This document shows positions 1 through 64,000 of a stretch of 64,000 nt of DNA, piece by piece. The translations under genes and the position numbers were made by a program. Under the pieces are notes generated by a model that made no database searches, was not told the DNA's origin, and was given only the letters and a program-made list of their open reading frames with translations. The number at the start of each line of letters is the position of its first letter. The stretch's first letter is position 1. The stretch comes from Desulfarculus sp. (GTDB taxonomy: Bacteria > Desulfobacterota > Desulfarculia > Desulfarculales > Desulfarculaceae), in assembly GCA_003605055.1 (NCBI GenBank), contig QZKP01000057.1, positions 1 through 64,000 on the forward strand, written 5' to 3'.

Positions 1-33
1 GCTTACCTGCCACCCACTCTTCTGATCGGTCAT
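1..33 (-). CDS. N-terminus of an unidentified gene running off the window
   Basis: Eleven codons (MTDQKSGWQVS) begin at an ATG whose first base is 33 and run out of the window. The start is supported by a strong Shine-Dalgarno sequence, GGAGGTGATTC, directly before the ATG on the minus strand. Nothing can be said about function from so few residues. Confidence 0.6.
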   Translation of the reverse strand, partial: MTDQKSGWQVS

Positions 34-421
34 GAATCACCTCCGTCAAGCAATTTACTCGCTTAACTCGGTGTCCGACAAACCTGGGCTGGATCAAGGC
101 CCCATGCCCGCTCCCAGCGCCCATAGCCCGGTGCGGACCTTTGATTCAATCCGGTTGGCGCAATAACTTTCAGCGCCTTGGTGGGTGCGGCCGATCATCG
201 CCCAAGGTTTTGCAAAACTCGCTTTTACTAATCATATGCAAGGCTTTTCATAACATGACAGGTGTCATCTTGGGATGGCCAAGCCAAACGAGAGCGGCCC
301 CGCCCTCAACATCCGCAGCATCCCTGCCTGCCGCCCCGCCCTCTCTCAAAAACTATTCCCCCGCCCGCGCGCATGATCTAAGCTGGTGCCACCTTTTGCC
401 TGCGCCTTAGAGGAGCGAGCC
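34..421. other. Intergenic region between divergent genes
   Basis: This 388-base gap separates the gene leaving the window on the minus strand from the flavoprotein gene on the plus strand, so it should carry promoters for both. It is less GC-rich than the genes beside it, especially at about 210-290. A 14-base palindrome lies at 255-268 and is listed separately. A reading frame can be opened through 141-410, but it has no ribosome binding site, a low-complexity composition and no recognisable domain, so I do not call it a gene. Confidence 0.5.
255..268. promoter_or_regulatory. 14-base palindrome, possible operator
   Basis: ATGACA-GG-TGTCAT is a perfect inverted repeat with a two-base centre, in an AT-richer stretch between divergent genes. 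This is the usual form of a dimeric repressor site. The regulator is unknown and no adjacent regulator gene is visible. Confidence 0.35.
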
Positions 422-1693
422 ATGTCCTACATCATCGAGCCGGAGCGCAAAACGCCCGTGGTCGCCGAGGCGGACCTCTTGGTCTGCGGCGGGGGCTACG
501 CGGGCTTTGCCGCGGCCCTGTGCGCCGCGCGCCTGGGGGCCAAGGTCCTGCTCCTGGAGAAGTACGGCTTCCTGGGCGGGCTTATCACCACCTCCCTGGT
601 GATAACCACCCCGCCCCTGAACAACGGCATCAACCAAGAGGTGGGCCGGCTGCTGCGCGAGCAGCGGGCCTACGTGTTCTGCCAGCACTCGGGCCGGGAC
701 CCGCAGGACGCCGAGGCGGGCGACGTGTCCGCCCTGATGCACGCGGTGGACCCGGAGCTGATCAAGTACGAGTTCCCCCGGATGCTGCTGGCCGCCGGGG
801 TGAGGCTGCTCTTGCACGCCTACATCGCCGGCGTGGTCAGGGAGGGCCCGGCCATCAAGGGCGTGATCATGGAGAGCAAGGCCGGCCGCCAGGCGGTGCT
901 GGCCAAGATGGTGGTGGACGCCACCGGCGACGCGGACATCGCGGCCCTGGCCGGGGCGCCGGTGCGCGAGGTCAAAAAGCCCATGACCATGATGTACAAC
1001 CTGGCCGAGGTGGACGTGGCCCGGGCCGTGGCCCACCTGGGCCACTGGGGCAACCTGAAGAACGTTCTGCGGCGGGCCATGGCCCGCGGCGAGGTGGCCT
1101 TTGACCTGGGCATTGCCCCCGAGTTCGGCGCGCCGGGGGTGCACGCGGCCGAGGCGGTGTACCCGGGCCAGTTGAACGTGTGGTCCGGCATGCTCAGCGG
1201 CCTGAGCGGCATAGACCCCTGGGATTTGACCCAGGCCGAACTGATCACCCGCGAGCACGTGATGCGCCTGACCCGGTTCCTGAACGCCCAGGTGCCCGGC
1301 TTCGAGCGGGCGCGCATCGAGTGCACCTCCACCCAGGTGGGGGTGCGGGCCAGCCGGCAACTGGTGGGCGGGTGCTCGCCCAAGATGGCCGAGATCAAGG
1401 GCGTCAAGTTCGCCGACACGGTGGCCAAGCCCTACGCCAAGAACCCCATGCGCCTGCCCTACGGCGCCCTCCTGCCCCAGGGGGTGGACAACCTCCTGGT
1501 GGCCGGGCGCTGCCTTTCGGCCGACGACGACGCCCTGGGCCAGCTCCGGCTGTGGCCGGTCTGCGCCATCACCGGCCAGGCCGCCGGCGTGGCCGCCGCC
1601 CTGTGCCTGCGCCACGGGGTGGGCCCCCAGCAGTTGGACGTGGGGCTTTTACAAAAGGAGCTTGAGGACCAGGGCATGGACCTGGGGCTCTAA
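422..1693 (+). CDS. FAD-dependent oxidoreductase (FAD_oxidored family)
   Basis: The 423-residue protein opens with a Rossmann dinucleotide-binding segment at about residues 16-45 (CGGGYAGFAAA, then LLLEKYGFLGG), typical of flavoproteins. A second conserved flavin-contact region follows near residues 170-185 (VVDATGDADIA). The C-terminal LVAGRCLSADDDALG segment is the usual FAD-clasping end of the PF12831 family. The start at 422 is chosen over an upstream in-frame ATG because GAGGAG sits just before it. The substrate cannot be told; relatives act on 2-oxoacids, sugars or other small molecules. It stands alone and is probably cytoplasmic, since no signal peptide is visible. Confidence 0.85.
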   Translation: MSYIIEPERKTPVVAEADLLVCGGGYAGFAAALCAARLGAKVLLLEKYGFLGGLITTSLVITTPPLNNGINQEVGRLLREQRAYVFCQHSGRDPQDAEAGDVSALMHAVDPELIKYEFPRMLLAAGVRLLLHAYIAGVVREGPAIKGVIMESKAGRQAVLAKMVVDATGDADIAALAGAPVREVKKPMTMMYNLAEVDVARAVAHLGHWGNLKNVLRRAMARGEVAFDLGIAPEFGAPGVHAAEAVYPGQLNVWSGMLSGLSGIDPWDLTQAELITREHVMRLTRFLNAQVPGFERARIECTSTQVGVRASRQLVGGCSPKMAEIKGVKFADTVAKPYAKNPMRLPYGALLPQGVDNLLVAGRCLSADDDALGQLRLWPVCAITGQAAGVAAALCLRHGVGPQQLDVGLLQKELEDQGMDLGL

Positions 1694-1755
1694 GGGGCCG
1701 TCCTGCCGTCCCAGAAGCAGGCCGGTTGCGGCCCGCAACGCCACCACCACTTCTA

Positions 1756-1792
1756 ACCCTGTGATGACAGGGTGTTTCCATTTTGTTATCAC
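1756..1792. promoter_or_regulatory. Inverted-repeat cluster, possible enhancer site
   Basis: ACCCTGT-gatg-ACAGGGT at 1756-1773 is a perfect 7-base inverted repeat. Within it, GTGATGACA (1761-1769) is repeated in inverted form, with one mismatch, as TGTTATCAC (1784-1792). The cluster lies about 160-195 bases upstream of the -24/-12 promoter at 1951, a usual distance for a site bound by a sigma-54 activator. Binding is inferred. The hairpin could also end transcription of the flavoprotein gene, though it lacks a T-run. Confidence 0.35.
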
Positions 1793-1950
1793 CATTTCGT
1801 AATATGGCCACTCCAGGGGCCGCGCGCCGGGCGCCGGGAAAAATCCTGGCCTGCTGCCCCAAGAAGCCTCTCCAGATAACATACTGATTGTTTTATCTAA
1901 AAATACAACGGTCCCTTGGGCGGCCCGGCCGGAGCAACGGCCACGGGTTT

Positions 1951-1966
1951 TGGCATGCTTCTAGCA
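1951..1966 (+). promoter_or_regulatory. Sigma-54-type (-24/-12) promoter
   Basis: TGGCATG-CTTC-TAGCA fits the sigma-54 consensus TGGCACG-N4-TTGCA with two differences, and the GG and GC pairs have the correct spacing. Transcription would begin near 1976, leaving a leader of about 38 bases before the PEP-CTERM gene. PEP-CTERM genes in exosortase-bearing bacteria are known to be driven by sigma-54 with the PrsK/PrsR system, which fits this site. Confidence 0.65.
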
Positions 1967-2013
1967 TAATTATTAAGGCGAACCGCGATCATTATATGCA
2001 TCGGAGCCTGATC

Positions 2014-2694
2014 ATGAGAAAGTTAGTCGCCCTAATCACCCTGCTGCTGGCCCTGGCGGCGTGGTCCCCGGCCCTGGCGGACACCATACAGCCCCTGAGC
2101 CTGAGCTTCAGCCGGATCACCAGCAACTCCCCGTACGGCGACGAGGTTGACGTGTTGATGAACATCTCCCAGCTGGACTCGGACAGCCTGCTGTTCCAGT
2201 TCGTCAACCAGAGCAGCCTGTCCTCGGTGGTCTCGGAGATTTACTTTCAAGACGCCAACAGCCTGGTGAATAGCTGGCAGATCCGCAACGACCTCAACGT
2301 GGGCAAGGTCAGCTACCGCTACGGGGCCAACCCTTCGGAACTGCCCAGCGGAGGCAGCGTCAACTTCAGCACCTCCTTTGCCGTGGAGGCCAAGAGCCCC
2401 TCCTCCAAGTACGGCATTGATCCCGGCGAGTCCCTGAGCATGATACTGAACCTGACCTCCAGCGCGGCCATCAACGCCCTGGTCATGGGCCTGAGCGATC
2501 AGAGCTTCGCGGTGGGCCTGCACGTCATCTCCATCGCCCGCGGCCAGAGCGACTCCTTCGTCAACACCCCGCCGCCGGGCAGCGGGGTCCCGGAACCCGG
2601 CACCATGGTCCTGATGGGCTCGGCCCTGCTCACGGGCCTGGGTCTGCGCCGCAAGCAGATCGCCCAGAAGATCAGGACCTTACTAAAGACCTAA
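2014..2694 (+). CDS. PEP-CTERM sorting-domain exported protein
   Basis: The 226-residue protein starts with a signal peptide (MRKLVALITLLLALAAWSPALA). A Ser/Asn-rich, beta-type exported region follows, then a C-terminal sorting signal of VPEPGT, a hydrophobic helix and a basic tail beginning GLRRKQ. PEP-CTERM proteins are recognised by an exosortase at the PEP motif and released to the envelope or extracellular matrix. The ATG at 2014 has GGAG seven bases upstream. It is transcribed alone, between a -24/-12 promoter and a strong terminator. No exosortase gene is in this window. The exported region is not a domain I recognise, so its specific role is unknown. Confidence 0.9.
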   Translation: MRKLVALITLLLALAAWSPALADTIQPLSLSFSRITSNSPYGDEVDVLMNISQLDSDSLLFQFVNQSSLSSVVSEIYFQDANSLVNSWQIRNDLNVGKVSYRYGANPSELPSGGSVNFSTSFAVEAKSPSSKYGIDPGESLSMILNLTSSAAINALVMGLSDQSFAVGLHVISIARGQSDSFVNTPPPGSGVPEPGTMVLMGSALLTGLGLRRKQIAQKIRTLLKT

Positions 2695-2743
2695 GCGGGC
2701 TCAAACGCCCAACCCAATGCCCGGTTAAGGGCATACCTCCCCG

Positions 2744-2778
2744 CTTGGTCCTGGCCTGCGCCAGGACCAAGTTTTTTT
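2744..2778 (+). terminator. Intrinsic terminator after the PEP-CTERM gene
   Basis: An 11-base perfect stem (CTTGGTCCTGG with CCAGGACCAAG) encloses a six-base loop and is followed by seven T residues. This is a textbook rho-independent terminator about 50 bases after the stop codon. Confidence 0.93.
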
Positions 2779-2830
2779 GCTTCCGCTGGCTCCTGCTTAT
2801 GGGGCCGGAAGAGAAAGGCGCGGCCGGTCC

Positions 2831-3709
2831 CTACCCCAGGGCCTTGGCCTTGGCCCGGCGGCCCAGGCCCGCCCCGCCGGCCATGATCAGCCCCCCGCCC
2901 AGGATCAGGCGCCAGGTCAGAGGCTCGCCGAAGAAGAGCACCCCCCAGGCGGCGGCGATGATGATCTGGCTCATCAGGACCACCCCGCCCTCGGTGGCCG
3001 GCAGGTGGTAGAAGCCCTGGTTCATCAGCACCTGGCCGATGGTGGCCGCCACGCCGATGGCGGCCAGGTACATGAGGCCCGTGCCCGAGGGGATCAGGGG
3101 CTCGGCGCCCAGGGCCAGGGGCCAGATGGAGACCGCGGCCGCGGCCAGGCAGAAGAAGAAATAGATGCAGTAGGGGCTGTGCTGCCCGGCCAGGCGCCGC
3201 ACCAGGGCCGTGTTCAGGCCGGCCAGCACGCTGGTGACCAGCGCGCAGAGGTGGCCCAGGCGCAGGTGGAGCCCCCCGTCGGGCAGCAGGATGACCAGGG
3301 TGCCCGCAAAGGCCAGGCCGATCAGCAACCAGTCTTGCCTGGCCACCCGTTCGTCGTTCACCCAGGGCGAAAACAGGGCCGCAAAGGCCGGAAAGAGGAA
3401 GAACAGCACCATCACCTCGGCCAAGGGGATCTGGCGCAGGGCCAGGATCATGCTCAGAAAGCCGATGGTGCCCGACAGCCCGCGGATGATCAACAGCCTC
3501 AGGTTGGGGCCCAGGATGGCCACCCGCAGGCAGCCCGAGAGCCCCAGCATGAGCAGAATGCCCACCAGGGCCCGGTAGAAGCTGATCTGCCACACCCCCA
3601 CCGCCGGGCCGGCCAGCTTGATGAACACCCCCACCAAAGCGAAGAAAAAGGCCGACAGGAGCATGCAGACCGCCCCGGTGAGGTTGTTGTTTGCGCTGGG
3701 CTTGCTCAA
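2831..3709 (-). CDS. EamA/DMT-family transporter
   Basis: The 292-residue protein has about ten hydrophobic helices arranged as two EamA repeats, the usual architecture of drug/metabolite exporters in the inner membrane. The start is taken as the TTG at 3709, preceded by AAAGGAG six bases upstream. An upstream in-frame ATG would add a highly charged non-homologous extension. The substrate is unknown; relatives export amino acids, metabolites or nucleotide derivatives. It is separated from the divergent MFS gene by about 230 bases. Confidence 0.87.
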   Translation of the reverse strand: MSKPSANNNLTGAVCMLLSAFFFALVGVFIKLAGPAVGVWQISFYRALVGILLMLGLSGCLRVAILGPNLRLLIIRGLSGTIGFLSMILALRQIPLAEVMVLFFLFPAFAALFSPWVNDERVARQDWLLIGLAFAGTLVILLPDGGLHLRLGHLCALVTSVLAGLNTALVRRLAGQHSPYCIYFFFCLAAAAVSIWPLALGAEPLIPSGTGLMYLAAIGVAATIGQVLMNQGFYHLPATEGGVVLMSQIIIAAAWGVLFFGEPLTWRLILGGGLIMAGGAGLGRRAKAKALG

Positions 3710-3942
3710 GCGCGGCTCCTTTGCCTGGGATGTACCGCGGCGGGGCGGCAGGCGGCCTCTGTCCCGCTCACGGGCGCCGCGGTAAAGGATGAAATATAAC
3801 AGAACGGGCCCGGGCCCGGTGCCCCCCAGCCGCCAACGCATGCCTCCCGCCGCGGGCCTTTTTATTTGTCGGCCGCGGCGGCAAGGTGTATGTTGCAGCG
3901 GTCAGAAGAAATCCTGCCCCAAAGCTATTCAGGAGCGTGCGC

Positions 3943-5166
3943 GTGACCATTGAGGCGGGAGGCCAAACCAGCGGCGAGGGCCGAGGTCTGGAGAACGCGG
4001 CCCGGCCCCTGCTGTTTCTGACTTGCCTCTTCTTCTTCAACTTTGCCTCGCGCATGGTGCTGGCCCCGCTGCTGCCCACCATGGAGCAGGCCCTGGGCTT
4101 CAGCCACGCGGCCGCCGGCTCCCTGTACCTGTTCATCGCCCTGGGCTACTGCATCTCCATGCTGGCGGCCGGGTTGGTGGCCGCGGCCCTGGACCACCGG
4201 CGCACCATCATCATCTCCGCGGCCCTGACCGGCCTGACCACCCTGGCCCTGGCCCTGGGCAGCTCCCTGTGGGCCATCCGCCTGGCGGCCCTGGCCCTAG
4301 GCCTGGCCTGCGGCTTGTATCTGCCCTCGGGCCTGGCCACCCTCAGCTCCCTGGTGGGCCGCAGCTACCTGGGCCGGGCCCTGGCCGTGCACGAGCTGGC
4401 CCCGGCCCTGACCTTCGTGGCCGTGCCCCTGCTGGCCACCGCCCTGTTGGCCTGGTTCTCCTGGCGGGGGTCCTTGATCGTTTTCGCGGCGGCCAACTTG
4501 GCGCTGGCCCTGGCCTTCGCCCGCTGGGGCCGCGGCGGCCGCTTCAAGGGCGAGCCCCTGAACCTGACCCTGCTGCGGCGGGAGGCGCTCTCGCTGCCCC
4601 TATGGCGGCTCACCGGGGTCTTCACCATGATCCTGGGCGGCAGCGTGGGGGTGTACTCCCTGCTGCCCCTGTTCCTGGTCAGCGAGCACCACTGGCCCCT
4701 GGAGCAGGCCAACCTGCTCCTGGCCCTGTCGCGGGTCTCGGGGGTGGTCATGGTCCTGCTGGGCGGCTGGGTGACAGACCGCCTGGGGCCGGGCAGGGCC
4801 ATGTTCCTGGTGACGGTGGCCAACGGCGTGATGACCCTGGCTCTGGGCCTGGCCCAGGGCTGGTGGCTGACCGGGCTGGTGTTTCTGCAGCCCTCCTTGA
4901 CCGGCTGCTTCTTCCCGGCCGCCTTCGCGGCCCTGGCCTACCTGGGGCCCCTGGAGACCAGCAACCTGCGCGTGTCCCTCACCGTGGCCACGGCCATGGC
5001 CGTGGGCTTCGGGGTGGTGCCGGCGGGCATAGGCCTGCTGGGCGAGATGGGCGCCTTCGGGGTCGGCATCAGCATCCTGGGCGGCCTGACCCTGCTCTCC
5101 CTGGCCCTCTTGCCCGGCCTGGCTCTCGGCGAGCGCCAGCCGGCCGCGGGCCCCGCCGGACACTGA
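3943..5166 (+). CDS. Major facilitator superfamily transporter
   Basis: The 407-residue protein has about twelve hydrophobic helices in two halves. The N-terminal half carries a loop like the MFS motif between helices 2 and 3 (AAALDHRRTII), and a second-half equivalent is GGWVTDRLGPGRAM. It starts at a GTG with AGGAG seven bases upstream; the longer frame has no ribosome binding site. A small cupin gene follows 18 bases later, so the two are probably co-transcribed. The substrate is not predictable. Confidence 0.87.
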   Translation: MTIEAGGQTSGEGRGLENAARPLLFLTCLFFFNFASRMVLAPLLPTMEQALGFSHAAAGSLYLFIALGYCISMLAAGLVAAALDHRRTIIISAALTGLTTLALALGSSLWAIRLAALALGLACGLYLPSGLATLSSLVGRSYLGRALAVHELAPALTFVAVPLLATALLAWFSWRGSLIVFAAANLALALAFARWGRGGRFKGEPLNLTLLRREALSLPLWRLTGVFTMILGGSVGVYSLLPLFLVSEHHWPLEQANLLLALSRVSGVVMVLLGGWVTDRLGPGRAMFLVTVANGVMTLALGLAQGWWLTGLVFLQPSLTGCFFPAAFAALAYLGPLETSNLRVSLTVATAMAVGFGVVPAGIGLLGEMGAFGVGISILGGLTLLSLALLPGLALGERQPAAGPAGH

Positions 5167-5184
5167 GACTCACAAGGAGGAGAC

Positions 5185-5508
5185 GTGTTTTACAAGCGCC
5201 GAGAGGCCGAGGCCCAGGGCCAGGAGACCTGGCTGGGCCGGCGCACCCTCACCCACGGCCGGCGCACCCTGTTGTGCGAGTTCCGCAACCAGGCCGGGCA
5301 CACGCTGCGCGAGCACAGCCACCCCCACGAGCAGATCGGCTACCTGGTGGCGGGCAAGATTGTCTTCACCATCGGCGGCCAGAGGCACTTGGCCGAGCCG
5401 GGCGACTCCTGGTGCATCAAGGCCGATGTGCCCCACAGCGCCGAGGCCCTGGAGGACTCGGTGGTGATCGAGGTCTTCTCGCCGGTGCGCGAGGACTATC
5501 TGCCCTGA
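5185..5508 (+). CDS. Single-domain cupin protein
   Basis: This 107-residue protein is a single beta-barrel cupin. The first metal-binding motif is visible as EHSHPHEQIGYLVAGKI (residues about 43-59) and the second as PGDSWCIKADVPHS (about 72-85). These supply the His/Glu and His ligands for one divalent metal. It begins at a GTG just after AAGGAGG. It follows the MFS gene closely, so it may be a small-molecule binding or isomerising partner of that transporter. It is one of three short cupins in the window. Confidence 0.85.
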   Translation: MFYKRREAEAQGQETWLGRRTLTHGRRTLLCEFRNQAGHTLREHSHPHEQIGYLVAGKIVFTIGGQRHLAEPGDSWCIKADVPHSAEALEDSVVIEVFSPVREDYLP

Positions 5509-5521
5509 GCCCCGCGCCGCC

Positions 5522-5544
5522 CGGCCGGCGAAACGCGCCGGCCG
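5522..5544. terminator. Hairpin between convergent genes
   Basis: CGGCCGGCG and CGCCGGCCG form a perfect nine-base stem around a five-base loop, between the stop codons of the cupin and the convergent monooxygenase gene. There is no T-run, so it would act as a weak bidirectional or rho-assisted terminator. Confidence 0.5.
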
Positions 5545-5545
5545 T

Positions 5546-5839
5546 CTAGGCTATCTGGGTGTAGAGGCGGATGTCCGGCTCGCCGCCCAGCAGCGCCGCC
5601 CGGGCCTCCCGCCCCTGCTGGATGTGCGGGCTCTTGATGTGCGCCTTGAGGGCGTTCAGGTCCCGCCACTCCTCCACGAAGACGAAATCCGCCGGGTCGG
5701 AGTTGTTCTGCATCAAAACGTAGGAGATGCAGCCGTCCTCGGACCGGGTGGGGGCCACCTGGGCGGTCAGGAGACCCTTGAGCTTCTCGGCCTGGTCCGG
5801 CTGGGCCTTGATGTGGGCGACGACGCGGATGGTGGGCAT
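5546..5839 (-). CDS. Antibiotic biosynthesis monooxygenase (ABM) domain protein
   Basis: The 97-residue protein has the ABM/YgiN-type dimeric alpha-beta barrel pattern: MPTIRVVAHIKAQ, a central CISYVLMQNN strand, and FVFVEEWRDLNALKAHIKSP, where the E-W and H positions are family hallmarks. Relatives are cofactorless quinol monooxygenases or act on small quinones and polyketides. The start follows GAGGAGGAG. It is a single cytoplasmic gene convergent with the cupin; the substrate is unknown. Confidence 0.85.
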   Translation of the reverse strand: MPTIRVVAHIKAQPDQAEKLKGLLTAQVAPTRSEDGCISYVLMQNNSDPADFVFVEEWRDLNALKAHIKSPHIQQGREARAALLGGEPDIRLYTQIA

Positions 5840-5966
5840 GACTCCTCCTCAAGCTGAAATCCGGTTGGGGCGCATGGCCAGGGGTCCCAGTATAGCAGCT
5901 TGAAGCCGCCATAGGTTGACTAGGACCGGGGCGGGGAGAGTATGCTGAAGGTGTAGGGGGTGCGCC

Positions 5967-6221
5967 ATGCCAGAGGAGCTGGTAGGGGAGGTCACCCACT
6001 TTTACGCTAGGCCTATGGTGGCGGCGGTATTCGTCCTAACCGGGGATATCCAGGTCGGCGACCGGCTGCGCTTCGCCGGCTACACTACGGACTTCGACGC
6101 CCGGGTGGAATCCCTGCAGGAGGAGCGCCAGCCCATCAATTTGGCCGGTCCGGGACAGAGCGTGGGCGTCCAGGTGCCGCAGCGGGCGCGGGTGGGGGAC
6201 CGGGTCTTTAAAATCACCTAA
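5967..6221 (+). CDS. EF-Tu domain-2-like mini-protein
   Basis: The 84-residue protein is a single beta-barrel resembling domain 2 of translation elongation factors. Key points are GEVTHFYARPMVAAVFVLTG, VGDRLRF, TTDFDARVESLQ and a closing pattern of AGPGQSVGV then GDRVFKI. Stand-alone proteins of this kind are known in deltaproteobacteria and other anaerobes as translation elongation factor-like proteins. It has no GTPase domain, so it cannot act as an elongation factor. A nucleic-acid or tRNA-binding role is only a guess. GGGGG before the ATG is the likely ribosome binding site. Confidence 0.8.
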   Translation: MPEELVGEVTHFYARPMVAAVFVLTGDIQVGDRLRFAGYTTDFDARVESLQEERQPINLAGPGQSVGVQVPQRARVGDRVFKIT

Positions 6222-6260
6222 CCTGAGGAAACTGGGGGCGGGTCCGGGGGCGCGCCAAGG

Positions 6261-6289
6261 TTGACGTTTTGCCTGTTCAGAAGTATTGT
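6261..6289 (+). promoter_or_regulatory. Sigma-70-like promoter for the CBS/HPP/cupin operon
   Basis: TTGACG (6261-6266) and TATTGT (6284-6289) are separated by 17 bases, good -35 and -10 matches in an AT-rich pocket. They lie about 65 bases before the GTG of the CBS gene. Confidence 0.6.
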
Positions 6290-6308
6290 AATACTTAAAT
6301 ACCGTATT
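6281..6308. promoter_or_regulatory. Twin palindromic operator over the -10 region
   Basis: AAGTATT-GT-AATACTT (6281-6296) is a perfect palindrome overlapping the -10 box. A base later AATAC-C-GTATT (6298-6308) repeats the same half-sites. Four AATAC/GTATT half-sites at and just after the -10 suggest a repressor that blocks transcription of the CBS/HPP/cupin genes. The regulator is not identified. Confidence 0.5.
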
Positions 6309-6354
6309 AGTCCGGCGCCGACCCTTTTTGCGCCGCCGCGCCAGGAGGCGTCCC

Positions 6355-6954
6355 GTGCCCCAGCCGCCCCCCCGCCAGCCCCAGGACCCGCAGATAGACG
6401 AGCAGGACATCCTGCGGGCCATGCGTGAGATACCGGGCTACCTGGACATCACCCCGGAGGACTTCCGTCAGGTTTACGCCCGGGCCTATGCCCACGCCCT
6501 GGAGCGGGTGCGGCGGGGGTTGCCCGCGGAGCGGGTCATGACCCGGGAGGCGGCCGCGGTGGCCGTGGACACCCCGCTCACGGAGGTGGCGCGCATCATG
6601 GCCCAACGCCGGGTCTCCGGGGTGCCTGTGCTGCAGGGCGGCCGCGTGGTAGGCCTCATCTCGGAGAAGGACTTTCTGGACGCCATGGGCGCCCAGGGCG
6701 GCCGCCACTTCATGGAGGTGGTGGCCCAGTGCCTGGGCCAGGGCCCCTGCCTGGCCGCGCCCCTGCGCGCGGCCACGGCCGGCGAGCTGATGAGCGCGCC
6801 GGCCGTGGTGGCGGGGCCGGAGACCTCCACCAGCGAAATCGCCGAGATAATGGGCCAAAAGGGCATCAACCGGGTGCCGGTGGTGGACAGCCAGGGCCGG
6901 CTGCTGGGCATCGTCTCCCGCGCCGACCTGCTGCGGGCCGGGGGGCCGGCGTGA
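6355..6954 (+). CDS. Tandem CBS-domain protein
   Basis: The 199-residue protein has a short Pro/Gln-rich N-terminus and a helical stretch, then two CBS motifs: residues about 60-115 (AERVMTREAAAV to LISEKDFLDAM) and about 140-195 (AGELMSAPAVV to GIVSRADLLRAG). Such pairs usually bind adenosine nucleotides and act as sensors. The GTG start has AGGAGG six bases upstream. Its stop overlaps the next gene by four bases. Fusion and linkage of CBS pairs with HPP membrane proteins is common, so it probably regulates that partner. Confidence 0.87.
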   Translation: MPQPPPRQPQDPQIDEQDILRAMREIPGYLDITPEDFRQVYARAYAHALERVRRGLPAERVMTREAAAVAVDTPLTEVARIMAQRRVSGVPVLQGGRVVGLISEKDFLDAMGAQGGRHFMEVVAQCLGQGPCLAAPLRAATAGELMSAPAVVAGPETSTSEIAEIMGQKGINRVPVVDSQGRLLGIVSRADLLRAGGPA

Positions 6955-7487
6955 GCTACTGGGCCAAGATGCGCGGCGCCTCCCAGAGCCCGCCCGGCGT
7001 GGGCCTGGCCGAGATACTCTGGTCCTGGCTGGGCGCCTTCCTGGGCATCGCCGCCGTGGCCTATGTCAACCAGCGCTGGCTGGCCGGCACGGACCTGTTG
7101 TTGATCATCGGCTCCTTCGGGGCCTCGGCGGTCTTGATCTACGGCGCGGTCAAGAGCCCCCTGGCCCAGCCGCGCAACCTGCTGGGCGGGCACCTGATCT
7201 CGGCGGCCATCGGCGTGGCCTGCTACCAGTGGCTGGGGCAGGTGCCCTGGCTGGCCGCGGCCCTGGCCGTGGCCACGGCCATCGCGGCCATGCACGCCAG
7301 CAAGACCCTGCACCCGCCGGGCGGGGCCAGCGCGCTCATCGCGGTGATCGGCGGCCCCCAGATACACGCCCTGGGCTTTTTCTACGTGCTGGTGCCGGTG
7401 GGCCTGGGCGCGGCCATCATGCTGGCCGTGGCCCTGCTGGTCAACAACCTGGCCCCTCACCGCCGCTACCCCGAGTTCTGGCTGTGA
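6951..7487 (+). CDS. HPP-family membrane protein
   Basis: The 178-residue protein has about four to five hydrophobic helices and the family motif KTLHPPGGASALIAVIGG at about residues 118-135, including the HPP triplet. HPP proteins are inner-membrane transporters; plant and cyanobacterial members move nitrite. The GTG start lies inside the stop of the CBS gene (GTGA), showing translational coupling. Whether this one transports nitrite is inference from the family. Confidence 0.87.
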   Translation: MSYWAKMRGASQSPPGVGLAEILWSWLGAFLGIAAVAYVNQRWLAGTDLLLIIGSFGASAVLIYGAVKSPLAQPRNLLGGHLISAAIGVACYQWLGQVPWLAAALAVATAIAAMHASKTLHPPGGASALIAVIGGPQIHALGFFYVLVPVGLGAAIMLAVALLVNNLAPHRRYPEFWL

Positions 7488-7506
7488 ATAATCTAGGAGG
7501 AAGGAC

Positions 7507-7824
7507 ATGAAGAAGATCGCGCTGTACGAGGAAAACGACTTTGCCGAGCAGGGCCTCAAGCGCCTGCTGGTGCACGACTCGCCCTATTTCAAGATTCTCA
7601 ACTTCAACTTCAAGGCCGGCCAGGAGCTGCCCGTGCACTCGCACCAGATCGAGGGGCAGGTGAGCCTGGCCGTGTTGGAAGGGGTGGGGGAGTTCCTGGG
7701 CGCCGGCGGCGCAACCCTGCCGGCCAAGGCCGGGGACGTGCTGATAAGCGACATCGCCGAGCCCCACGGCCTGCGGGCCAAGACCGACCTGCGCCTGCTG
7801 GTCACCATCGCCCCGCCCATCTAG
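7507..7824 (+). CDS. Small cupin protein
   Basis: The 105-residue protein is a single cupin barrel: FKAGQELPVHSHQIEGQVSL supplies the first motif and AGDVLISDIAEPHGLRA the second, with the usual His ligands. TAGGAGGAAGGAC precedes the ATG. It is the third gene of the CBS/HPP operon, 19 bases after the HPP stop, which suggests a metabolite-binding or redox-responsive accessory role. Confidence 0.83.
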   Translation: MKKIALYEENDFAEQGLKRLLVHDSPYFKILNFNFKAGQELPVHSHQIEGQVSLAVLEGVGEFLGAGGATLPAKAGDVLISDIAEPHGLRAKTDLRLLVTIAPPI

Positions 7825-7837
7825 GCCGGGGCCGCGG

Positions 7838-9316
7838 TTAACCGCCCGGGCCCACGGCCAGCTTCTGGCGCTTGAGCTCCTGCTGCTGCTGGTGCTGGCG
7901 CTGGGCCAGCTTCAGGGCCACGTAGTACTTGTTGATGTCGCGCACGTACTCCACCGGCTCCCGGCCGATGTGCTTGAGCGCGGCCACCTCGCAGTTGGCG
8001 AACCACTGCCGGCGGTCAAAGCCCATCCGGGCCGCCTGGCGGCGCACCCGGGCGATGCGCGCCGGCCCGGCGTTGTAGGCGGCCAGGGCGAAGCGCAGGT
8101 GGTCGTCGGGGCTGATGCCCGGCTCGTTGAAGTAGCGGTCGCGCAGCAGCCCCAGGTACTGCACGCCGGCGGCGATGTTGTGCTGGGGCTGCTGCAGGGA
8201 CTTCACGTCCCGGCGCTGGTCCTGGGCCAGGCTGGGCAGCACCTGCATCAGGCCCACGGCCCCGGCCGGGGAGACCTTGCTCTGGTCCAGGCCCGACTCG
8301 CGCAGGGCCTGGGCCACCACCAACAGCGGGTCCAGGCCGTGCTTCTGGCCGTAGTGCCGGAACCAGCGCATGTAGCGCTGCAGGCGCTGGTGCAGCACCC
8401 CCTCCTGGGGGTTTTTTATCCAGCGCGTGCCCTGAAAGTACCGCCTGAACAGCACGTTGCCCAGGCGGGTGCCCTTGCGGTGGGTCGTCAGAAAGGCGTT
8501 GAGGCTGGCCAGGAGACGGGGGCTGTCCTTGCGCACCAGCATGGCCAGCTCCCCGCCCCGGCGCAGCACCAGCCCCGGCAGCACCCGCACCTGGGGCAGC
8601 ACCCCGGCCCAGAGGCGGGCCACCGGCGCGTCGGCCACGGTGAGGGGCGCGATGCCCGCGTTGACCATCTCCAGGATGTCGCCGGTGCTGAGCGTCTCGT
8701 CGGCCGGGATGATCTTCACCGGCGGCTTGCGCTGGGCCTTGAGGCGCTGGTTGAGCCCCAGCAGGCTCTGGTAATAGCTGCTGCCCGGCCGCACGAACAC
8801 CTCGCGGCCGGCCAGGTCATCGAGGCTATGGAGACCGGTCACCGCCTGGTTGGCCACCACCACCTCCTCCACGCCGCTGAGGTAGGGCCGGGTGAAGGCG
8901 GCCAGCTTGGCCCGCGGTTGGGTGACGGTCAGGCCCGCGGCCACCACGTCCACGTAGCCCTGGTTCAGGGCCGGGATCAGCCGTTCGTAGGGCAGGGGCA
9001 GGAACACCACCACCACCGGCAGCTTGCGCCGGCCGCGGTCGCGGTTCAGTTGCTGGCCGTACTCCCTGAGCAGGCGCCAGTCAAAGCCCTGCTCGCGTCC
9101 GTCCGGGCTGAAGAAAAAGTAGGGGATGGCATAGACTGTGCCCACCACCAGGCGGGTGCGCTTGATGATGCCCGGCAGGTCCTCCTTGACCGGCAGGGTG
9201 ATGCCCTCGCTCAGGGGCAGCTTCTGGCCCATCACCTCCGCGGCCAGGGCCGGGGCGGCCGGGGCGCAGAGCACCGCCCATAGGGCCGCGATCAGGAGCA
9301 AGCGAATTCCGGGCAA
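7838..9316 (-). CDS. mltF: MltF-like membrane-bound lytic transglycosylase
   Basis: The 492-residue protein has a signal peptide (PGIRLLLIAALWAVL to ALA). A periplasmic solute-binding type 3 domain covers about residues 50-290, and an SLT transglycosylase domain about 325-460. The catalytic Glu is in AQALRESGLDQSKVSPAGA, and the family motifs GLMQVLP and AAYNAGPARI follow. This domain order is that of MltF, which cleaves peptidoglycan glycan strands in the periplasm. I prefer the TTG at 9316, just after GGAGGAGGAC, because it starts directly at the signal peptide. An ATG at 9358 is possible but has no ribosome binding site. No lipobox is visible, unlike classic lipoprotein transglycosylases. 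Confidence 0.87.
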   Translation of the reverse strand: MPGIRLLLIAALWAVLCAPAAPALAAEVMGQKLPLSEGITLPVKEDLPGIIKRTRLVVGTVYAIPYFFFSPDGREQGFDWRLLREYGQQLNRDRGRRKLPVVVVFLPLPYERLIPALNQGYVDVVAAGLTVTQPRAKLAAFTRPYLSGVEEVVVANQAVTGLHSLDDLAGREVFVRPGSSYYQSLLGLNQRLKAQRKPPVKIIPADETLSTGDILEMVNAGIAPLTVADAPVARLWAGVLPQVRVLPGLVLRRGGELAMLVRKDSPRLLASLNAFLTTHRKGTRLGNVLFRRYFQGTRWIKNPQEGVLHQRLQRYMRWFRHYGQKHGLDPLLVVAQALRESGLDQSKVSPAGAVGLMQVLPSLAQDQRRDVKSLQQPQHNIAAGVQYLGLLRDRYFNEPGISPDDHLRFALAAYNAGPARIARVRRQAARMGFDRRQWFANCEVAALKHIGREPVEYVRDINKYYVALKLAQRQHQQQQELKRQKLAVGPGG

Positions 9317-9513
9317 GTCCTCCTCCCAGAGGGCGGCAGGCCATGTCCATGGTACCATGGCCGAGGCGTCCGCACAGGCGCGGGCAAGAAGAATCGGGCA
9401 TTCAACCTACGGATTAAGAGTCCGTTGCTCCGGCCCCGGCGCGCTAAACATTTGTCAAGCGCCGCGCTTTGGGATAGGAAGTACTAGTTTCGCAACCCAG
9501 GAGAAGGGAAATT

Positions 9514-9729
9514 ATGGCCAAGGTGATCATCGTCATCGAAGACGGCGCGGAGATGGTGGAGGTTTCCACCAGCTTCACCCCCGAGCTGCCCGAGGAACTG
9601 ACCCCAGAGGAAGTGGAGGCGCTGACCCCGGCCCAGATGCTGGCCCTGCAACTGCTGGGCTCCCTGGACGAGGACGAGTTCTTGGAGGAGGAGGACGAAG
9701 ACGAACCCGCGCCCCAGCCCAAGGCCTGA
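9514..9729 (+). CDS. Small highly acidic protein of unknown function
   Basis: The 71-residue protein begins with a beta-type stretch (MAKVIIVIEDGAEMVEV), continues with TPEL, PEELTPEEVE and a short helix, and ends in a run of Asp/Glu. GGAGAAGGG lies just before the ATG and codon use matches the neighbours, so it is probably real. It may be a conserved protein-interaction or nucleic-acid-mimic protein, but I recognise no family. The aminotransferase gene begins 33 bases later and may be co-transcribed. Confidence 0.7.
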   Translation: MAKVIIVIEDGAEMVEVSTSFTPELPEELTPEEVEALTPAQMLALQLLGSLDEDEFLEEEDEDEPAPQPKA

Positions 9730-9762
9730 GCGCGCCCCTTATTGCCAGCGGAGACCCTTGCC

Positions 9763-10929
9763 GTGAAGCCCCTGAACAAGCACACTTATGCGTTCAGCGA
9801 GTCCGTGATCCGCAACATGACCCGCATCTGCTTGCAGCACCAGGGCATCAACCTGTCCCAGGGCTTCCCGGACTGGGACACGCCCGAGGAGGTCAAGGAG
9901 GCCGCGGTCAAGGCCCTGCGCGACGGCTACAACCAGTACGCCATCACCTGGGGCACCCCCAACCTGCGCCGGGCCCTCGCCCAGCGCCTGGGGGCCTACA
10001 ACCACATCGCCTGCGACCCCGAGACCCAGATCACCGTCACCTGCGGGGCCACCGAGGGCATGATCGCCGCGCTCAAGGCCCTGATCAACCCCGGCGACGA
10101 GATCATCATCTTCGAGCCCTTCTACGAGAACTACGGCCCGGACAGCCTGCTCTCCGGCGCCACCCCCCGCTACGTGACCCTGTACCCTCCCCACTGGCGC
10201 TTCGACCCCGACGAGCTGGCCGCGGCCTTCAACCCCAAGACCAAGGCCGTGGTCATGAACACGCCCAACAACCCCACGGGCAAGGTCTTCAGCCTTGAGG
10301 AGATAGAGCAGATCACCGCCCTGTGCCAAAAGTGGGACGCCTTTTGCGTGTGCGACGAGATCTACGAGTACATCCTCTATGACGGCGCGGCGCACGTCTC
10401 CCCGGCCTCCCTGCCGGGCATGGAAAAGCTGGGCATCACGGTCAACTCCATGTCCAAGACCTACTCCGCCACCGGCTGGCGGGTGGGCTGGGTCATCGCC
10501 GCGCCCGAGGTGACCGCGGCGGTGCGCAAGGTGCACGACTTCCTCACCGTGGGCGCGGCCCACCCATTGCAGGAGGCCTGCGCCGCGGCGCTAAAGCTGC
10601 CCGAGAGCTACTACGCGGCCCTGGCCGGCCGCTACGCCGCCTGCCGGAAGCAGCTCTTCGACGTGCTCCAGGAGATGGGCTTCAACCCCAACCTGCCCAA
10701 GGGCGCCTACTACATCATCACCGAGGTGCCGCACCTGATGGAAAAGTACGGCTGCCGCGACGACTTCGAGTTCGCCATCAAGCTCATCGAGCTGACCGGC
10801 GTGGCCTCGGTGCCGGGCTCCAGCTTCTACTCCCGGCCGGAGCTGGGGCGCAAGCAGGTGCGCTTCTGCTTCTGCAAGAAGACCGAGACCTTGGCGGCGG
10901 CGGCGGCGGGGCTCAGGAGGCTTAAGTAA
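9763..10929 (+). CDS. PLP-dependent class I/II aminotransferase
   Basis: The 388-residue protein has the fold-type I features: NQYAITWG near the N-terminus, NTPNNPTGKVFS at about residues 165-176, a CDEIYEYILYDG segment and the Schiff-base lysine in NSMSKTYSATGWRVGW (about 227-242). A substrate-carboxylate Arg lies in RFCF near the C-terminus. It resembles aspartate, methionine or kynurenine-type aminotransferases. The GTG at 9763, after GCGGAG, gives the conventional N-terminus (MKPLNKHTYAFSES). The exact amino donor cannot be told. Confidence 0.88.
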   Translation: MKPLNKHTYAFSESVIRNMTRICLQHQGINLSQGFPDWDTPEEVKEAAVKALRDGYNQYAITWGTPNLRRALAQRLGAYNHIACDPETQITVTCGATEGMIAALKALINPGDEIIIFEPFYENYGPDSLLSGATPRYVTLYPPHWRFDPDELAAAFNPKTKAVVMNTPNNPTGKVFSLEEIEQITALCQKWDAFCVCDEIYEYILYDGAAHVSPASLPGMEKLGITVNSMSKTYSATGWRVGWVIAAPEVTAAVRKVHDFLTVGAAHPLQEACAAALKLPESYYAALAGRYAACRKQLFDVLQEMGFNPNLPKGAYYIITEVPHLMEKYGCRDDFEFAIKLIELTGVASVPGSSFYSRPELGRKQVRFCFCKKTETLAAAAAGLRRLK

Positions 10930-10980
10930 TAGTTGGCAGCCGATTGCCTCGCCTTGGGCGGCCTATACAGTACGCGTAGA

Positions 10981-11012
10981 TTGGGTTAGAGGCTTTCGTC
11001 CCCATAACCCAA
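10981..11012. repeat. Hairpin overlapping the left inverted repeat
   Basis: TTGGGTTA (10981-10988) and TAACCCAA (11005-11012) form a perfect eight-base stem around a 16-base loop. It lies after the aminotransferase and overlaps the left end of the inverted repeat bounding the 11-kb scar. It may serve as a terminator, though no T-run follows, or be part of the end of a mobile element. Confidence 0.5.
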
Positions 11013-11018
11013 CAATCC
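11000..11018. repeat. Left 19-base inverted repeat of the 11-kb scar
   Basis: CCCCATAACCCAACAATCC here is the reverse complement, with one mismatch, of GGATTGTTGGGTTACGGGG at 11701-11719. Similarity continues loosely inward (CTATTC against TTTATTC). The pair brackets about 720 bases of AT-richer sequence that holds a cysteine-rich gene and two transposase remnants. Confidence 0.75.
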
Positions 11019-11041
11019 CTATTCAATGATTTGGAGCTGAT

Positions 11042-11344
11042 ATGGCGTTGACCAAAGAGGAATTCCTCGAGGTGATTAAAGAGATACGTGAGGTTATCGC
11101 CTCAGATGAATGCGCCGAGTGTTCATGCCCCAATATCAGATGCGAACTGCACGGCGATTGTTATAACTGCGTAAGAGTCTATAGACACTTCGGCCACCAT
11201 GTTCCCAGGTGTCTGCAGTTCGTCCTGGATAAGAAAATGGCGAATATTTCCCAAGCGATGGAAAAAGAAATGGAAAAGAGACCACTGACGCCTAATGAAT
11301 ACTACGATTATTTAAATTCGGTCATGCCCAAGAAGGATATCTAA
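11042..11344 (+). CDS. Cysteine-rich small protein (resembles DUF6485 cluster)
   Basis: The 100-residue protein has a Cys cluster between residues about 24 and 57: C-x2-C-x-C-x4-C-x4-C-x2-C, then HFGHHVPRC. Charged helices flank it, including QAMEKEMEKRP. The spacing resembles the small Cys-rich proteins grouped as DUF6485, which presumably bind zinc or an iron-sulfur cluster; the match is by eye. The sequence is markedly more AT-rich than all neighbours. TTGGAGCTGAT precedes the ATG, a usable ribosome binding site. It lies inside the inverted-repeat-bounded scar, so it was probably acquired by transfer. Confidence 0.65.
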   Translation: MALTKEEFLEVIKEIREVIASDECAECSCPNIRCELHGDCYNCVRVYRHFGHHVPRCLQFVLDKKMANISQAMEKEMEKRPLTPNEYYDYLNSVMPKKDI

Positions 11345-11373
11345 CCTAATTAGCGTAGCGACTGTTATCCACG

Positions 11374-11508
11374 TCAAGCGTAATTATGGTTCCAGGTGGT
11401 TTCATTTGCGGCCATGGAGTTAAGAACGACCAGCATCTTTCTCATGGCAGCCGTCACGGCCACCATTTTACATTTCCCCTTTTCCACCAAGCGATCATAG
11501 TAAGACAG
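11374..11508 (-). pseudogene. IS110-family transposase C-terminal remnant
   Basis: Read on the minus strand this frame gives YYDRLVEKGKCKMVAVTAA, continues with MRKMLVVLNSMAANETTW and ends at a stop at 11374-11376. GK-x2-MVAV, MRK-x-L and VLNSM-x5-TW match the C-terminal end of IS110/IS116/IS902 (transposase_20) proteins. The frame is closed by a stop at 11509-11511 and nothing upstream encodes the rest, so only about 45 residues survive. Confidence 0.8.
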
Positions 11509-11649
11509 CTAACGACGAAGAACCCTGAAAAACTGAGAGGGCAAAACAAAAAATTCAAAGTCGCCATGGTCGCATGCATGCCAAAGCTGCTGGTCATACT
11601 CAACGCCATGGTGCGCGACAATAAACCCTGGCAACCGCTTCCCGCTTGA
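11503..11649 (+). pseudogene. IS110-family transposase C-terminal remnant, second copy
   Basis: The plus-strand frame reads KFKVAMVACMPKLLVILNAM then VRDNKPWQP and a stop, again the conserved C-terminus of an IS110-type transposase. It differs from the minus-strand remnant, so the two come from different elements or diverged copies. Their 5-prime-truncated ends meet at about 11503-11508, giving a head-to-head junction. The N-terminal DEDD catalytic part is absent. Confidence 0.8.
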
Positions 11650-11700
11650 CAAGGAACACAGTTGCTTCCTTTTCCCGGTGGATTGTAAAGAAGGAATAAA

Positions 11701-11719
11701 GGATTGTTGGGTTACGGGG
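11701..11719. repeat. Right 19-base inverted repeat of the 11-kb scar
   Basis: GGATTGTTGGGTTACGGGG is the inverted partner of 11000-11018 with one mismatch. GC-rich sequence resumes directly outside it. IS110 elements normally lack long terminal inverted repeats, so these ends may belong to a different, perhaps MITE-like, element. Confidence 0.75.
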
Positions 11720-11780
11720 CTGCGCACCTGAGCCAGCCCGCGCTGGCTGCTGCGTCCGGACGGGAGATGGTCTCAAGGGA

Positions 11781-11859
11781 GGATCGCCAGGTCTGCGGCG
11801 GAACGGCTACATCTTTCTGCCGCCGCTCGTGGCCGCCGCTCCTCGCGATGACGGCAAAC
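11781..11859 (-). repeat. Possible dispersed repeat
   Basis: Read on the minus strand, GTCATCGCGAGGAGCGGCGG followed by CCACGAGCGGCGGCAGAAAG resembles the interspersed non-coding repeat with a core like TCATTGCGAGGAGC that I recall from many bacterial genomes. Only one copy is visible here, so its repetitive nature is inferred from memory and not shown. Confidence 0.35.
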
Positions 11860-11901
11860 TTGAAAAAATCCTGTCCGGGGTCCTGCCCAGCCCCCCGCCT
11901 C

Positions 11902-12717
11902 CTACCGCTCCAGCTCACTCCTCAGCGAGCGGGCCATGATCCTCTCGTACAGGCCCGGCGCCAGCCGGCAGAGAAGGTGGGTGAGCCTGCCCACGGCCGA
12001 GAGCACCACCAGCCGCTTGCCGCGCTCGGCGGCCCGGAACACGGCCTCGGCCACCTCTTCCGGCGCGGCCACCCGCCCCACCGTGGACTGCTTATGCCGG
12101 GCCAGACGGCCGTCGCCGTCCAGGGCCGCGTGGGCTATGCCGGTGCCGGTGAAGCCCGGGCAGACCAGGGTCACGCCCACGCCGCTGGCGAATAGCTCCG
12201 TGCGTAGCGAGTCGAACAGACCGTGCAGGGCGTGCTTGCTGGCCGCGTAGCCGCAGCGGCCGTACAGGGGCGCCAGCCCGGCCACCGAGGAGATGACCAC
12301 GATTAGGCCGCGGCGCTCCAAGAGGCTGGGCAGGGCGGCCTGGGTCAGGTGCAGCGAGCCGAAGTAGTTCACCTCCATCACCCGGCGCATGACCGCGGCC
12401 TCGGTACGCGCAAAGGCGCTGCGGTGGGTGATGCCCGCGTTGTTGATCAGCACGTCCACCCCGCCCAGGCGCTCACAGACCTGGGCCACCGCCGCCCGGC
12501 AGGCCGCCGGGTCGGTCACGTCGCAGGCTACGGCAACCGCCCGGCCGCCGCTGGCCGTGATCTCATCGGCCAGGGCCTGGGCCGGGTCCAGGGCCAGGTC
12601 CAGCAATGCCAGCCGCGCCCCGGCCGCGGCGAAGCGCCGGGCAAAGGCCGCGCCCAGGCCGCCGGCCGCGCCGCTGATCAGCACGGTCTTATCCTTGAAG
12701 TTACGTCTGGCGGCCAC
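11902..12717 (-). CDS. Short-chain dehydrogenase/reductase
   Basis: The 271-residue protein is a classical SDR. The cofactor motif is SGAAGGLGAAF (residues about 15-25), then NNAG, a catalytic Ser in VISSVAG and the catalytic YAASK. An acidic residue after strand 2 (LLDLA) favours NAD(H). The C-terminus is longer than minimal, with a hydrophobic stretch as in SDRs acting on lipids or steroids. The GTG start overlaps the end of the upstream epimerase gene by 17 bases, and GGAGG precedes it. It is the last gene of the TetR-headed operon. Confidence 0.87.
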   Translation of the reverse strand: MAARRNFKDKTVLISGAAGGLGAAFARRFAAAGARLALLDLALDPAQALADEITASGGRAVAVACDVTDPAACRAAVAQVCERLGGVDVLINNAGITHRSAFARTEAAVMRRVMEVNYFGSLHLTQAALPSLLERRGLIVVISSVAGLAPLYGRCGYAASKHALHGLFDSLRTELFASGVGVTLVCPGFTGTGIAHAALDGDGRLARHKQSTVGRVAAPEEVAEAVFRAAERGKRLVVLSAVGRLTHLLCRLAPGLYERIMARSLRSELER

Positions 12718-13687
12718 GGCCCCGGGCCTCCAGGAAGTAGTCGAACACCTGGCGGGTGGTCTTCTGGGGGGTGTAGCCCAGCTCGTCCTTGAGGCGCTGG
12801 TTGGACAGCACCGGCCGGTAGAGCAAAAAGCGCACCTGCTCGGGCCCGTACTGGGTCAGGCCCAGGCGCCCTAGCAGCCACAGCGCCCCGCGCACCAGCC
12901 AGGCCGGCAGGGGCACATAGGGCTTGCCCAGGCGCGCGGCCATCTCCTTGAGGCTCAGCACCCCGTCCCCGGCCAGGTTGTAGATGCCCGCCACGTCCTC
13001 GAACACGCCTTTGAGAATCACCGCCACCACGTCCTGGTCCCAGATGAACACAAAGGGAGTGGCCGCCCCGCTCAGGCCCAGCACCATGGGCTTGTCGAAC
13101 AGGGCCGTGATCTGGTTTTTGGCCGCGGCGCCCAGGATGACGCCCGGCCGCAGGATGAGCTGCTTCAGCTCCGGGTGCTCCGCGCGCCAGCGGGCCAGCA
13201 TCTCCTCCACCTGGCGTTTGTGGTCGCTGTAGGCGAACTCCGGGTTGCCGCGCAGGGGGTGGTCCTCGGCCAGCCAGAGGGGGTTGTCCGGGTGGTAGCC
13301 GTAGGCCGCGCCGCTGCTGGCGTAGATGATTTTGCCCGCCCCGCAGGCCAGGCAGGCCTCCAGCACGTTCCGGCTGCCCAGCACGTCCACCCGGTACTCG
13401 CGCTCCCGGTTGGAGCCCGCGCCGGGCGTGACCAGGGCCGCCAGGTGCACCACCACCGAGGGCGCGTGCCGCTGGAAGACCTCGGCCAGGCCAGGACCTG
13501 TGATGTCGGCCGTCTGGTAGGTCACGCCGGGCAGGCGCTCGCTTTCCGGCACCGAGCGCAGGTCCAGGGCCGCGATGCGTCCCAGATTCCGGGGCGAGGC
13601 GGACAGGGCCGCCACCACCTGGCGGCCCAGGTAGCCGCCGGCGCCGGTGACCAGCACCGAGGCCGGGCCGTCCGCGGCCGGGCTCAA
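12701..13687 (-). CDS. NAD-dependent epimerase/dehydratase
   Basis: The 328-residue extended SDR has TGAGGYLGRQV at residues about 13-23, a DLRS acidic end to strand 2, HLAALV, and a catalytic region near YASSGAAYGY. The next expected YxxxK appears as YSDHK, so the triad is plausibly complete. Relatives act on nucleotide sugars, dihydroflavonols or 3-beta-hydroxysteroids. The start is the TTG at 13687, with GGAGG upstream. It overlaps the stop of the transporter gene (TTGA), so translation is coupled. Confidence 0.83.
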   Translation of the reverse strand: MSPAADGPASVLVTGAGGYLGRQVVAALSASPRNLGRIAALDLRSVPESERLPGVTYQTADITGPGLAEVFQRHAPSVVVHLAALVTPGAGSNREREYRVDVLGSRNVLEACLACGAGKIIYASSGAAYGYHPDNPLWLAEDHPLRGNPEFAYSDHKRQVEEMLARWRAEHPELKQLILRPGVILGAAAKNQITALFDKPMVLGLSGAATPFVFIWDQDVVAVILKGVFEDVAGIYNLAGDGVLSLKEMAARLGKPYVPLPAWLVRGALWLLGRLGLTQYGPEQVRFLLYRPVLSNQRLKDELGYTPQKTTRQVFDYFLEARGRGRQT

Positions 13688-14601
13688 GCCGGGCCTCCGG
13701 CCGGAACCCGCCGCGACCAGAAGAGGGCCACGATCAGGCCGGAGATGATGTGCCAGATGCCCCACCAGGCGGTGATGATGGCCATGCCGCCCAGGCCGCC
13801 GAAGAAGTTGAAGACCAGGATCAGGCCCAGGGCCGAGTTCTGAATGCCCACCTCGATGGTCACCGCCCGCACGTCCCGGCCCGGCAGGCCGAACAGCCGG
13901 GCGCTGCTGTAGCCCAGGGAGAGGGCCAGGGCGTTGTGCAAGGCCACCACCAGGGCCACCAGGCCCACGTAGTTGAGAAAGTGCTGCCAGTTGGCGGCCA
14001 GGGCTCCGGCCACCACCCCCAGGAACACCAAGACCGCCATGACCTTAAAGGGCCGGCGCACCTTGTCCACCAGGCGCGGGAAGGCGCGCGAGACGATCAT
14101 GCCCAGGGCCATGGGCACGCCCAGGATCATCACGATGGTGAAGAACACGTCCAGGGGGTCCAGGCTCACCTGCCGGAGTATGGGGGCGGTGGCCGGGTTC
14201 AGGCCGCCCCACACCGCCAGGTTCAGGGGGGTCATCACCACCGCGGCGGCGGTGGAGACCGCGGTCATGGACACCGACACCGCCGCGTTGCCCCGGGCCA
14301 GGTAGGTGAGCATGTTGCTCAGGTTGCCGCCCGGACAGGACGCCACCAGGATCATGCCCAGCTTGATGGAGGGCGCCACCGGCAGCACCAAGGTCAGCAG
14401 GAAGGTGAAGGCGGGCAGCAGCAGGAACTGGGCGCCCAGGCCGATGGCCGGGGCCTTGGGCGCGCGGAAGATGCGCGCGAAGTCCTCCAGCTTCAGGTCC
14501 AAAGCGATGCCGAACATCATCAGGCCGATGACCACGTTCAGGGCCAGCAGCCCCTGCTGGTTGAAGTTCAGCCTTACCGCATCCACCACCGCCTGGTCCA
14601 T
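13684..14601 (-). CDS. Bile acid:sodium symporter (BASS) family transporter
   Basis: The 305-residue protein has about nine or ten helices and conserved BASS features: MMFGIALDLKLEDF near the N-terminus, ASCPGGNLSNMLTYLARGN at about residues 88-106 and VGIQNSALG near the C-terminus, which form the two sodium-site crossing regions. It would take up an organic anion with sodium in the inner membrane. It lies one base downstream of the ThDP enzyme gene. Substrates of relatives include bile acids, pantoate and 2-oxoacids; pairing with a ThDP enzyme suggests a 2-oxoacid, but this is inference. Confidence 0.87.
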   Translation of the reverse strand: MDQAVVDAVRLNFNQQGLLALNVVIGLMMFGIALDLKLEDFARIFRAPKAPAIGLGAQFLLLPAFTFLLTLVLPVAPSIKLGMILVASCPGGNLSNMLTYLARGNAAVSVSMTAVSTAAAVVMTPLNLAVWGGLNPATAPILRQVSLDPLDVFFTIVMILGVPMALGMIVSRAFPRLVDKVRRPFKVMAVLVFLGVVAGALAANWQHFLNYVGLVALVVALHNALALSLGYSSARLFGLPGRDVRAVTIEVGIQNSALGLILVFNFFGGLGGMAIITAWWGIWHIISGLIVALFWSRRVPAGGPA

Positions 14602-14602
14602 G

Positions 14603-16354
14603 TCACTTCCCCTTTGGCTCCTGGTGCATGGCCTTGAAGTGCAACAACCCCGGCGCCCACATGTGTTTGACCGGGTCCACGTCCACGTGGATCACCGCGC
14701 AGACCCCGGCCGCCAGGGCCCGGCGCAGGGCGGCCTCCAGTCCGGCCGGGTCGCTGACCCGCTCGCCGAAGGCGCCCATGGCCTGGGCCAGCTTGTGAAA
14801 CTCTATCTCCCCCAGCTCGGTGCCGATGGTCTCCCCCGGCTCCAGGGACTTCTTGAGCATGGTCTTGAGCGGCTTGAGGGTCACGCTCTGGTTGATCTTG
14901 ACCATGCCCCACTGCCGGTCGCAGCAGACCAGGAACACCGGCCTCAGGCCGTGGCGCACCGCGGTCTCGATCTCCTGGGGATGGAAGCCCATGGCCCCGT
15001 CGCCGGTGATGCAATAGACCTGGCTGCCCGGCCGGGCCACGGCCGCGCCCAGGGCCTGGCCGGTGCCCGCGCCCAGGTGGCCCATGTGGTGGGTGCCCAG
15101 TTGGCAGCCCGGCGCGGGCAGGCGGGTGAAGAAGTTGCCCCACACCGCCGCGTTGCCGCCGTCGAAGACCACCACCGCGTCGTCGTTGAACACCCGCCGG
15201 GCCACCGCCGCCACCTGGGCCGTGAGCATGGGCGAGCCCTGGTCGCTGAGCTTCTGGTCCAACCGCTCGCGGTCCCGGTCGCGCTCCGCGGCCAGCTTGG
15301 CCAGGGCCTCGCGCCGCTCCTGCCGGGGCAGGGACTCGCGCCGGGCGTGCAGTTGCTCGATGAGAGAGCGCAGGAACAGCTTGAGATCGGCCAGCACCAT
15401 CAGCTCCGCCGGCCGGTTGCGGCCCAGCATTGCCTCATCTATGTCCACCTGGATCATGTGCTGGCGCTCGGGCGGGGCCCAGTAGGGCGGCTTGCCCCAC
15501 CAGTCGGTCTCGCCCAGCTCGCAGCCCAGCACCAAGACCAGGTCCGCCTCGTTGCGCAACTGGTTCACGGCCTTGATGTGCACCATGGGCCAGGCCAGGG
15601 GCGAGGTCTCGGCCAGGGCCCCGCGGGCCCCCCAGGAGGTGGTCACCGCCGCGGGCAAAAGCTCGGCCAACTCGGCCAGCTCGGCGTAAGCCTGGGCGTG
15701 GATGACCCCGCTGCCGGCCTGGATCAGGGGCAGGCGGGCCTCGGCCATCATCTGCGCGGCGGCCTCCACCTGCTGTGGCGGCGGGGCGATGGGCTCCGTG
15801 CGGCGGTACTGCGCGGGTCCGGGCAGGGCCAGGGCCTCGCACTCGCCGTTGATAACGTCCTCGGGCACGTCCAGGTGCACCACCCCCGGCCGGCCCTGCC
15901 AGGCGGCGCGCAGGGCCTTGGCCAGCAGCTCCGGCACGCGCTCGGGGCTGGCGGCGCAGGCGGAGAACTTGGCCAGGGGCCGGATCGCCCCCACCTGGTC
16001 GAAACACTGGTAGGCCCCGCCCCGGTCCGGGTAGGTGATGCCCCGCCGGCGGGAGCTGGTGATCAAGAGCACCCGGTTGCCCTCCACCTGCTCCACGGCC
16101 ACGCCGCTGAGCATGTTGGCCACGCCGGGTCCGTTGCTGGCGATGCACACGCCAAGCTGGCCCGTGAGGCGGGCGTAGGCCCCGGCCATGTGCGCGGCCA
16201 CCGCCTCGTGGCGGGGGGTGATCAACTGGATGCCCCGGTCCACGCAGGCCTTGACCAGGCCGAAGTAGGTGCCGTCCACGATGCCGAAGAGCTTGCTCAC
16301 GCCCTCGGCCGCCAGCATGCGGGCCATCAGCTCGCCGCCGCTCGTTGTTGCCAT
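14603..16354 (-). CDS. Thiamine-diphosphate enzyme, acetolactate-synthase-like
   Basis: The 583-residue protein has the three-domain POX/ALS layout. The catalytic Glu that activates ThDP is in TPRHEAVAAHMAGAYARL (about residues 45-62). The central domain covers about 190-320. The cofactor motif starts GDGAMGFHPQEIETA, but where most ALS-type enzymes end this motif with NN, this one has CD (LVCCDRQWGMVKI). Aspartate there could still bind the metal, and CDxQWG forms occur in one branch of the family, so activity is likely though the reaction is unknown. It abuts the TetR gene and shares its operon. Confidence 0.85.
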   Translation of the reverse strand: MATTSGGELMARMLAAEGVSKLFGIVDGTYFGLVKACVDRGIQLITPRHEAVAAHMAGAYARLTGQLGVCIASNGPGVANMLSGVAVEQVEGNRVLLITSSRRRGITYPDRGGAYQCFDQVGAIRPLAKFSACAASPERVPELLAKALRAAWQGRPGVVHLDVPEDVINGECEALALPGPAQYRRTEPIAPPPQQVEAAAQMMAEARLPLIQAGSGVIHAQAYAELAELAELLPAAVTTSWGARGALAETSPLAWPMVHIKAVNQLRNEADLVLVLGCELGETDWWGKPPYWAPPERQHMIQVDIDEAMLGRNRPAELMVLADLKLFLRSLIEQLHARRESLPRQERREALAKLAAERDRDRERLDQKLSDQGSPMLTAQVAAVARRVFNDDAVVVFDGGNAAVWGNFFTRLPAPGCQLGTHHMGHLGAGTGQALGAAVARPGSQVYCITGDGAMGFHPQEIETAVRHGLRPVFLVCCDRQWGMVKINQSVTLKPLKTMLKKSLEPGETIGTELGEIEFHKLAQAMGAFGERVSDPAGLEAALRRALAAGVCAVIHVDVDPVKHMWAPGLLHFKAMHQEPKGK

Positions 16355-17035
16355 CTATCTCCTCCCGCGCCGGGCCGGGGCCGGCGCCGCCGGCCGCAGC
16401 ACGCTGTGGATCAGGGCGATGGTGCTGGTGAGCTGCTCGTCTATCGCCCGCATGTTCAGCCGCCCCTTGATCTCCAGGTATTCCCGCAGGCGTATTTGGA
16501 AGTGCCGCGAGACCAGGGAGGCCATGAAGATGATGTAGAGGCCGTTTATCCAGAAGGCGGCCTGGTTCACGTTCAGGTCCGCCCGCACCAGGCCCTGGGC
16601 CACGCCTTCGGCCAGGCGGGCCTTGAGGAAGTCGGCGGTGTGCTTCTCCACCTGGCGGGAGAGTTTTTCCGCGAAGGGCTCCATGCCGGCCGCGGAGACG
16701 TTGAGGTACAGCAGCAGGTACTCGGGGTGGGAGCGCACGAAGGCCGCGCCCCGGCGGAAGATGTGCTCCAGTTGATGGTACACGTCCCAGGCCGGGTCCA
16801 GGCCGCCATACACCGCCCGCCGGGAGAGCTCCAGGCCCTGGCGGCAGACGTAGAGATACAGCTCCTGCTTGGATTCGAAGTAGTTGTACAGCGAGCCCTT
16901 GGCCACCCCCGCCCGGCTGGCCAGCTCGGCCATGTCCGTGGCGGCGTAGCCCCGCTGGGCGAAAAGGCGGGCCGCCTCGCTGAGCAGCTTGTCGCGCTTG
17001 GCGGGCTTTATCTTTTGCAGGGTCTCTTTGGGCAC
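16355..17035 (-). CDS. TetR-family transcriptional regulator
   Basis: The protein, about 226 residues, has an N-terminal TetR helix-turn-helix at about residues 16-60 (KLLSEAARLFAQRGY, then MAELASRAGVAKGSLYNYF), followed by a helical ligand domain. Two GTG codons lie in tandem at 17038 and 17035; the second has the better distance from GGGAGG. A 20-base palindrome lies just upstream, so it probably represses itself and the downstream ThDP enzyme, transporter and dehydrogenase genes. The inducer is unknown but likely relates to their substrate. Confidence 0.9.
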   Translation of the reverse strand: MPKETLQKIKPAKRDKLLSEAARLFAQRGYAATDMAELASRAGVAKGSLYNYFESKQELYLYVCRQGLELSRRAVYGGLDPAWDVYHQLEHIFRRGAAFVRSHPEYLLLYLNVSAAGMEPFAEKLSRQVEKHTADFLKARLAEGVAQGLVRADLNVNQAAFWINGLYIIFMASLVSRHFQIRLREYLEIKGRLNMRAIDEQLTSTIALIHSVLRPAAPAPARRGRR

Positions 17036-17049
17036 CACGCCCTCCCATA

Positions 17050-17069
17050 ATGACTGACCGGACAGTCAT
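17050..17069. promoter_or_regulatory. TetR-type operator
   Basis: ATGACTG-accgga-CAGTCAT is a perfect 7+7 inverted repeat. It closely resembles sites of fatty-acid/TetR regulators of the form TGACTGACCGGTCAGTCA. It lies about 12 bases before the tetR start, inside the presumed promoter. Confidence 0.8.
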
Positions 17070-17123
17070 CATACTAGAAAAGGCGGTCGGCCCTGTCAAG
17101 ACCCTTGGGGAAAAGCGGGACCG

Positions 17124-18041
17124 CTAGCCGCCCGCGGGCGGCAGCCAGCGCAGCAGGGGCCGGCGCCGGCCGCTCTGGGCCTGGTAAGTCTCCGCCGGCC
17201 AGCCCAGGGCCACCACCGCCTGCACCTGCTCCTGCGGGGCCAGGCCCAGGCCGGCGCGCAGGACGGGGGTGCGCTGCAACACCGTGGCCGCGTAGCCGAT
17301 CAGACAGGTGCCCAGGCCCAGGACGTGGGCCCCCAGCAGCAGGTGGCCGCAGGCCAGCAGGGCGTCCTCGGTGGGGCAGGAGGCCCCGGGCAGCGCGCCC
17401 ACCACGATCGCCGCCGGCGCGCCGTGGAACAACAGGTCCCGCCCCTCTTCTTGCCAGCGCCGGAGACCCCGCTCGACCGACTGGTAGTGCTCCCGGAAGT
17501 AGTCGTCCAGCTCCCGCCGGCCCGCCAGCCGCAGCAGACGGCGCAGCCAGGCCTTTTCGGCCAGGCGGTTGAAGCGCTGCATCACCTGGCCGATCCCCCC
17601 GGCCAGCTCCAGCACCTGCTCCCGCTCGGCCAGCACCGTGAAGCTCCAGGCCTGGCGGTTGCTGCCCGAGGGGGCGGTGACGGCGATCTTGACCAGGTCC
17701 GCCAGCAGCTCCCGCGGCAGCGCGCGCGGCTGGTAGTTGCGGCAGGAGCGGCGCGAGGCCATCAGGCGCACCAACTGGGCCGCGTCCCCCTGGCCGAAGG
17801 GCAGCCAGCGCGGGTCGGGGGCGAAGCTGTGGAAGCGGGCCTGCTCTGGGTCCAGGGAGCCCACCCGCACCGCCCCGGCGGGGCACACCGCCTGGCAGTG
17901 GCCGCAGTTGAGGGAGCGCTCGCCGGTCACCGTTGCCTTGCCCTCTTGCAGGCTGATGGTCTCCGAGGGGCACACGGCCACGCACAGGCCGCAGCCGGTG
18001 CACTTTTCCTGGTCGATCACGGTGGTGACGCGGCGGTCCAT
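17124..18041 (-). CDS. Ferredoxin-nitroreductase fusion protein
   Basis: The 305-residue protein has an N-terminal double 4Fe-4S ferredoxin segment: CTGCGLCVAVCP at residues about 14-25 and a second, shorter motif LNCGHCQAVCP at about 44-54. A nitroreductase domain follows (SRRSCRNYQPRALP, then TAPSGSNRQAW) with the flavin-binding Arg and Ser residues of the FMN family. It would pass electrons from ferredoxin or directly from the clusters to an FMN-bound substrate. The second cluster has only three clear Cys in the CxxCxxxC part, so it could be incomplete. GGGGAGG precedes the ATG. Confidence 0.87.
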   Translation of the reverse strand: MDRRVTTVIDQEKCTGCGLCVAVCPSETISLQEGKATVTGERSLNCGHCQAVCPAGAVRVGSLDPEQARFHSFAPDPRWLPFGQGDAAQLVRLMASRRSCRNYQPRALPRELLADLVKIAVTAPSGSNRQAWSFTVLAEREQVLELAGGIGQVMQRFNRLAEKAWLRRLLRLAGRRELDDYFREHYQSVERGLRRWQEEGRDLLFHGAPAAIVVGALPGASCPTEDALLACGHLLLGAHVLGLGTCLIGYAATVLQRTPVLRAGLGLAPQEQVQAVVALGWPAETYQAQSGRRRPLLRWLPPAGG

Positions 18042-18065
18042 GGGCCTCCCCTGGCCGGGCTGGGG

Positions 18066-18596
18066 CTAGAGCACGAACAGATCATCCAGGGTGGCGCGCA
18101 GCCGCTCTATCTGCTGGCGCAGCTCGGCCGGGGCCTGCTCCTTCTCGGCCTGGCGCTGCAACTCCAGGGTCTCTGTGCGCAGGCGCTCCACCCGCTCCTG
18201 CACCGCGCCCAGGGCCTGGTTCAACGACAGGGCGAAGCCCTGCAACTGGTCGTTCTCGCGCAGCCGCACCCGCTGGTTAAGGTAGCCCTGGCCCAGGGAG
18301 CGCAGGATATCCTGCAGGCGGTACAGGGGCCCGCCCATGCGGTGGGAGACGCACAGGGCCACCCAATAGGCCAGCACCAACAGGGCCAGCACGGCGATGA
18401 GGTTCAGGTACAGCAGCAGGGGGAACATGTCCGGTATGCTCTGGCGCCCGGTGAGCAGCAGCATGATCAGGCTGGAGAACAACAGGGGCAGCAGGATCGC
18501 GGCCCCGGCCACGGCCAACCCCCAGACGAAGCCCGGCCGGAAGTCCCGGTAAAAAAACAGCCAGCGCCGCCGCCGGCATTCAACTTGATCCGCCAT
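18066..18596 (-). CDS. Membrane protein with two helices and a HAMP-like segment
   Basis: The 176-residue protein has two transmembrane helices at about residues 22-50 and 60-83, a HAMP-like amphipathic stretch (RMGGPLYRLQDILRSLGQGYLNQRVRLRENDQL, quoted here only in part as GGPLYRLQDILRSLGQG) and a C-terminal coiled coil. There is no kinase, methyl-acceptor or cyclase domain. It may transmit a membrane signal to a partner, possibly the divergent PAS kinase gene. AGGAGGAGTGCC precedes the ATG. Confidence 0.75.
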   Translation of the reverse strand: MADQVECRRRRWLFFYRDFRPGFVWGLAVAGAAILLPLLFSSLIMLLLTGRQSIPDMFPLLLYLNLIAVLALLVLAYWVALCVSHRMGGPLYRLQDILRSLGQGYLNQRVRLRENDQLQGFALSLNQALGAVQERVERLRTETLELQRQAEKEQAPAELRQQIERLRATLDDLFVL

Positions 18597-18854
18597 GGCA
18601 CTCCTCCTCCCTGACGCCGACCAGGCCCGGACCCCGCCCCTGCGGTGCCCGCCACCATTATAAGGCCTGGGGGGCCTGCTTGGACACCCACCCGCAGCCG
18701 GCCCGGACCGGAAGTGCCCGCAGGGTCGGCGGGGCCGAGGGGTGGCCTGGCCGATAAGCTCCTAGTGGTGTGATAGAATTATTACTAGATTGGATTGGCT
18801 GGCGGCTGACTTGGCCGGTGGGCGGGGGGTCCACTGTGGGTGGTGAGGTCCGCG

Positions 18855-21800
18855 ATGCAGGACAAGCGCAAGACCAAGGCCCAGCTTCTGGAGGAGTTGG
18901 CGGGGGTGCGCGCCCGCCTGGCCGAGCTGGAGGAGGCCCAGGCCCTCTACCAGAAGCCCGACGAGATCTACCGCCGCATCGTGGAGACGGCCAACGAGGG
19001 CATCTGGGTGGTGGACGCCGAATACAAAACCATCTTCGTCAACGAAAAGCTGGCCCGCATGCTGGGCTACCGCCCCAAGGAGATGTTGGGACGCTCCACC
19101 CGAGAGTTCGTGCACCCGGAGGACCTGGCCGACCGGGAGGAGAAGATGAAAGAGCGGCGCAGCGGCCTGCCCGGGGAGTATGAGCGCCGCTGGCTGCACA
19201 AGGACGGCGGCGTGGTCTGGGCCCTGATCCGGGCCACGCCCATGTACGACGACCAGGGCCAGTTCGCCGGCTCCTTCTCCATGGCCACGGACATCACCGA
19301 GCGCAAGGGGGCTCAGGAGGCCCTGCGCCAGAGCGAGACCCTGCTGCGGGCACTCCTGGACGGCATCACCACCAACCTGGCCTTCGTCAACCGGGACCTG
19401 GAAATCCAGTGGGTCAACAGGGCCTCGGCCCGCTCCGTGGGTCTGACCCCCGAGCAGATGGTGGGGCGCAAGTGCCACGAGCTCTGGGCCGACCCGGCCC
19501 AGCCCTGTACCGCCTGCCCCAGCGTCAAGGCCTTTGAGTCCGGGCGCACCGAGTCCACCATCATCACCACCCCCGACGGCCGGGTCTGGGACGAGAAGGG
19601 CGAGCCGGTTTACGACCAGCGCGGCGAGCTGATCGGCGTGCTGGAGATCGCCCACGACATCACCGAGCAGAGCAAGGCCCTGGAGGAGCTGGCCCAGAGC
19701 CGGCAGCTCTACGCCCTGGCCACCCAGGCCGCCAAGGTGGGCGTGTGGCAGTGGGACCTGGCCAGCAACCGCCTGTGGGCGGACCCCATGCTCAAGGCCA
19801 TCCTGGGCTACGGCGAGCGGGAGGTGGCCGACACCTTCGAGGCCTGGCTGGAGCTGGTGCACCCCCAGGACCGGGAGATGCTCCTGACCGCGGCCCAGGC
19901 GCACATCCGGGGCGAGACCCCCTTCGCAGAGGTGGAGGTGCGCCTGCGGCGCAAGGACGGCAGCCTGCGCTGGCTCCTGCTGCGGGGGGAGGCGCAGCGC
20001 GACCAGGAGGGCGGCGCCCAGAAGATGCTGGGCGCAGCGGTGGACATCACCGAGCGCAAGCAGGCCCAGGAGAAGCTCCGGCAGAGCGAAGAGCGCTACG
20101 CCGAGGTGTTCAAGGCCAGCCCCCTATGGGTGACCGTCTCCACCCTGGAGGACGGCGTCTATCTGGACGTGAACGACTCCTTCCAACAGATCACCGGCTA
20201 CACCCGGGAGGAGGTGCTGGGCCGCGCCTCCAGCGAGGTGGGCGTCTGGCCGCATCCGGAGCAGCGCCGGGAGGCGGTGGAGATCATCAAGCGCGAAGGC
20301 GGCCTGCGCGACTTCCACATAGACTACCGCACCAAGAGCGGCGAGCTGCTGCACGCCCTGTGGTCGGCCAAGGTGGTGGAGTTCGAGGGCCGCGCCTGCA
20401 TCATCTCGGTGCTCAGGGACATCACCGCCCGGGTCCGGGCCCAGCAAGGTCTGAAGGAGAGCGAGGAGCGCTTCCGCGCCCTTTACCAGGATTTCCCCTA
20501 TCCCACCTACATCTGGGAGCACGACGGGGCTGACCTGGTGCTCCGGGCGGCCAACCCCGCCGCGCAGGAATGGACGCAAGGGGCTCTGCCCAAGTTCATC
20601 GGCGCCAAGGCCCGCGAGTTCTGGGCCGATCTGCCCGAGCTGCAGGAGGCTATCCACCGCTGCTTCGACCAGCGCGCCCTGACCACCTTGGAGGTCCCCG
20701 CCTACCACTCCCGCTCCACCGGCCTCAACCGGCACGTCATCTTCACCTTCACCTTCGCCCCGCCGCGGCACGTGTTCGAGTACACCCAGGACATCACCGA
20801 GCGCAAGCGGGCCCGGCAGGCCCTGGAGGAGTCGGAGAGCAAGTACCGCAGCCTTTTCGAGGGCATCAGCGACGCGGTGTTCATCCACGACTTGCAGGGG
20901 CGCTTCTTGGAGGCCAACCCGGCCGCCTGCCAGCGTCTGGGCTACCGCCGCGAGGAGCTGTTGTCCATGAGCGTCATGGACATAGACACCCCGGACAACG
21001 CCCGCCTGGCCCCGCAGCGCCTGGCCGAGGTGCAAAAGAAGGGCGCGCTGCTCTTCGAGGGCGCCCACCGCACGCGGTCGGGGCAGGTGGTCCCGGTGGA
21101 GATAAACATCCACCTGATGCAGTACCAGGGCCAGGCCGCGGTGCTGAGCGTGGTGCGCGACATCAGCGAGCGCCAGGCCGCCGAGCAGGTCCTCAAGGCC
21201 AGCGAACAGCGCTTCCGCGCCCTTTTCGAGTGGGCGCCGGTGGGGCTGGTGGTTCTGGACCATGAATATCGGGTGACGCGGATCAACAGCGAGTTCACCG
21301 CCCTGTTCGGCTACCAGCCGTCCGAGGCCCTGGGCCAGTCCATATACGAGCTGCTGGTGCCCCCCGAGGACCAGCCCGCGGCCAGGGCCTACGGCCAACG
21401 CGTGGCCCAGGGGCGGCGGCCCCATTTCGAGGGGGAGCGCATATGCAAGGACGGCTCCCGGGTCTATGTGGCCGTCTCCTCGCGCCTGATCGCCTCCGAG
21501 GGCCAGGAGCCGGAGTACTACGTCACCTACCAGGACATCAGCGAGCGCCGCCGCTCCGAGCAGGCCCTGCAGCAGAGCGAGGCCCGCTACCGGGAGCTGT
21601 TCAACAACATGAGCGCCGGGGTGGCGGTCTATGAGGCCGTGGAGGATGGGCGGGACTTCGTCTTCAAGGAGCTGAACCGCAGCGGGGAGCGCATCACCCA
21701 GACCCCCAAGGAGCAGGTGCTGGGCCGGCGGGTCAGCCAGGTCTTCCCCGGGGTGAAGAACTTTGGCCTGTTCGCGGTGTTCCAGCGGGTATGGCGGAGC

Positions 21801-23648
21801 GGCGTCCCCGAGCACCACCCCACCTCCCAGTACCAGGACCAGCGCCTGGCCATGTGGGTGGAAAACTTCGTCTGCCGGCTGCCCACCGGCGAGGTGGTGG
21901 CCATCTTCGACGACATCACCCTGCGCAAGCAGGCCGAGGACTCCCTGCAGTGGGAGCTGGAGGTCAACACCGCCCTGGCCAACATGAGCCACGCCATGAT
22001 CAGCAACCAGGCGGACGTGGACTCCATCGCCGGCCTGGTGCTGCGCTACGCCCAGCGGCTCACCGGCGCCGAGCACGGCTTCGTCTCCTCCCTGGACCCG
22101 GCCACCGGCGCCAATGTGACCCACGTCATCACCCCGATGATGGGCGAGGATTGCCAGGTGCAGGGCCGGGGCCAGAGCATCTCCTTCCCCCCCAACCCCG
22201 ACGGCACCTACCCCAGCCTTTGGGGCCACAGCCTCAACACCCGCCAGTCCTTCTTCACCAACTCCCCGGCCCAGCACCCCAGCGCCGCCGGCCTGCCCCC
22301 GGGGCACATCCCGCTCAATAACTTCCTGTCGGTGCCGGTCATGTTCGCCGGGCGCCTGATCGGGCAGGTGGCCCTGGCCAACAGCACCCGCGGCTTCACG
22401 GTGCGCGACCTGCGGGCCGTGGAGCACCTGGCCGAGCTGTTCGCCCTGGCCGTACACCGCAGGCAGGCCGAGCAGGAGAGCCAAAAATTACAGGCCCAGC
22501 TCCGCCAGACCCAGAAGCTGGAGGCCATCGGCACCCTGGCCGGCGGCATCGCCCACGACTTCAACAACGTGCTGGCGGCCATACTGGGCTACACCGAGCT
22601 GACCCTGGAGACCCTGCCCCTGGTTGGCGAGGCCCGCGACAACCTGGAGCAGGTGCTCAAGGCCGGCCAGCGGGCCCGGGACCTGGTGCACCAGATACTG
22701 AGCTTCAGCCGCCGCACCGACCAGGGGCAGAGCCCGGTGGAGATCGTGCCGATCATCCAGGAGGCCCTGAAGCTGCTGCGGGCCTCGCTGCCCACCACCA
22801 TAGAGATAGAAGCCGATCTGCGCTCTCAGGGGGAGAAGGTGCTGGCCGACCCGGTGCAGATACAGCAGGTGATCATGAACCTGTGCACCAACGCGGCCCA
22901 GGCCATGCCCCAGGGCGGCCGGCTCACGGTGGAGCTGGCCTCCATCGAGCTGGACCAGCAGGTGGCCGTCCGCTACGCCGGCCTGGCCCCCGGCCCCTTC
23001 CTGCGCCTGGCGGTCAGCGACACCGGCGCGGGCATGGACCCCCAGACCCTGGAGCGCGCCTTCGAGCCCTTCTTCACCACCAAGGGCCCCGGCGAGGGCA
23101 CCGGCCTGGGTCTGAGCGTGGTGCACGGCGTGGTCCAGAGCCACCGCGGGGCCATCACCGTCTATTCCCAGCCGGGCCAGGGCACCACCTTCCACGTGTA
23201 CCTGCCGGTCTTGGAGGGCGAGCCGGGCCCGGACGGGGCGGAGGAAAACGCCCCCTTGCCCGGGGGCCGGGAGCGGGTGCTGTTGGTGGACGACGAGCCG
23301 GCCCTGGCCGAGGTGGGGCGCATGACCCTGGAGCACCTGGGCTACCAGGTCACGGCCCTGAGCTCCAGCCCCGAGGCCTTGGAGCGGTTCCGCGCCCGTC
23401 CCCAGGCCTTTGACCTGGTGATCACCGATTACACCATGCCCCAGATGACCGGCGCCGCCCTGGCCCGGGAGCTGCTCAAGATACGGCCGGAGCTGCCCAT
23501 CATCATGTGCTCCGGCTTCAGCGGCCAGCTCTCGCCCCAGCAGGCCAAGGAGCTGGGCATCAAGCGCCTGCTGCTCAAGCCCCTGGTCACCCGGGAGGTG
23601 GCCCTGGCGGTGCGCCGGGTGCTGGACGAGGCCCAAGGCCAGGGCTAG
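18855..23648 (+). CDS. Hybrid histidine kinase with eight PAS domains and a GAF domain
   Basis: The protein has 1597 residues and no clear transmembrane segment. After a short coiled coil come eight PAS domains in tandem, about 125 residues each, from about 36 to 1030; most end in a D-I-T/S-E-R type linker. A GAF domain covers about 1037-1207. The kinase H-box (GGIAHDFNN) carries the phospho-His near 1234, the N-box lies near 1335 and the G-box GTGLGLSVV near 1415. A receiver domain follows at about 1473-1590 with the acceptor Asp near 1525. PAS2 contains CTACP, a possible redox or metal site. The ATG at 18855 is preferred to two GTG codons upstream because GAGG lies six bases before it. No output protein is adjacent. 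Confidence 0.92.
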   Translation: MQDKRKTKAQLLEELAGVRARLAELEEAQALYQKPDEIYRRIVETANEGIWVVDAEYKTIFVNEKLARMLGYRPKEMLGRSTREFVHPEDLADREEKMKERRSGLPGEYERRWLHKDGGVVWALIRATPMYDDQGQFAGSFSMATDITERKGAQEALRQSETLLRALLDGITTNLAFVNRDLEIQWVNRASARSVGLTPEQMVGRKCHELWADPAQPCTACPSVKAFESGRTESTIITTPDGRVWDEKGEPVYDQRGELIGVLEIAHDITEQSKALEELAQSRQLYALATQAAKVGVWQWDLASNRLWADPMLKAILGYGEREVADTFEAWLELVHPQDREMLLTAAQAHIRGETPFAEVEVRLRRKDGSLRWLLLRGEAQRDQEGGAQKMLGAAVDITERKQAQEKLRQSEERYAEVFKASPLWVTVSTLEDGVYLDVNDSFQQITGYTREEVLGRASSEVGVWPHPEQRREAVEIIKREGGLRDFHIDYRTKSGELLHALWSAKVVEFEGRACIISVLRDITARVRAQQGLKESEERFRALYQDFPYPTYIWEHDGADLVLRAANPAAQEWTQGALPKFIGAKAREFWADLPELQEAIHRCFDQRALTTLEVPAYHSRSTGLNRHVIFTFTFAPPRHVFEYTQDITERKRARQALEESESKYRSLFEGISDAVFIHDLQGRFLEANPAACQRLGYRREELLSMSVMDIDTPDNARLAPQRLAEVQKKGALLFEGAHRTRSGQVVPVEINIHLMQYQGQAAVLSVVRDISERQAAEQVLKASEQRFRALFEWAPVGLVVLDHEYRVTRINSEFTALFGYQPSEALGQSIYELLVPPEDQPAARAYGQRVAQGRRPHFEGERICKDGSRVYVAVSSRLIASEGQEPEYYVTYQDISERRRSEQALQQSEARYRELFNNMSAGVAVYEAVEDGRDFVFKELNRSGERITQTPKEQVLGRRVSQVFPGVKNFGLFAVFQRVWRSGVPEHHPTSQYQDQRLAMWVENFVCRLPTGEVVAIFDDITLRKQAEDSLQWELEVNTALANMSHAMISNQADVDSIAGLVLRYAQRLTGAEHGFVSSLDPATGANVTHVITPMMGEDCQVQGRGQSISFPPNPDGTYPSLWGHSLNTRQSFFTNSPAQHPSAAGLPPGHIPLNNFLSVPVMFAGRLIGQVALANSTRGFTVRDLRAVEHLAELFALAVHRRQAEQESQKLQAQLRQTQKLEAIGTLAGGIAHDFNNVLAAILGYTELTLETLPLVGEARDNLEQVLKAGQRARDLVHQILSFSRRTDQGQSPVEIVPIIQEALKLLRASLPTTIEIEADLRSQGEKVLADPVQIQQVIMNLCTNAAQAMPQGGRLTVELASIELDQQVAVRYAGLAPGPFLRLAVSDTGAGMDPQTLERAFEPFFTTKGPGEGTGLGLSVVHGVVQSHRGAITVYSQPGQGTTFHVYLPVLEGEPGPDGAEENAPLPGGRERVLLVDDEPALAEVGRMTLEHLGYQVTALSSSPEALERFRARPQAFDLVITDYTMPQMTGAALARELLKIRPELPIIMCSGFSGQLSPQQAKELGIKRLLLKPLVTREVALAVRRVLDEAQGQG

Positions 23649-23745
23649 CGGCAACCCAGGCTTGTATGGCTGCGCGGAAACGGTTATGCTTGGCCGGTCG
23701 GGATTCCAACCAGTGGCGTTTCCCTTAATTTCGGCAAGGTAGGCC

Positions 23746-24645
23746 ATGGATAAGCTGGTCCTGGACCAGAGCATTCTGGATTGCCTTTACGACGGCCTGT
23801 ACGTCCTGGACCGCGAGCGGCGCATCACCTTCTGGAACCAGTCCGCCGAGCGCCTGACCGGCTATTCCCAGGAGGAGGTGCTGGGCCGCCCCTGTTCGGA
23901 CGACCTCCTTATGCACCTGGGGGAGCGGGGCGAGCAGCTCTGCCTGGAGAGGTGCCCCATGGCCCTGGCCATGGCGGACGGCCAGGTGCACGAGGCCGAG
24001 GTTTTCCTGCACCACAAGGAGGGCCACCGGGTGCCGGTGCGCCTGCGGGCCGCGCCCTTGCGCGACGCTGGGGGGAATATCGTGGGCGCGGTGGAGGTTT
24101 TCGGCGACAGATCACCCCACCTGGCCGCCCAGCAGCGCATCCAGGAGCTGGAGCGAATGTCGCTCCTGGACGAGCTGACCCGACTGCCCAACCGCCGCTA
24201 TCTGCTGGAGCAGATCAAGAGCCGGCTGCACGAGCTGCGCCGGGCGGACTGGCCCTTCGGCCTGCTGTACATGGACCTGGATCAGTGGGAGGCGGGCCAG
24301 GAGCGCCGCAGCCGCCCCCGGAGCGAGGCGCTGTTGCAATTGGTCAGCCGCACCGTCGCGCACAACACCCGCGCCTTCGACGTGGTGGGGCGCTGGGGCG
24401 GGGGCGAGTTCCTGGCCGTGGTGCCCAACGTGGACCTGGACAAGCTGGGCAAGGTGGCCGAGCGCTACCGGGCCCTGGTGGCCGAGTCGGCGCTGCCCGG
24501 ACCCGGCCCGGAGGAGGCGGTGACCATCTCCGTGGGGGCCACCATGGCCCGCGAGGAGGACACCGTGCAGTCGCTGATCGTGCGCGCCGGGCAGAGCCTG
24601 TTTCTGAGCAAGGAGGTGGGCGGCGACCGCGTGACCGTCCGCTGA
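23746..24645 (+). CDS. PAS protein with a degenerate GGDEF domain
   Basis: The 299-residue protein has a PAS domain (residues about 5-125), including CLERCPMALAMADGQVHEAE, and a GGDEF-type domain (about 135-299). The signature reads WGGGEF, so the second-metal Asp/Glu of GGDEF/GGEEF is Gly. The upstream metal and substrate positions usually seen as DLDxFKxxND read DLDQWEAGQE. Diguanylate cyclase activity is therefore unlikely. It may bind c-di-GMP or GTP as a sensor or be a pseudo-enzyme. It follows the hybrid kinase by 98 bases. Confidence 0.85.
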   Translation: MDKLVLDQSILDCLYDGLYVLDRERRITFWNQSAERLTGYSQEEVLGRPCSDDLLMHLGERGEQLCLERCPMALAMADGQVHEAEVFLHHKEGHRVPVRLRAAPLRDAGGNIVGAVEVFGDRSPHLAAQQRIQELERMSLLDELTRLPNRRYLLEQIKSRLHELRRADWPFGLLYMDLDQWEAGQERRSRPRSEALLQLVSRTVAHNTRAFDVVGRWGGGEFLAVVPNVDLDKLGKVAERYRALVAESALPGPGPEEAVTISVGATMAREEDTVQSLIVRAGQSLFLSKEVGGDRVTVR

Positions 24646-24702
24646 ACCGGCCGCCGGGACAGCCGGCCGGCCCGGAGCTTACCCCGAACCCCGCGAGGCC
24701 CC

Positions 24703-25482
24703 ATGAGCCGCCAGATTTTCGATCTCGCCGTTAGCCTGGAGTCCGGCCTGCCCTCGGACCCGCCCAACATGATCCCGGAGATCACCTACCGCGGCCACGC
24801 CGCCGGGGCCCAGGGCATGCAGGCCTACTTCCCGGGCCTGACCGCGGGCGACCTGCCCCGGGGCCTGGGCTGGGCCGTGGAGGAGGTGCGCCTGACCACC
24901 CATTCGGGCACCCACCTGGACGCGCCCTTCCACTACCACCCCACCCAGGACCAGGGCCGGCCGGCCCTGACCATAGACCAGGTGCCCCTGGACTGGTGCT
25001 ACCAGGACGGGGTGCTCCTGGACTTCAGCCGCAAGCCCGACGGCCAGGGCATCAGCGCCGCGGAGGTGGAGGCGGAGTTGGCGCACATCGGCCACCAATT
25101 GAAGCCCCTGGACATAGTGCTGGTGCGGGTGGGCGCGGACAAGGCCTGGGGCCGGCCCGAGTACCTGGTCACCGGCGCGGGCATGACCCGGGAGTCCACC
25201 CTGTACCTGCTGGAGCGGGGGGTGAAGGTGGTGGGCATCGACGCCTGGTCCTGGGACCGTCCCCTGCCCTTTTTGGCCAAGGAGTTCGCCGCCAGCGGCG
25301 ACGCCTCCATCGTCTGGGCCGCCCACTTCGCGGGCATAGAGCGGGGCTACTGCCACATGGAGAAGCTGGCCGGCCTGGGGGCCCTGCCCCGGCCCAGCGG
25401 CTTCAAGGTGGCCTGCTTCCCCATCAAGATCAAGGGCGCCTCGGCGGGGTGGGTAAGGCCGGTGGCCATATTCGAGGATTAG
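24703..25482 (+). CDS. Cyclase-family (kynurenine formamidase-like) hydrolase
   Basis: The 259-residue protein carries the cyclase/formamidase metal motif HSGTHLDAPFHYH at residues about 67-79. Upstream it has DLAVSLESGLP and downstream GIDAWSWDRP, with a final catalytic His/Glu pair in the C-terminal half. Relatives hydrolyse N-formylkynurenine, isatin or other amide/lactone substrates in a zinc- or manganese-dependent way. The ATG follows GAGG. It appears monocistronic and ends before a strong terminator. Confidence 0.87.
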   Translation: MSRQIFDLAVSLESGLPSDPPNMIPEITYRGHAAGAQGMQAYFPGLTAGDLPRGLGWAVEEVRLTTHSGTHLDAPFHYHPTQDQGRPALTIDQVPLDWCYQDGVLLDFSRKPDGQGISAAEVEAELAHIGHQLKPLDIVLVRVGADKAWGRPEYLVTGAGMTRESTLYLLERGVKVVGIDAWSWDRPLPFLAKEFAASGDASIVWAAHFAGIERGYCHMEKLAGLGALPRPSGFKVACFPIKIKGASAGWVRPVAIFED

Positions 25483-25497
25483 TTCGAGCGCCAGACG

Positions 25498-25534
25498 AAG
25501 GCCCGGCCCGCCAAAGCGGCAAGCCGGGCCTTTT
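25498..25534. terminator. Terminator between convergent genes
   Basis: AAGGCCCGGC and GCCGGGCCTT form a perfect 10-base stem around 15 bases, followed by TTTT on the plus strand and preceded by few As. It terminates the cyclase-family gene and may also stop the convergent thiolase transcript. Confidence 0.85.
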
Positions 25535-25557
25535 CAGGTGCGCGAGCTGAAGCTGAG

Positions 25558-26793
25558 CTACACCGCCTCCACCACGGTGGCGATGCCGATGCCGCCGCCG
25601 CCGCAGAGCATCTGCACGCCGGCCCGGCCCTTGGTCCGCCTGAGGTGGTGGGCCATCTCCCCGAACCACATCACCCCCGAGGCGCCGATGGGGTGGCCCA
25701 GGCCGATGGCCCCGCCGGTGGGGTTGACCCGGGGGTCGTCGTAGGCGTAGCCAAAGGCCTTGGCAAAGGACAGGCAGGGCGAGGCGAAGGCCTCGTTGGG
25801 CTCGATGACGTCCATGTCCTCGATGGTCTTGCCGGCCCGGGCCAGGGCCTTCTTGACCGCCGGGATGGGGGCCAGGAGCATGGGCACCGGCTCCCCGCCG
25901 GCCGAGGCGCAGCCGGCGATGCGGCACAGGGGCTCCAGGCCCAGCTTCTCGGCCTTGTCCGCGGTCATCAAGAGCACCGCCGCCGCGCCGTCCACGATCT
26001 GGGAGGAGTTGCCCGCGGTCACCCGGCCGCCCTCCTGGAAGGGGCTCTTGAGCTTTTTCATGTCCTCCCAATAGCCCTCCGGGTCCTCCACCGCCTTGGG
26101 CCGCAGCACCTCGTCCTTTTCCACGGTGTAGCTCTGGCCTTCGTGGGTGAAGCTGTAGGGGACGATGTGGTCCGCGTACCAGCCGTTGCGCTCGGCCGTC
26201 ACCGCCTTCTGCATGCTCCACATGCCGAAGCGGTCCAGCTCCTCGCGGCTCTGGCCCTGGTCGGCGCTGATCATCTCCGCGCAGACCCCCTGGGGCACGT
26301 CCATGCCGATGTCGTGGGCGCGGGGGGTGAAGCGCACCGGGTACTTGGCCTCCATGGCCACGAAGATGTCCGAGCCCATGCCGTAGTGGGACATCAGCTC
26401 CACGCCGGCGCAGAGCATGATCTCGCCGTCGCCCACCTTCAGGGCCCGGGTGGCGAAGTTGATCGCCTTCAGGCCCGAGTTGCAGTACTGGTTCACGGTG
26501 CAGGCCGAGGCCTCCTGGGGGATGCCGGCCAAGAGGCTGGCGAAGCGGGCCAGGTTGCCGCCCTGCTCGCCGATCTGGCTCAGGCAGCCCACGATCACGT
26601 CCTCGATCTCGCGCTCGTCGAAGCCGGGGGCCTTGGCGTGCACGCGGTCCAGCAAACCCCGCATCACCGCGGCCAAGAGCTCCTGGGCCGAGGCCTGGCA
26701 GAGCTGACCGCCCTTTTCCATGCCCTTGCGGCCGGATTTGCCGATGGCGCTGCGCACAGCGTCCACCACCACCACTTCCTTCAGTGCAGACAT
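25558..26793 (-). CDS. Thiolase (acetyl-CoA acetyltransferase)
   Basis: The 411-residue protein is a thiolase. The acyl-accepting Cys is in VNQYCNSGLKAI at about residue 92, and near the C-terminus come NEAFASPCLSFAK and the GGAIGLGHPIGASG signature with the catalytic His. A second nucleophilic Cys is seen in MLCGGGGIG. It catalyses thiolytic cleavage or Claisen condensation of acyl-CoAs, so it may work in fatty-acid or amino-acid degradation. It stands alone, and GAGAGGAAGC precedes the ATG. Confidence 0.9.
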   Translation of the reverse strand: MSALKEVVVVDAVRSAIGKSGRKGMEKGGQLCQASAQELLAAVMRGLLDRVHAKAPGFDEREIEDVIVGCLSQIGEQGGNLARFASLLAGIPQEASACTVNQYCNSGLKAINFATRALKVGDGEIMLCAGVELMSHYGMGSDIFVAMEAKYPVRFTPRAHDIGMDVPQGVCAEMISADQGQSREELDRFGMWSMQKAVTAERNGWYADHIVPYSFTHEGQSYTVEKDEVLRPKAVEDPEGYWEDMKKLKSPFQEGGRVTAGNSSQIVDGAAAVLLMTADKAEKLGLEPLCRIAGCASAGGEPVPMLLAPIPAVKKALARAGKTIEDMDVIEPNEAFASPCLSFAKAFGYAYDDPRVNPTGGAIGLGHPIGASGVMWFGEMAHHLRRTKGRAGVQMLCGGGGIGIATVVEAV

Positions 26794-27078
26794 GCTTCCT
26801 CTCTTCCTGGTCTTGGGACTCGGCCCCGCCCCCCAAAGGGGCCGACCGTGCGGGCGCGTTGGGAACAGGAATCTTTTAGCACAAATGAGCCGCCATTCAC
26901 CAGCCCGCCGGAGGCGGCGGCGGGACTTTTAAGAGTATAAATCCTAGCGGTGCGATAGCCTATTTTCCGGTATCATAAGAAGCCATAACTATCATCCCCG
27001 GAGCAGCTCCCGGCCCTGGCGACCGTATTAGCGGCCGGGGCCTGGAGGCGCCCCGGGCCTGGAGCGAAAGGGTTGCCC

Positions 27079-27444
27079 ATGGCCAAAAAGATTCTGGTTA
27101 TCGAGGACGAGCCGCACGTTGCCGAGTACCTGGAGGACATCTTCCGGGACCAGGGTTATGAGACCCTCAGCGCGGGCAGCAGCGAAAAAGGCCTGGAGCT
27201 GGCCCAGAGCCAACGCCCGGACCTGATCACCCTGGATTTGCAGATGCCCCAGGAGCACGGCACCCGCTTCTACCAGCGCTTTCGCAAGGACCCGGCGCTC
27301 AAGGACACCCCCATCGTGGTCATCACCGGCCAGCACTCGCCCCACCGGGCCATCAACCCGGACAAGGTGGCGGCCATCGTGCCCAAGCCCTTCGAGCCCC
27401 AGCAGTTGGTGGCCATCGTGCAAAAGGCCCTGGGCCAGGCCTAG
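27079..27444 (+). CDS. Single-domain response regulator
   Basis: This 121-residue receiver has the DE acidic pair (VIEDEPHVAEY), phospho-acceptor Asp in LITLDLQMP at about residue 53, a Thr in VVITGQ and the conserved Lys in IVPKPFE. It has no output domain, so it acts by protein contact or as a phosphorelay step. The REC-PAS kinase gene begins 23 bases later and is its likely partner. An upstream TTG at 27073 is also possible. Confidence 0.88.
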   Translation: MAKKILVIEDEPHVAEYLEDIFRDQGYETLSAGSSEKGLELAQSQRPDLITLDLQMPQEHGTRFYQRFRKDPALKDTPIVVITGQHSPHRAINPDKVAAIVPKPFEPQQLVAIVQKALGQA

Positions 27445-27467
27445 GGGCCCGGCGAGCGCCCCCGGCC

Positions 27468-29033
27468 ATGGGCGAGAAGATCCTGCTGGCGGCCGCCGAC
27501 GCCGAGACCGGCGAGCGGATGACCGCGCAGCTCGGCCGCTGGGGCCACACCGCCTTGCGCGCGGTGGAGCCCGAAGAGACCCTGGACCTCCTGTTCCGCC
27601 ACAAGCCGGTAATCGTCATCCTGGACGACGCCCTGCCCGGCGGCGAGGCCCTGGAGCTGGTGCGCCGCCTCAAGCGCGAGGCCCCCTGGAGCGAGACCGT
27701 TTTCCTGGTGGGGCTGGCCGACATCGAGCGGGGGGCGCGCAGCCTGGAGTTCGGGGCCAGCGACTACCTGATCAAGCCGGTGAGCGTCCAGCGCCTGGGC
27801 ATCGCCCTCAAGCGGGCCCAGGACCGCCTGGTGGTGCGCAAGAAGCTGGCCTACCTCACTGGCCTGGCCCAGAACGGCGCCGGGGCCCCGGCCAGCCTGC
27901 CGCCGCCGGACCAGGAGACCTCCCGCACCGCCCGCCTCTACGACACGCTCCAGCAGTACCAGCAGCTATTCGACGAGGTGCCCTGCTACATCTCGGTGTT
28001 GAACCAGGACTTCACCATCACCGCCGTCAACCGGCGCTTCAAGGAGGAGTTCGACGACCTGGTGGGCCGCACCTGCCACGACGTGTATCAGGGCCGCTGC
28101 CAGGGCTGCCCGGAGTGCCCGGTGGCCGACACCTTCCGCGACGGGCAGTCCCACCAGTACGAGCAGGTGCTCACCGCCAGCGACGGCCGGCGCTATCACG
28201 TGCTCACCTGGACCGCGCCCCTGCGCGACCCCCAGGGCGACATCGCCCAGGTCATGGAGATGTCCACCGACATCACCCATATCCGCAAGCTGCAGGACCA
28301 CCTCTCTTCCCTGGGCATGGTCATCAGCTCCATCTCCCACGGGGTCAAGGGCCTGCTCACCGCGCTGGATGGAGGCCTGTACAAGCTGCGCGGCGGCATC
28401 CAGGCCGGCGACGGCCAGCGGGCGGCCAAAGGCCTGGAGCTGGTGGAGCTGATGGTGGGGCGCATCCGCCGCACCGTCCTGGACATCCTCTACTACGCCA
28501 AGGAGCGCGAGCTGGACACCGAGCCGGTGGACGTGGCCGAGTTCGCCAAGGGGGTGGCCGTCAACGGCGAGTACGCGGCCCAGAAGTACGGGCTGGATTT
28601 CAAGCTGGTGTTGGAGGGGGACCTGGGCCAGTTCGAGGTGGACCCCAACGCCCTGAACCCGGCCATCATCAACATCCTGGAGAACGCGGTGGACGCCTGC
28701 CTGGACGACAAGAGCAAGCCGCGCCACCGCATCCTCTTCCGGGTCAGCCGCGAGGACGACGTTATCGTCTTTGACGTCGTGGACAACGGCCAGGGCATGG
28801 ACCAGGAGACCAGGGAGAACATGTTCACCCTGTTCTTCACCTCCAAGGGCTCTGCCGGCACCGGGCTGGGCCTGTTCATCGCCAACGACACCGTGCAGCA
28901 GCACGGCGGCAGCATCACCGTGGACTCCGAGCCCGGCGAGGGCTCGCACTTCCACGTGCGCATCCCCGAGCACCCCATGGCCATGCCCTGGGAGCGGGCG
29001 CCGGGGCCCCTGGCCCAGTCCTTTTCCCGCTAG
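27468..29033 (+). CDS. REC-PAS sensor histidine kinase
   Basis: The 521-residue protein has an N-terminal receiver-like domain (about 1-125) with the acceptor Asp in VIVILDDALPGG and the Lys in LIKPVS. A PAS domain (about 165-285) carries the Cys-rich segment GRCQGCPECPVADTF. An unusual H-box SSISHGVKGLLT lies near residue 290, and the HATPase part ends with GTGLGLFIANDTVQQHGG. The Cys cluster CxxCxxC suggests a metal- or redox-sensing PAS. It is coupled with the upstream response regulator and shows no transmembrane helix, so it is cytoplasmic. Confidence 0.88.
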   Translation: MGEKILLAAADAETGERMTAQLGRWGHTALRAVEPEETLDLLFRHKPVIVILDDALPGGEALELVRRLKREAPWSETVFLVGLADIERGARSLEFGASDYLIKPVSVQRLGIALKRAQDRLVVRKKLAYLTGLAQNGAGAPASLPPPDQETSRTARLYDTLQQYQQLFDEVPCYISVLNQDFTITAVNRRFKEEFDDLVGRTCHDVYQGRCQGCPECPVADTFRDGQSHQYEQVLTASDGRRYHVLTWTAPLRDPQGDIAQVMEMSTDITHIRKLQDHLSSLGMVISSISHGVKGLLTALDGGLYKLRGGIQAGDGQRAAKGLELVELMVGRIRRTVLDILYYAKERELDTEPVDVAEFAKGVAVNGEYAAQKYGLDFKLVLEGDLGQFEVDPNALNPAIINILENAVDACLDDKSKPRHRILFRVSREDDVIVFDVVDNGQGMDQETRENMFTLFFTSKGSAGTGLGLFIANDTVQQHGGSITVDSEPGEGSHFHVRIPEHPMAMPWERAPGPLAQSFSR

Positions 29034-29053
29034 AAAACAGGCGTTAATTACTG

Positions 29054-29074
29054 GCCGCGGCGTCGGGCCGCGGC
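29054..29074. terminator. Hairpin between convergent genes
   Basis: GCCGCGGC is a self-complementary octamer present twice around GTCGG, forming an eight-base stem. It lies between the stop of the kinase and the stop of the minus-strand dehydrogenase. There is no T-run on either strand. Confidence 0.45.
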
Positions 29075-29080
29075 GACGGC

Positions 29081-29971
29081 TCATGGCCGCTGAAAGCCGG
29101 CCATCTGCTCCAGCACCGCGCAGACCGCGGCCGTGTCCTCTGAGGCCATGCCGCTGGCCAGGGCGCGGGCGTACAACTGGACCGCGGCCGAGAACAAGGG
29201 CAGCGGGGCCCCCACCTCACGGCCGAAGTCCCCGATGATCTGCAGGTCCTTCTGCCACACCTCCATCTTCATGTAGGCCGGCTGGTACTGGCCCTTGACC
29301 ATCAAGGGCCCGCGCACCTCGAACATGCGCGAGTTGCCGCCCCCGCTGCGCACCACCTCGTAGATCATCTGCGGGTTCAGGCCGGCCTTCATGCCCAGCA
29401 CCATGGCCTCGGCCGTGGAGACGTTGTGGATGGCCACCAGCAGGTTGGCCACGAACTTCATCTTGCTGCCGGTGCCGTACTCGCCCAGGAAGTGGTGGGC
29501 CCGGGCGAAGCCCTCGAACACCGGGATGCAGGCCTCATAGGCCGCCCGCTCGCCGCTGGCGTACACGGCCAGGTCCTTGGTCTTGGCCTGGGCCCCGGTG
29601 CCGCTCAGGGGGCAGTCCAGGGCCGTCACCCCGGCCGCGGCCAGGCCGTCCCGCAGGGCCAGCTTGGCGGCCAGGGGCAGGGTGCTGGCCTCCACCAGGA
29701 TCAGGCCCTCATGTGCGCCGGCGGCCACGCCCTTGGGCCCCAGGATGGCCTCCTGGGCCGACTCCACCGAGGGCAGCACCGAGATCACCACGTCGCTGAC
29801 CCGGGCCAGCTCAGCAGCCGAGTCCACGGGTCGGCCGCCCATGGCCTTCAGCTCGGCCAGGCGCTCGCTGCGCCGGCGGAAGCCGGCCACGCTAAAGCCC
29901 GCCTCCAGGAGATTGCGCGCCAGGGCCGAGCCCATGATGCCCAGGCCCAGCACGCCCACCGTGTTGATCAT
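29081..29971 (-). CDS. Beta-hydroxyacid dehydrogenase (3-hydroxyisobutyrate type)
   Basis: The 296-residue protein starts with the NAD(P)-binding motif GVLGLGIMGSALARNL, followed by FRRR after strand 2, which favours NADP. The substrate motif DCPLSGTGAQAK lies near residue 118, and the catalytic Lys is in GTGSKMKFVANLL near 167. It oxidises 3-hydroxyacids or reduces semialdehydes. It is the last gene of the minus-strand catabolic region, 36 bases after the CocE hydrolase, so it probably processes that pathway's hydroxyacid or semialdehyde. Confidence 0.88.
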   Translation of the reverse strand: MINTVGVLGLGIMGSALARNLLEAGFSVAGFRRRSERLAELKAMGGRPVDSAAELARVSDVVISVLPSVESAQEAILGPKGVAAGAHEGLILVEASTLPLAAKLALRDGLAAAGVTALDCPLSGTGAQAKTKDLAVYASGERAAYEACIPVFEGFARAHHFLGEYGTGSKMKFVANLLVAIHNVSTAEAMVLGMKAGLNPQMIYEVVRSGGGNSRMFEVRGPLMVKGQYQPAYMKMEVWQKDLQIIGDFGREVGAPLPLFSAAVQLYARALASGMASEDTAAVCAVLEQMAGFQRP

Positions 29972-30007
29972 GGCCGCACCTCTTGTCTCTCCCCCCGCCG
30001 CGCCATC

Positions 30008-31753
30008 CTAGGCGCTCTTGGGTATCACGGGCAAGAGCAGATAGGCCTGCCGCTGGCCGCCGGCGTGCAGGGTGTTCTTGCCGCCGAACACCTCCGGGGG
30101 CCGGTCGCGGGGATCGTTGTGCAAGAACGGGCCGCAACCGCTCAGCTCGTTCTTGAAATTGGACAGCCGGGCTCCGCCGGTGTCGCCGCCGTACTCGTAG
30201 TCCTTGCCGCGCACGCTCAGGCCGATGCGGTAGCCGGCCGGGATGACGATGCAGGTGGGCCAGATCTCCACGTCCAGCTCATAGACCTGGCCGGGCCTCA
30301 GGGGCTCTAGCTCATCGTGGGTGTGATAGGGGCGGTAGGGGGTGCTCAGCTTGGGGTCCAGCTTGCGGTGCGAGGCCCGCAGCCAGCCCTGGCCGATGGG
30401 GGTGTGCGGGTCTATGGCCCCCTGGAACACCACCTCCTGGCCCTGGGGGTTGAACACCCGCAGCACCACGAATACGTCCGCGTCCATGGTGGAGGAGGAG
30501 AGGAACAGCTTGGCCGCCGAGGGGCCGGTGATCTCGGTCTCCTGCTCCAGGGGAGGCGTCAGGAAAGTGAGCCCGTCCCCCAGGGCCTCGTACTCCAGGC
30601 TGCCCGCGGCCGCCGCCGGCTCTTGGTCCAGGCCTAGGCTGCCGGGGTTCAGGTAGAGCTTGGTCCACTGGGTGCGGGCCAGGGGCCACTCGTTCTCCTG
30701 GCGCGGCACGAAGCCCTCCAGGGTGCGCACCAACAGCCGCACCGGCGGCTCCTGCGGCCAACCGTTGTCCTGGCCCTTGAGGAAGTGGTCCAGGAATCGC
30801 TTTTGCAGCTTCACGCCGTAGTCGGTGTAGAACTCGGTCCAATGCTCGATGCCGTGCGCCTCCAGCCACTTCTGCTGGGAGGCGGCGCGCACGAAGGCCT
30901 CCACGTTGCCCCGCAGGTGCAGCCCCTGGCCGCCCCAGTTGGCCGCGGAGAGGAAGGGCACCGTGACCTTGGACCAGTCCGGCGAGCGGTCCCGGTGATA
31001 GGCGTCGTCCAGAGGGTGGTCCAGGATGTCCTGGCCGAAGCGGCAGCGGTTCCGGGCCAGCTCCTCCTCGGACAGGGTCTCGGGGCCGGCCACCGGCTGG
31101 CCGGTGTTGGGGTTCCGCGAGCCCCGCTCCCCCCGACCGTGCTGCACGGTCTTGACCTGCATGTCGTACCAGTTGTCCCAGAAGGTGCACAGGATGCCGC
31201 CGTGGTGGGTGGAGTCGCGGTACCAGTCCGCGGCGCCCTCCCAGGGCACCAAGGCCGCCAGGTGCGGCGGCTGCAGGGAGGCCACCTCCCACTGGTTCAT
31301 GGCGTAGTAGGAGATGCCGTTGAGGCCCACCTTGCCGTTGCTCCAGGGCTGCACGCCGACCCACTCTATGCAGTCGTAGAAGTCCTTGGCCTCCCGGGGG
31401 GAGAAATGGTCTATGTAGCCCGGGGAGCGGCCGGCCCCGCGGGAGTCCACCCGCACGCACACGTAGCCGTCGGGCACCCACTTCTCGGGGTCCACCACCT
31501 CCCAGGACTGATACTTGTTGCTGGAGCCGGCGGTCACGTCCGGGTGATCCTGGGCCATCCTCTGCCAGGCGCTGGGATAGCCCTCCTGAAAGGGCAGGCC
31601 CTTGGCGTAAGGGCCGTAGGTGAGGATGGCCGGATAGCGGCCCTCTGGCACAGGGCGGTAAACGTCCGCGCGCAGCACCAGCCCGTCGTCCATGGGGATG
31701 GCTACGTCCCAGTCAATGCGCATGCCGTCTTTGATCTCGCTCTGCTCTGCCAT
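30008..31753 (-). CDS. CocE/NonD-family alpha/beta hydrolase
   Basis: The 581-residue protein has an N-terminal X-Pro dipeptidyl-peptidase-like hydrolase domain. The nucleophile elbow is GLNGISYYAMNQW, with RVDSRGAGRSPG upstream. A C-terminal jelly-roll domain spans about residues 340-575 (DADVFVVLRVFNPQG). Members hydrolyse esters, amides or beta-lactam-like bonds. No signal peptide is seen, so it is cytoplasmic. It starts at the ATG at 31753 with GGAGCAAAGAG upstream. Being beside the amidohydrolase and dehydrogenase suggests a catabolic role, but the substrate is open. Confidence 0.87.
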   Translation of the reverse strand: MAEQSEIKDGMRIDWDVAIPMDDGLVLRADVYRPVPEGRYPAILTYGPYAKGLPFQEGYPSAWQRMAQDHPDVTAGSSNKYQSWEVVDPEKWVPDGYVCVRVDSRGAGRSPGYIDHFSPREAKDFYDCIEWVGVQPWSNGKVGLNGISYYAMNQWEVASLQPPHLAALVPWEGAADWYRDSTHHGGILCTFWDNWYDMQVKTVQHGRGERGSRNPNTGQPVAGPETLSEEELARNRCRFGQDILDHPLDDAYHRDRSPDWSKVTVPFLSAANWGGQGLHLRGNVEAFVRAASQQKWLEAHGIEHWTEFYTDYGVKLQKRFLDHFLKGQDNGWPQEPPVRLLVRTLEGFVPRQENEWPLARTQWTKLYLNPGSLGLDQEPAAAAGSLEYEALGDGLTFLTPPLEQETEITGPSAAKLFLSSSTMDADVFVVLRVFNPQGQEVVFQGAIDPHTPIGQGWLRASHRKLDPKLSTPYRPYHTHDELEPLRPGQVYELDVEIWPTCIVIPAGYRIGLSVRGKDYEYGGDTGGARLSNFKNELSGCGPFLHNDPRDRPPEVFGGKNTLHAGGQRQAYLLLPVIPKSA

Positions 31754-31927
31754 CTCTTTGCTCCGCCTGCCGGACTCTGACCCGGTTGGCGGCCCGAGGC
31801 GGGCGCAAAGCCGGCCGCAAGATCGCCAGCGGGGGCCAAGGTCTTGGCAAGAATGGTTATAGCGACCAAGTTGCGTGCAATTTATCCGCCCAAAAATCAA
31901 CAGTCCCTTTGCCTAGCGACCGCCGCT

Positions 31928-32962
31928 TCATTTGCTGGCTGGTTTTATTTTTTTCCGCAGCTCCGGGCGATTTTTCAGGACGCGGCCCAGGAGCGCGGCC
32001 ATGTTGCGGCACAGCACCTGCTCCCTGGCCTCGGGGTCGGCCACCGCGGCCTTGACCGTGGCCACGCCGTCCATGTCGGCCATGTCAAAGGGGTAGTCCG
32101 TGCCGAAAACCACGTGTCCCGGCGGCATGGCCGACAGCACGAAGCGCAGGGTTTCGGGCTTAAACACCACCGTGTCCACGTAAATGTTTTTTAGGTAGTG
32201 GCCGAAGGGATGCTGGCAACGCTCCTGGGCCTCGGGGCGCTGGGCCTGCCCGTGCTCCAGGCGGCCCAGCAAAAAGGGCAGCACCCCGCCGGCGTGGGCC
32301 AGGCAGACCTTCAGGCCGGGGTGGCGGTCGAACACGCCGCCGAAGACCAGCAGGGCCGCGGACAGGGTGGTTTCGGTGGGAAAGCCGATGAAGTTGGTCA
32401 GGTAGTAGTTGCGCAACCGCTCGGCCCCCAGGGGGCTGCCCGGGTGGATGAAGATGGGCGCGTCCAGTTCCGCGGCCGCGGCCAACAGGGGCTGGAACCG
32501 CTCCTCGTCCAGGCCGTGGCCGTTGATGTTGGAGGTCATGGCGATGCCCACCATCCCCAATTCCTGGATGGCGAAGCGCGCCTCGGCCGCCGCCCGCTGG
32601 GCGTCCTGCATGGGAACCGTGGCCCAGCCCAGGAAGCGGTCCGGGTGCTGGCGGACGAAACCGGCGGTGTGCTCGTTGATCATGCGCGCCAGTTCGGCCC
32701 CCAGGGCCGGCTCGGTCCAGTAGTAGTAGCCGGTGGGCGGCGGCTGCAGGATGGCCAGGTCAATGCCCGCCGCGTCTAGGTCCGCCACCTGCTCCTGGGG
32801 GTCGGACATCTTGCGGTTCCAGGCCGCGCCCTTTTCCCGGTTGATCCGGGCGGTGAGGTCCTTGACCCCGCCGGCGTAATCGCCGGCCTTCACGGGGTCG
32901 AGCTGGCCGGCCTTCTGGGCCGCCCGCGGGCACAACACGTGCCAGTGGGGATCGATGACCAA
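31928..32962 (-). CDS. Amidohydrolase-family decarboxylase (ACMSD-like)
   Basis: The 344-residue protein has the amidohydrolase_2 features: N-terminal VIDPHWHVL (a variant metal motif with P-H-W-H), APIFIHPGSP, CLAHAGGVLPF and FGTDYPFDM, which give the metal ligands and catalytic residues. Relatives decarboxylate aromatic or dicarboxylic acids such as aminocarboxymuconate semialdehyde. It starts at a TTG at 32962 after GGAGAACC. It follows the TRAP-binding gene with a hairpin between, so it is probably part of the same uptake-and-catabolism region. Confidence 0.83.
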   Translation of the reverse strand: MVIDPHWHVLCPRAAQKAGQLDPVKAGDYAGGVKDLTARINREKGAAWNRKMSDPQEQVADLDAAGIDLAILQPPPTGYYYWTEPALGAELARMINEHTAGFVRQHPDRFLGWATVPMQDAQRAAAEARFAIQELGMVGIAMTSNINGHGLDEERFQPLLAAAAELDAPIFIHPGSPLGAERLRNYYLTNFIGFPTETTLSAALLVFGGVFDRHPGLKVCLAHAGGVLPFLLGRLEHGQAQRPEAQERCQHPFGHYLKNIYVDTVVFKPETLRFVLSAMPPGHVVFGTDYPFDMADMDGVATVKAAVADPEAREQVLCRNMAALLGRVLKNRPELRKKIKPASK

Positions 32963-33084
32963 GGTTCTCCGTCCTCGCTTGATCGGTTTATGGAGTTAAT
33001 AAAGCGCCGTCCGCGGCCGCCGGCGGCGCAGGCCGCGGACCTGAAACAGGTTCCGCAGCAAAAGTGCACCGCGCGGGCGGCTTA

Positions 33085-33114
33085 TGTGCCGGCGGCCAAC
33101 CGGCCGCCGGCACA
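33085..33114. terminator. Perfect 13-base hairpin between dctP-like and amidohydrolase genes
   Basis: TGTGCCGGCGGCC and GGCCGCCGGCACA pair perfectly around a four-base loop AACC. It lies 24 bases past the TRAP-binding gene stop and has no T-run. It may attenuate transcription or protect the upstream mRNA, giving more of the binding protein than of the genes beyond. Confidence 0.6.
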
Positions 33115-33137
33115 CGGATCAGCGGTTAAGAGCGGCC

Positions 33138-34214
33138 TTACTTTCTCTGCCAGGGGTAGCCCTTGGTCTTGATCTCGCTCTCGTACTTCTCGCGGGCCTG
33201 GTTGTAATAGGCCCACACCTTGCGCACGGCCATATGGCCACCGGCCTCCTGCTTCTTCAGGAAGAACTCCTGGGCCTTGACGCCGGCCTCCCGGGAGGTC
33301 TTGTCGTCGGCCGCGGAGATCTTGACCACCTGGATTCCGTACTTTTTCTGCCAATTCTCCAGGATTTTGCCCTCCAGCTCCATCAGCCCCTTGGCGTAAT
33401 GGGCCGCGTAGTCCTCTCTCAGCTTGAGCATGATGTCCTGGATGTCCTTGGGCAGCTTGTTCCAGACCTTCAGGTTTATGGTGGCGGCGCAGGTGACCAC
33501 GAAGCCGAGGTTGGCCACCCTGACCTGCTTGACCACCTCGTAGTGCTTGAATGCGTCGCTGAGCATCAGCACCAGCTCCACGCCGTCCATGGTGCGCCGG
33601 TCCATGGCCTCGTAGATTTCCGCATAGCTCATGAACACCGGGTTGATGCCCAGGTACTCCATCCACTTGATCCGCGCGCCGCCGAAGCTGCGGAAGGTCT
33701 TGCCCTTCAGGTCGGCGATGCTATTCACCGGCTTGGACACACCGAAGTGGAAGAAGCCGCTCATCCAGTTGAACAGGAATTTCATCCCGTTCTTCTCGAA
33801 CTCGGCCTTCAGGTCGGGCTGGTTCTCCACCGTGTCAATGGTGGCCCGCATGGCCGCCCAGTAGTCGTTGCCGTTGTAGGGCATGTCCAAGGAGATGTAG
33901 AGCGGGAAGTCGCTGGGATGATAGGTGGAGCAGGGGTTGGCTATGTCGCAGATGCCCGAGGCCACGCCGTGCAAGCCGTCCTTCCACTCCACCAGAGAGC
34001 CCATCCAGAAAAACTGGACCTTCACCCTTCCCTTGGTCCGCTTTTCCAGCTCCTTGCCCCACCACTGCTGCTGCTGGCCGATCCAGGACTTGGGCGGCAC
34101 CGGCGAGGCGAACTTCAAGACGATGGCTTTGGCTTGGGCCGCCACGGGCATCAGGGCCGCGACCAGGAACAGGGCCAGCGCGACCAAGATACCGGCCTTT
34201 ACTATCCTTCCCAT
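33138..34214 (-). CDS. dctP: TRAP transporter solute-binding protein (DctP family)
   Basis: The 358-residue protein has a signal peptide (MGRIVKAGILVALALFLVAA, then MPVAAQAKA) and a DctP-type binding domain. Features include VLKFASPVPPKSWIG, FRSFGGARIKWMEYLG, and a substrate Arg region near FRSFGG that usually salt-bridges a carboxylate. It captures organic acids in the periplasm for the DctQM carrier. The ATG at 34214 is chosen because AGGAGGGATC precedes it. Confidence 0.92.
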   Translation of the reverse strand: MGRIVKAGILVALALFLVAALMPVAAQAKAIVLKFASPVPPKSWIGQQQQWWGKELEKRTKGRVKVQFFWMGSLVEWKDGLHGVASGICDIANPCSTYHPSDFPLYISLDMPYNGNDYWAAMRATIDTVENQPDLKAEFEKNGMKFLFNWMSGFFHFGVSKPVNSIADLKGKTFRSFGGARIKWMEYLGINPVFMSYAEIYEAMDRRTMDGVELVLMLSDAFKHYEVVKQVRVANLGFVVTCAATINLKVWNKLPKDIQDIMLKLREDYAAHYAKGLMELEGKILENWQKKYGIQVVKISAADDKTSREAGVKAQEFFLKKQEAGGHMAVRKVWAYYNQAREKYESEIKTKGYPWQRK

Positions 34215-34274
34215 TTGATCCCTCCTTCCTAGAGAATACAAGAAGCCCCAAGACGTATTCTGCGAGGCTTTTTA

Positions 34275-34793
34275 TCAGCCCTCACTTGGATAGCTGTTCT
34301 CGCGCACCTGCAAGACGCATCTGACTCCGTTGCAAATCATCTGCACGGCCAAGAGGGTCAAGCCCAGGGCGAACATGATCCGGAACGGCCAGAGCGGAAA
34401 ACGGAAAACCCCGATGCGCATCTCCAGCCGCACGATGGCTTCCAGGGCGATGATCCAGGCGCCGTACGCCAAAACGCTCGTCACCGCGCCGCCCAGGAAG
34501 TTGCCGAAGGCGTCCATGGAGCGGGTGAGGTATTGGGGCAGCCTGCGCGTGAGCATGGTGATGTAGGTGTGGTCCTCCAGAGAGGCCACCCTGGGCGCGG
34601 CAAAAAAGATGCAGGAGATCATCAGCGACTCGGCGGCCTCCAGGGTGCAGGGCAGGGGCATGGCGAACTTCCGCCCTAGGGCGTTGATCACCTCGATCAC
34701 CATGATGACCATGATGGAAACGGCCGACAGGGCCAGGGCCCAGAGGGAAAGCTTGTCCGCGGAGGCTATAAACCTTTTCAAGGCTTTGCTCAT
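34275..34793 (-). CDS. dctQ: TRAP transporter small membrane subunit (DctQ family)
   Basis: The 172-residue protein has four transmembrane helices with the DctQ pattern, including EVINALGRKF after helix 1 and a central EAAESLMISCIFFAAP segment. It stabilises the large subunit and completes the sodium-driven uptake system. It sits between the binding protein and large-subunit genes, 60 and 43 bases away respectively. Confidence 0.9.
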   Translation of the reverse strand: MSKALKRFIASADKLSLWALALSAVSIMVIMVIEVINALGRKFAMPLPCTLEAAESLMISCIFFAAPRVASLEDHTYITMLTRRLPQYLTRSMDAFGNFLGGAVTSVLAYGAWIIALEAIVRLEMRIGVFRFPLWPFRIMFALGLTLLAVQMICNGVRCVLQVRENSYPSEG

Positions 34794-34836
34794 GGCTGGT
34801 TTCCGGTTATGGTTTTGGTCTTTTTGCCTGGCGGCC

Positions 34837-36150
34837 TCACTGCGCCATTTTGCCGGGCAGCCACAGGGCGATCTCCGGGAAATAGAACAGTATCCCCACG
34901 ATGATCAGCTCCAGGACCACAAAGGGCAGAGCCCCTATGAAGATGTCGGTCAACTCCGCCGACTTGCCCATGGCGGCCTTCATCACGTAGACGTTCAGGC
35001 CCATGGGCGGGGTGATGCAGCCGATCTCCACGATCATGCACATAATCACGCCGAACCAGATGAGGCTGAAGCCCTGCGCCTCGATGATGGGCATGATCAG
35101 GGGCAAGGTCACCAGCATGATGGAGATGGCGTCCAAGAACGAACCCATGATCACGAAAAGGGCGATCAGGGCCCAGAACAGCAGGTCCTTGGGCAGATTC
35201 AGCCCCAGCAGCCAGTCGGTGGAGTTCTGCAGAACGCCGCTGAGGTTCAGGAAGATGGTGAACACCGCCGCCCCGGCGAACAGGATGAAGATGACCGCCG
35301 AGGCCGCCACGGTCTCGATGATGGCGCCCTTGAAGATGCCCCAACTGAGCCGCCCCTTGAAAAAAGTCAACAGCACGGCGGCGAACGCCCCCAGGGCCGC
35401 CCCTTCGGTGGGCGTGACCAGGCCGGCGTATATGCCGCCGATGGATACGGTGAACAGGAGAGCGATCTCCCAAAGTTTGCTGAGGGTTTTGACGCGGATT
35501 TTCCAGGTGGTGTTGGCGCCCGGCTCCAGGGGCGCGGATTTGGGCCAGATGAGGGCGAACAGGAAGATGGCCACGGCGAACACCGTCATGTAAAGCAGGC
35601 CCGGCATCACGCCCGCCACCAAGAGCTGCCCCACTGATTGCTCGGTCAAGACCCCGTAGATGACCATGATGACGCTGGGCGGGATGACCACCGCCAGCCC
35701 TCCGGCCGAAGCCACCAGCCCGGTGGCCAGGCGGACGCTGTAGCCGCTGCGGCGCATCTCCGGCACCGCGATCTTGGACATGGCCGCGCATTCGCCCAGG
35801 CTGGAGCCGGCGCTGGCGGCGAAGAGGGCGCAGCCCACCACCGTGGCCAGCCCCAGACCCCCCGGCACCCGGCCCACCCAGGCGCGGGCCACGTCGTAGG
35901 CCTCATCGGTTATGCCGGCGTAAAAGGCAAAATAGCCCATGAGCAAAAACAGCGGCACCGCGGTGAAGGTGAATTTCGCGGTGCGCGAATAGATCTGGTG
36001 GGGGACGAAGGAAATGACGCGGTCCATTCCCATCAGGGCGACCAGCCCCGCCACGCCCACCGCCAGCAGGGCGAAGGCTATGGGAACCCTCAGGGTGATG
36101 AGCACGATCAGGGCGATTACGCCGAGAATGCCGATGGTCAACGGATCCAT
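34837..36150 (-). CDS. dctM: TRAP transporter large permease subunit (DctM family)
   Basis: The 437-residue protein has about twelve helices and the DctM signatures VTPTEGAALGAFAAV and GCITPPMGLNVYVMK, with SAGSSLGECAAMSKI in the N-terminal half. It carries the substrate and sodium pathway. It is transcribed first of the dctMQP set, which is the reverse of the commonest PQM order. Confidence 0.92.
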   Translation of the reverse strand: MDPLTIGILGVIALIVLITLRVPIAFALLAVGVAGLVALMGMDRVISFVPHQIYSRTAKFTFTAVPLFLLMGYFAFYAGITDEAYDVARAWVGRVPGGLGLATVVGCALFAASAGSSLGECAAMSKIAVPEMRRSGYSVRLATGLVASAGGLAVVIPPSVIMVIYGVLTEQSVGQLLVAGVMPGLLYMTVFAVAIFLFALIWPKSAPLEPGANTTWKIRVKTLSKLWEIALLFTVSIGGIYAGLVTPTEGAALGAFAAVLLTFFKGRLSWGIFKGAIIETVAASAVIFILFAGAAVFTIFLNLSGVLQNSTDWLLGLNLPKDLLFWALIALFVIMGSFLDAISIMLVTLPLIMPIIEAQGFSLIWFGVIMCMIVEIGCITPPMGLNVYVMKAAMGKSAELTDIFIGALPFVVLELIIVGILFYFPEIALWLPGKMAQ

Positions 36151-36180
36151 AATCGAGGCCTCACTTATCGCCGGCGGGGT

Positions 36181-36900
36181 CTAGCCTTGCGCCCCCCTGA
36201 TCTTGTTCTTGAACTCCTCCACCGTCAGGACGTAGCCCAGGCATCTCTTGACGTTCTCCAGGCCCAGCACGTGCAAATCCCGGCCGTACATGCTGGCCAC
36301 GCAATCGGAGATGACCACCACCTGAAAGTCCCGGTTGCAGGCGGTGAAGGCGGTGTTGAGCACGCAGGTGTTGGTGTTGATGCCGGTCAGGACCACGGTC
36401 TCGGTCTTCAGCACCCGCAGCAGGATCTCCAGGTCCGTGCCGTAGAAGCAGTCCAGGCGCTTCTTGTTGTTGATCACGTGGTCGCTGGGGTGCAGAAGCT
36501 CGGGGATGATCTCAGTGCCCGGGGAGCCCACCAGGTTGTGGTCGGCGGCGGTGCTTTTGCGGCCCGGGGTCAGGCGGTTTTCGGCGTTGGCTATTTCGTG
36601 CAGGGCCTTCCAGAACTTGAGGTTCAGGCCCTCGGCCCCGAGGCCGGGGATGTTGCGCTGGATCAGGATGACGTGGATGACCGGGATGCCCGCCCCCCGG
36701 GCGAAATCCAGCAGGTTCTTGGTGTGCTTGATGACGCTGGCGCAGTCTTCCGGCGTAGCGGGCATGGTGGCTATGGCCGGGTCCAGGTGCCCCCGGTGCA
36801 TGTCCACGGCGACGATGGCGGTGGTGGAAGGGGCGATGCGCAGCCTGGACTTGAGGGTGTCCACCATTTCCGAGCGGTCCACGATCTCCACGGTGCTCAT
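36181..36900 (-). CDS. Isochorismatase-family cysteine hydrolase
   Basis: The 239-residue protein has the cysteine-hydrolase triad: Asp in AIVAVDMHRGHLDP (about residue 33), Lys in NNKKRLDCFYGT (about 145) and Cys in TGINTNTCVLNTAF (about 180). Family members hydrolyse amides such as N-carbamoylsarcosine, nicotinamide or biuret-type compounds. GGAGGCAAGAC precedes the ATG. Lying between the ferredoxin and TRAP genes, it probably deamidates or deacylates an imported substrate. Confidence 0.88.
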   Translation of the reverse strand: MSTVEIVDRSEMVDTLKSRLRIAPSTTAIVAVDMHRGHLDPAIATMPATPEDCASVIKHTKNLLDFARGAGIPVIHVILIQRNIPGLGAEGLNLKFWKALHEIANAENRLTPGRKSTAADHNLVGSPGTEIIPELLHPSDHVINNKKRLDCFYGTDLEILLRVLKTETVVLTGINTNTCVLNTAFTACNRDFQVVVISDCVASMYGRDLHVLGLENVKRCLGYVLTVEEFKNKIRGAQG

Positions 36901-36932
36901 GTCTTGCCTCCGGTTATATGGTCAGGGGCGCT

Positions 36933-37493
36933 TTATTGCGGCCGCTGGGCCACCTTGGAGGCGGCCAGGGAAAACGCCTGCCGGCGGCCATGCAGCTCCC
37001 GCCGGCCGATCTCCTTGCAGGCCTTGGCGTAAAGCGCCTTGATCCTCTTGTTCCTTTTGTCGTAGGCCTCCTCGGACAGCGCCACGAAATGCAGGCAGTC
37101 ATAAAAACAGAACTGCACGCATTGGGGGTCGCCGCCGCACAGGTCGCACTTGGTGGCCAGCGACTCGCTGAAAAACTCCATGGCCCCGAAGGGGCAGGCC
37201 GCTACGCACCTCTGGCAGCCGATGCACTTGTCCTTGTCCACCAAAACCACGTGCTCGCCGGTGGCGGTGACGGACTTGGCGATGGCCTGCACCGGACAAA
37301 CGGACAGGCACATGGGCTCCTCGCACTGCAGGCACACCGAGGGCCGGGACCAGCCGCCCAGCCCGTCGAACACCACCTTGATGCGGGCCCTTTCGGGGAT
37401 GAACTCCCCCTCCTTGGTGCTGGAGCAGGCCAATTGGCACATGCGGCAGCCCGTGCAATTATTGGCTTGCACCGCTATGACTCTCTTGCCCAT
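36933..37493 (-). CDS. Polyferredoxin, AOR-associated electron carrier
   Basis: The 186-residue protein has four iron-sulfur motifs: NCTGCRMCQLACS, VCLQCEEPMCLSVCP, KCIGCQRCVAACPFGAM and CDLCGGDPQCVQFC, like HycB/AOR-type iron-sulfur subunits. It most likely carries electrons from the aldehyde oxidoreductase to the reductant pool. It begins after AAGGAAGGG and lies 14 bases after the MoaD-like gene, so it is in the same operon. Confidence 0.9.
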   Translation of the reverse strand: MGKRVIAVQANNCTGCRMCQLACSSTKEGEFIPERARIKVVFDGLGGWSRPSVCLQCEEPMCLSVCPVQAIAKSVTATGEHVVLVDKDKCIGCQRCVAACPFGAMEFFSESLATKCDLCGGDPQCVQFCFYDCLHFVALSEEAYDKRNKRIKALYAKACKEIGRRELHGRRQAFSLAASKVAQRPQ

Positions 37494-37507
37494 GCCCAAC
37501 CCTTCCT

Positions 37508-37789
37508 TTAGCCGCCGGCCAAGATGGTGGCGATTATCAGCTCGTCTCCGTCGCGCAACCTGGTGTCGAACCGCTCGGGAAGGACCAGGACATTGCGCCC
37601 GTTGAGCAGCAGGCACAGGCCTTGTCTGAGCTCGCCGTTGCAGATGAGATCCTGCTTCATTGGTTCTCCGTACCTTTGCAGCAAGGCCTCCAACAGCTCC
37701 TGCACGGTAAGACCCTCCGCCGGGAGCTCGGTCTTGCCGCTGGGCAGGCTCTGCAGCAGGGCGCCGACGGCTGTGACCCTAACGGGCAA
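37508..37789 (-). CDS. MoaD/ThiS-like sulfur carrier
   Basis: The 93-residue protein has the ubiquitin-like beta-grasp pattern and ends in GG (IIATILAGG), required for thiocarboxylate formation. It would donate sulfur for the pterin cofactor dithiolene or a related step. It starts at a TTG immediately after the AOR stop codon (TAG-TTG), an unusual tight coupling. AOR operons often carry such MoaD homologues. Confidence 0.88.
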   Translation of the reverse strand: MPVRVTAVGALLQSLPSGKTELPAEGLTVQELLEALLQRYGEPMKQDLICNGELRQGLCLLLNGRNVLVLPERFDTRLRDGDELIIATILAGG

Positions 37790-39643
37790 CTACTGTGCGC
37801 CCTCCAGGGAAATCCTGGGCTCCTGCTCAAAGCCGCAGCGGGCCAGGGTCTCCGGCGTGGGAAGGCCTTGTTCATCCCAGCCCCGCAGGGCGTAGTAGGC
37901 AGAGCGCATCTTCAGGAAGTTTTCCTCGCCTATGATCTTGCCCTCCGGCGGGCCCGAGGGCAGCGCCTCGTGCAGGATTCGCCGGGGCACCCGGTCCTGC
38001 TCCACGGTGAAGCCCTCCCGGATGTTGATGCGCCGCACCAGGGTCTCGGCCACCTCCGCCCTTTGCTCCAGCTCCGCGGCCGTGAACTTCTGGCCCGTGA
38101 CCACGCCCAGGTACTCGGCCCAATCCGGGTTTTTCAGCGGAATGAACTTGCCGGGGAAGTCGCACACCACCAGCGAGTGCATGACGCTGTTTTCGTTCAT
38201 CATCTCCACCACCAGTTCGGCCTTGCCCTCCGCGGTGAAGGGGTTCACCCCGCCCAACACCTCTTTCATGGGGGGCCAGGCCCGGCGGTGGCAGCCGCCC
38301 CGGGGCGTGGTGGAGTAGGTTATGGTGGAGCCCCAGCCGGCGCGGGGGTCATAGGCCGGGAACTCCATGCCCTTGGAGTGCATGGCGAAGGTCTCGGCCT
38401 CCCGGCCCAGCAGGCGGGCCATGTCCCGCACGCCCAAGGTGCAGAAGGCCCCAAAGCCCTGCTTGCGCCCCATCAGCTCCAGAAGCTCCACGGCGGCCAG
38501 ATAGTTGCCGAACTTGAGCTCCAGCCCGCCCGTCTCGCGCTTGCTGATCAGTCCCCGCTCGTAACACTCCATGGCAAAGCCGATGATGACCCCGGCGGAG
38601 ATGGTGTCCATGCCCAGGTCGTCGCAGATGTAGTTGGCCTTGATGATGGCCGGCAGGTAGTCGATCTCCAGGTTGGAGCCCAGCATGCCGATGGTCTCGT
38701 ACTCGGGCCCCTCCAGCTTGGTGCCGGCGAACACGCCCTCGTCGACCTGGGTTATCTTGCTGCAGGCCAGGAAGCAGCCGTAACAGGCGCGGTCGGCCAC
38801 GGTGGCCTTGGCCACCCCGTCCTTGTCTATGGTGCCGATGGCCGCCTCGAACTGCCCCCGGGAGAAGTTCCGGGTGGGCAGCATCCCGGCGGCGTGGGTG
38901 ATGTTCAGGGTCAGCGGGGTGCCGAACTTGTGCCGGGCGTTGGCGATGGGGCTTTGCTTGTAAACCTCGTAGTGCTTTTTGATCAGGGCGTACAGGCCGG
39001 GCAGGTCCGCGCAGCCCACGCCGCCGCTGCCCTTGATGGCCAGGCCCTTGAGGTTCTTGGCGCCCATGACCGCCCCGGCGCCCCCGCGGCCGGCCTTGCG
39101 GAAATAGTCGCTGCCCACGCAGGCGAACTTGATGAGGTTCTCGCCGGCCGGCCCTATGGACAGGCAGCCGCACTCCGGGTGCAGGGCCTGCTTGAGATAG
39201 GTCTCGGTGGCAAAGGAGCCCTGGCCCCAGAGATGGCCGGCGTCTTGAAAGCTCACCTTGTCGTCTTGGATGAATAACAGGCTCGGCCGCTTGGCCTTGC
39301 CGGTGATGAGCAGGCCGTCATAGCCGGCGAACTTCAGCTCCGGCGCGATGCGGCCGCTGGAATAGGTCTCCAGCCAGCCGCCGGAGGCGGGAGACTTGGT
39401 GACGATCAGGTGCTTGCAGCCGCAGGGGGCCATGGTCCCGGTGAGGGGGCCGGTAAGGACCATAAAGACGTTGTCCGGGCCCAGGGGATGGGCCTCGGGC
39501 GGGATGAGGTCCCAGTAGAGCTTGGCCCCCAAGGCGCGACCGCCGATGTATTTGTGCAGAACCTCCTCGGGCAGCGCAATGGCCTGGGAGGACTCGGTCC
39601 CAAGGTCTATATGCAGCAGTTGCCCCTTATAACCCGGCGGCAT
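37790..39643 (-). CDS. aor: Tungsten-type aldehyde:ferredoxin oxidoreductase
   Basis: The 617-residue protein has the AOR layout: an N-terminal pterin-binding domain (HIDLG, YIGGRALGA, VLTGPLTGTMAPCG, GRGGAGAVMGAKNLKG) and C-terminal domains. The 4Fe-4S ligands are visible as CYGCFLACSK (C-x2-C-x3-C) with a later Cys in RGGCHRRAW. It oxidises an aldehyde to a carboxylic acid, or the reverse, with ferredoxin. GTG (39646) or ATG (39643) could start it; AAGGAAAC lies upstream. It shares an operon with a MoaD-like carrier, a polyferredoxin and a cupin. Confidence 0.93.
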   Translation of the reverse strand: MPPGYKGQLLHIDLGTESSQAIALPEEVLHKYIGGRALGAKLYWDLIPPEAHPLGPDNVFMVLTGPLTGTMAPCGCKHLIVTKSPASGGWLETYSSGRIAPELKFAGYDGLLITGKAKRPSLLFIQDDKVSFQDAGHLWGQGSFATETYLKQALHPECGCLSIGPAGENLIKFACVGSDYFRKAGRGGAGAVMGAKNLKGLAIKGSGGVGCADLPGLYALIKKHYEVYKQSPIANARHKFGTPLTLNITHAAGMLPTRNFSRGQFEAAIGTIDKDGVAKATVADRACYGCFLACSKITQVDEGVFAGTKLEGPEYETIGMLGSNLEIDYLPAIIKANYICDDLGMDTISAGVIIGFAMECYERGLISKRETGGLELKFGNYLAAVELLELMGRKQGFGAFCTLGVRDMARLLGREAETFAMHSKGMEFPAYDPRAGWGSTITYSTTPRGGCHRRAWPPMKEVLGGVNPFTAEGKAELVVEMMNENSVMHSLVVCDFPGKFIPLKNPDWAEYLGVVTGQKFTAAELEQRAEVAETLVRRINIREGFTVEQDRVPRRILHEALPSGPPEGKIIGEENFLKMRSAYYALRGWDEQGLPTPETLARCGFEQEPRISLEGAQ

Positions 39644-39655
39644 CACGTAGTTTCC

Positions 39656-40006
39656 TTAGTCCAGCAGTTGCCGGTCCACGTTGATGGACGGGAAGGCGTA
39701 GATGATGCGAATGGGCTTGGCGCCGGTGTTGACCACCCGGTGCTTGATATTCGGTGGAATAAGCACCGTCATGGGGGCCTCCACCTTAATCACTTCATCG
39801 TTTATGTGAATCTCGCCCGAGCCCTCGCGCAGCAGGACACAGTCTTCGATGCTGTGTTTGTGCAACGGAATCTGCCCGCCGGGCTGAATGACTATCTCGC
39901 CCATGGTGATGTTCTGCGCGCCCAGCTTCCCCCCGATCAGCTCCCTGCGCTGCACCAGCGGATACATCTGCTCCAGGGGCATGTCCTTATTTTTCAGCAC
40001 CGGCAT
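39656..40006 (-). CDS. Cupin-domain protein, first gene of the AOR operon
   Basis: The 116-residue cupin has IVIQPGGQIPLHKHSIEDCV as its first metal motif (His-His-Glu positions) and IPPNIKHRVVNTG as the second. TAGGAGGAAGCAG precedes the ATG. It lies 12 bases before the AOR gene, so it may bind the same substrate or be a dioxygenase or isomerase; its exact job is unknown. Confidence 0.85.
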   Translation of the reverse strand: MPVLKNKDMPLEQMYPLVQRRELIGGKLGAQNITMGEIVIQPGGQIPLHKHSIEDCVLLREGSGEIHINDEVIKVEAPMTVLIPPNIKHRVVNTGAKPIRIIYAFPSINVDRQLLD

Positions 40007-40164
40007 CTGCTTCCTCCTAAACGCTGTTCCGCCTTGTATAGCGGCTCTAAATATGGATTTGCCGTTAGATGACCGCGGTAATGCCTGGGCCGGGTTTTTG
40101 CCAGCCCCCTAAAACGATTGCGCACCCTATTACCTTGAAATTGTTTTTCATGTTGCAACCCAGC

Positions 40165-40845
40165 TTATTTGTTTTGCTGCATGAGCCGGTCTATGGCCTG
40201 GCAGCCGTTTTCCAGGTGCAGGCTCAGAATCCTGGTGGCTTCGGCCAGGTCTCTTTTCCGCAAGGCCTCCAAGAGCAGGCCGTGCTCGGCGTTGGCCTGC
40301 TTCATGCGGGTGTCTTCGGCCAGGGCCAGATACAGATACGGCGTGATGTTGTTGTGCAGCCCGCCCAGGATCTTGACCAGGCGGGGGGAGCCGGTTAACT
40401 CGTGGATCCGGTGGTGGAACGTCCGGTTTAACTCGATCCATTCCGAATCGGTAATGTCTGGGGCGATCATGAGTTGGTATATCTCGGCTATGCCTTGGAA
40501 GCTTTCGGCGTTCAAGGACTTGAGCCCCCGCTGCAGAGACATTTCCTCCAAGGGGATGACCAGCGAATAAATGTCGTAAAGGTCTTCGCGGGTGAGCTTG
40601 TTGACCACGATGCGCCGGTCGGGTCGGAAGCTGACCATGCCTTCGGCCTCCAACTGGCGCAGGGCCTCGCGCACCGGGTTGGCGCTGACGTTAAGGCTGG
40701 CGGCCAGCTCGCCGATCTTGAGCTGCTGGCCGGGCTCGATCCTGCCGGTCACGATGACGTGGCGGAGCCGTTCATAGACCACCCGCTGCAGTTGCGGCTT
40801 CTCCACCGGAGGCCCCAGGATCAGGGAAGGTACGCTGTTCGGCAT
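40165..40845 (-). CDS. GntR-family regulator with FCD domain
   Basis: The 226-residue protein has an N-terminal winged helix (VYERLRHVIVTGRIEPGQQ, with VSANPVREALRQLEAEGMV as the recognition part) and a C-terminal helical FCD ligand domain. FCD-type GntR regulators sense carboxylates such as lactate, gluconate or fatty acids. A 25-base palindrome and a -35 box lie directly upstream, so it is probably autoregulated. It precedes the cupin-AOR operon by 158 bases on the same strand and is its likely regulator. Confidence 0.92.
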   Translation of the reverse strand: MPNSVPSLILGPPVEKPQLQRVVYERLRHVIVTGRIEPGQQLKIGELAASLNVSANPVREALRQLEAEGMVSFRPDRRIVVNKLTREDLYDIYSLVIPLEEMSLQRGLKSLNAESFQGIAEIYQLMIAPDITDSEWIELNRTFHHRIHELTGSPRLVKILGGLHNNITPYLYLALAEDTRMKQANAEHGLLLEALRKRDLAEATRILSLHLENGCQAIDRLMQQNK

Positions 40846-40851
40846 GCGGGT

Positions 40852-40876
40852 AAGATATATATATATTATATATCTT
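40852..40876. promoter_or_regulatory. GntR operator over its own promoter
   Basis: AAGATATATA-tatat-TATATATCTT is a perfect 10+10 inverted repeat. Directly upstream on the minus strand, TTGACA (40876-40881) is a consensus -35 box, and the palindrome fills the spacer and -10 region (TATAAT is visible inside the palindrome). It stands seven bases upstream of the gntR start, so the bound regulator would block transcription and shape autoregulation. Confidence 0.75.
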
Positions 40877-40882
40877 GTCAAG

Positions 40883-41293
40883 CACAAAAAATTTATGGAT
40901 TTAATATATTAATTTCAATAAGTTATGCTCTCAAGCCAGGCCTGGGCTCACCTTGCCGCGTCCTTCTGCGCCGAGGATCACATCCGCAAGGGCCTTCATA
41001 TAATTTGCTACATATAATCAATAAGTTAACCGCAAGAACCTCGGCGCGTTCACAGCCCAACCGGGGTCCAGGGGGCCAAAGCAGGCGCCCGCCCCGCAGG
41101 CCGAGCCTTGGCCGGCTTTGCTGGCCGGCGGCCAGCAATAGATTGCTTCTCGCCGTAATTATTGGTAACAACTCAGTCAGGCCCTACTGAACCGGGCCTG
41201 GCCTGCGTCCTCCTCGGCCGCCCCACCCAGGCGGCCGGCGGACAAACCAGCCGCCGGGCCCCGGTTTTGCGCCAGCCCACGGCGGAGACCCTC
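40883..41293. other. Intergenic region between divergent gntR and ntrC-type genes
   Basis: This gap is AT-richer than the genes and has two TATAAT hexamers at 40999-41004 and 41013-41018 on the plus strand, without a convincing -35. It probably carries the promoter of the NtrC-type regulator. The plus-strand frame continuing upstream of 41294 has no ribosome binding site and no recognisable domain, so I do not extend the gene. Confidence 0.4.
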
Positions 41294-42676
<1,383 letters not shown>

Positions 42677-42700
42677 GGCGTTGCGCCTGGTCAACATAGA

Positions 42701-42716
42701 GTTGCGTTAGCGCAAC
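42701..42716. promoter_or_regulatory. Candidate enhancer (UAS) for the NtrC-type activator
   Basis: GTTGCG-TTAG-CGCAAC is a perfect 6+6 inverted repeat just after the stop of the regulator gene. A looser copy (GTTG at 42680, CAAC at 42692-42695) precedes it, and a third relative, GTTGC-GG-GCAAC, lies at 42846-42857. They are about 150-185 and 10 bases upstream of the sigma-54 promoter. Binding is inferred from symmetry and position. Confidence 0.6.
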
Positions 42717-42724
42717 AAATCAAT

Positions 42725-42750
42725 CCCCGGCCCGTTATGGCGGGGTTTTT
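42725..42750 (+). terminator. Intrinsic terminator after the NtrC-type gene
   Basis: CCCCGGCC pairs with GGCGGGG (one bulged G) around a six-base loop and is followed by TTTTT. It ends the regulator transcript 49 bases after its stop, so the next operon must have its own promoter. Confidence 0.75.
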
Positions 42751-42866
42751 GGCCCCCGACGGCCGCGTTGCCCGTTACACGCCGAAACGATCCCTTCCGG
42801 GCCCCGCCAAGGGGCTCTCACCAACTACATCAATTAAATAAATAAGTTGCGGGCAACACCCGGCCT

Positions 42867-42882
42867 TGGTACGGGCCTTGCT
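42867..42882 (+). promoter_or_regulatory. Sigma-54 (-24/-12) promoter of the stress/sulfur-signalling operon
   Basis: TGGTACG-GGCC-TTGCT fits the consensus TGGYACG-N4-TTGCW exactly, including the GG and GC spacing. Transcription would begin near 42892, before an AGGAG and the UspA-like gene. The preceding gene is an NtrC-type activator with nearby palindromes. This is the best regulatory match in the window. Confidence 0.85.
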
Positions 42883-42913
42883 CTCCCCTGAGGCAAGGAG
42901 AGATGTATTCCGC

Positions 42914-43441
42914 ATGCTCCGCAGAGTCTTGATTGTTTTGGAGAACGAGGAGGTCTGCCGCCAGGCGGTGGACTATGCCCGGGAGCTGGCCGGCCGCATG
43001 GGCGCGGAGGTCACCCTGCTCATGCTGGTGGAGATGGCCCTGTTGGACCGCGGCGCCTTGGGCCGCAAGCGCAGCGCCCTCAATGAGCTGGATGAGCGGG
43101 CGGGCCGCCTGCTGGCCGAGATCGGGGCCGAGTTCCTGCGCGAGGGCATAGCCACCAGCGCGGCCCTGCGGGTGGGCGACCCGGCCCAGGAGCTGGTGAA
43201 GTTCCTGGCCGAGCGGCCGCCCTTCCAGGTGGCCATCTGGGGCAGCGGCCAGGAACTGCCAGCCCCGGCCCGCCGTCACTGGCTGGCCAAGGCGGCAGGC
43301 GCCTTGGAGTGTTCCTTGCTCGCGGTGCAGGCCAGGCAAAGGCCCCAGGCGAGTGCGCCAGCCGCGGAGGCCGCGGGTGAGCAGCCGACGGTTTCGAACA
43401 CAGGCCGATCCAAGCCGGCGGGAGACCGCAAACGTCAATAA
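42914..43441 (+). CDS. UspA-like universal stress protein
   Basis: The 175-residue protein has a universal-stress-protein-like alpha/beta fold. Strand 1 is RRVLIVLENEEVCRQAVDYA, and the middle has EVTLLMLVEMALL. A helix-strand pattern to residue about 140 leads to a disordered Ala/Pro/Arg tail. The usual ATP-binding GxxGx9GS loop is only partly recognisable (GSGQELPAPARRHW). AGGAG lies 13 bases before the ATG, longer than ideal. It is the first gene behind the sigma-54 promoter. Confidence 0.7.
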   Translation: MLRRVLIVLENEEVCRQAVDYARELAGRMGAEVTLLMLVEMALLDRGALGRKRSALNELDERAGRLLAEIGAEFLREGIATSAALRVGDPAQELVKFLAERPPFQVAIWGSGQELPAPARRHWLAKAAGALECSLLAVQARQRPQASAPAAEAAGEQPTVSNTGRSKPAGDRKRQ

Positions 43442-43451
43442 GGAGTCTAGG

Positions 43452-44981
43452 ATGGCCATTGTCATCATTTCCAGCGAAATCAAAAACGTCAGGAGAGATC
43501 TGGCCCAGAGCGTGGCGGCCAAGCTGGGCGCCCAGTGCATCAGCCGCGAACAACTTGTGGAGCAAGCCACCCAGGCCGGCATCCCCGTGGGGAAGCTGGA
43601 GGTGGCCGTGTTCAAGCAGAGCACGCCGCGGGAGCGTTTGGCGCGCCTGAAGTATCGTTATCTGGCCTTCGTCACCGCCGCCCTCTGCGATCTGGCCAGC
43701 CAACACCGCGACCTGGTCTACCACGGCCGGGCGGGCAACCTGCTCTTGCCCAGAATCTCTCATGTGATACGGGTGCGGCTCCTGGCCGACGAAGAGCGCC
43801 AGTTGCAGCAGACCATGACCTCGTTGAACCTGGAGATGGAAAAGGCCAAGGACTATCAGCGCCGACTGCAAGAGGATGTGGCGCGCTGGGTTCATTTCAT
43901 GCACGGCACAGATCCCAACGACCTCCGGGGCTACGACCTGGTTCTAAACCTGGCCCACTTGAAAATGGAAAGCGCCGCAGCGGCCATCTTCTCCATGGCC
44001 CAACTGCCGGATTTCCAGACCACCCCGGCCTCCACCCAGGCCCTGGGCGATCTCTGCCTGGCCGCGCGGGCTCGCGACCTGCTGGGCCGTGATGAGCGCA
44101 CCGGCGACATAGACCTGGGGGTTTCGGCCCAGGACGGGCGGCTGACCGTGACCTACATGCCGCAGCAGGCAGAAAAGGCCCCAGCCATCAAGGCGCTGCT
44201 GGCCTCCCTGCAAGGGGCGCGCGAGGTGGTCTGCACCATGGCGCTGACCAACCTGCTTTGGGTCTCGGAGTCCTTCGACCCCGACAGTTCCAGCTTCGCC
44301 CACGTGACCGATTTGGCCCAGCGCTGGGGCGCGGCGGTGGAGCTGATGCGCCTGGCGCCCCAGACCGCCGATGAAGAGGGAGTTTGCCTCGCCAGCGCCG
44401 AGGATCTGACCGCCGCCGGGCCCTGCCTGCCCAAGGAGATGGACCTCACCGGCGGCATCCAGGACGACGTGGTGACTCAGCCCGCCGGAGCCGACGGGGG
44501 CCTGGCCTCCACCGCCGAACGTCTGATCAGCCTGGGCCTATTCGGCGGGGGGCGCGTCCTAGTTGGCGGCGGCGAGGAGGTGGTGGTGGCCATCAAGTCC
44601 GCGCCGCACTACTCGCTGGTGGTGGTGGGTGACGTGTTCGTGAGCAAGTCGCCGGCGGTGCGCACTAGGCTCAGCCGCGAGCTGGTGGCCTATGTCTCCG
44701 AGCGGGTCACCCTGCCGGTCATGTCCAAGGAAGACTTGCAAGCCAAGGTGGTCTTCGGCGCCAAGCAGTTCGCGCGCCTGGCCCTGTACACCGCCCCGGT
44801 GGCAGCGATCTTCCTAGCGGTGTTCACCTTCCAGGAGCCGATACAGGGGTTCCTGGGTTCTCCGGGCAGTCTGGGCATGAAGGTCTTGGCCGCCGCCGCA
44901 GTGGCCGGCTTCGTGCCCCTGGTGGCCTACCTCTACGGGAACAGCGCGGGGCTGCTCTTCAAGTGGTTGCGGTTTGAATAA
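43452..44981 (+). CDS. Cytidylate-kinase-like protein with C-terminal membrane helices
   Basis: The 509-residue protein begins with a cytidylate-kinase-like fold (about residues 1-190). ISREQLVEQATQAG and the HGRAGNLLLPRISHVIRVRL segment match that family. The P-loop glycine-rich motif expected after strand 1 is missing (it reads IISSEIKNVRRDLAQ), so kinase activity is unlikely. The middle region (about 200-430) is not recognised. Two hydrophobic helices lie at about 452-472 and 482-507. It likely acts as a nucleotide or protein sensor at the membrane. It precedes the TauE gene by 44 bases. Confidence 0.78.
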   Translation: MAIVIISSEIKNVRRDLAQSVAAKLGAQCISREQLVEQATQAGIPVGKLEVAVFKQSTPRERLARLKYRYLAFVTAALCDLASQHRDLVYHGRAGNLLLPRISHVIRVRLLADEERQLQQTMTSLNLEMEKAKDYQRRLQEDVARWVHFMHGTDPNDLRGYDLVLNLAHLKMESAAAAIFSMAQLPDFQTTPASTQALGDLCLAARARDLLGRDERTGDIDLGVSAQDGRLTVTYMPQQAEKAPAIKALLASLQGAREVVCTMALTNLLWVSESFDPDSSSFAHVTDLAQRWGAAVELMRLAPQTADEEGVCLASAEDLTAAGPCLPKEMDLTGGIQDDVVTQPAGADGGLASTAERLISLGLFGGGRVLVGGGEEVVVAIKSAPHYSLVVVGDVFVSKSPAVRTRLSRELVAYVSERVTLPVMSKEDLQAKVVFGAKQFARLALYTAPVAAIFLAVFTFQEPIQGFLGSPGSLGMKVLAAAAVAGFVPLVAYLYGNSAGLLFKWLRFE

Positions 44982-45025
44982 ACACACTCAGGCATTAGGC
45001 CCGTTTTTCGCCGGGGAGGATAGGA

Positions 45026-46123
45026 ATGCACGGTCTCCTTTCGGAACTTTTCATCAACCTTGACCTGTACTCGGCCCTGCAGGTGGTGATCCTGGGCTTC
45101 ATAGGCGGCGTCCTGAGCGGATTCATCGGCAGCGGCGGGGCCTTCTTCATGACGCCGGGCATGATGAACCTGGGGGTGCAGGGTGTGGTCGCTGTGGCCA
45201 GCAACATCACCCACAAGTTCGGCAAGGCCATGGTGGGCTCGCACAAGCACGGAGAGATGGGCAATGTGGACAAGAAGCTGGCCTTATCCCTGCTCATCAC
45301 AGCCGCCGCCGGCATCCGGCTGGCGGTATGGTTGTCTAGCCTCCTGTTCGAAAGTGGAGATGCCAGCGGGGGGCACAAGGGCGCCGGGGCCAACCTCTAT
45401 ATCAGCCTGGTGTTCGTGAGCATTCTTACCGTGGTGGCGGTCTCCATGCTCAAGGACGTTTTCGGCAAGAAGAGCGACGGTGACACGGGACCCTCGCACA
45501 AGATCGCCGAGGCCCTGGCCAGGCTGAACCTGAAGCCCCTGATCTACTTCAAGGTGGCCGACGTGCACGTGTCGTTGTGGGTGCTCCTGCTGGTGGGCCT
45601 GACCACGGGCTACCTGGCCGGCACCATTGGCGTGGGCGGCTTCATCGGCGTGCCGGCCATGATCTACGTCTTCGGCATCCCCACCGCAGTGGCTGCCGGC
45701 ACCGAGCTTTACCTGGCCATGTTCATGGGGGCTTTCGGCGCGCTCAACTACGCCTTCGCGGGTTATGTGGACCTTAGGCTGGTCTTGCTCCTGTTCTTGG
45801 GTTCACTGCTCGGGGTGCATCTGGGCGTGTACGGGGTCAAGGTGGTCAAGGAGAAGATCATCCGCCTGGTCACCGGCGTAATCATCCTCCTATGCGTGCT
45901 CAGCCGGGCGGTGGCCATTCCTGTCTACCTTCGCCAGATGGACCTCATTAATACCGCCGCCTCGTGGGACGGGTGGTTGAACAGCGCCAGCAAGGGGCTT
46001 CTTTTCGCAAGTGGATTCGCTGGCATCGGCATCATTATGTATAACGTGCTCAAGGCTTACCGTCAGCGGCTGCGCCTTAAGCGTACCATCGCCTACTCGC
46101 AGAAGCCGACCGGGCAGCACTAG
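45026..46123 (+). CDS. TauE/SafE-family sulfite exporter-like permease
   Basis: The 365-residue protein has two copies of the TauE/SafE half-repeat, with GGVLSGFIGSGGAFFMTPGM near the N-terminus and GYLAGTIGVGGFIGVPAMIYV in the second half, and about eight helices. Members export sulfite, sulfoacetate or related organosulfur anions. GGGGAGGATAGGA precedes the ATG. Its place between CMK-like and receiver genes is typical of a conserved group in sulfate reducers, as I recall it. Confidence 0.9.
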   Translation: MHGLLSELFINLDLYSALQVVILGFIGGVLSGFIGSGGAFFMTPGMMNLGVQGVVAVASNITHKFGKAMVGSHKHGEMGNVDKKLALSLLITAAAGIRLAVWLSSLLFESGDASGGHKGAGANLYISLVFVSILTVVAVSMLKDVFGKKSDGDTGPSHKIAEALARLNLKPLIYFKVADVHVSLWVLLLVGLTTGYLAGTIGVGGFIGVPAMIYVFGIPTAVAAGTELYLAMFMGAFGALNYAFAGYVDLRLVLLLFLGSLLGVHLGVYGVKVVKEKIIRLVTGVIILLCVLSRAVAIPVYLRQMDLINTAASWDGWLNSASKGLLFASGFAGIGIIMYNVLKAYRQRLRLKRTIAYSQKPTGQH

Positions 46124-46143
46124 TGACAGGGAGGAAGTTTCCC

Positions 46144-46590
46144 ATGTCCACGCCGCTTAGGGTCATGTTGATCGACGACGAGCCCATCGTGGGCAAGCGC
46201 CTGGGACCGGTCCTGGAAAAAATGGGGTGCCAGACCGAGACGTTTGTGGAGCCGGCCGTCGCCCTTAACCGCCTGGCGGAACAGGAATTCGACGTGGTGG
46301 TCACCGACATCCGCATGGAAGAAGTGGACGGCATCGGGGTCCTGGAGCGGGTCAAGGCGCTGTCCCCGCGCACCAAGGTCATCATGATAACCGGGTATGC
46401 TACCCTGGAGGTAGCCCACGAGGCCCTGGCCAAGGGAGCCTTTGACTTCATTGCCAAACCATTCGAGCCGCGGGACATGCGTCAGGCCGTAGCCAAGGCC
46501 GCCGAGGCCCTGGGGCTCCAAATGCCGGAGGCGGCGGCCCTCATGGTCGAGGAGATACTTCTTACGGAAGAGAGTGGTCTACCTGAATAA
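46144..46590 (+). CDS. Output-less response regulator A
   Basis: The 148-residue receiver has MLIDDEPIVGKRLGPVLEKM, acceptor Asp in VVTDIRMEEVDGIG and Lys in FIAKPFEPRD, then a short C-terminal tail. It has no DNA-binding domain. It is a close paralogue of the receiver at 47639: LLDDEPIVGRRLKPALAKI there aligns almost residue for residue. It follows the TauE gene by 20 bases. Confidence 0.9.
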   Translation: MSTPLRVMLIDDEPIVGKRLGPVLEKMGCQTETFVEPAVALNRLAEQEFDVVVTDIRMEEVDGIGVLERVKALSPRTKVIMITGYATLEVAHEALAKGAFDFIAKPFEPRDMRQAVAKAAEALGLQMPEAAALMVEEILLTEESGLPE

Positions 46591-46708
46591 GGGCGGCCGC
46601 CACGCCTACCACTTGGACGCCAAGCTGGGGCCTTTGCGCGCCGGCCTGCCCGGCATCAACCACCTGGAGGTGCGCGAAGGCCTGCCCTTCCCTCCGGCCG
46701 CGGTATAG
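46574..46708 (+). CDS. 44-residue small protein overlapping the receiver gene
   Basis: A GTG at 46574, with GGAAGAGA just upstream, opens a 44-codon frame (MVYLNKGGRHAYHL at the start, LPFPPAAV at the end) that overlaps the end of the receiver gene by 17 bases. Codons favour G/C in the third position as in real genes here, and the frame fills an otherwise empty 164-base gap. No family is recognised. It could instead be chance reading of GC-rich DNA. Confidence 0.45.
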   Translation: MVYLNKGGRHAYHLDAKLGPLRAGLPGINHLEVREGLPFPPAAV

Positions 46709-46753
46709 GCCCGGCCGCCGCGCCCGCGGCGGCCGCCAGAGAGGATGGAAGTC

Positions 46754-47578
46754 ATGTCCCTGATAGCCATTTCGGCTGACTCGTACCCCCAAGGCCTGGA
46801 CATAGCCCAGCGCACGGCCGCCGCCCTGGGTTACGGGTTGCTGGGCCGGGAACTGCTGGCCCAGGTGGCCGCCGACCGCGGCCTGCCCCAGGAGCAGTTG
46901 GTCCAGGCCCTGGAGGAGACGCCCGGCTTCTTCGGCATGCGCACCCGCCGCCAGCAGGAGCTGTTGCTCCACATCCAGGCCGCCTGCCTAGAGAGGCTGC
47001 TGGCCGACAACCTGGTGTGCTACGGGCTGGGCGCCCACCTGTACCTGGTGGGGGTCAGCCACGCCCTGCGGGTGCGCGTGCTGGCCGAGCCCCAGCAGCG
47101 GGCCGCGGAGCTGGCCGCCCTGCGCGGCCTGCCCCCGGAGCGCGCCGCCAAGCTGCTGGAGCGCCAGGACCAGGAGCGCAGGCGCTGGTCCTCGCAGTTC
47201 TTCCAGGCCGACGAGATGGACCCCGCCCAGTACGACATGGTGCTCAGCCTGGGCAACCTGGAGCCGGAAAAGGCGGTGGAGATCATCTGCGACGCGGCCG
47301 GCTACCGCAAGTTCCAGGCCATGACCTACTCCCGCAAGTGCCTGCAGGACAAGGCCCTGGCCGCCCGGGTGCTGGCGAAGCTCATGCCCCGGTTCCCGGA
47401 CATCCGGCTGCAGGCCTCCGACGGCACGGTGGTGGCCCAGGTGCAGTCTCTGAAGCGGGACCAGCGCAAGAAGCAGGAGGCCGTGCGCGAGCTGGCCAGC
47501 CAGGTGCCGGGGGTGAGCTACGTCGAGGTGCAGGTGATCCGGGATTATTTCGGCCAGGCCGCCCAGAGCGGCCGCTAA
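46754..47578 (+). CDS. Cytidylate-kinase-like protein with BON-like C-terminus
   Basis: The 274-residue protein again looks like the cytidylate-kinase fold in its first 190 residues: GLDIAQRTAAALGYGLLGRE at the N-terminus and LVCYGLGAHLYLVGVSHALR in place of the GRAGN segment. It also lacks a P-loop. The C-terminal part (about 205-265) resembles a BON domain (RLQASDGTVVAQVQSLKRD, then VPGVSYVEVQVI), which binds membranes or ligands. It has no transmembrane helix. It and the next receiver repeat the CMK/receiver pairing seen upstream. Confidence 0.75.
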   Translation: MSLIAISADSYPQGLDIAQRTAAALGYGLLGRELLAQVAADRGLPQEQLVQALEETPGFFGMRTRRQQELLLHIQAACLERLLADNLVCYGLGAHLYLVGVSHALRVRVLAEPQQRAAELAALRGLPPERAAKLLERQDQERRRWSSQFFQADEMDPAQYDMVLSLGNLEPEKAVEIICDAAGYRKFQAMTYSRKCLQDKALAARVLAKLMPRFPDIRLQASDGTVVAQVQSLKRDQRKKQEAVRELASQVPGVSYVEVQVIRDYFGQAAQSGR

Positions 47579-47638
47579 AGAGGCCCCCGCTTGCCGCCAC
47601 GGGCGGGCTGGCCCCATGATGTGATAGGAGGTGGTCTG

Positions 47639-48052
47639 ATGCCTGAACCTCTGGAGGTGCTCCTGCTGGACGACGAGCCCATCGTGGGCCGCCGGCTCAA
47701 GCCGGCCCTGGCCAAGATCGGCTGCGCGGTGGAGGTCTTCGAGAACCCGGAAAAGGCCCTGGCCCGGCTGCAGGAAAAGGAGTTCAAGATAGTGGTCACC
47801 GACATCCGCATGGACGACATTGACGGCATGCAGGTGCTGGAGTTCGTGCGCGAGCGGTGGCCGGAGAGCAAGGTGATCATGATCACGGGCTACGCCATGA
47901 TGTCCCTGGCCCGGGAGGCCATGGAAAAGGGCGCCTTTGACTTCATCGCCAAGCCCTTCAAGCCCGACGACCTGCGCCGGGTGATCGCCAAGGCCGCCCG
48001 CGCCCTGGGCTACACCCTGGACTTCGAGGCCGCCGCCCCCGAAGGCGGCTAG
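47639..48052 (+). CDS. Output-less response regulator B
   Basis: The 137-residue receiver has LLLDDEPIVGRRLKPALAKI, acceptor Asp in VVTDIRMDDIDGMQV and Lys in FIAKPFKPDD. It is a paralogue of the receiver at 46144 and has no output domain. TAGGAGGTGGTCTG precedes the ATG. The adjacent NtrB-type kinase gene, 21 bases later, is its probable partner. Confidence 0.9.
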   Translation: MPEPLEVLLLDDEPIVGRRLKPALAKIGCAVEVFENPEKALARLQEKEFKIVVTDIRMDDIDGMQVLEFVRERWPESKVIMITGYAMMSLAREAMEKGAFDFIAKPFKPDDLRRVIAKAARALGYTLDFEAAAPEGG

Positions 48053-48073
48053 CCCCTTCGGACCCGGCCGGGC

Positions 48074-49663
48074 ATGACCAGCATCCCCCAGAACCAGCCT
48101 CCGGCCGTGGGCGCCGGCGGCCAGGCCGAGCGGACCCGTCTGGCCGAGCGGGCCGAGGGCATCCGCCGGGCCCTGGTGGAGCGCCCGCGCTTCAGCCTGC
48201 GCCTGCAGATGTACCTGGGCTTCCTGGCGGCCTTCATCCTGTCCGCGGGCGTGGCCGTGGCCCTGGTCTATAACTTCCACGACATGGAGAACAAGATCCG
48301 CTTCCTGGAGATAGTCAACGACTACGTGATGGAGGTGGAGCAGGCGCGGCGCTTCGAGAAGAACTTCCTGCTCTACGGCAGCAACCTCAGCGACGCCCTG
48401 GACAGCGTGTTCCAGGCCGAGCAGATACTCACCCGCAACGCCGGCGAGCTGGCCGCGGTGATGGGTCCCGGCTGGAGCCAGGTCATGCTCCCCAAGCTGC
48501 GCGGCTACCAGGCCTTGCTGGAGCGGCTGGGCCGCTTGCAGGGCGCGGCCGGCGCCCAGGGGGGGCCGGCCCGCCAGGACCTGCAGGCCCGGGTGCGCAA
48601 GGAAGGCCAGGAGATGGTCTCGGCGGCCCTGGCCCTGCTGAGCAAGGAAAAGGCCTCCCTGTCCACCACCACCCGCCGCTCCCGCCAGATACTGATCTAC
48701 TCCCTGGCCCTGCTGCTGGTGGTGCTGGTGCTGAACGCCTACCTGCTGGGCATCCGCATGCTGGGCTCCATCAACCGCTTCGGGGAATACGCCAACCGCA
48801 TCGCCGCCGGCGACTACACGCCCATTACCCCCTCCCGCCGTTACCGCGACGAATTCACGGACCTGGCCCTGGCCATCAACGCCATGATCCAGGAGCTGGA
48901 GAACCGGGAGGCGGTGTTGATCCAGTCGCACAAGATGCGGGCGGTGGGCACCCTCACCTCGGGCGTGGCCCACGAGCTGAACAACCCCCTGAACAACATC
49001 ACCCTCACCGCCCACGTGCTGCAGGAGGACTACGCCGGCCTGTCGGACGCCGAGCGGCAGGAGATGATCGCCGACGTGGTGCAGGAGGCGGGGCGGGCCA
49101 AGAAGATCATCAGCAACCTGCTGGACTTCGCCCGGGAGACCGGCTCCCAGTTGGAGCCCCTGGACCTGCCCCACCTGCTGCAAGAGACCATTGACCTGGC
49201 CGCCAACCAGATCAAGCTGCTGGGGATCAAGATCCAGTTGCAGTCATCCGACAACCTGCCCCGGGTGCACGGCGACAGCCAGCAGCTCCGGCAGGTGTTC
49301 CTGAACCTGATCCTCAACGCCATCGACGCCTCGGCCAAGGGCGGCAAGATCCAGGTGATAGTGGTGCCAGCCGATGAGCCCAACTACGTGGCGGTCAAGG
49401 TCATAGACTTCGGCAGCGGCATCCCGGCCCACATCCTGCCCTCCCTCTTCGACCCCTTCTTCACCACCAAGGGCCGGGGCAAGGGCACCGGCCTGGGGCT
49501 GAGCGTGTCCCAAGGCATCGTGGCCAAGCACGGCGGCCGCATCATGGTGAGCAGCCAGGCCGGCCAGGGTGCCACCTTCACCGTGGTGCTGCCGGTGACC
49601 ACCATCCCGGCCGAGCTGGGCGAGGGCCGCCACCCCGAGCCGGCCAACCGCGCCAAGGCCTGA
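48074..49663 (+). CDS. NtrB-type membrane histidine kinase with HAMP
   Basis: The 529-residue protein has a helix at about 45-66, a periplasmic four-helix-like domain of about 140 residues and a second helix at about 210-230. A HAMP stretch (LGSINRFGEYANRIAAGDY) leads to the kinase core with H-box GVAHELNNPLNNITL (His near residue 300), then GTGLGLSVSQGIVAKHGG. It is likely to phosphorylate the two adjacent receivers and/or the NtrC-type regulator at 41294. The extracellular sensing domain suggests a soluble ligand or surface stress. Confidence 0.9.
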   Translation: MTSIPQNQPPAVGAGGQAERTRLAERAEGIRRALVERPRFSLRLQMYLGFLAAFILSAGVAVALVYNFHDMENKIRFLEIVNDYVMEVEQARRFEKNFLLYGSNLSDALDSVFQAEQILTRNAGELAAVMGPGWSQVMLPKLRGYQALLERLGRLQGAAGAQGGPARQDLQARVRKEGQEMVSAALALLSKEKASLSTTTRRSRQILIYSLALLLVVLVLNAYLLGIRMLGSINRFGEYANRIAAGDYTPITPSRRYRDEFTDLALAINAMIQELENREAVLIQSHKMRAVGTLTSGVAHELNNPLNNITLTAHVLQEDYAGLSDAERQEMIADVVQEAGRAKKIISNLLDFARETGSQLEPLDLPHLLQETIDLAANQIKLLGIKIQLQSSDNLPRVHGDSQQLRQVFLNLILNAIDASAKGGKIQVIVVPADEPNYVAVKVIDFGSGIPAHILPSLFDPFFTTKGRGKGTGLGLSVSQGIVAKHGGRIMVSSQAGQGATFTVVLPVTTIPAELGEGRHPEPANRAKA

Positions 49664-49734
49664 AACCCCGCAGGGAAAACGGCGGGGCCGGCCTGCGTTA
49701 CGACGGACAGGCCTCTAGCGCCGAACCAGGCGCC

Positions 49735-50340
49735 CTATCGCGTGGCCGGGGTCGGCAAGGACAGGGGCCGGGCGATGTAGCCCTCCTGCTTATTGTCAGG
49801 GGGAGGCGTAACTGTATCGGGCTCGCTCCCACCGCTCACACTACTTAACGGCCTGGGTGTCTTGATCACCACCGGCGCCAGTACGTCCACCACGCTGCCT
49901 AGGGCCAGGCGGAGGCCGGGCCGCGGCTGCTGGCCATTCACTATGGGGGTGCCCCGGGTGCCCCCGTTGCGCAAAAGACGATAGCGGAAGCCGGCCTGGG
50001 TGAGCACCTGTTGCGCCCTGTTCACGGGCAGGCCCATCACCTTGGGCACCTTGTTCAGGGCTTGCACATAGGCGTTCAGGGTGCTGCCGCGGGCTACCAC
50101 CTGGCCGGCCGCCGGGCTCTGCCGCTGCACCAGGTGGTAGAGCTGGCCCGCCGCTCGCTGCGGCCCCTGGGCCAGGCTCTTTAATTTAAGACCCGCGGCA
50201 GAGGCCAGGTGGCTGGCCTGGACCGGGGTCTTGCCTATGATGTTGGGCACCCGCACCTTGGCGGGCGCGCCGGCTGCCGCCACGGGCGCGGCCAGCAGCA
50301 ACAGGGCCAGGCAAGCAGTTAATGCGTGTCTATGGGCCAT
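49735..50340 (-). CDS. Exported PASTA-domain protein
   Basis: The 201-residue protein has a signal peptide (MAHRHALTACLALLLLAAPV to AAAGA) and two PASTA-like repeats, at about residues 30-92 (VRVPNIIGKTPVQASHL) and 95-160 (VPKVMGLPVNRAQQVLTQAG). A Pro-rich tail follows. PASTA domains bind peptidoglycan stem peptides or beta-lactams. Here they are free-standing, without the Ser/Thr kinase or PBP they usually accompany. GGGAGGAATTAGCC precedes the ATG. Confidence 0.82.
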   Translation of the reverse strand: MAHRHALTACLALLLLAAPVAAAGAPAKVRVPNIIGKTPVQASHLASAAGLKLKSLAQGPQRAAGQLYHLVQRQSPAAGQVVARGSTLNAYVQALNKVPKVMGLPVNRAQQVLTQAGFRYRLLRNGGTRGTPIVNGQQPRPGLRLALGSVVDVLAPVVIKTPRPLSSVSGGSEPDTVTPPPDNKQEGYIARPLSLPTPATR

Positions 50341-50805
50341 GGCTAATTCCTCCCTTGCCCGCTATGCGGACCTATGGCGGACCGGAGGCGTACCCCGCTG
50401 CCAGACCAGCAGGGAGCTGTGGCGCAAGATGCAAAAGCTTACGCCAACCATGAGCATCAAAAATTTTTTCAATCGGCCCCAAAGGGCAGGCTCCCTTCCA
50501 AAGGAGAGTCGTTACTGTCACTTGCTGTATAATTAATTATATCTAAATTAAATTTTTTGTGGTCAAGTGCGCACCTCCGTCCGGCCAGGGTCCGTCAACT
50601 TTGTAAGGTTCGCGGGCGGAGGTAAAATTTACGATGGCATTATGCCGGGATAGGGCTGGGTTGATGAAATAAGGCTAATTGGCGCTAGACTAGATGGGCG
50701 GTTTGTCCCTCATGGGGACTGGCGGAGCAACCCGGACTCCATAAGCCGCATCCAGGCCGGTTAAGATTGCCCACAGGCATACTCTGAATATCTCCCAGGA
50801 GGATC
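50341..50805. other. Intergenic region, AT-rich pocket
   Basis: This 465-base gap lies between divergent genes. It contains a strikingly AT-rich block at about 50520-50560 with a 14-base perfect palindrome TATAATTAATTATA at 50528-50541. On the minus strand, TTGACC lies upstream of a TATAAT inside it, with a longer than ideal 19-base spacer. It is a candidate promoter of the PASTA gene. No supported gene was found. Confidence 0.4.
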
Positions 50806-51570
50806 ATGGCCGCTTTATCCAGCAAAGTTTCGCGATCACCATGGCCCATGAAGACCGAGTCCGTCCAATATTGCCTGTCTTACGGCAGCCGGCAGATTGC
50901 CTTCTCGGTTATTCGCAGCCAGCGCCGAAGCCTGGGCATCGAGGTGCTGCCAGACCTGACCGTGGAAGTCCGCGCGCCAAAAAGAGCACCGGAATACAGC
51001 ATCCGCGAGTTCGTCGCGAAAAAGGCGCCTTGGATCGCCCGCAAGTTGGCCGAGTTCGAGCAATGCCACCCCTTGCCATCCCTTCAGAATTTTTTGAGTG
51101 GCGAAACCCTTTTTTATTTGGGCAGGCAGTACCTACTAAAAGTTGAATCCGGATGCCGCAAGTCCGCTGAATTAATAGGACGATACCTTTGGGTACAGGT
51201 CGAGGACGAGACCGACACGGCGCAGGTGAAGCGCGCCGTGGAAGCCTGGTATCGTGGCCAGGCCCAAGAAACCTTTGGCCGCTATCTTGACAAGTGCCTG
51301 TTGATAGCGGCCCGACATGACCTGCCCAGGCCCCAGTTCACCATCCGCGATATGCGGACCCGGTGGGGCAGCTGCAGCCCCAGAGGGCGGGTGTCGCTGA
51401 ATCTCAAACTAGTTCAGGTGCCGCTCGATTGCATCGAGTACGTCATAATGCATGAACTGTGTCATATGAAGCACCACAATCACTCCAAGGCCTTTTATTC
51501 CCTTTTGTCGCGCTGCCAACCGGATTGGCAGGAAAGGGAAAAGGTTCTAAACCAGTTCCGACTAACCTGA
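50806..51570 (+). CDS. YgjP-type M48-like metallopeptidase
   Basis: The 254-residue protein has the YgjP/SprT-like zinc motif HELCHMKHHNHSKAF (about residues 215-229), preceded by RTRWGSCSPRGRVSLN. These proteins are cytosolic and their substrates are poorly known; related genes often accompany restriction systems. AGGAGG precedes the ATG, and an alternative ATG lies at 50848. Composition is less GC-rich than the neighbours and no restriction gene is nearby, so it may be a transferred singleton. Confidence 0.85.
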   Translation: MAALSSKVSRSPWPMKTESVQYCLSYGSRQIAFSVIRSQRRSLGIEVLPDLTVEVRAPKRAPEYSIREFVAKKAPWIARKLAEFEQCHPLPSLQNFLSGETLFYLGRQYLLKVESGCRKSAELIGRYLWVQVEDETDTAQVKRAVEAWYRGQAQETFGRYLDKCLLIAARHDLPRPQFTIRDMRTRWGSCSPRGRVSLNLKLVQVPLDCIEYVIMHELCHMKHHNHSKAFYSLLSRCQPDWQEREKVLNQFRLT

Positions 51571-51705
51571 TGATTCTGTGAAGCAGGGAGGCCCGCAGGC
51601 CCCACAGCCTGGCCTCTGCTGAATTTCTAAGCCGCCCTCGGGCCTGAGGCTTAGTTGATCCTTGTGGGTCAATAAGGATACTGGGGGGGCGCAACTTAAA
51701 ACAAG

Positions 51706-51729
51706 AAAAAGAGGCCGACCTTCACGGCC
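51706..51729 (-). terminator. Intrinsic terminator of the tRNA gene
   Basis: On the minus strand a GGCCG/CGGCC stem around a short loop is followed by TCTTTTT. It lies 20 bases beyond the 3-prime end of the tRNA. Confidence 0.65.
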
Positions 51730-51748
51730 GACCCCTTGCTACTTTCTT

Positions 51749-51825
<77 letters not shown>

Positions 51826-51970
51826 TCAAGTGTGGTGAAATATACCGTTGTGGCCAGGCCCTGTCAACCGACCGAGGGCCGCGCGCCAGGCTTGCCAGCT
51901 CGGGCGGCCTGGGATAGGATGACTGCTCGGTTGGCCTCAACTTTTGCAAGCTGAAAGAGGATGTTGTCTC

Positions 51971-53140
51971 ATGAACGTGCATGAATATCAGGCCAAGGAA
52001 ATGCTGGCCCGCTTCGGGGTGCCGGTGCCCAAGGGCGGCCTGGCCACCACCCCCCAGGAGGCGGCGGGCGTGGCCCGGGAGCTGGGCGCCCCGGCCTTCG
52101 TGGTCAAGGCCCAGGTGCACGCCGGCGGCCGCGGCAAGGCCGGCGGCGTCAAGGTGTGCAAGTCCGTGGACGAGGTGCAGGCCGCGGCCCAGGCCATCCT
52201 GGGCATGCACTTGATCAGCCACCAGACCGGCCCCGAGGGCAAGCTGGTGCGCAAGGTGTGGGTGGAGGCGGCCACGGAGATCGCCCGCGAGCTGTACGTG
52301 GCGGTGGTGCTGGACCGCGGGGCCGAGCGCCTGGCAGTGATGGCCAGCCCGGACGGCGGCATGGACATAGAGGAGGTGGCGGCCGCCACACCCGAGCGCA
52401 TTTTCAGCACCCGCATAGACCCCGGCCAGCCTCTGTGGGACTTCCAGTGCCGGCAGCTTCTCTTCGGCTGCGGCCTGGACGCGGCCCAGGTGCGCCAGGG
52501 CACGGGCCTGCTGCAGGCGCTGGTGGAGCTGGCCACGGCCAAGGACGCCACCCAGGTGGAAATCAACCCCCTGGCCGTGACCGCCCAGGGCAAGCTGGTG
52601 GCCCTGGACGCCAAGATAAACTTCGACGACTCGGGGCTGCGGCGCAACCCGGACGTGGCGGCGCTCAAGGACCCGACCGAGACCGACGAGCTGGAGCTGG
52701 CCGCCACCGAGCTGGGGCTGAACTACATCCGCCTGGAGGGCAACGTGGGCACCATGGTCAACGGCGCCGGCCTGGCCATGGCCACCATGGACGTGATCAA
52801 GATGGCCGGGGCCCAGCCGGCCAACTTCCTGGACGTGGGCGGCGGGGCCAGCGAGGAGATGATCACCAAGGGCTTTGAGATCATCCTGGACGACCCCAAG
52901 GTGGAGGCCATCCTGATCAACATCTTCGGCGGCATCCTGCGCTGCGACGTGCTGGCCGCCGGGGTGGTGGGCGCGGCCAGGAAGATGGACCTAAAGGTGC
53001 CCCTGGTGGTGCGCCTGGAGGGCACCAACGTGGCCGAGGGGCGGCGCATCCTGGATGAGAGCGGACTGAACTTCTCGGTGGCCGGCTCCATGAGCGAGGC
53101 CGCGGCCAAGGTGGCCCAGGTTCTGGAGGGCGCGGCATGA
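51971..53140 (+). CDS. sucC: Succinyl-CoA synthetase beta subunit
   Basis: The 389-residue protein has the ATP-grasp domain ([20 protein letters not shown], then [16 protein letters not shown]) and the C-terminal CoA-ligase domain ([17 protein letters not shown], then [10 protein letters not shown]). These are canonical SucC features. It makes the beta subunit of ADP-forming succinate-CoA ligase (cytoplasmic). GAAAGAGGA lies upstream of the ATG. It overlaps sucD by four bases (ATGA). Confidence 0.95.
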
Positions 53141-54006
53141 GCATCCTGGTGAACAAGGACAGCCGCATCGTGGTGCAGGGCCTCACCGGCAAGGAAGGCA
53201 TGTTCCACGCCGAGCAGATGATCGCCTACGGCAGCAAGGTGGTGGCCGGGGTCACGCCGGGCAAGGCCGGCCAGAGCGTGCTGGGCGTGCCGGTGTTCCA
53301 CACCGTGGCCGACGCGAAGGCCGCCACCGGCGCGGACGTGAGCCTGATCTTCGTGCCCGCGGCCTTCGCGGCCGACGCGGCCTGCGAGGCCTCGGCGGCC
53401 GGGGTCGAGCTGGTGGTGGTGATCAGCGAGCACATCCCGGTGATGGACATGATAAGGGCCAAGGCCTTCCTGAACGCCCGCGGCACCCTGATGGTGGGGC
53501 CCAACTGCCCGGGCGTGATAACCCCGGGCCAGTGCAAGGTGGGCATCATGCCGGGCTACATCCACACCCCCGGCGGCGTGGGCGTGGTCAGCCGCTCGGG
53601 CACCCTCACCTACGAGGTGGTGCACCAGATCACCCAGGCCGGCCTGGGCCAGAGCACCTGCATCGGCATCGGCGGCGACCCCATCATCGGCCTGAACTTC
53701 GTGCAGCTCCTGGAGCTGTTCCGCGAGGACCCGGGCACCCAGGCGGTCTGCCTGATCGGCGAGATCGGCGGCGACGCCGAGGAAAAGGCCGCCGCGGTGG
53801 TGGCCGCGGGGTACCCCAAGCCGGTGTTCGGCTTCGTGGCCGGGCTCACCGCCCCGCCGGGCAAGCGCATGGGCCACGCCGGGGCCATCATCAGCGGGGC
53901 CAAGGGCCGGGCCCAGGACAAGCTGGCGGCCATGGAGGCGGCCGGCATCACCGTGATCCGGGCCCTGGGCGAGTTCGGGGCCACGGTGGCGTCCAAGCTG
54001 CGCTAG
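53137..54006 (+). CDS. sucD: Succinyl-CoA synthetase alpha subunit
   Basis: The 289-residue protein has the CoA-binding N-terminus ([20 protein letters not shown]), [20 protein letters not shown] and [11 protein letters not shown]. The active-site His, which is phosphorylated, is in [19 protein letters not shown] near residue 247. It completes the SucCD complex. Two tandem hairpins follow its stop. Confidence 0.95.
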
Positions 54007-54009
54007 GCG

Positions 54010-54061
54010 CGCCGCTCCAAGGGAGCGGCGATGCAGGCCGGGCCGCTCGAAAAGAGCGGCC
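54010..54061 (+). terminator. Tandem hairpins after sucD
   Basis: Two perfect eight-base stems, CGCCGCTC/GAGCGGCG (54010-54030) and GGCCGCTC/GAGCGGCC (54041-54061), share almost the same arms with loops of about five bases (the second is GAAAA). Cross-pairing between them could form an alternative larger hairpin. No T-run follows, so this is a rho-assisted or processing terminator. Confidence 0.6.
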
Positions 54062-54174
54062 ACGCGGGCGGGCCGCCCCGCCGGTCCGGGATGGATTCAA
54101 GTGGCCGCGCCCGCCCCCGGGGCGCGGCCGGGAATGCGCCTGCTGCCTGGCCCCAGCGGCAAAGGAGGGTCCCC

Positions 54175-54750
54175 ATGCCCCTGAGCAAGCACGGCTACCC
54201 CCGCCCCCTGATCCTCAAGGACGGCCGCGAGGTCTGGCTGCGGCCCCTGCAGCCGGTTGAGGATGAGGCGCGCCTGTTCACGTTCCTGGGCTCCCTGAGC
54301 GACGAGGACCGCTGGTACCTGGACTTCGACGCCGTGGACCCGGAGGCGGTGCGCCGGGAGCTGCTCGAGTGCAACCCCCGCTGCGTGCTGCCCATCGTGG
54401 CCGTGGACACCCGGGACGCGGTGCTGGCCCTGGCCACCCTGCAGCGCCACCACCCCGGCGCCCGGGGGCACATCGGCCGGGTGCGGGTGACCGTGGCGCC
54501 TGCGGCGCGCGGCCAGCGCCTGGGCACCTACGTGTTCCTGGACCTGATCCAACTGGCCGTGGAGCTGGGGCTCAGGGTGCTGATGGCCCAGTTCGTGCGC
54601 GGCGTGGAGGACCAGGCCATCCGCGCCGTTCGGCGCCTGGACTTCTTCGAGCAGGCGGTGGTGCCGGACTACGCCAAGGACCCCCGGGGCAACAGCTACG
54701 ACCTGGTCATCATGCTCAAGCGCGTCCACCGCGGCTACGACGATTTCTAG
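54175..54750 (+). CDS. GNAT-family acetyltransferase
   Basis: The 191-residue protein has a GNAT core. The acetyl-CoA-binding arm is VRVTVAPAARGQRLGTYVFL (R/Q-x-x-G-x-G/A type, here RGQRLG), near residues 102-121, with a later FF segment (RLDFFEQAVVPDYAKD). The start follows AAAGGAGGG; the frame also extends upstream without a ribosome site. It lies just downstream of sucCD, so acetyl- or succinyl-transfer to a protein is a reasonable guess. Confidence 0.82.
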   Translation: MPLSKHGYPRPLILKDGREVWLRPLQPVEDEARLFTFLGSLSDEDRWYLDFDAVDPEAVRRELLECNPRCVLPIVAVDTRDAVLALATLQRHHPGARGHIGRVRVTVAPAARGQRLGTYVFLDLIQLAVELGLRVLMAQFVRGVEDQAIRAVRRLDFFEQAVVPDYAKDPRGNSYDLVIMLKRVHRGYDDF

Positions 54751-54764
54751 AGCGGGGGCCTGCC

Positions 54765-55400
54765 ATGGCTACTAGCCCGGGCCAGAGCCAGCGTCTCGCC
54801 ACCAAGCGGGGGGAGGTCTGGCTGCGCTCCGGCGCGGCCCCGGGGGAGTTGGCCGCCTGGGGCATGGACCCGGGCATCGGCCTGTTCCCCTCCTACCGCT
54901 CCCTGCTCACCAGCCGTCAGAGCCTGACCGAGGCCGCCGCCGAGCCCGGGGCCCACATCTGCCTGGCCCTGGCCGGGGGAGAGCGCATCGTGGGCTTCTG
55001 CCTGCAGCGGCCGCCGCGCCCCGGCGAGCGCTGGGCCGAGCTGCGGCCGCCGGTGATGCAGGAGGTGATGGGCGAGGTGGCCCGGGGCTGGCGGGGCCTG
55101 GGGCTCATCGAGGCCCTGCTGTCCCTGGTGGTGCTGCGGCCTGCCAATGATGAGCGCATCCTCTACATCATGGGCTACTCCTGGCACTGGGACCTGGACC
55201 ACAGCCGCAAGTCCCTGCAGCAGTACCGCGACACCATCATCCATCTGCTCACGCCCCTGGGCTTTAGGCAGTTCCCCACCAACGAGCCCAACATCTGCCT
55301 GCGCTCCGAGAACCTGTTCATGGCCCGCATCGGGGCCCAGGTGCCCCGGCGGGTGATCAAGGCCTTCCACAACCTCCTGTTCGGCATGGAGCCGGACTAG
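54765..55400 (+). CDS. Probable acyltransferase-like protein (unassigned)
   Basis: The 211-residue protein has a GNAT-like outline (WLRSGAAPGELAAWGMDPG, an ICLALAGGERIVGFCLQRP strand region, and GLGLIEALLSLVVLRPAND). The acyl-CoA binding loop is only weakly matched (RGWRGLGLIEALL). It ends with EPNICLRSENLFMARIG. I would group it with AcuA-like or GNAT proteins with low certainty. It follows the first GNAT gene by 14 bases and precedes the fusion gene by 27. Confidence 0.5.
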   Translation: MATSPGQSQRLATKRGEVWLRSGAAPGELAAWGMDPGIGLFPSYRSLLTSRQSLTEAAAEPGAHICLALAGGERIVGFCLQRPPRPGERWAELRPPVMQEVMGEVARGWRGLGLIEALLSLVVLRPANDERILYIMGYSWHWDLDHSRKSLQQYRDTIIHLLTPLGFRQFPTNEPNICLRSENLFMARIGAQVPRRVIKAFHNLLFGMEPD

Positions 55401-55427
55401 GCCCGGGCGGCGGGAAGGGAGCGGCGC

Positions 55428-57167
55428 ATGTTCCGCATACGGCGCATTTACGACGACCTGCGGGCCGTGGACCGCGAGGCCATCGCGCAGGTGCGCGCCA
55501 TATTGGCCGGGCAGTTCCCCCTGGCCCCGGCCAAGGACAGCGAGGGCCTGAGCGAACGCCTGCGCGACGCCCTGACCCACCGCCTGCGCTACGTGATCCT
55601 GGTGGCCGAAGAGCAGCGGCGGCGGGTGCTGGGCTTCGCCCTGATGGCCTACGCCCCGGACCTGAAGTTCTGCTACCTGGACTACCTGGCCACCGCCCGC
55701 CGCCTGACCGGAGGCGGCGTGGGCGGCGCCCTGTACCAGCAGGTGCGGCGCGAGGCCATCCGCCTGGAGGCGCTGGGCCTGTTCATGGAGTGCCTGCCCG
55801 ACGACCCCGCCCTGTGCCCGGACCCGGAGATGCTCAAGCAGAACCGGGCCCGCCTGAAGTTCTACGAGCGCTTCGGCGCCCGTCCCATCATCGGCACGGC
55901 CTACGAGGCGCCGGTGAACCCCGGCGACGACTGCCCGCCCTACCTGGTCTACGACCCCCTGGACCGCCCTCCCCTGCTGCCGCGCAAGATGGCGCGCAAG
56001 GTGACCCGGGCCATCCTGGAGCGCAAGTACGGCGAGCTGTGCCCTGCGGCCTACGTGGAGATGGTGGTGGCCTCGATCAAGGACGACCCGGTGCGCCTGC
56101 GGCCGCCCCGCTACACCACCGCCCGCACCCCGGCCCCCCGGCCGCGGGGGCGCGGCCTGGGGGCCATACCCCTGGTGGTCAACCGCGAGCACACCATCCA
56201 CCACGTGCGCGAGCGGGGCTACGTGCAGGCGCCGGTGCGCATCGGGGCCATCACCAAGGCGCTGGAGCGCACCAGCCTGTTCCTGCCCACCACCGCCCGG
56301 CGCTTCTCGCGAAACCACATCCTGGCCGTGCACGACCAGCGCTTCTTCAACTACCTGAAGAAAATGTGCGGCCTGCTGGGCCCCGGGGAGTCGGTCTATC
56401 CCTACGTCTTCCCCCTGCGCAACGCCGCCCGTCCGCCCAAGGAGCTGCCGGTGCGGGCCGGCTACTACTGCATAGACACCTTCACCCCGCTCAGCCGCAA
56501 CGCCTACCACGCCGCCCGCCGGGCGGTGGACTGCGCCCTCACCGCCGCCGACGCGGCGCTCAGCGGCTTCCCGGCCGCCTACGCCCTGGTGCGGCCGCCG
56601 GGGCACCACGCCGAGCGCAAGGCCTTCGGCGGCTTCTGCTACTTCAACTCGGCCGCGGTGGCCGCCCACTACCTGAGCGCCCACGGCAAGGTGGCCCTGG
56701 TGGACCTGGACTACCACCACGGCAACGGCAGCGAGGACATCTTTTATCTGCGCGGGGACGTGTTCACCGCCTCCATCCACGGCCACCCCTCCTTCGCCTA
56801 TCCCTATTTCTCCGGCTTCCGCGAAGACGACGGCGAGGGGGCCGGCGCCGGCTGCAACTACAACCTGCCCCTGCCCGAGCGGGTGGACGGGGCGGCCTAC
56901 GCCCAGGCGTTGCACAAGGTGCTGCGCCGGGTGCAGCGCTTCGGCCCCAGCTTCCTGGTGGTGGCCCTGGGCCTGGACACGGCCAAGGGCGACCCCACCG
57001 GCTCCTGGAGCCTGAGCGCGGCCGACTTCCTGGCCAACGGCCGCCTGCTGGGCGAGCTGAAGCTGCCCACCCTGGTGGTGCAGGAGGGCGGCTACTACAT
57101 CCGCTCCCTGGGGGCGAACGCGCGCAACTTCTTCCAGGGCCTGGCCCAGGCCCTGGACCTGGCCTGA
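55428..57167 (+). CDS. GNAT acetyltransferase-histone deacetylase fusion
   Basis: The 579-residue protein joins a GNAT domain (residues about 1-170, LDYLATARRLTGGGVGGALY) to a class II histone-deacetylase/acetylpolyamine amidohydrolase domain (about 230-575). The deacetylase part shows RPPGHHAERKAFGGFCYFN (catalytic His pair near 391-393), DLDYHHGNGSEDIF with zinc ligands Asp and His near 426-428, the ligand Asp in GLDTAKGDP near 514, and the catalytic Tyr in EGGYY near 555. It could both add and remove acyl groups. GGGAAGGGAGC precedes the ATG. It sits in a row with two other acyltransferase-like genes and sucCD. Confidence 0.9.
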   Translation: MFRIRRIYDDLRAVDREAIAQVRAILAGQFPLAPAKDSEGLSERLRDALTHRLRYVILVAEEQRRRVLGFALMAYAPDLKFCYLDYLATARRLTGGGVGGALYQQVRREAIRLEALGLFMECLPDDPALCPDPEMLKQNRARLKFYERFGARPIIGTAYEAPVNPGDDCPPYLVYDPLDRPPLLPRKMARKVTRAILERKYGELCPAAYVEMVVASIKDDPVRLRPPRYTTARTPAPRPRGRGLGAIPLVVNREHTIHHVRERGYVQAPVRIGAITKALERTSLFLPTTARRFSRNHILAVHDQRFFNYLKKMCGLLGPGESVYPYVFPLRNAARPPKELPVRAGYYCIDTFTPLSRNAYHAARRAVDCALTAADAALSGFPAAYALVRPPGHHAERKAFGGFCYFNSAAVAAHYLSAHGKVALVDLDYHHGNGSEDIFYLRGDVFTASIHGHPSFAYPYFSGFREDDGEGAGAGCNYNLPLPERVDGAAYAQALHKVLRRVQRFGPSFLVVALGLDTAKGDPTGSWSLSAADFLANGRLLGELKLPTLVVQEGGYYIRSLGANARNFFQGLAQALDLA

Positions 57168-57201
57168 GCCGGCGGCGGACATGGGGTACAATGCTCCTGC
57201 C

Positions 57202-58467
57202 ATGAACCACGCCTTCCCAGCGGAGAGGCCCCTGCGCGTGCTGCGGCTCATCGCCCGCCTGAACGTGGGCGGCCCGGCCCGCCACGTGGGCTGGCTCATG
57301 CAGGGCCTGGACCCTGAGACGTTCGAGCAGACCCTGGCCGTAGGCCCGGTGCCAAAGGGCGAGGACGACCTGGGCCCGGAGCTGGCCGCCGCCGGCGTCT
57401 CCTGGCTCAGCCTGCCCCGCCTGGGCCGGGACATCAGCCCCCTGGGCGACCTTATCTGCCTGGTCCAGGTGCTGGGCCTGCTCAGCCGCCTGCGGCCGCA
57501 CATCCTGGCCACCCACACCTCCAAGGCCGGCTTCGTGGGCCGGGCCGCGGCGCTCCTCTACCGTCCCTGGGCCCGGCTGCGGGGCTGGCCGCGGCTGCGC
57601 TGCGTGCACACCTTCCACGGCCACACCTTCCGCGGCTACTTCGGGCCCCTGCGCGGCCGCATCTTCCTGGGCCTGGAGCGGCTCCTGGCCCGCTGGGCCA
57701 CCTGGCGCATCGTCACCATCAGCCCCCGCCAGCGCCAGGAGATCGTGGAGGAGTACGGCGTGGGCCGGCCCGGCCAGGCGGTGGTGGTGCCCCTGGGCAT
57801 AGACCTGGACCCCTTTGCCGATCCTGCCGCGGGCCGGGCCCGCTTCCGGGCGGGCTTGCAGGCCGGCGAGGGCGAGCTGCTGGTGGGCGCGGTGGGCCGG
57901 GTGGCGGCCATCAAGAACTACGACCTGCTCTGGCAGACCGCCGCCCGCCTGCGCCAGACCGAGCCCGCGCTCTACAGCCGCTGCCGCTTCCTGCTCATCG
58001 GCGGCGGGCCGCCGGCCGAGCTAAAGCGCCTGGCGGCCGCGGCCCAGGGCCTGGGCCTGGGCGACCGGGCGCGCCTGCTGGGCAGCCGGGGCGACCGCGA
58101 AGCCTTCTTTCCCGGCTTGGACGCCCTGATCCTGACCAGCGACAACGAGGGCACGCCGGTGGCCATCCTGGAGGGCGGGGCCTGCGGCCTGCCCGTGCTG
58201 GCCACGGAGGTGGGCGGGGTGCCGGACCTGCTGGGCCAGGTGAAGGAGGACCTGGGGGACGGGCTGAAGCGCCGTGAGCGGGGCTTGACCGCGCCGGCGG
58301 GTGAGGCCGCGGCCCTGGCCCAAGGCCTGGCCTGGCTCCTGGCCCGGCCCCAGCGGGCCGCGGCCCTGGGCGCGGCGCTCCGGGCCTACGTGTGGGATAA
58401 TTACGCCAAAGAGCGCCTGGCGGCCGACATCGGCCGGCTGTACCTGACCGGCGCGGTCAAGGAGTGA
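57202..58467 (+). CDS. Glycosyltransferase family 4
   Basis: The 421-residue protein has the GT-B fold: N-terminal RLNVGGPARHVGWLMQGLD, a central VTISPRQRQEIVEEYGV, and the sugar-nucleotide region GAVGRVAAIKNYDLL and LLIGGGPPAEL with the retaining motif SDNEGTPVAILEGGACG (E-x7-E type). It transfers sugar to an envelope polysaccharide or lipid. An earlier in-frame ATG at 57181 is an alternative; neither start has a strong ribosome site. It is an outlier in the acylation block. Confidence 0.88.
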   Translation: MNHAFPAERPLRVLRLIARLNVGGPARHVGWLMQGLDPETFEQTLAVGPVPKGEDDLGPELAAAGVSWLSLPRLGRDISPLGDLICLVQVLGLLSRLRPHILATHTSKAGFVGRAAALLYRPWARLRGWPRLRCVHTFHGHTFRGYFGPLRGRIFLGLERLLARWATWRIVTISPRQRQEIVEEYGVGRPGQAVVVPLGIDLDPFADPAAGRARFRAGLQAGEGELLVGAVGRVAAIKNYDLLWQTAARLRQTEPALYSRCRFLLIGGGPPAELKRLAAAAQGLGLGDRARLLGSRGDREAFFPGLDALILTSDNEGTPVAILEGGACGLPVLATEVGGVPDLLGQVKEDLGDGLKRRERGLTAPAGEAAALAQGLAWLLARPQRAAALGAALRAYVWDNYAKERLAADIGRLYLTGAVKE

Positions 58468-58469
58468 GC

Positions 58470-59216
58470 GTGGAGCGAGAGCTAAAAGAGGTGGCGCGCA
58501 TCCTGGCCCAGAGCAAGAGCACCGTGGCCCTCACCGGGGCCGGGGCCAGCGTGGACAGCGGCATCCCCGCCTTCCGGGGGGCCCAGGGCCTGTGGGAAAA
58601 ATACGACCCCCTGGAGTACGCCAGCATCGAGGCCTTCCGGGCCGACCCGGCCAAGGTCTGGGCCATGCTCAAGGAGATGGAGGAGCTGATGCTGGCCGCC
58701 CGGCCCAACCCGGCCCACTACGCCCTGGCCGAGCTGGAGCAGATGGGCCGCCTGGACATGGTGGTCACCCAGAACATAGACGGCCTGCACCAGGCCGCCG
58801 GCTCGCGCACCGTGGTGGAGTTCCACGGCTCGGGCCGCCGCCTGGTCTGCCTGGACTGCGGCCGCCGGGTCTCCCGCGGGGAGCTGGTGCTGGGCGGGTT
58901 GCCGCCGCGCTGCGCCTGCGGCGGGGTGGTCAAGCCGGACGTGGTGTTCTTCGGCGAGCCCATCCCGGAGCGGGCCTCGCTGCTGGCCACGGCCGCGGCC
59001 CAGGGCTGCTCGGCCATGCTGGTGGTGGCCACCAGCGCGGTGGTGGCCCCGGCCAGCTACCTGCCCCTGATCGCCAAGCAGGCCGGGGCCAAGGTCATCG
59101 AGGTGAACCTGGAGCCCACCCCGCTCACCGGCCAGGTGGCCGACTACAGCCTGCTGGCCAACGCCGGGGAGCTGCTGCCCCGCCTGGTGCAGATGGTGCG
59201 CGGGCTGAGCGCCTAG
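58470..59216 (+). CDS. Sir2-family NAD-dependent protein deacylase
   Basis: The 248-residue protein has the sirtuin motifs: [28 protein letters not shown], the catalytic His in EFHGSG, and a zinc site CLDC plus CAC (C-x2-C and C-x-C). It removes acyl groups from lysine with NAD. GTG codons at 58464 and 58470 could start it; the second has AAGGAG at the right distance. Either start overlaps or nearly abuts the glycosyltransferase stop. It closes the block that starts with sucCD. Confidence 0.92.
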
Positions 59217-59246
59217 GGACCGGCGGCTTACCCCCGGAAACGCAGG

Positions 59247-59272
59247 GGCGGGGATCATCCCCGTCCTTTTTA
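59247..59272 (+). terminator. Terminator after the sirtuin
   Basis: GGCGGGGAT-c-ATCCCCGTCC forms an eight- to nine-base stem around a one-base loop (real loop larger) and is followed by TTTTT. It ends the sucCD-to-sirtuin direction and separates it from convergent asnB. Confidence 0.75.
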
Positions 59273-59289
59273 ATGTGCGGCGGGCGCGG

Positions 59290-61275
59290 CTAGAGCGGCG
59301 GCAGCGCGGGCGGCCGGGGCGGGTTTTTCTGCTCGGCCAGCCAGGAGACGAACATCAGCACCGCCCACAGATGGTGGTGCCAGTCCCGCCGGCCCGAGAG
59401 GTGCTGGGCCCAGGCCCGGGCAATGGGCTCGGGCCGCAGGTAGCCCTGGGCCCTGAGCCGGGCCGGCTCCAGCAGGTCGGCCGCCCAGTCCTTGAGCGGC
59501 CCGCGCAGCCAGGCGGCCAGGGGCACGCCAAAGCCCATCTTGGGCCGCTCCACCAGCTCGGCCGGCAGCCGCTTGGTCAGCAGGTCGTACAGGGGCCGCT
59601 TGCCGCGGCCGTGGGCGACCTTCATCTCCAGGGGCAGGCGCCAGGCCAGCTCAAAGACCCGGTGGTCCAGCAGGGGGCAGCGCACCTCCAGGCTCACGGC
59701 CATGGAGGCCCGGTCCACCTTGGTCAGGATGTCGTCGGGCAAATAGCCCACGCTGTCCAGGTACATGAGCCGCGGGATCAGCCCTTGCAGGGCCGCGGGG
59801 TCGAGGTCCGGCGCGGGCGGATCCTCCGCGCCGACGACCAAGTCCTGGGGCCGCGGCCATAGGGTGAGCAGGCGCTGGTACAGCGCCAGGGGGTCGTCTA
59901 GGACCAGGCCCTCGGCCAGGCGGCTGAGATTGTCGGCCGGGTTGTGCTTGCGCAGGCGCCGGGGCAACAGCGGCCCCGCGGCCCGCAGCAGCCCCCGCCA
60001 CAGGCGCTGGTCGCCGCTGGCCAGGGCCGCGGCCCCCAGGCGGCGCAGGCCCCGGGGCAGGCGGCGGTTCAGGGCAACCAGGCGCGGGGTCCACTGGTAG
60101 CGCTCGTAGCCGCCGAATACCTCGTCGCCGCCGTCGCCGGACAGGGCCACGGTCACCTCTTGCCGGGCCAGGGCCGCCACCAGGCAGGTGGGCATCTGCG
60201 AGGAATCGGCGAAGGGCTCGTCGTAGATCACCGGCAGCTCGGGGATGATCTCCAGGGCCCGCTCCGGGGCCAGGTACAGCTCCGTGTGCTCGCTGCCCAG
60301 GCGATCTGCCACAGCCCGGGCCCAGGCCGCCTCGTCGTGGGAGGCCTGGCCGAAGCCGATGGTGAAGGTCTTGACCGGCCGGGGGCTGGCCTCCGCCATC
60401 AGGGCCGCCACCACCGAGGAGTCCAGCCCGCCCGAGAGCAGCGCGCCCAGGGGCACGTCGGAGATGAGCCGCTGGGCCACCGCCCGGCCCAGGGCCTGCT
60501 CCACGGCCGCCTGGGCCTCGGCCGGGCCGCCGGGCAGGGGGTCGGCCTGGCCGGCCAAGGCCGCCTCCAGGGCCGACCAGTAAGGCTGGGGCCGGGCCGC
60601 GGTCTCCCCCGGGGCCAGGCTCAGCCAGCAGCCTGGCGGCAGCTTGCGCAGGCCCTGGTAGATGCACCAGGGCGCGGGCACGTTGCCCTGGCGCAAATAC
60701 AGGGCCAGGGCTTGGCGGTCGATGCGGCCGGCGAAGGCCGGGTGGGCCCGCAGGGCCTTGAGCTCCGAGCCGAAAAGGAAGACCCCGTTCTGCCAGCCGT
60801 AGTACAGGGGCTTCTTGCCCAGGCGGTCCCGGGCCAGGCTCAGGCGGCGCTGGCGCCGGTCCCACAGGGCCAGGGCGAACATGCCCGCCGCGGCCCGCAG
60901 GGCCCGCGCCAGGCCCCAGCGGGCCACGGCCTCCAGGAGCACCTCGGTGTCCGAGTGCCCGCGCCAGGCCCCGGCCAGGGCCGGCTCCTGGGCCTCCAGC
61001 TCCCTTTTAATCTCCAGGTGGTTGTATATCTCGCCGTTGTAGATCAGCACCCAGCGGCCGTCGTGGCTGAGCATGGGCTGGGCCCCCTGGGGCGAGAGGT
61101 CCAGGATGGACAGGCGGCGGTGGCCCAGGGCCAGGCCCGCGGCGGGCTCGGCCCAGGCCCCGCGGTCGTCCGGGCCTCGGCGGGCCAGGGCCGCGCACAT
61201 GGGCTCCACCCGGGCCAGAAGCTCCTCCCGGCCCAGCCGCCCGCCGCCCTGCATGAAGCCCGCGATGCCGCACAT
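59290..61275 (-). CDS. asnB: Asparagine synthase (glutamine-hydrolysing) type amidotransferase
   Basis: The 661-residue protein starts with the processed Cys of the class II glutaminase (MCGIAGFMQGG) and shows RRGPDDRG, GHRRLSILDLS and YNGEIYNH. The C-terminal synthetase domain has the PP-loop LLSGGLDSSVVAALM, the region around DEVFGGYERY and LEVRCPLLDHRV. It makes asparagine or amidates a sugar or antibiotic substrate. The start is set at MCGIAGF because Cys2 must be N-terminal after processing. It is divergent from the membrane gene at 61424. Confidence 0.92.
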   Translation of the reverse strand: MCGIAGFMQGGGRLGREELLARVEPMCAALARRGPDDRGAWAEPAAGLALGHRRLSILDLSPQGAQPMLSHDGRWVLIYNGEIYNHLEIKRELEAQEPALAGAWRGHSDTEVLLEAVARWGLARALRAAAGMFALALWDRRQRRLSLARDRLGKKPLYYGWQNGVFLFGSELKALRAHPAFAGRIDRQALALYLRQGNVPAPWCIYQGLRKLPPGCWLSLAPGETAARPQPYWSALEAALAGQADPLPGGPAEAQAAVEQALGRAVAQRLISDVPLGALLSGGLDSSVVAALMAEASPRPVKTFTIGFGQASHDEAAWARAVADRLGSEHTELYLAPERALEIIPELPVIYDEPFADSSQMPTCLVAALARQEVTVALSGDGGDEVFGGYERYQWTPRLVALNRRLPRGLRRLGAAALASGDQRLWRGLLRAAGPLLPRRLRKHNPADNLSRLAEGLVLDDPLALYQRLLTLWPRPQDLVVGAEDPPAPDLDPAALQGLIPRLMYLDSVGYLPDDILTKVDRASMAVSLEVRCPLLDHRVFELAWRLPLEMKVAHGRGKRPLYDLLTKRLPAELVERPKMGFGVPLAAWLRGPLKDWAADLLEPARLRAQGYLRPEPIARAWAQHLSGRRDWHHHLWAVLMFVSWLAEQKNPPRPPALPPL

Positions 61276-61423
61276 GCCCCGCCCCCTTTGGCGGCGCCGC
61301 CGCCGCCTGCCAAGCTTATAGCCCAAACGCCCGGCCAAGTCCAATGGCCGGGGCGGGGGGCGCTATTGCCTGGCCCCATTGAAGTGTGCGAACATAACGT
61401 TTTGAAATACCTGAGGAGGTTCC

Positions 61424-63343
61424 ATGGACAACCCCAGCCGCGCCCGCTACACCCTGCTCCAGCTCCTGCTGGGCCTGGCCGCCGCGGTGTTGGCCGGCTT
61501 TTTGCTGCAGGGCTTCTGGCAACTCTTCGGCCTGCCCGACCGGCCGGGCCCGGGCTTCTGGCAGGAGATGGTGCGGCCCTTCGGCTTGGGGCGCTTCGTG
61601 ACCCTGGCCCTGCCCACGGCGGCCTTCCTGCCCACCCTGGCCCTGAGCATCATGATCCTGCTGCTGCCCGCCGAGACCGGTTCGGAGCTGCATGAGCACT
61701 GCCGCCAGGCCCAGCGCTACGACGCCTACACCTACCTGCTGCTGGTGGCCGCGGTGGTGCTGGTGCTCATCTGGAACGTGCTGGGCAACGGCTTTTTGGC
61801 CATGGGGCTGTGCTTCCTGGGCCTGGTCACCATCAAGGCGGTGATCCTGCTGCGCCTGCTCTGGCTGGCCTTCCTCTGCCCGGCCGCCCAGTCCGCCTCC
61901 TGGCACCCCCGCCGCAAGCTGGTGGCGGTGTTCCTGGTGTCCCTGGTGGTCTTCGCCCTGCCCGCGGCCTGGCTCAGCCAGTCCGTGTCGGCCAGCCGCA
62001 GCGAGGCGGTGTACCTGCTCAAGACCCACGCCTTGGTGGCCGGCCAGACCGTCACGCCCGCCGCGCCGGGCAAGGAGCACCTGGCCTTTTACTGGCGCGC
62101 GGGCGAAAAACAGCCCTTCCGCGCCCCGGCCGGGGACCTGGTGGAGATCTTCGCCCTGAGCATCGCCCCGCCCTACGCCGCGGCCGGACGCCTGGGCGTG
62201 CTCCTGTTGCTGGCGGTGCTCATGGCTTTGTTGGCCTCGCAGCTTCTGGCCTGGCTGGAGGGCGTGGGCGTGGCCCCGGCGCCCGCGGCCGGCGCCGCCG
62301 GCCTGGCCTTGACCGCGGCGCCGGTGTACTTCGCCGCCGGCCAGGTGCTGCCCGAGGCGGCGGCCATGCTGCTCTTAGTCTGCGGCCTGCGCCTGCTGGA
62401 GGGGCTCAAGCGGCGCACCTGGCTGGCCCTGGGCCTGCTGGTGCCCCTCTGCGTGCTTCTCATCCTGCTGGAGCTGCGCCTGGCGGCCCTGGCCGCGGCT
62501 CTGTTGGCCGTGGGCCTGTTCGAGACCCTGCGCCTGAAGGCCGGCGCCATCACCGCCGGGCTGATACTGCTGGCCGTGGCCGCGGGGGCGGCGGTGATGT
62601 GCTGGCAGATCCCGCCCGTCACCTGGCCCCTGGGCCTGGGCCCCCGCGTGGCCGCGGCCCTGGGCCTGTGGCAGCAGGCCCCCCACTGGTGGAGCCCCAT
62701 CGCGGCCTTCGTCTCCGGCCTGCTCCTGGACCAGAACTACGGCATCCTGTTCACCGCGCCGGTGTTCCTGATGGCCCTGGGCGGCCTGGTCGCCAGCCTC
62801 TGGCGCCGCACCCGGCCCAGCTTGTATCTCTTGATACCGGGCCTGATCTACCTGGCGGCCACCTGCTTCAACTCCTGGCACCGCCTGCCCGGGGAGCTGA
62901 GCCCGCCGGGGCTCTTGTTGGCCCTCTTGCTGCCGGCCGCCGGCCTGTACATGGCCCCGGTGCTGGCCAGCCTTTCCCGGCCCTGGTGGCGGCTGGCCAT
63001 CTGGATACCGGCCGGCTACGGCCTGGCCTACACCTGGTTCCTGACCCTGCTGCCCTGGCTGCGCCTGGGCCACACCGGCGCGCCCAACCCCCTGGCCCAG
63101 GCCGCGGGCAAGAGCCTGGGCCGGCCCATGGAGGGCCTGGTGCCCACGGTGGTCTCCAGCCAGCCGGCGCTCCTGGCGGCCCTGGCCGTGGCGGCCCTCT
63201 TGGCCATCTTCTACCTGGTGGTGGGCCTGCGGCCGGCCCCGGCCGTTGCCAGCCGCTGGCGGGCCAACGAGGCCCTGGCCCTGGCCCTGGCCCTGGGGCT
63301 GCTGGGCTGGGGCTTCCTGGCGGCGGTGAGCCCGGCGGCATGA
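61424..63343 (+). CDS. Polytopic membrane protein of unknown function
   Basis: The 639-residue protein has about thirteen or fourteen hydrophobic helices. A hydrophilic segment at about 190-245 (ASRSEAVYLLKTHALVAGQ, EHLAFYWRAGEKQPF) would face one side of the membrane. The overall pattern recalls GT-C/PMT-type membrane transferases with helix bundles, but I see no D-E or D-D motif in the first loop. GGAGGTTCC precedes the ATG. The stop overlaps the next small gene by four bases. Confidence 0.7.
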   Translation: MDNPSRARYTLLQLLLGLAAAVLAGFLLQGFWQLFGLPDRPGPGFWQEMVRPFGLGRFVTLALPTAAFLPTLALSIMILLLPAETGSELHEHCRQAQRYDAYTYLLLVAAVVLVLIWNVLGNGFLAMGLCFLGLVTIKAVILLRLLWLAFLCPAAQSASWHPRRKLVAVFLVSLVVFALPAAWLSQSVSASRSEAVYLLKTHALVAGQTVTPAAPGKEHLAFYWRAGEKQPFRAPAGDLVEIFALSIAPPYAAAGRLGVLLLLAVLMALLASQLLAWLEGVGVAPAPAAGAAGLALTAAPVYFAAGQVLPEAAAMLLLVCGLRLLEGLKRRTWLALGLLVPLCVLLILLELRLAALAAALLAVGLFETLRLKAGAITAGLILLAVAAGAAVMCWQIPPVTWPLGLGPRVAAALGLWQQAPHWWSPIAAFVSGLLLDQNYGILFTAPVFLMALGGLVASLWRRTRPSLYLLIPGLIYLAATCFNSWHRLPGELSPPGLLLALLLPAAGLYMAPVLASLSRPWWRLAIWIPAGYGLAYTWFLTLLPWLRLGHTGAPNPLAQAAGKSLGRPMEGLVPTVVSSQPALLAALAVAALLAIFYLVVGLRPAPAVASRWRANEALALALALGLLGWGFLAAVSPAA

Positions 63344-63723
63344 GGCCCGCGGCGGTCATAACCCTCTTGCTGGCGGCCTGGCTGCTGCTGGCCCCGGCCC
63401 CGGCCTTGGCCCAGGAAGAGGGCCAGCGGGTGTTGGGGCCGCTGACCGTGCGCTGGCTCAAGGGCGATGAGGTGGTGCGGGTGGAGCTGTTGTGCCGGGG
63501 CCGGTCCCTGAAGTGGATATACCTGGCCGACCAGGCCGAGAGCTTCAACCTGAACCTGAGCGGCCACGGCTGCCAGGTGCAGGGCCAGATCGGCATGATC
63601 TACCCCGCGCCGGGCGTGCAAAGACTGGTGGCCGACCTGTTCCTGAGCCCCGGCCCGGGCCAGGGCGTGACCCGCTACGCGCTGATACTGGCCACCTGGG
63701 GGAGCCCGCCCGACACCCTCTGA
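63340..63723 (+). CDS. Small exported protein
   Basis: The 127-residue protein has a signal peptide (RPAAVITLLLAAWLLLAPA to ALAQ) and a beta-rich mature part (VRWLKGDEVVRVELLCRG, then GHGCQVQGQIGMIY) with two cysteines that may form a disulfide. No family is recognised. It overlaps the membrane protein gene (ATGA) and is probably translationally coupled to it. Confidence 0.75.
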   Translation: MRPAAVITLLLAAWLLLAPAPALAQEEGQRVLGPLTVRWLKGDEVVRVELLCRGRSLKWIYLADQAESFNLNLSGHGCQVQGQIGMIYPAPGVQRLVADLFLSPGPGQGVTRYALILATWGSPPDTL

Positions 63724-63798
63724 GCCAGGTTATTCAGGCCCCTGCCCCGCCCGGCCGCCTCCCCCCAAAAAAGATTTTGCCCCGCCCCTAATTTATCC

Positions 63799-63826
63799 TT
63801 GACTCCCGACTAGACCTGTGTATAGT
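63799..63826 (+). promoter_or_regulatory. lexA promoter
   Basis: TTGACT (63799-63804) and TATAGT (63821-63826) are 16 bases apart, good sigma-70 matches. They lie about 40 bases before the lexA ATG. Confidence 0.65.
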
Positions 63827-63836
63827 AAAAACTATC
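63821..63836. promoter_or_regulatory. Candidate LexA operator
   Basis: TATAGT-AAAA-ACTATC contains a perfect ATAGT/ACTAT inverted repeat that overlaps the -10 box. Autoregulation of lexA is general, and a palindrome at this place is the natural operator. It differs from the E. coli CTG-N10-CAG form. Confidence 0.5.
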
Positions 63837-63865
63837 CCCCCAGTTTAGTTGTGGAGAAATAGGCC

Positions 63866-64000
63866 ATGACTCGAGGACTGACCGCGCGCCAGACGCAGGT
63901 GTTGGAGTTTATCGAGGAATTCACCAGCGGCCACGGCTACCCGCCCACGGTGCGCGAGGTGGCGGCCAACTTCGGCTTCCGCTCGCCCCGGGCGGCCCAT
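63866..64000 (+). CDS. lexA: LexA repressor, N-terminal part
   Basis: The 45 codons before the window edge encode MTRGLTARQTQVLEFIEEF, then HGYPPTVREVAANFGFRSPR, which is the winged-helix DNA-binding start of LexA. The autoprotease Ser/Lys part lies outside. GGAGAAATAGGCC precedes the ATG. Confidence 0.93.
   Translation, partial: MTRGLTARQTQVLEFIEEFTSGHGYPPTVREVAANFGFRSPRAAH

Follow-up and report, generated by a model that had tools for sequence, protein, structure and literature searches.

A two-component, sigma-54-associated carrier operon of Desulfarculus sp. that appears to be spliced from two operon types

The operon described here lies in a window of 64,000 nucleotides (the whole stretch of DNA that was analysed) from Desulfarculus sp. 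(Desulfarculaceae), a sulfate reducer, the genome of which has a dsrA match over the family cut-off. Gene trees indicate that the locus is a chimera, in which the sigma-54 activator (EBP), a cytidylate-kinase-like protein (CMK2), a receiver (REC2) and a histidine kinase (HK) come from one operon type (type A), and another CMK-like protein (CMK1), a TauE carrier and another receiver (REC1) from a second (type B). We infer, with slightly better than even confidence, that this spliced operon serves a small-anion carrier under two-component and sigma-54 control, with the CMK-like proteins as adaptors. Its features are as follows.

41294–42676, + strand: EBP, sigma-54 response-regulator activator with REC, AAA+, lid and HTH_8 (Pfam; GAYTGA motif)
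42701–42716, no strand assigned: palindrome GTTGCGTTAGCGCAAC, candidate activator binding site (genome-wide uniqueness and conservation)
42867–42882, + strand: -24/-12 sigma-54 promoter TGGTACGGGCCTTGCT (10 of 11 consensus positions)
42914–43441, + strand: Usp-family protein (PF00582, 3.2e-8)
43320–46560 (approximate), + strand: putative imported type B cassette of usp end, CMK1, TauE and REC1 (identity, breakpoints, GC3)
43452–44981, + strand: CMK1, Cytidylate_kin2 (PF13189, 5.7e-20; 72.7 bits, cut-off 28)
45026–46123, + strand: TauE/TSUP carrier (PF01925, 2.6e-36; 125.9 bits, cut-off 32.6)
46144–46590, + strand: REC1, stand-alone receiver (PF00072, 3.5e-28)
46574–46708, + strand: 44-codon ORF, truncated C-terminus of CMKa, a scar (alignment, tblastn)
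46745–47578, + strand: CMK2 (the type A CMKb), Cytidylate_kin2 (PF13189, 3.3e-26; 93.0 bits, cut-off 28)
47639–48052, + strand: REC2, stand-alone type A receiver (PF00072, 2.1e-28)
48074–49663, + strand: membrane sensor histidine kinase (HK), TM-TM-HAMP-HisKA-HATPase (domains, TM)

Pfam bore out the gene set of the initial annotation, namely a Usp-family protein, two CMK-like proteins, TauE, two receivers and a kinase, and the expected phospho-acceptor residues were present in each receiver. The activator combines a receiver, an AAA+ domain with a GAFTGA-type loop (as the variant GAYTGA) and a Fis-type HTH, all three of which were found. It is a sigma-54 response regulator as proposed, but the label "NtrC-type" went too far, as the protein scored 414 bits with TIGR01818 against a family cut-off of 558.6. 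Likewise, the "NtrB-type" kinase proved to be a histidine kinase, but no curated kinase cut-off was reached among the matches listed. Rfam and tRNA scans of the window returned a tRNA-Met at 51.75 kb as the sole match, and a plasmid search for copies of CMK2 gave no match.

Among 80 loci, two operon types could be distinguished in the Desulfobacterota. Type A has the order EBP, Usp, SLC13-type permease, CMKa, CMKb, REC and HK, while type B consists of Usp, a long CMK, TauE and REC beside an HK/EBP pair. The linkage of P-loop-less CMK-like proteins and receivers to a transporter, on which the initial annotation was right, recurs in other Desulfobacterota. The present locus has the EBP, CMKb, REC and HK of type A, and lacks the SLC13 permease and an intact CMKa. 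Gene trees placed EBP in the clade of the SLC13 operons (SH-aLRT 99), HK and REC2 in type A clades (99 and 97, respectively) and CMK2 with the type A CMKb proteins (98). CMK1, however, grouped with type B (100) and TauE with the clade of type B/C TauE (100), while REC1 was not part of the REC2 clade and lay close to the receivers of type B.

The 44-codon ORF of the initial annotation exists in the sequence, but as the remnant of a gene. Its alignment with the CMKa of a type A locus (L083) scored 123, against 34.0 ± 4.5 for shuffled sequences (z 20), which identifies the ORF as the C-terminal stub of CMKa; a functional small protein was rejected. When the stub was searched against the ORFs of all loci, the top 13 matches were the 13 type A CMKa proteins, and its tblastn matches were confined to type A loci. 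The cassette breakpoints lie at ∼43.3 kb, inside usp, and at ∼46.56 kb, enclosing ∼3.25 kb. The usp gene is chimeric, with a switch in identity near 43260–43320: its 3′ part is like that of the donor type (L073, a locus of another genus), whereas its 5′ part is about equally or slightly better matched by genus relatives. The stretch 42924–46538 is 81% identical to L073 at the nucleotide level, and GC3 is 0.79–0.86 in the cassette compared to 0.93–0.96 in the flanking EBP, CMK2, REC2 and HK genes. Furthermore, the SLC13 orthologue is absent from this genome, where only a 51% paralogue remains, while the orthologue is present in G001, G005, G006, G009 and G011 (80–100% identical). These sequence comparisons indicate that a CMK-TauE-REC cassette, originating from a hybrid or type B operon, took the place of the SLC13 permease and of CMKa except for its last ∼44 codons. 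The activator, palindrome, promoter, CMKb, receiver and kinase of type A were retained. In the stretches fetched from relatives, no synteny was found with the flanking AOR, cupin-like ORF, GntR, PASTA, YgjP and sucCD genes; as the flanking genes thus differ from those of the relatives in the stretches examined, in-place replacement at an orthologous site is beyond demonstration.

Two other histories were weighed against this splicing. The initial annotation had read the operon as a duplicated module, and indeed it holds a pair of CMK-like proteins with 31% identity as well as a pair of receivers. The receivers are alike, but their description as near-identical over the first 25 residues was overstated, as they are 60% identical over 133 residues and their likeness extends well past residue 25. 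Tandem duplication of a CMK-receiver module at the locus is nevertheless hardly credible: genes of other operon types are nearer to each copy than the adjacent copy is, the AU test rejected both CMK1 and CMK2 (p-AU 2.1e-6) and REC1 and REC2 (p-AU 8.3e-5) as sisters, and the CMKa stub sits between the two halves of the supposed duplication. The pairs were accordingly reassigned to separate operon types. Alternatively, the mixed gene order could be old and inherited, with the likeness to another genus reflecting slow evolution and no transfer. In three other genomes of the same family (L073, L074 and L075), the part of the operon covered by the contigs does follow the hybrid order. Yet we regard this history as decidedly improbable, since protein identity to L073 is 80–85% in the cassette versus 61% for EBP, 60% for HK and 40% for CMK2, the GC3 of the cassette departs from that of the flanking genes, and no CMKa stub was found in L073–L075.

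The -24/-12 promoter, initially called exact, is a strong site that carries a T for C in TGGCAC. With 1.74 sites expected by chance in 64 kb at one mismatch or fewer, the site at 42867–42882 is, taken alone, not beyond chance. It gains significance because strong -24/-12 sites recur at a nearly constant distance upstream of the Usp start in the homologous operons, where the best scores summed over 13 loci reached 123, compared to 97.3 ± 2.8 by chance (largest 107). The palindrome further upstream is probably where the activator binds. Its exact form GTTGCGNNNNCGCAAC occurs once in the 3.6 Mb genome, and GTTGCG-N4-CGCAAC, exact or with one base changed, is found at the matching position in relatives (L081–L084).

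All 36 aligned CMK members matched PF13189. CMK1 and CMK2 had been said to lack a P-loop, and neither contains a Walker A motif or GK[ST]. Canonical GxxxxGK[ST] was found in 0 of 47 aligned CMK-like sequences, and its absence is therefore general for these proteins and not special to this locus. The AlphaFold model of CMK2 (pLDDT 80) has a P-loop-kinase fold and a BON-like C-terminal fold; a fold search gave 3hdt and 3fdi as best matches (Z 15–16), followed by CMP kinases (Z 13–14). The predicted alpha-beta-beta-alpha-beta order of the C-terminus fits BON, while BON (PF04972) stayed below cut-off in the 36 CMK members, 6 of which reached E ≤1 (best 0.06). CMK1 has a C-terminal extension of ∼250 aa after its Cytidylate_kin2-like domain, ending in two TM segments; its model is of low confidence (pLDDT 55), with the N-terminal part alone resolved. 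The paralogue in the same genome is a CMK-REC fusion (Pfam), as were all 20 longer CMK relatives examined with custom HMMs, most of which have an HK and a stand-alone REC as neighbours. These proteins count as domain-fusion evidence for a joint action of CMK-like and receiver domains. Most likely, the CMK-like proteins would be receiver-coupled adaptors in an HK/EBP system that controls an anion carrier, while the stand-alone receivers could have other partners or act as a phosphate sink.

Whether the CMK-like proteins are adaptors and what the carrier moves are both matters on which other readings compete. An enzymatic role, in which an NMP kinase or similar phosphotransferase activity generates a nucleotide or phospho-signal, would fit the resemblance to CMP kinases in fold, and the type A CMKa proteins retain a stretch resembling Walker A (G-S-Y-S-x-G-K/R-E). 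We consider it improbable, as CMK1 and CMK2 have lost even this version, and a canonical CMP kinase was rejected for want of a Walker A motif; the sole (d)CMP kinase model that they matched, cyt_kin_arch, gave 14.3 and 16.6 bits against 102.1. As for the cargo, the "sulfur-anion export" assigned to TauE comes from the family name alone, and the function of TauE/TSUP proteins in sulfate reducers cannot be predicted (PMC5840216). At 31 of 34 related TauE loci (L115–L148) the stretch that was fetched includes an EBP, accompanied by an HK in nearly all cases; the TauE relatives in L115–L119 have no CMK domain, so that some carriers of this kind do without CMK. The cargo is most likely a substrate that SLC13 and TauE proteins alike can carry, for instance sulfate or another sulfur oxyanion. 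It may instead be organic, given that sigma-54 regulons of D. vulgaris that include PSE-family transporters have been connected with lactate metabolism, and that the DVU0539 and DVU0946 activators are assigned targets in lactate metabolism and in transmembrane transport (PMC3333781, PMC4641369). Moreover, it is with the citrate-transporter family CitMHS that the type A permease scores highest. Transport of an organic acid in connection with the oxidation of lactate or pyruvate is a serious contender, though an unlikely one: sulfate or sulfite transporters occur in both the SLC13/DASS and the TauE/TSUP families (PMC5840216), and the host carries dsrA.

In the mechanism that we propose for an adaptor role, the membrane kinase would sense an extracytoplasmic or energy-state signal and phosphorylate the activator, which would bind at 42701–42716 and fire the -24/-12 promoter. 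Carrier, adaptors and kinase would be produced together, amounting to autoregulation. The kinase would also phosphorylate both stand-alone receivers, which may then dock on the CMK-like proteins. The latter, as receiver-coupled and possibly nucleotide-sensing adaptors and not CMP kinases, would set carrier activity, with CMK1 anchored next to TauE by its TM hairpin.

Sulfate reducers are rich in two-component systems and carriers that have no known purpose. The CMKa stub makes the locus a natural replacement experiment, in which sensor, activator and promoter stayed constant and the carrier changed, suggesting that both carriers serve one physiological need. Together with the CMK-REC fusions, the carrier swap offers a concrete, testable connection of two-component phosphorelay and anion transport with a kinase-like family that is widespread but uncharacterised, and points to an overlooked kinase-like family working with two-component signalling and transport. 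More tentatively, and at somewhat less than even confidence, PF13189 proteins may be unrecognised two-component effectors across the Desulfobacterota: dead P-loop kinases, fused to or docked by receivers, that gate anion carriers, with unrelated carrier families swappable under one sensor.

Sigma-54 transporter operons are already known. The CMK-REC link was in no paper found in the open-licence literature, which held no description of CMK-like proteins with receivers or TauE, in line with the initial failure to match a described pathway. The Desulfosarcina variabilis DASS cluster (PMC11887813) resembles type A in combining SLC13/DASS carriers with several two-component systems, but its regulators are of the WalR type, its kinases have Cache domains and it includes CBS proteins, none of which were found here. 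With TauE of Cupriavidus necator, a sulfite exporter (Weinitschke 2007, as cited in PMC5840216 and PMC3949148), the present carrier has the PF01925 family in common; the operon here differs in being two-component regulated and without sulfonate-degradation genes. The Cytidylate_kin2 structures 3HDT and 3FDI have a fold like that of CMK2 and resemble a type A CMKa in sequence, whereas the domain here has an extra C-terminal fold and lies in two-component operons, with related proteins fused to receivers. Close parallels are also found in D. vulgaris (PMC3333781, PMC4641369), where DVU0539/DVU0946 and DVU0110/DVUA0057 likewise pair a response-regulator EBP with a sigma-54 promoter, the likeness to DVU0539/DVU0946 being one of general arrangement alone. 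Autoregulation was reported for DVU0539/DVU0946, and the TSUP/PSE regulons have mostly palindromic binding sites and transporter targets, like this locus. "Cytidylate" is absent from the main text of both papers, whereas the operon here encodes CMK-like proteins, has the kinase as its last gene and joins two operon types.

All nine reading frames that the initial annotation had named in the window operon proved to exist, and they belong to the families assigned to them:

41294–42676, sigma-54 response-regulator activator (EBP), GAYTGA loop present
42914–43441, UspA-like protein (Usp)
43452–44981, CMK1, Cytidylate_kin2-like (PF13189)
45026–46123, TauE
46144–46590, REC1, receiver
46574–46708, 44-codon ORF
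46745–47578, CMK2, Cytidylate_kin2-like
47639–48052, REC2, receiver
48074–49663, membrane histidine kinase (HK)

The phosphorylation residues were intact in all receivers, and dsrA of the host genome scored above the family cut-off. The operon adjoins, on the opposite strand (37790–40887, −), the genes of an aldehyde ferredoxin oxidoreductase and of a GntR/FCD regulator, together with a small cupin-like ORF. Elsewhere, the window encodes a hybrid histidine kinase of very great length, in which many PAS domains are combined with GAF and a receiver (18840–23648, +). Directly 3′ of sucCD-like genes it encodes a protein that joins GNAT acetyltransferase and histone-deacetylase-like domains (55428–57167, +), possibly an acetylation/deacetylation pair within one protein.

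When 80 stretches from Desulfobacterota were sorted by gene arrangement, two recurring operon types were found. Type A has the order EBP, Usp, SLC13-type permease, CMKa, CMKb (the CMK2 counterpart), REC and HK, the permease being 600 aa long with CitMHS, Na_sulph_symp and TrkA_C domains; it was complete at loci L079–L084, L093 and L094, and at L085 as far as the stretch end. In type B, Usp is followed by a CMK1-like protein that has a long extension at its C-terminus, then by TauE and REC, with HK or EBP nearby (L076, L077, L110–L114). The Usp-CMK-TauE-REC order, for which a recurrence check had been suggested, does recur. All TauE proteins found at ≥64% identity adjoin a long CMK (11 loci including the window; the L078 contig stops short of it), and the more distant TauE relatives (L115–L148) have EBP nearby in 31 of 34 loci and nearly always HK too. 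Genome G006 carries both types, at separate sites. PPDK_N/PEP-utilizer-type proteins of ∼860 aa, possibly another phospho-signalling part, recur beside receivers, kinases and TauE or SLC13 carriers (L111, L112, L114, L120, L126, L093, L106).

In gene trees, the window activator, kinase, CMK2 and REC2 fell within type A clades (SH-aLRT 99, 99, 98 and 97), CMK1 and TauE grouped with type B (100 and 100), and REC1 was placed outside the REC2 clade and, with weak support, close to type B receivers. Since topologies forcing together CMK1 and CMK2 (p-AU 2.1e-6) or REC1 and REC2 (p-AU 8.3e-5) were rejected, neither pair represents local duplicates, and the duplicated CMK/receiver module of the initial annotation had to be abandoned. 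The 44-codon ORF aligned with the C-terminal end of CMKa from type A at a score of 123 (shuffled sequence 34.0 ± 4.5; z 20), with no comparable match to CMKb; judged from its sequence and its position exactly at the expected CMKa end, it is the stub of a displaced CMKa gene. Nucleotide identity switched from window-genus relatives to L073, a hybrid-order locus from another genus of the family, near 43260–43320 within usp, and back near 46550–46580. The cassette proteins between were 80–85% identical to L073, for which EBP, HK and CMK2 gave 61%, 60% and 40%. GC3 was 0.79–0.86 in usp, CMK1, TauE and REC1, and 0.93–0.96 in EBP, CMK2, REC2 and HK. The window genome (94% complete) lacks the SLC13 orthologue carried by the relatives' type A operons (80–100% identical), keeping only a paralogue of 51% identity. 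The simplest history would be that an imported CMK1-TauE-REC1 block replaced SLC13 and most of CMKa. In the stretches compared, the genes flanking the window operon differ from those flanking the relatives' operons, so the chromosomal site itself may not be conserved.

The −24/−12 promoter, initially described as exact, is present (TGGTACGGGCCTTGCT, 42867–42882) but matches 10 of 11 consensus positions. A single such match is unsurprising when judged alone; summed over 13 homologous operons, in which the sites show similar spacing to the Usp start, the best scores reached 123, against 97.3 ± 2.8 for shuffled sequence. The perfect palindrome GTTGCGTTAGCGCAAC at 42701–42716 is the best candidate for the site that the activator would bind: exact GTTGCGNNNNCGCAAC occurs only there in the 3.6 Mb genome, L081–L084 carry it at the equivalent position, exact or with one base altered, and L079, L090 and L149 have variants with shorter spacing. 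Upstream of type B operons (L076, L077, L111), another palindrome, GTTCC-N5-GGAAC-like, precedes the promoter, and this difference suggests another activator specificity.

The confident CMK2 structure prediction (pLDDT 80) showed a P-loop-kinase domain, nearest to 3HDT and 3FDI and after these to CMP kinases, and a C-terminal element with BON-like alpha-beta-beta-alpha-beta order, its Pfam BON score being below cut-off. As initially noted, neither window CMK shows a P-loop: canonical Walker A was found in 0 of 47 aligned sequences, so this absence is not confined to the window, and GSYSxG[KR]E, kept in most type A CMKa, is also lost from CMK1 and CMK2. The CMK1 extension ends in two TM segments. 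By eye and weak profile hits, its C-terminal half resembles a separate ∼230-aa Usp-like, TM-hairpin protein 5′ of TauE in L115–L119. Longer CMK homologues (mostly 404–441 aa) were CMK-REC fusions in 20 of 20 genomes examined with custom-built HMMs (L155–L174), usually adjoining HK and a lone receiver; Pfam confirmed one in the window's own genome (L070:9139–10362). These fusions are the best evidence that the CMK-like domain works within two-component signalling.

The sequence comparisons show the architecture, the conservation of both promoter and palindrome, the chimeric origin of the locus, the fusion of CMK to REC domains and the P-loop loss. Beyond these, we propose that HK would phosphorylate the activator and the receivers, that the activator would drive the operon, including its own HK gene, and that the receivers would act via CMK-like adaptors on a carrier transporting a sulfur oxyanion. 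This cargo is favoured since SLC13 and TauE families each include sulfate or sulfite transporters (PMC5840216). An organic anion is also possible, since D. vulgaris regulons containing such transporters are linked to lactate use (PMC3333781, PMC4641369).

In line with the initial impression of no described pathway, searches of open-licence literature yielded no paper that connects PF13189 proteins with receivers or with TauE. The closest known systems are the D. vulgaris sigma-54 regulons with TSUP/PSE transporters (PMC3333781, PMC4641369) and the Desulfosarcina DASS sulfate cluster (PMC11887813), where the regulators differ from those of the window operon. Because of these parallels and the literature result, we class the window system with the known sigma-54 two-component transporter operons, as a variant.
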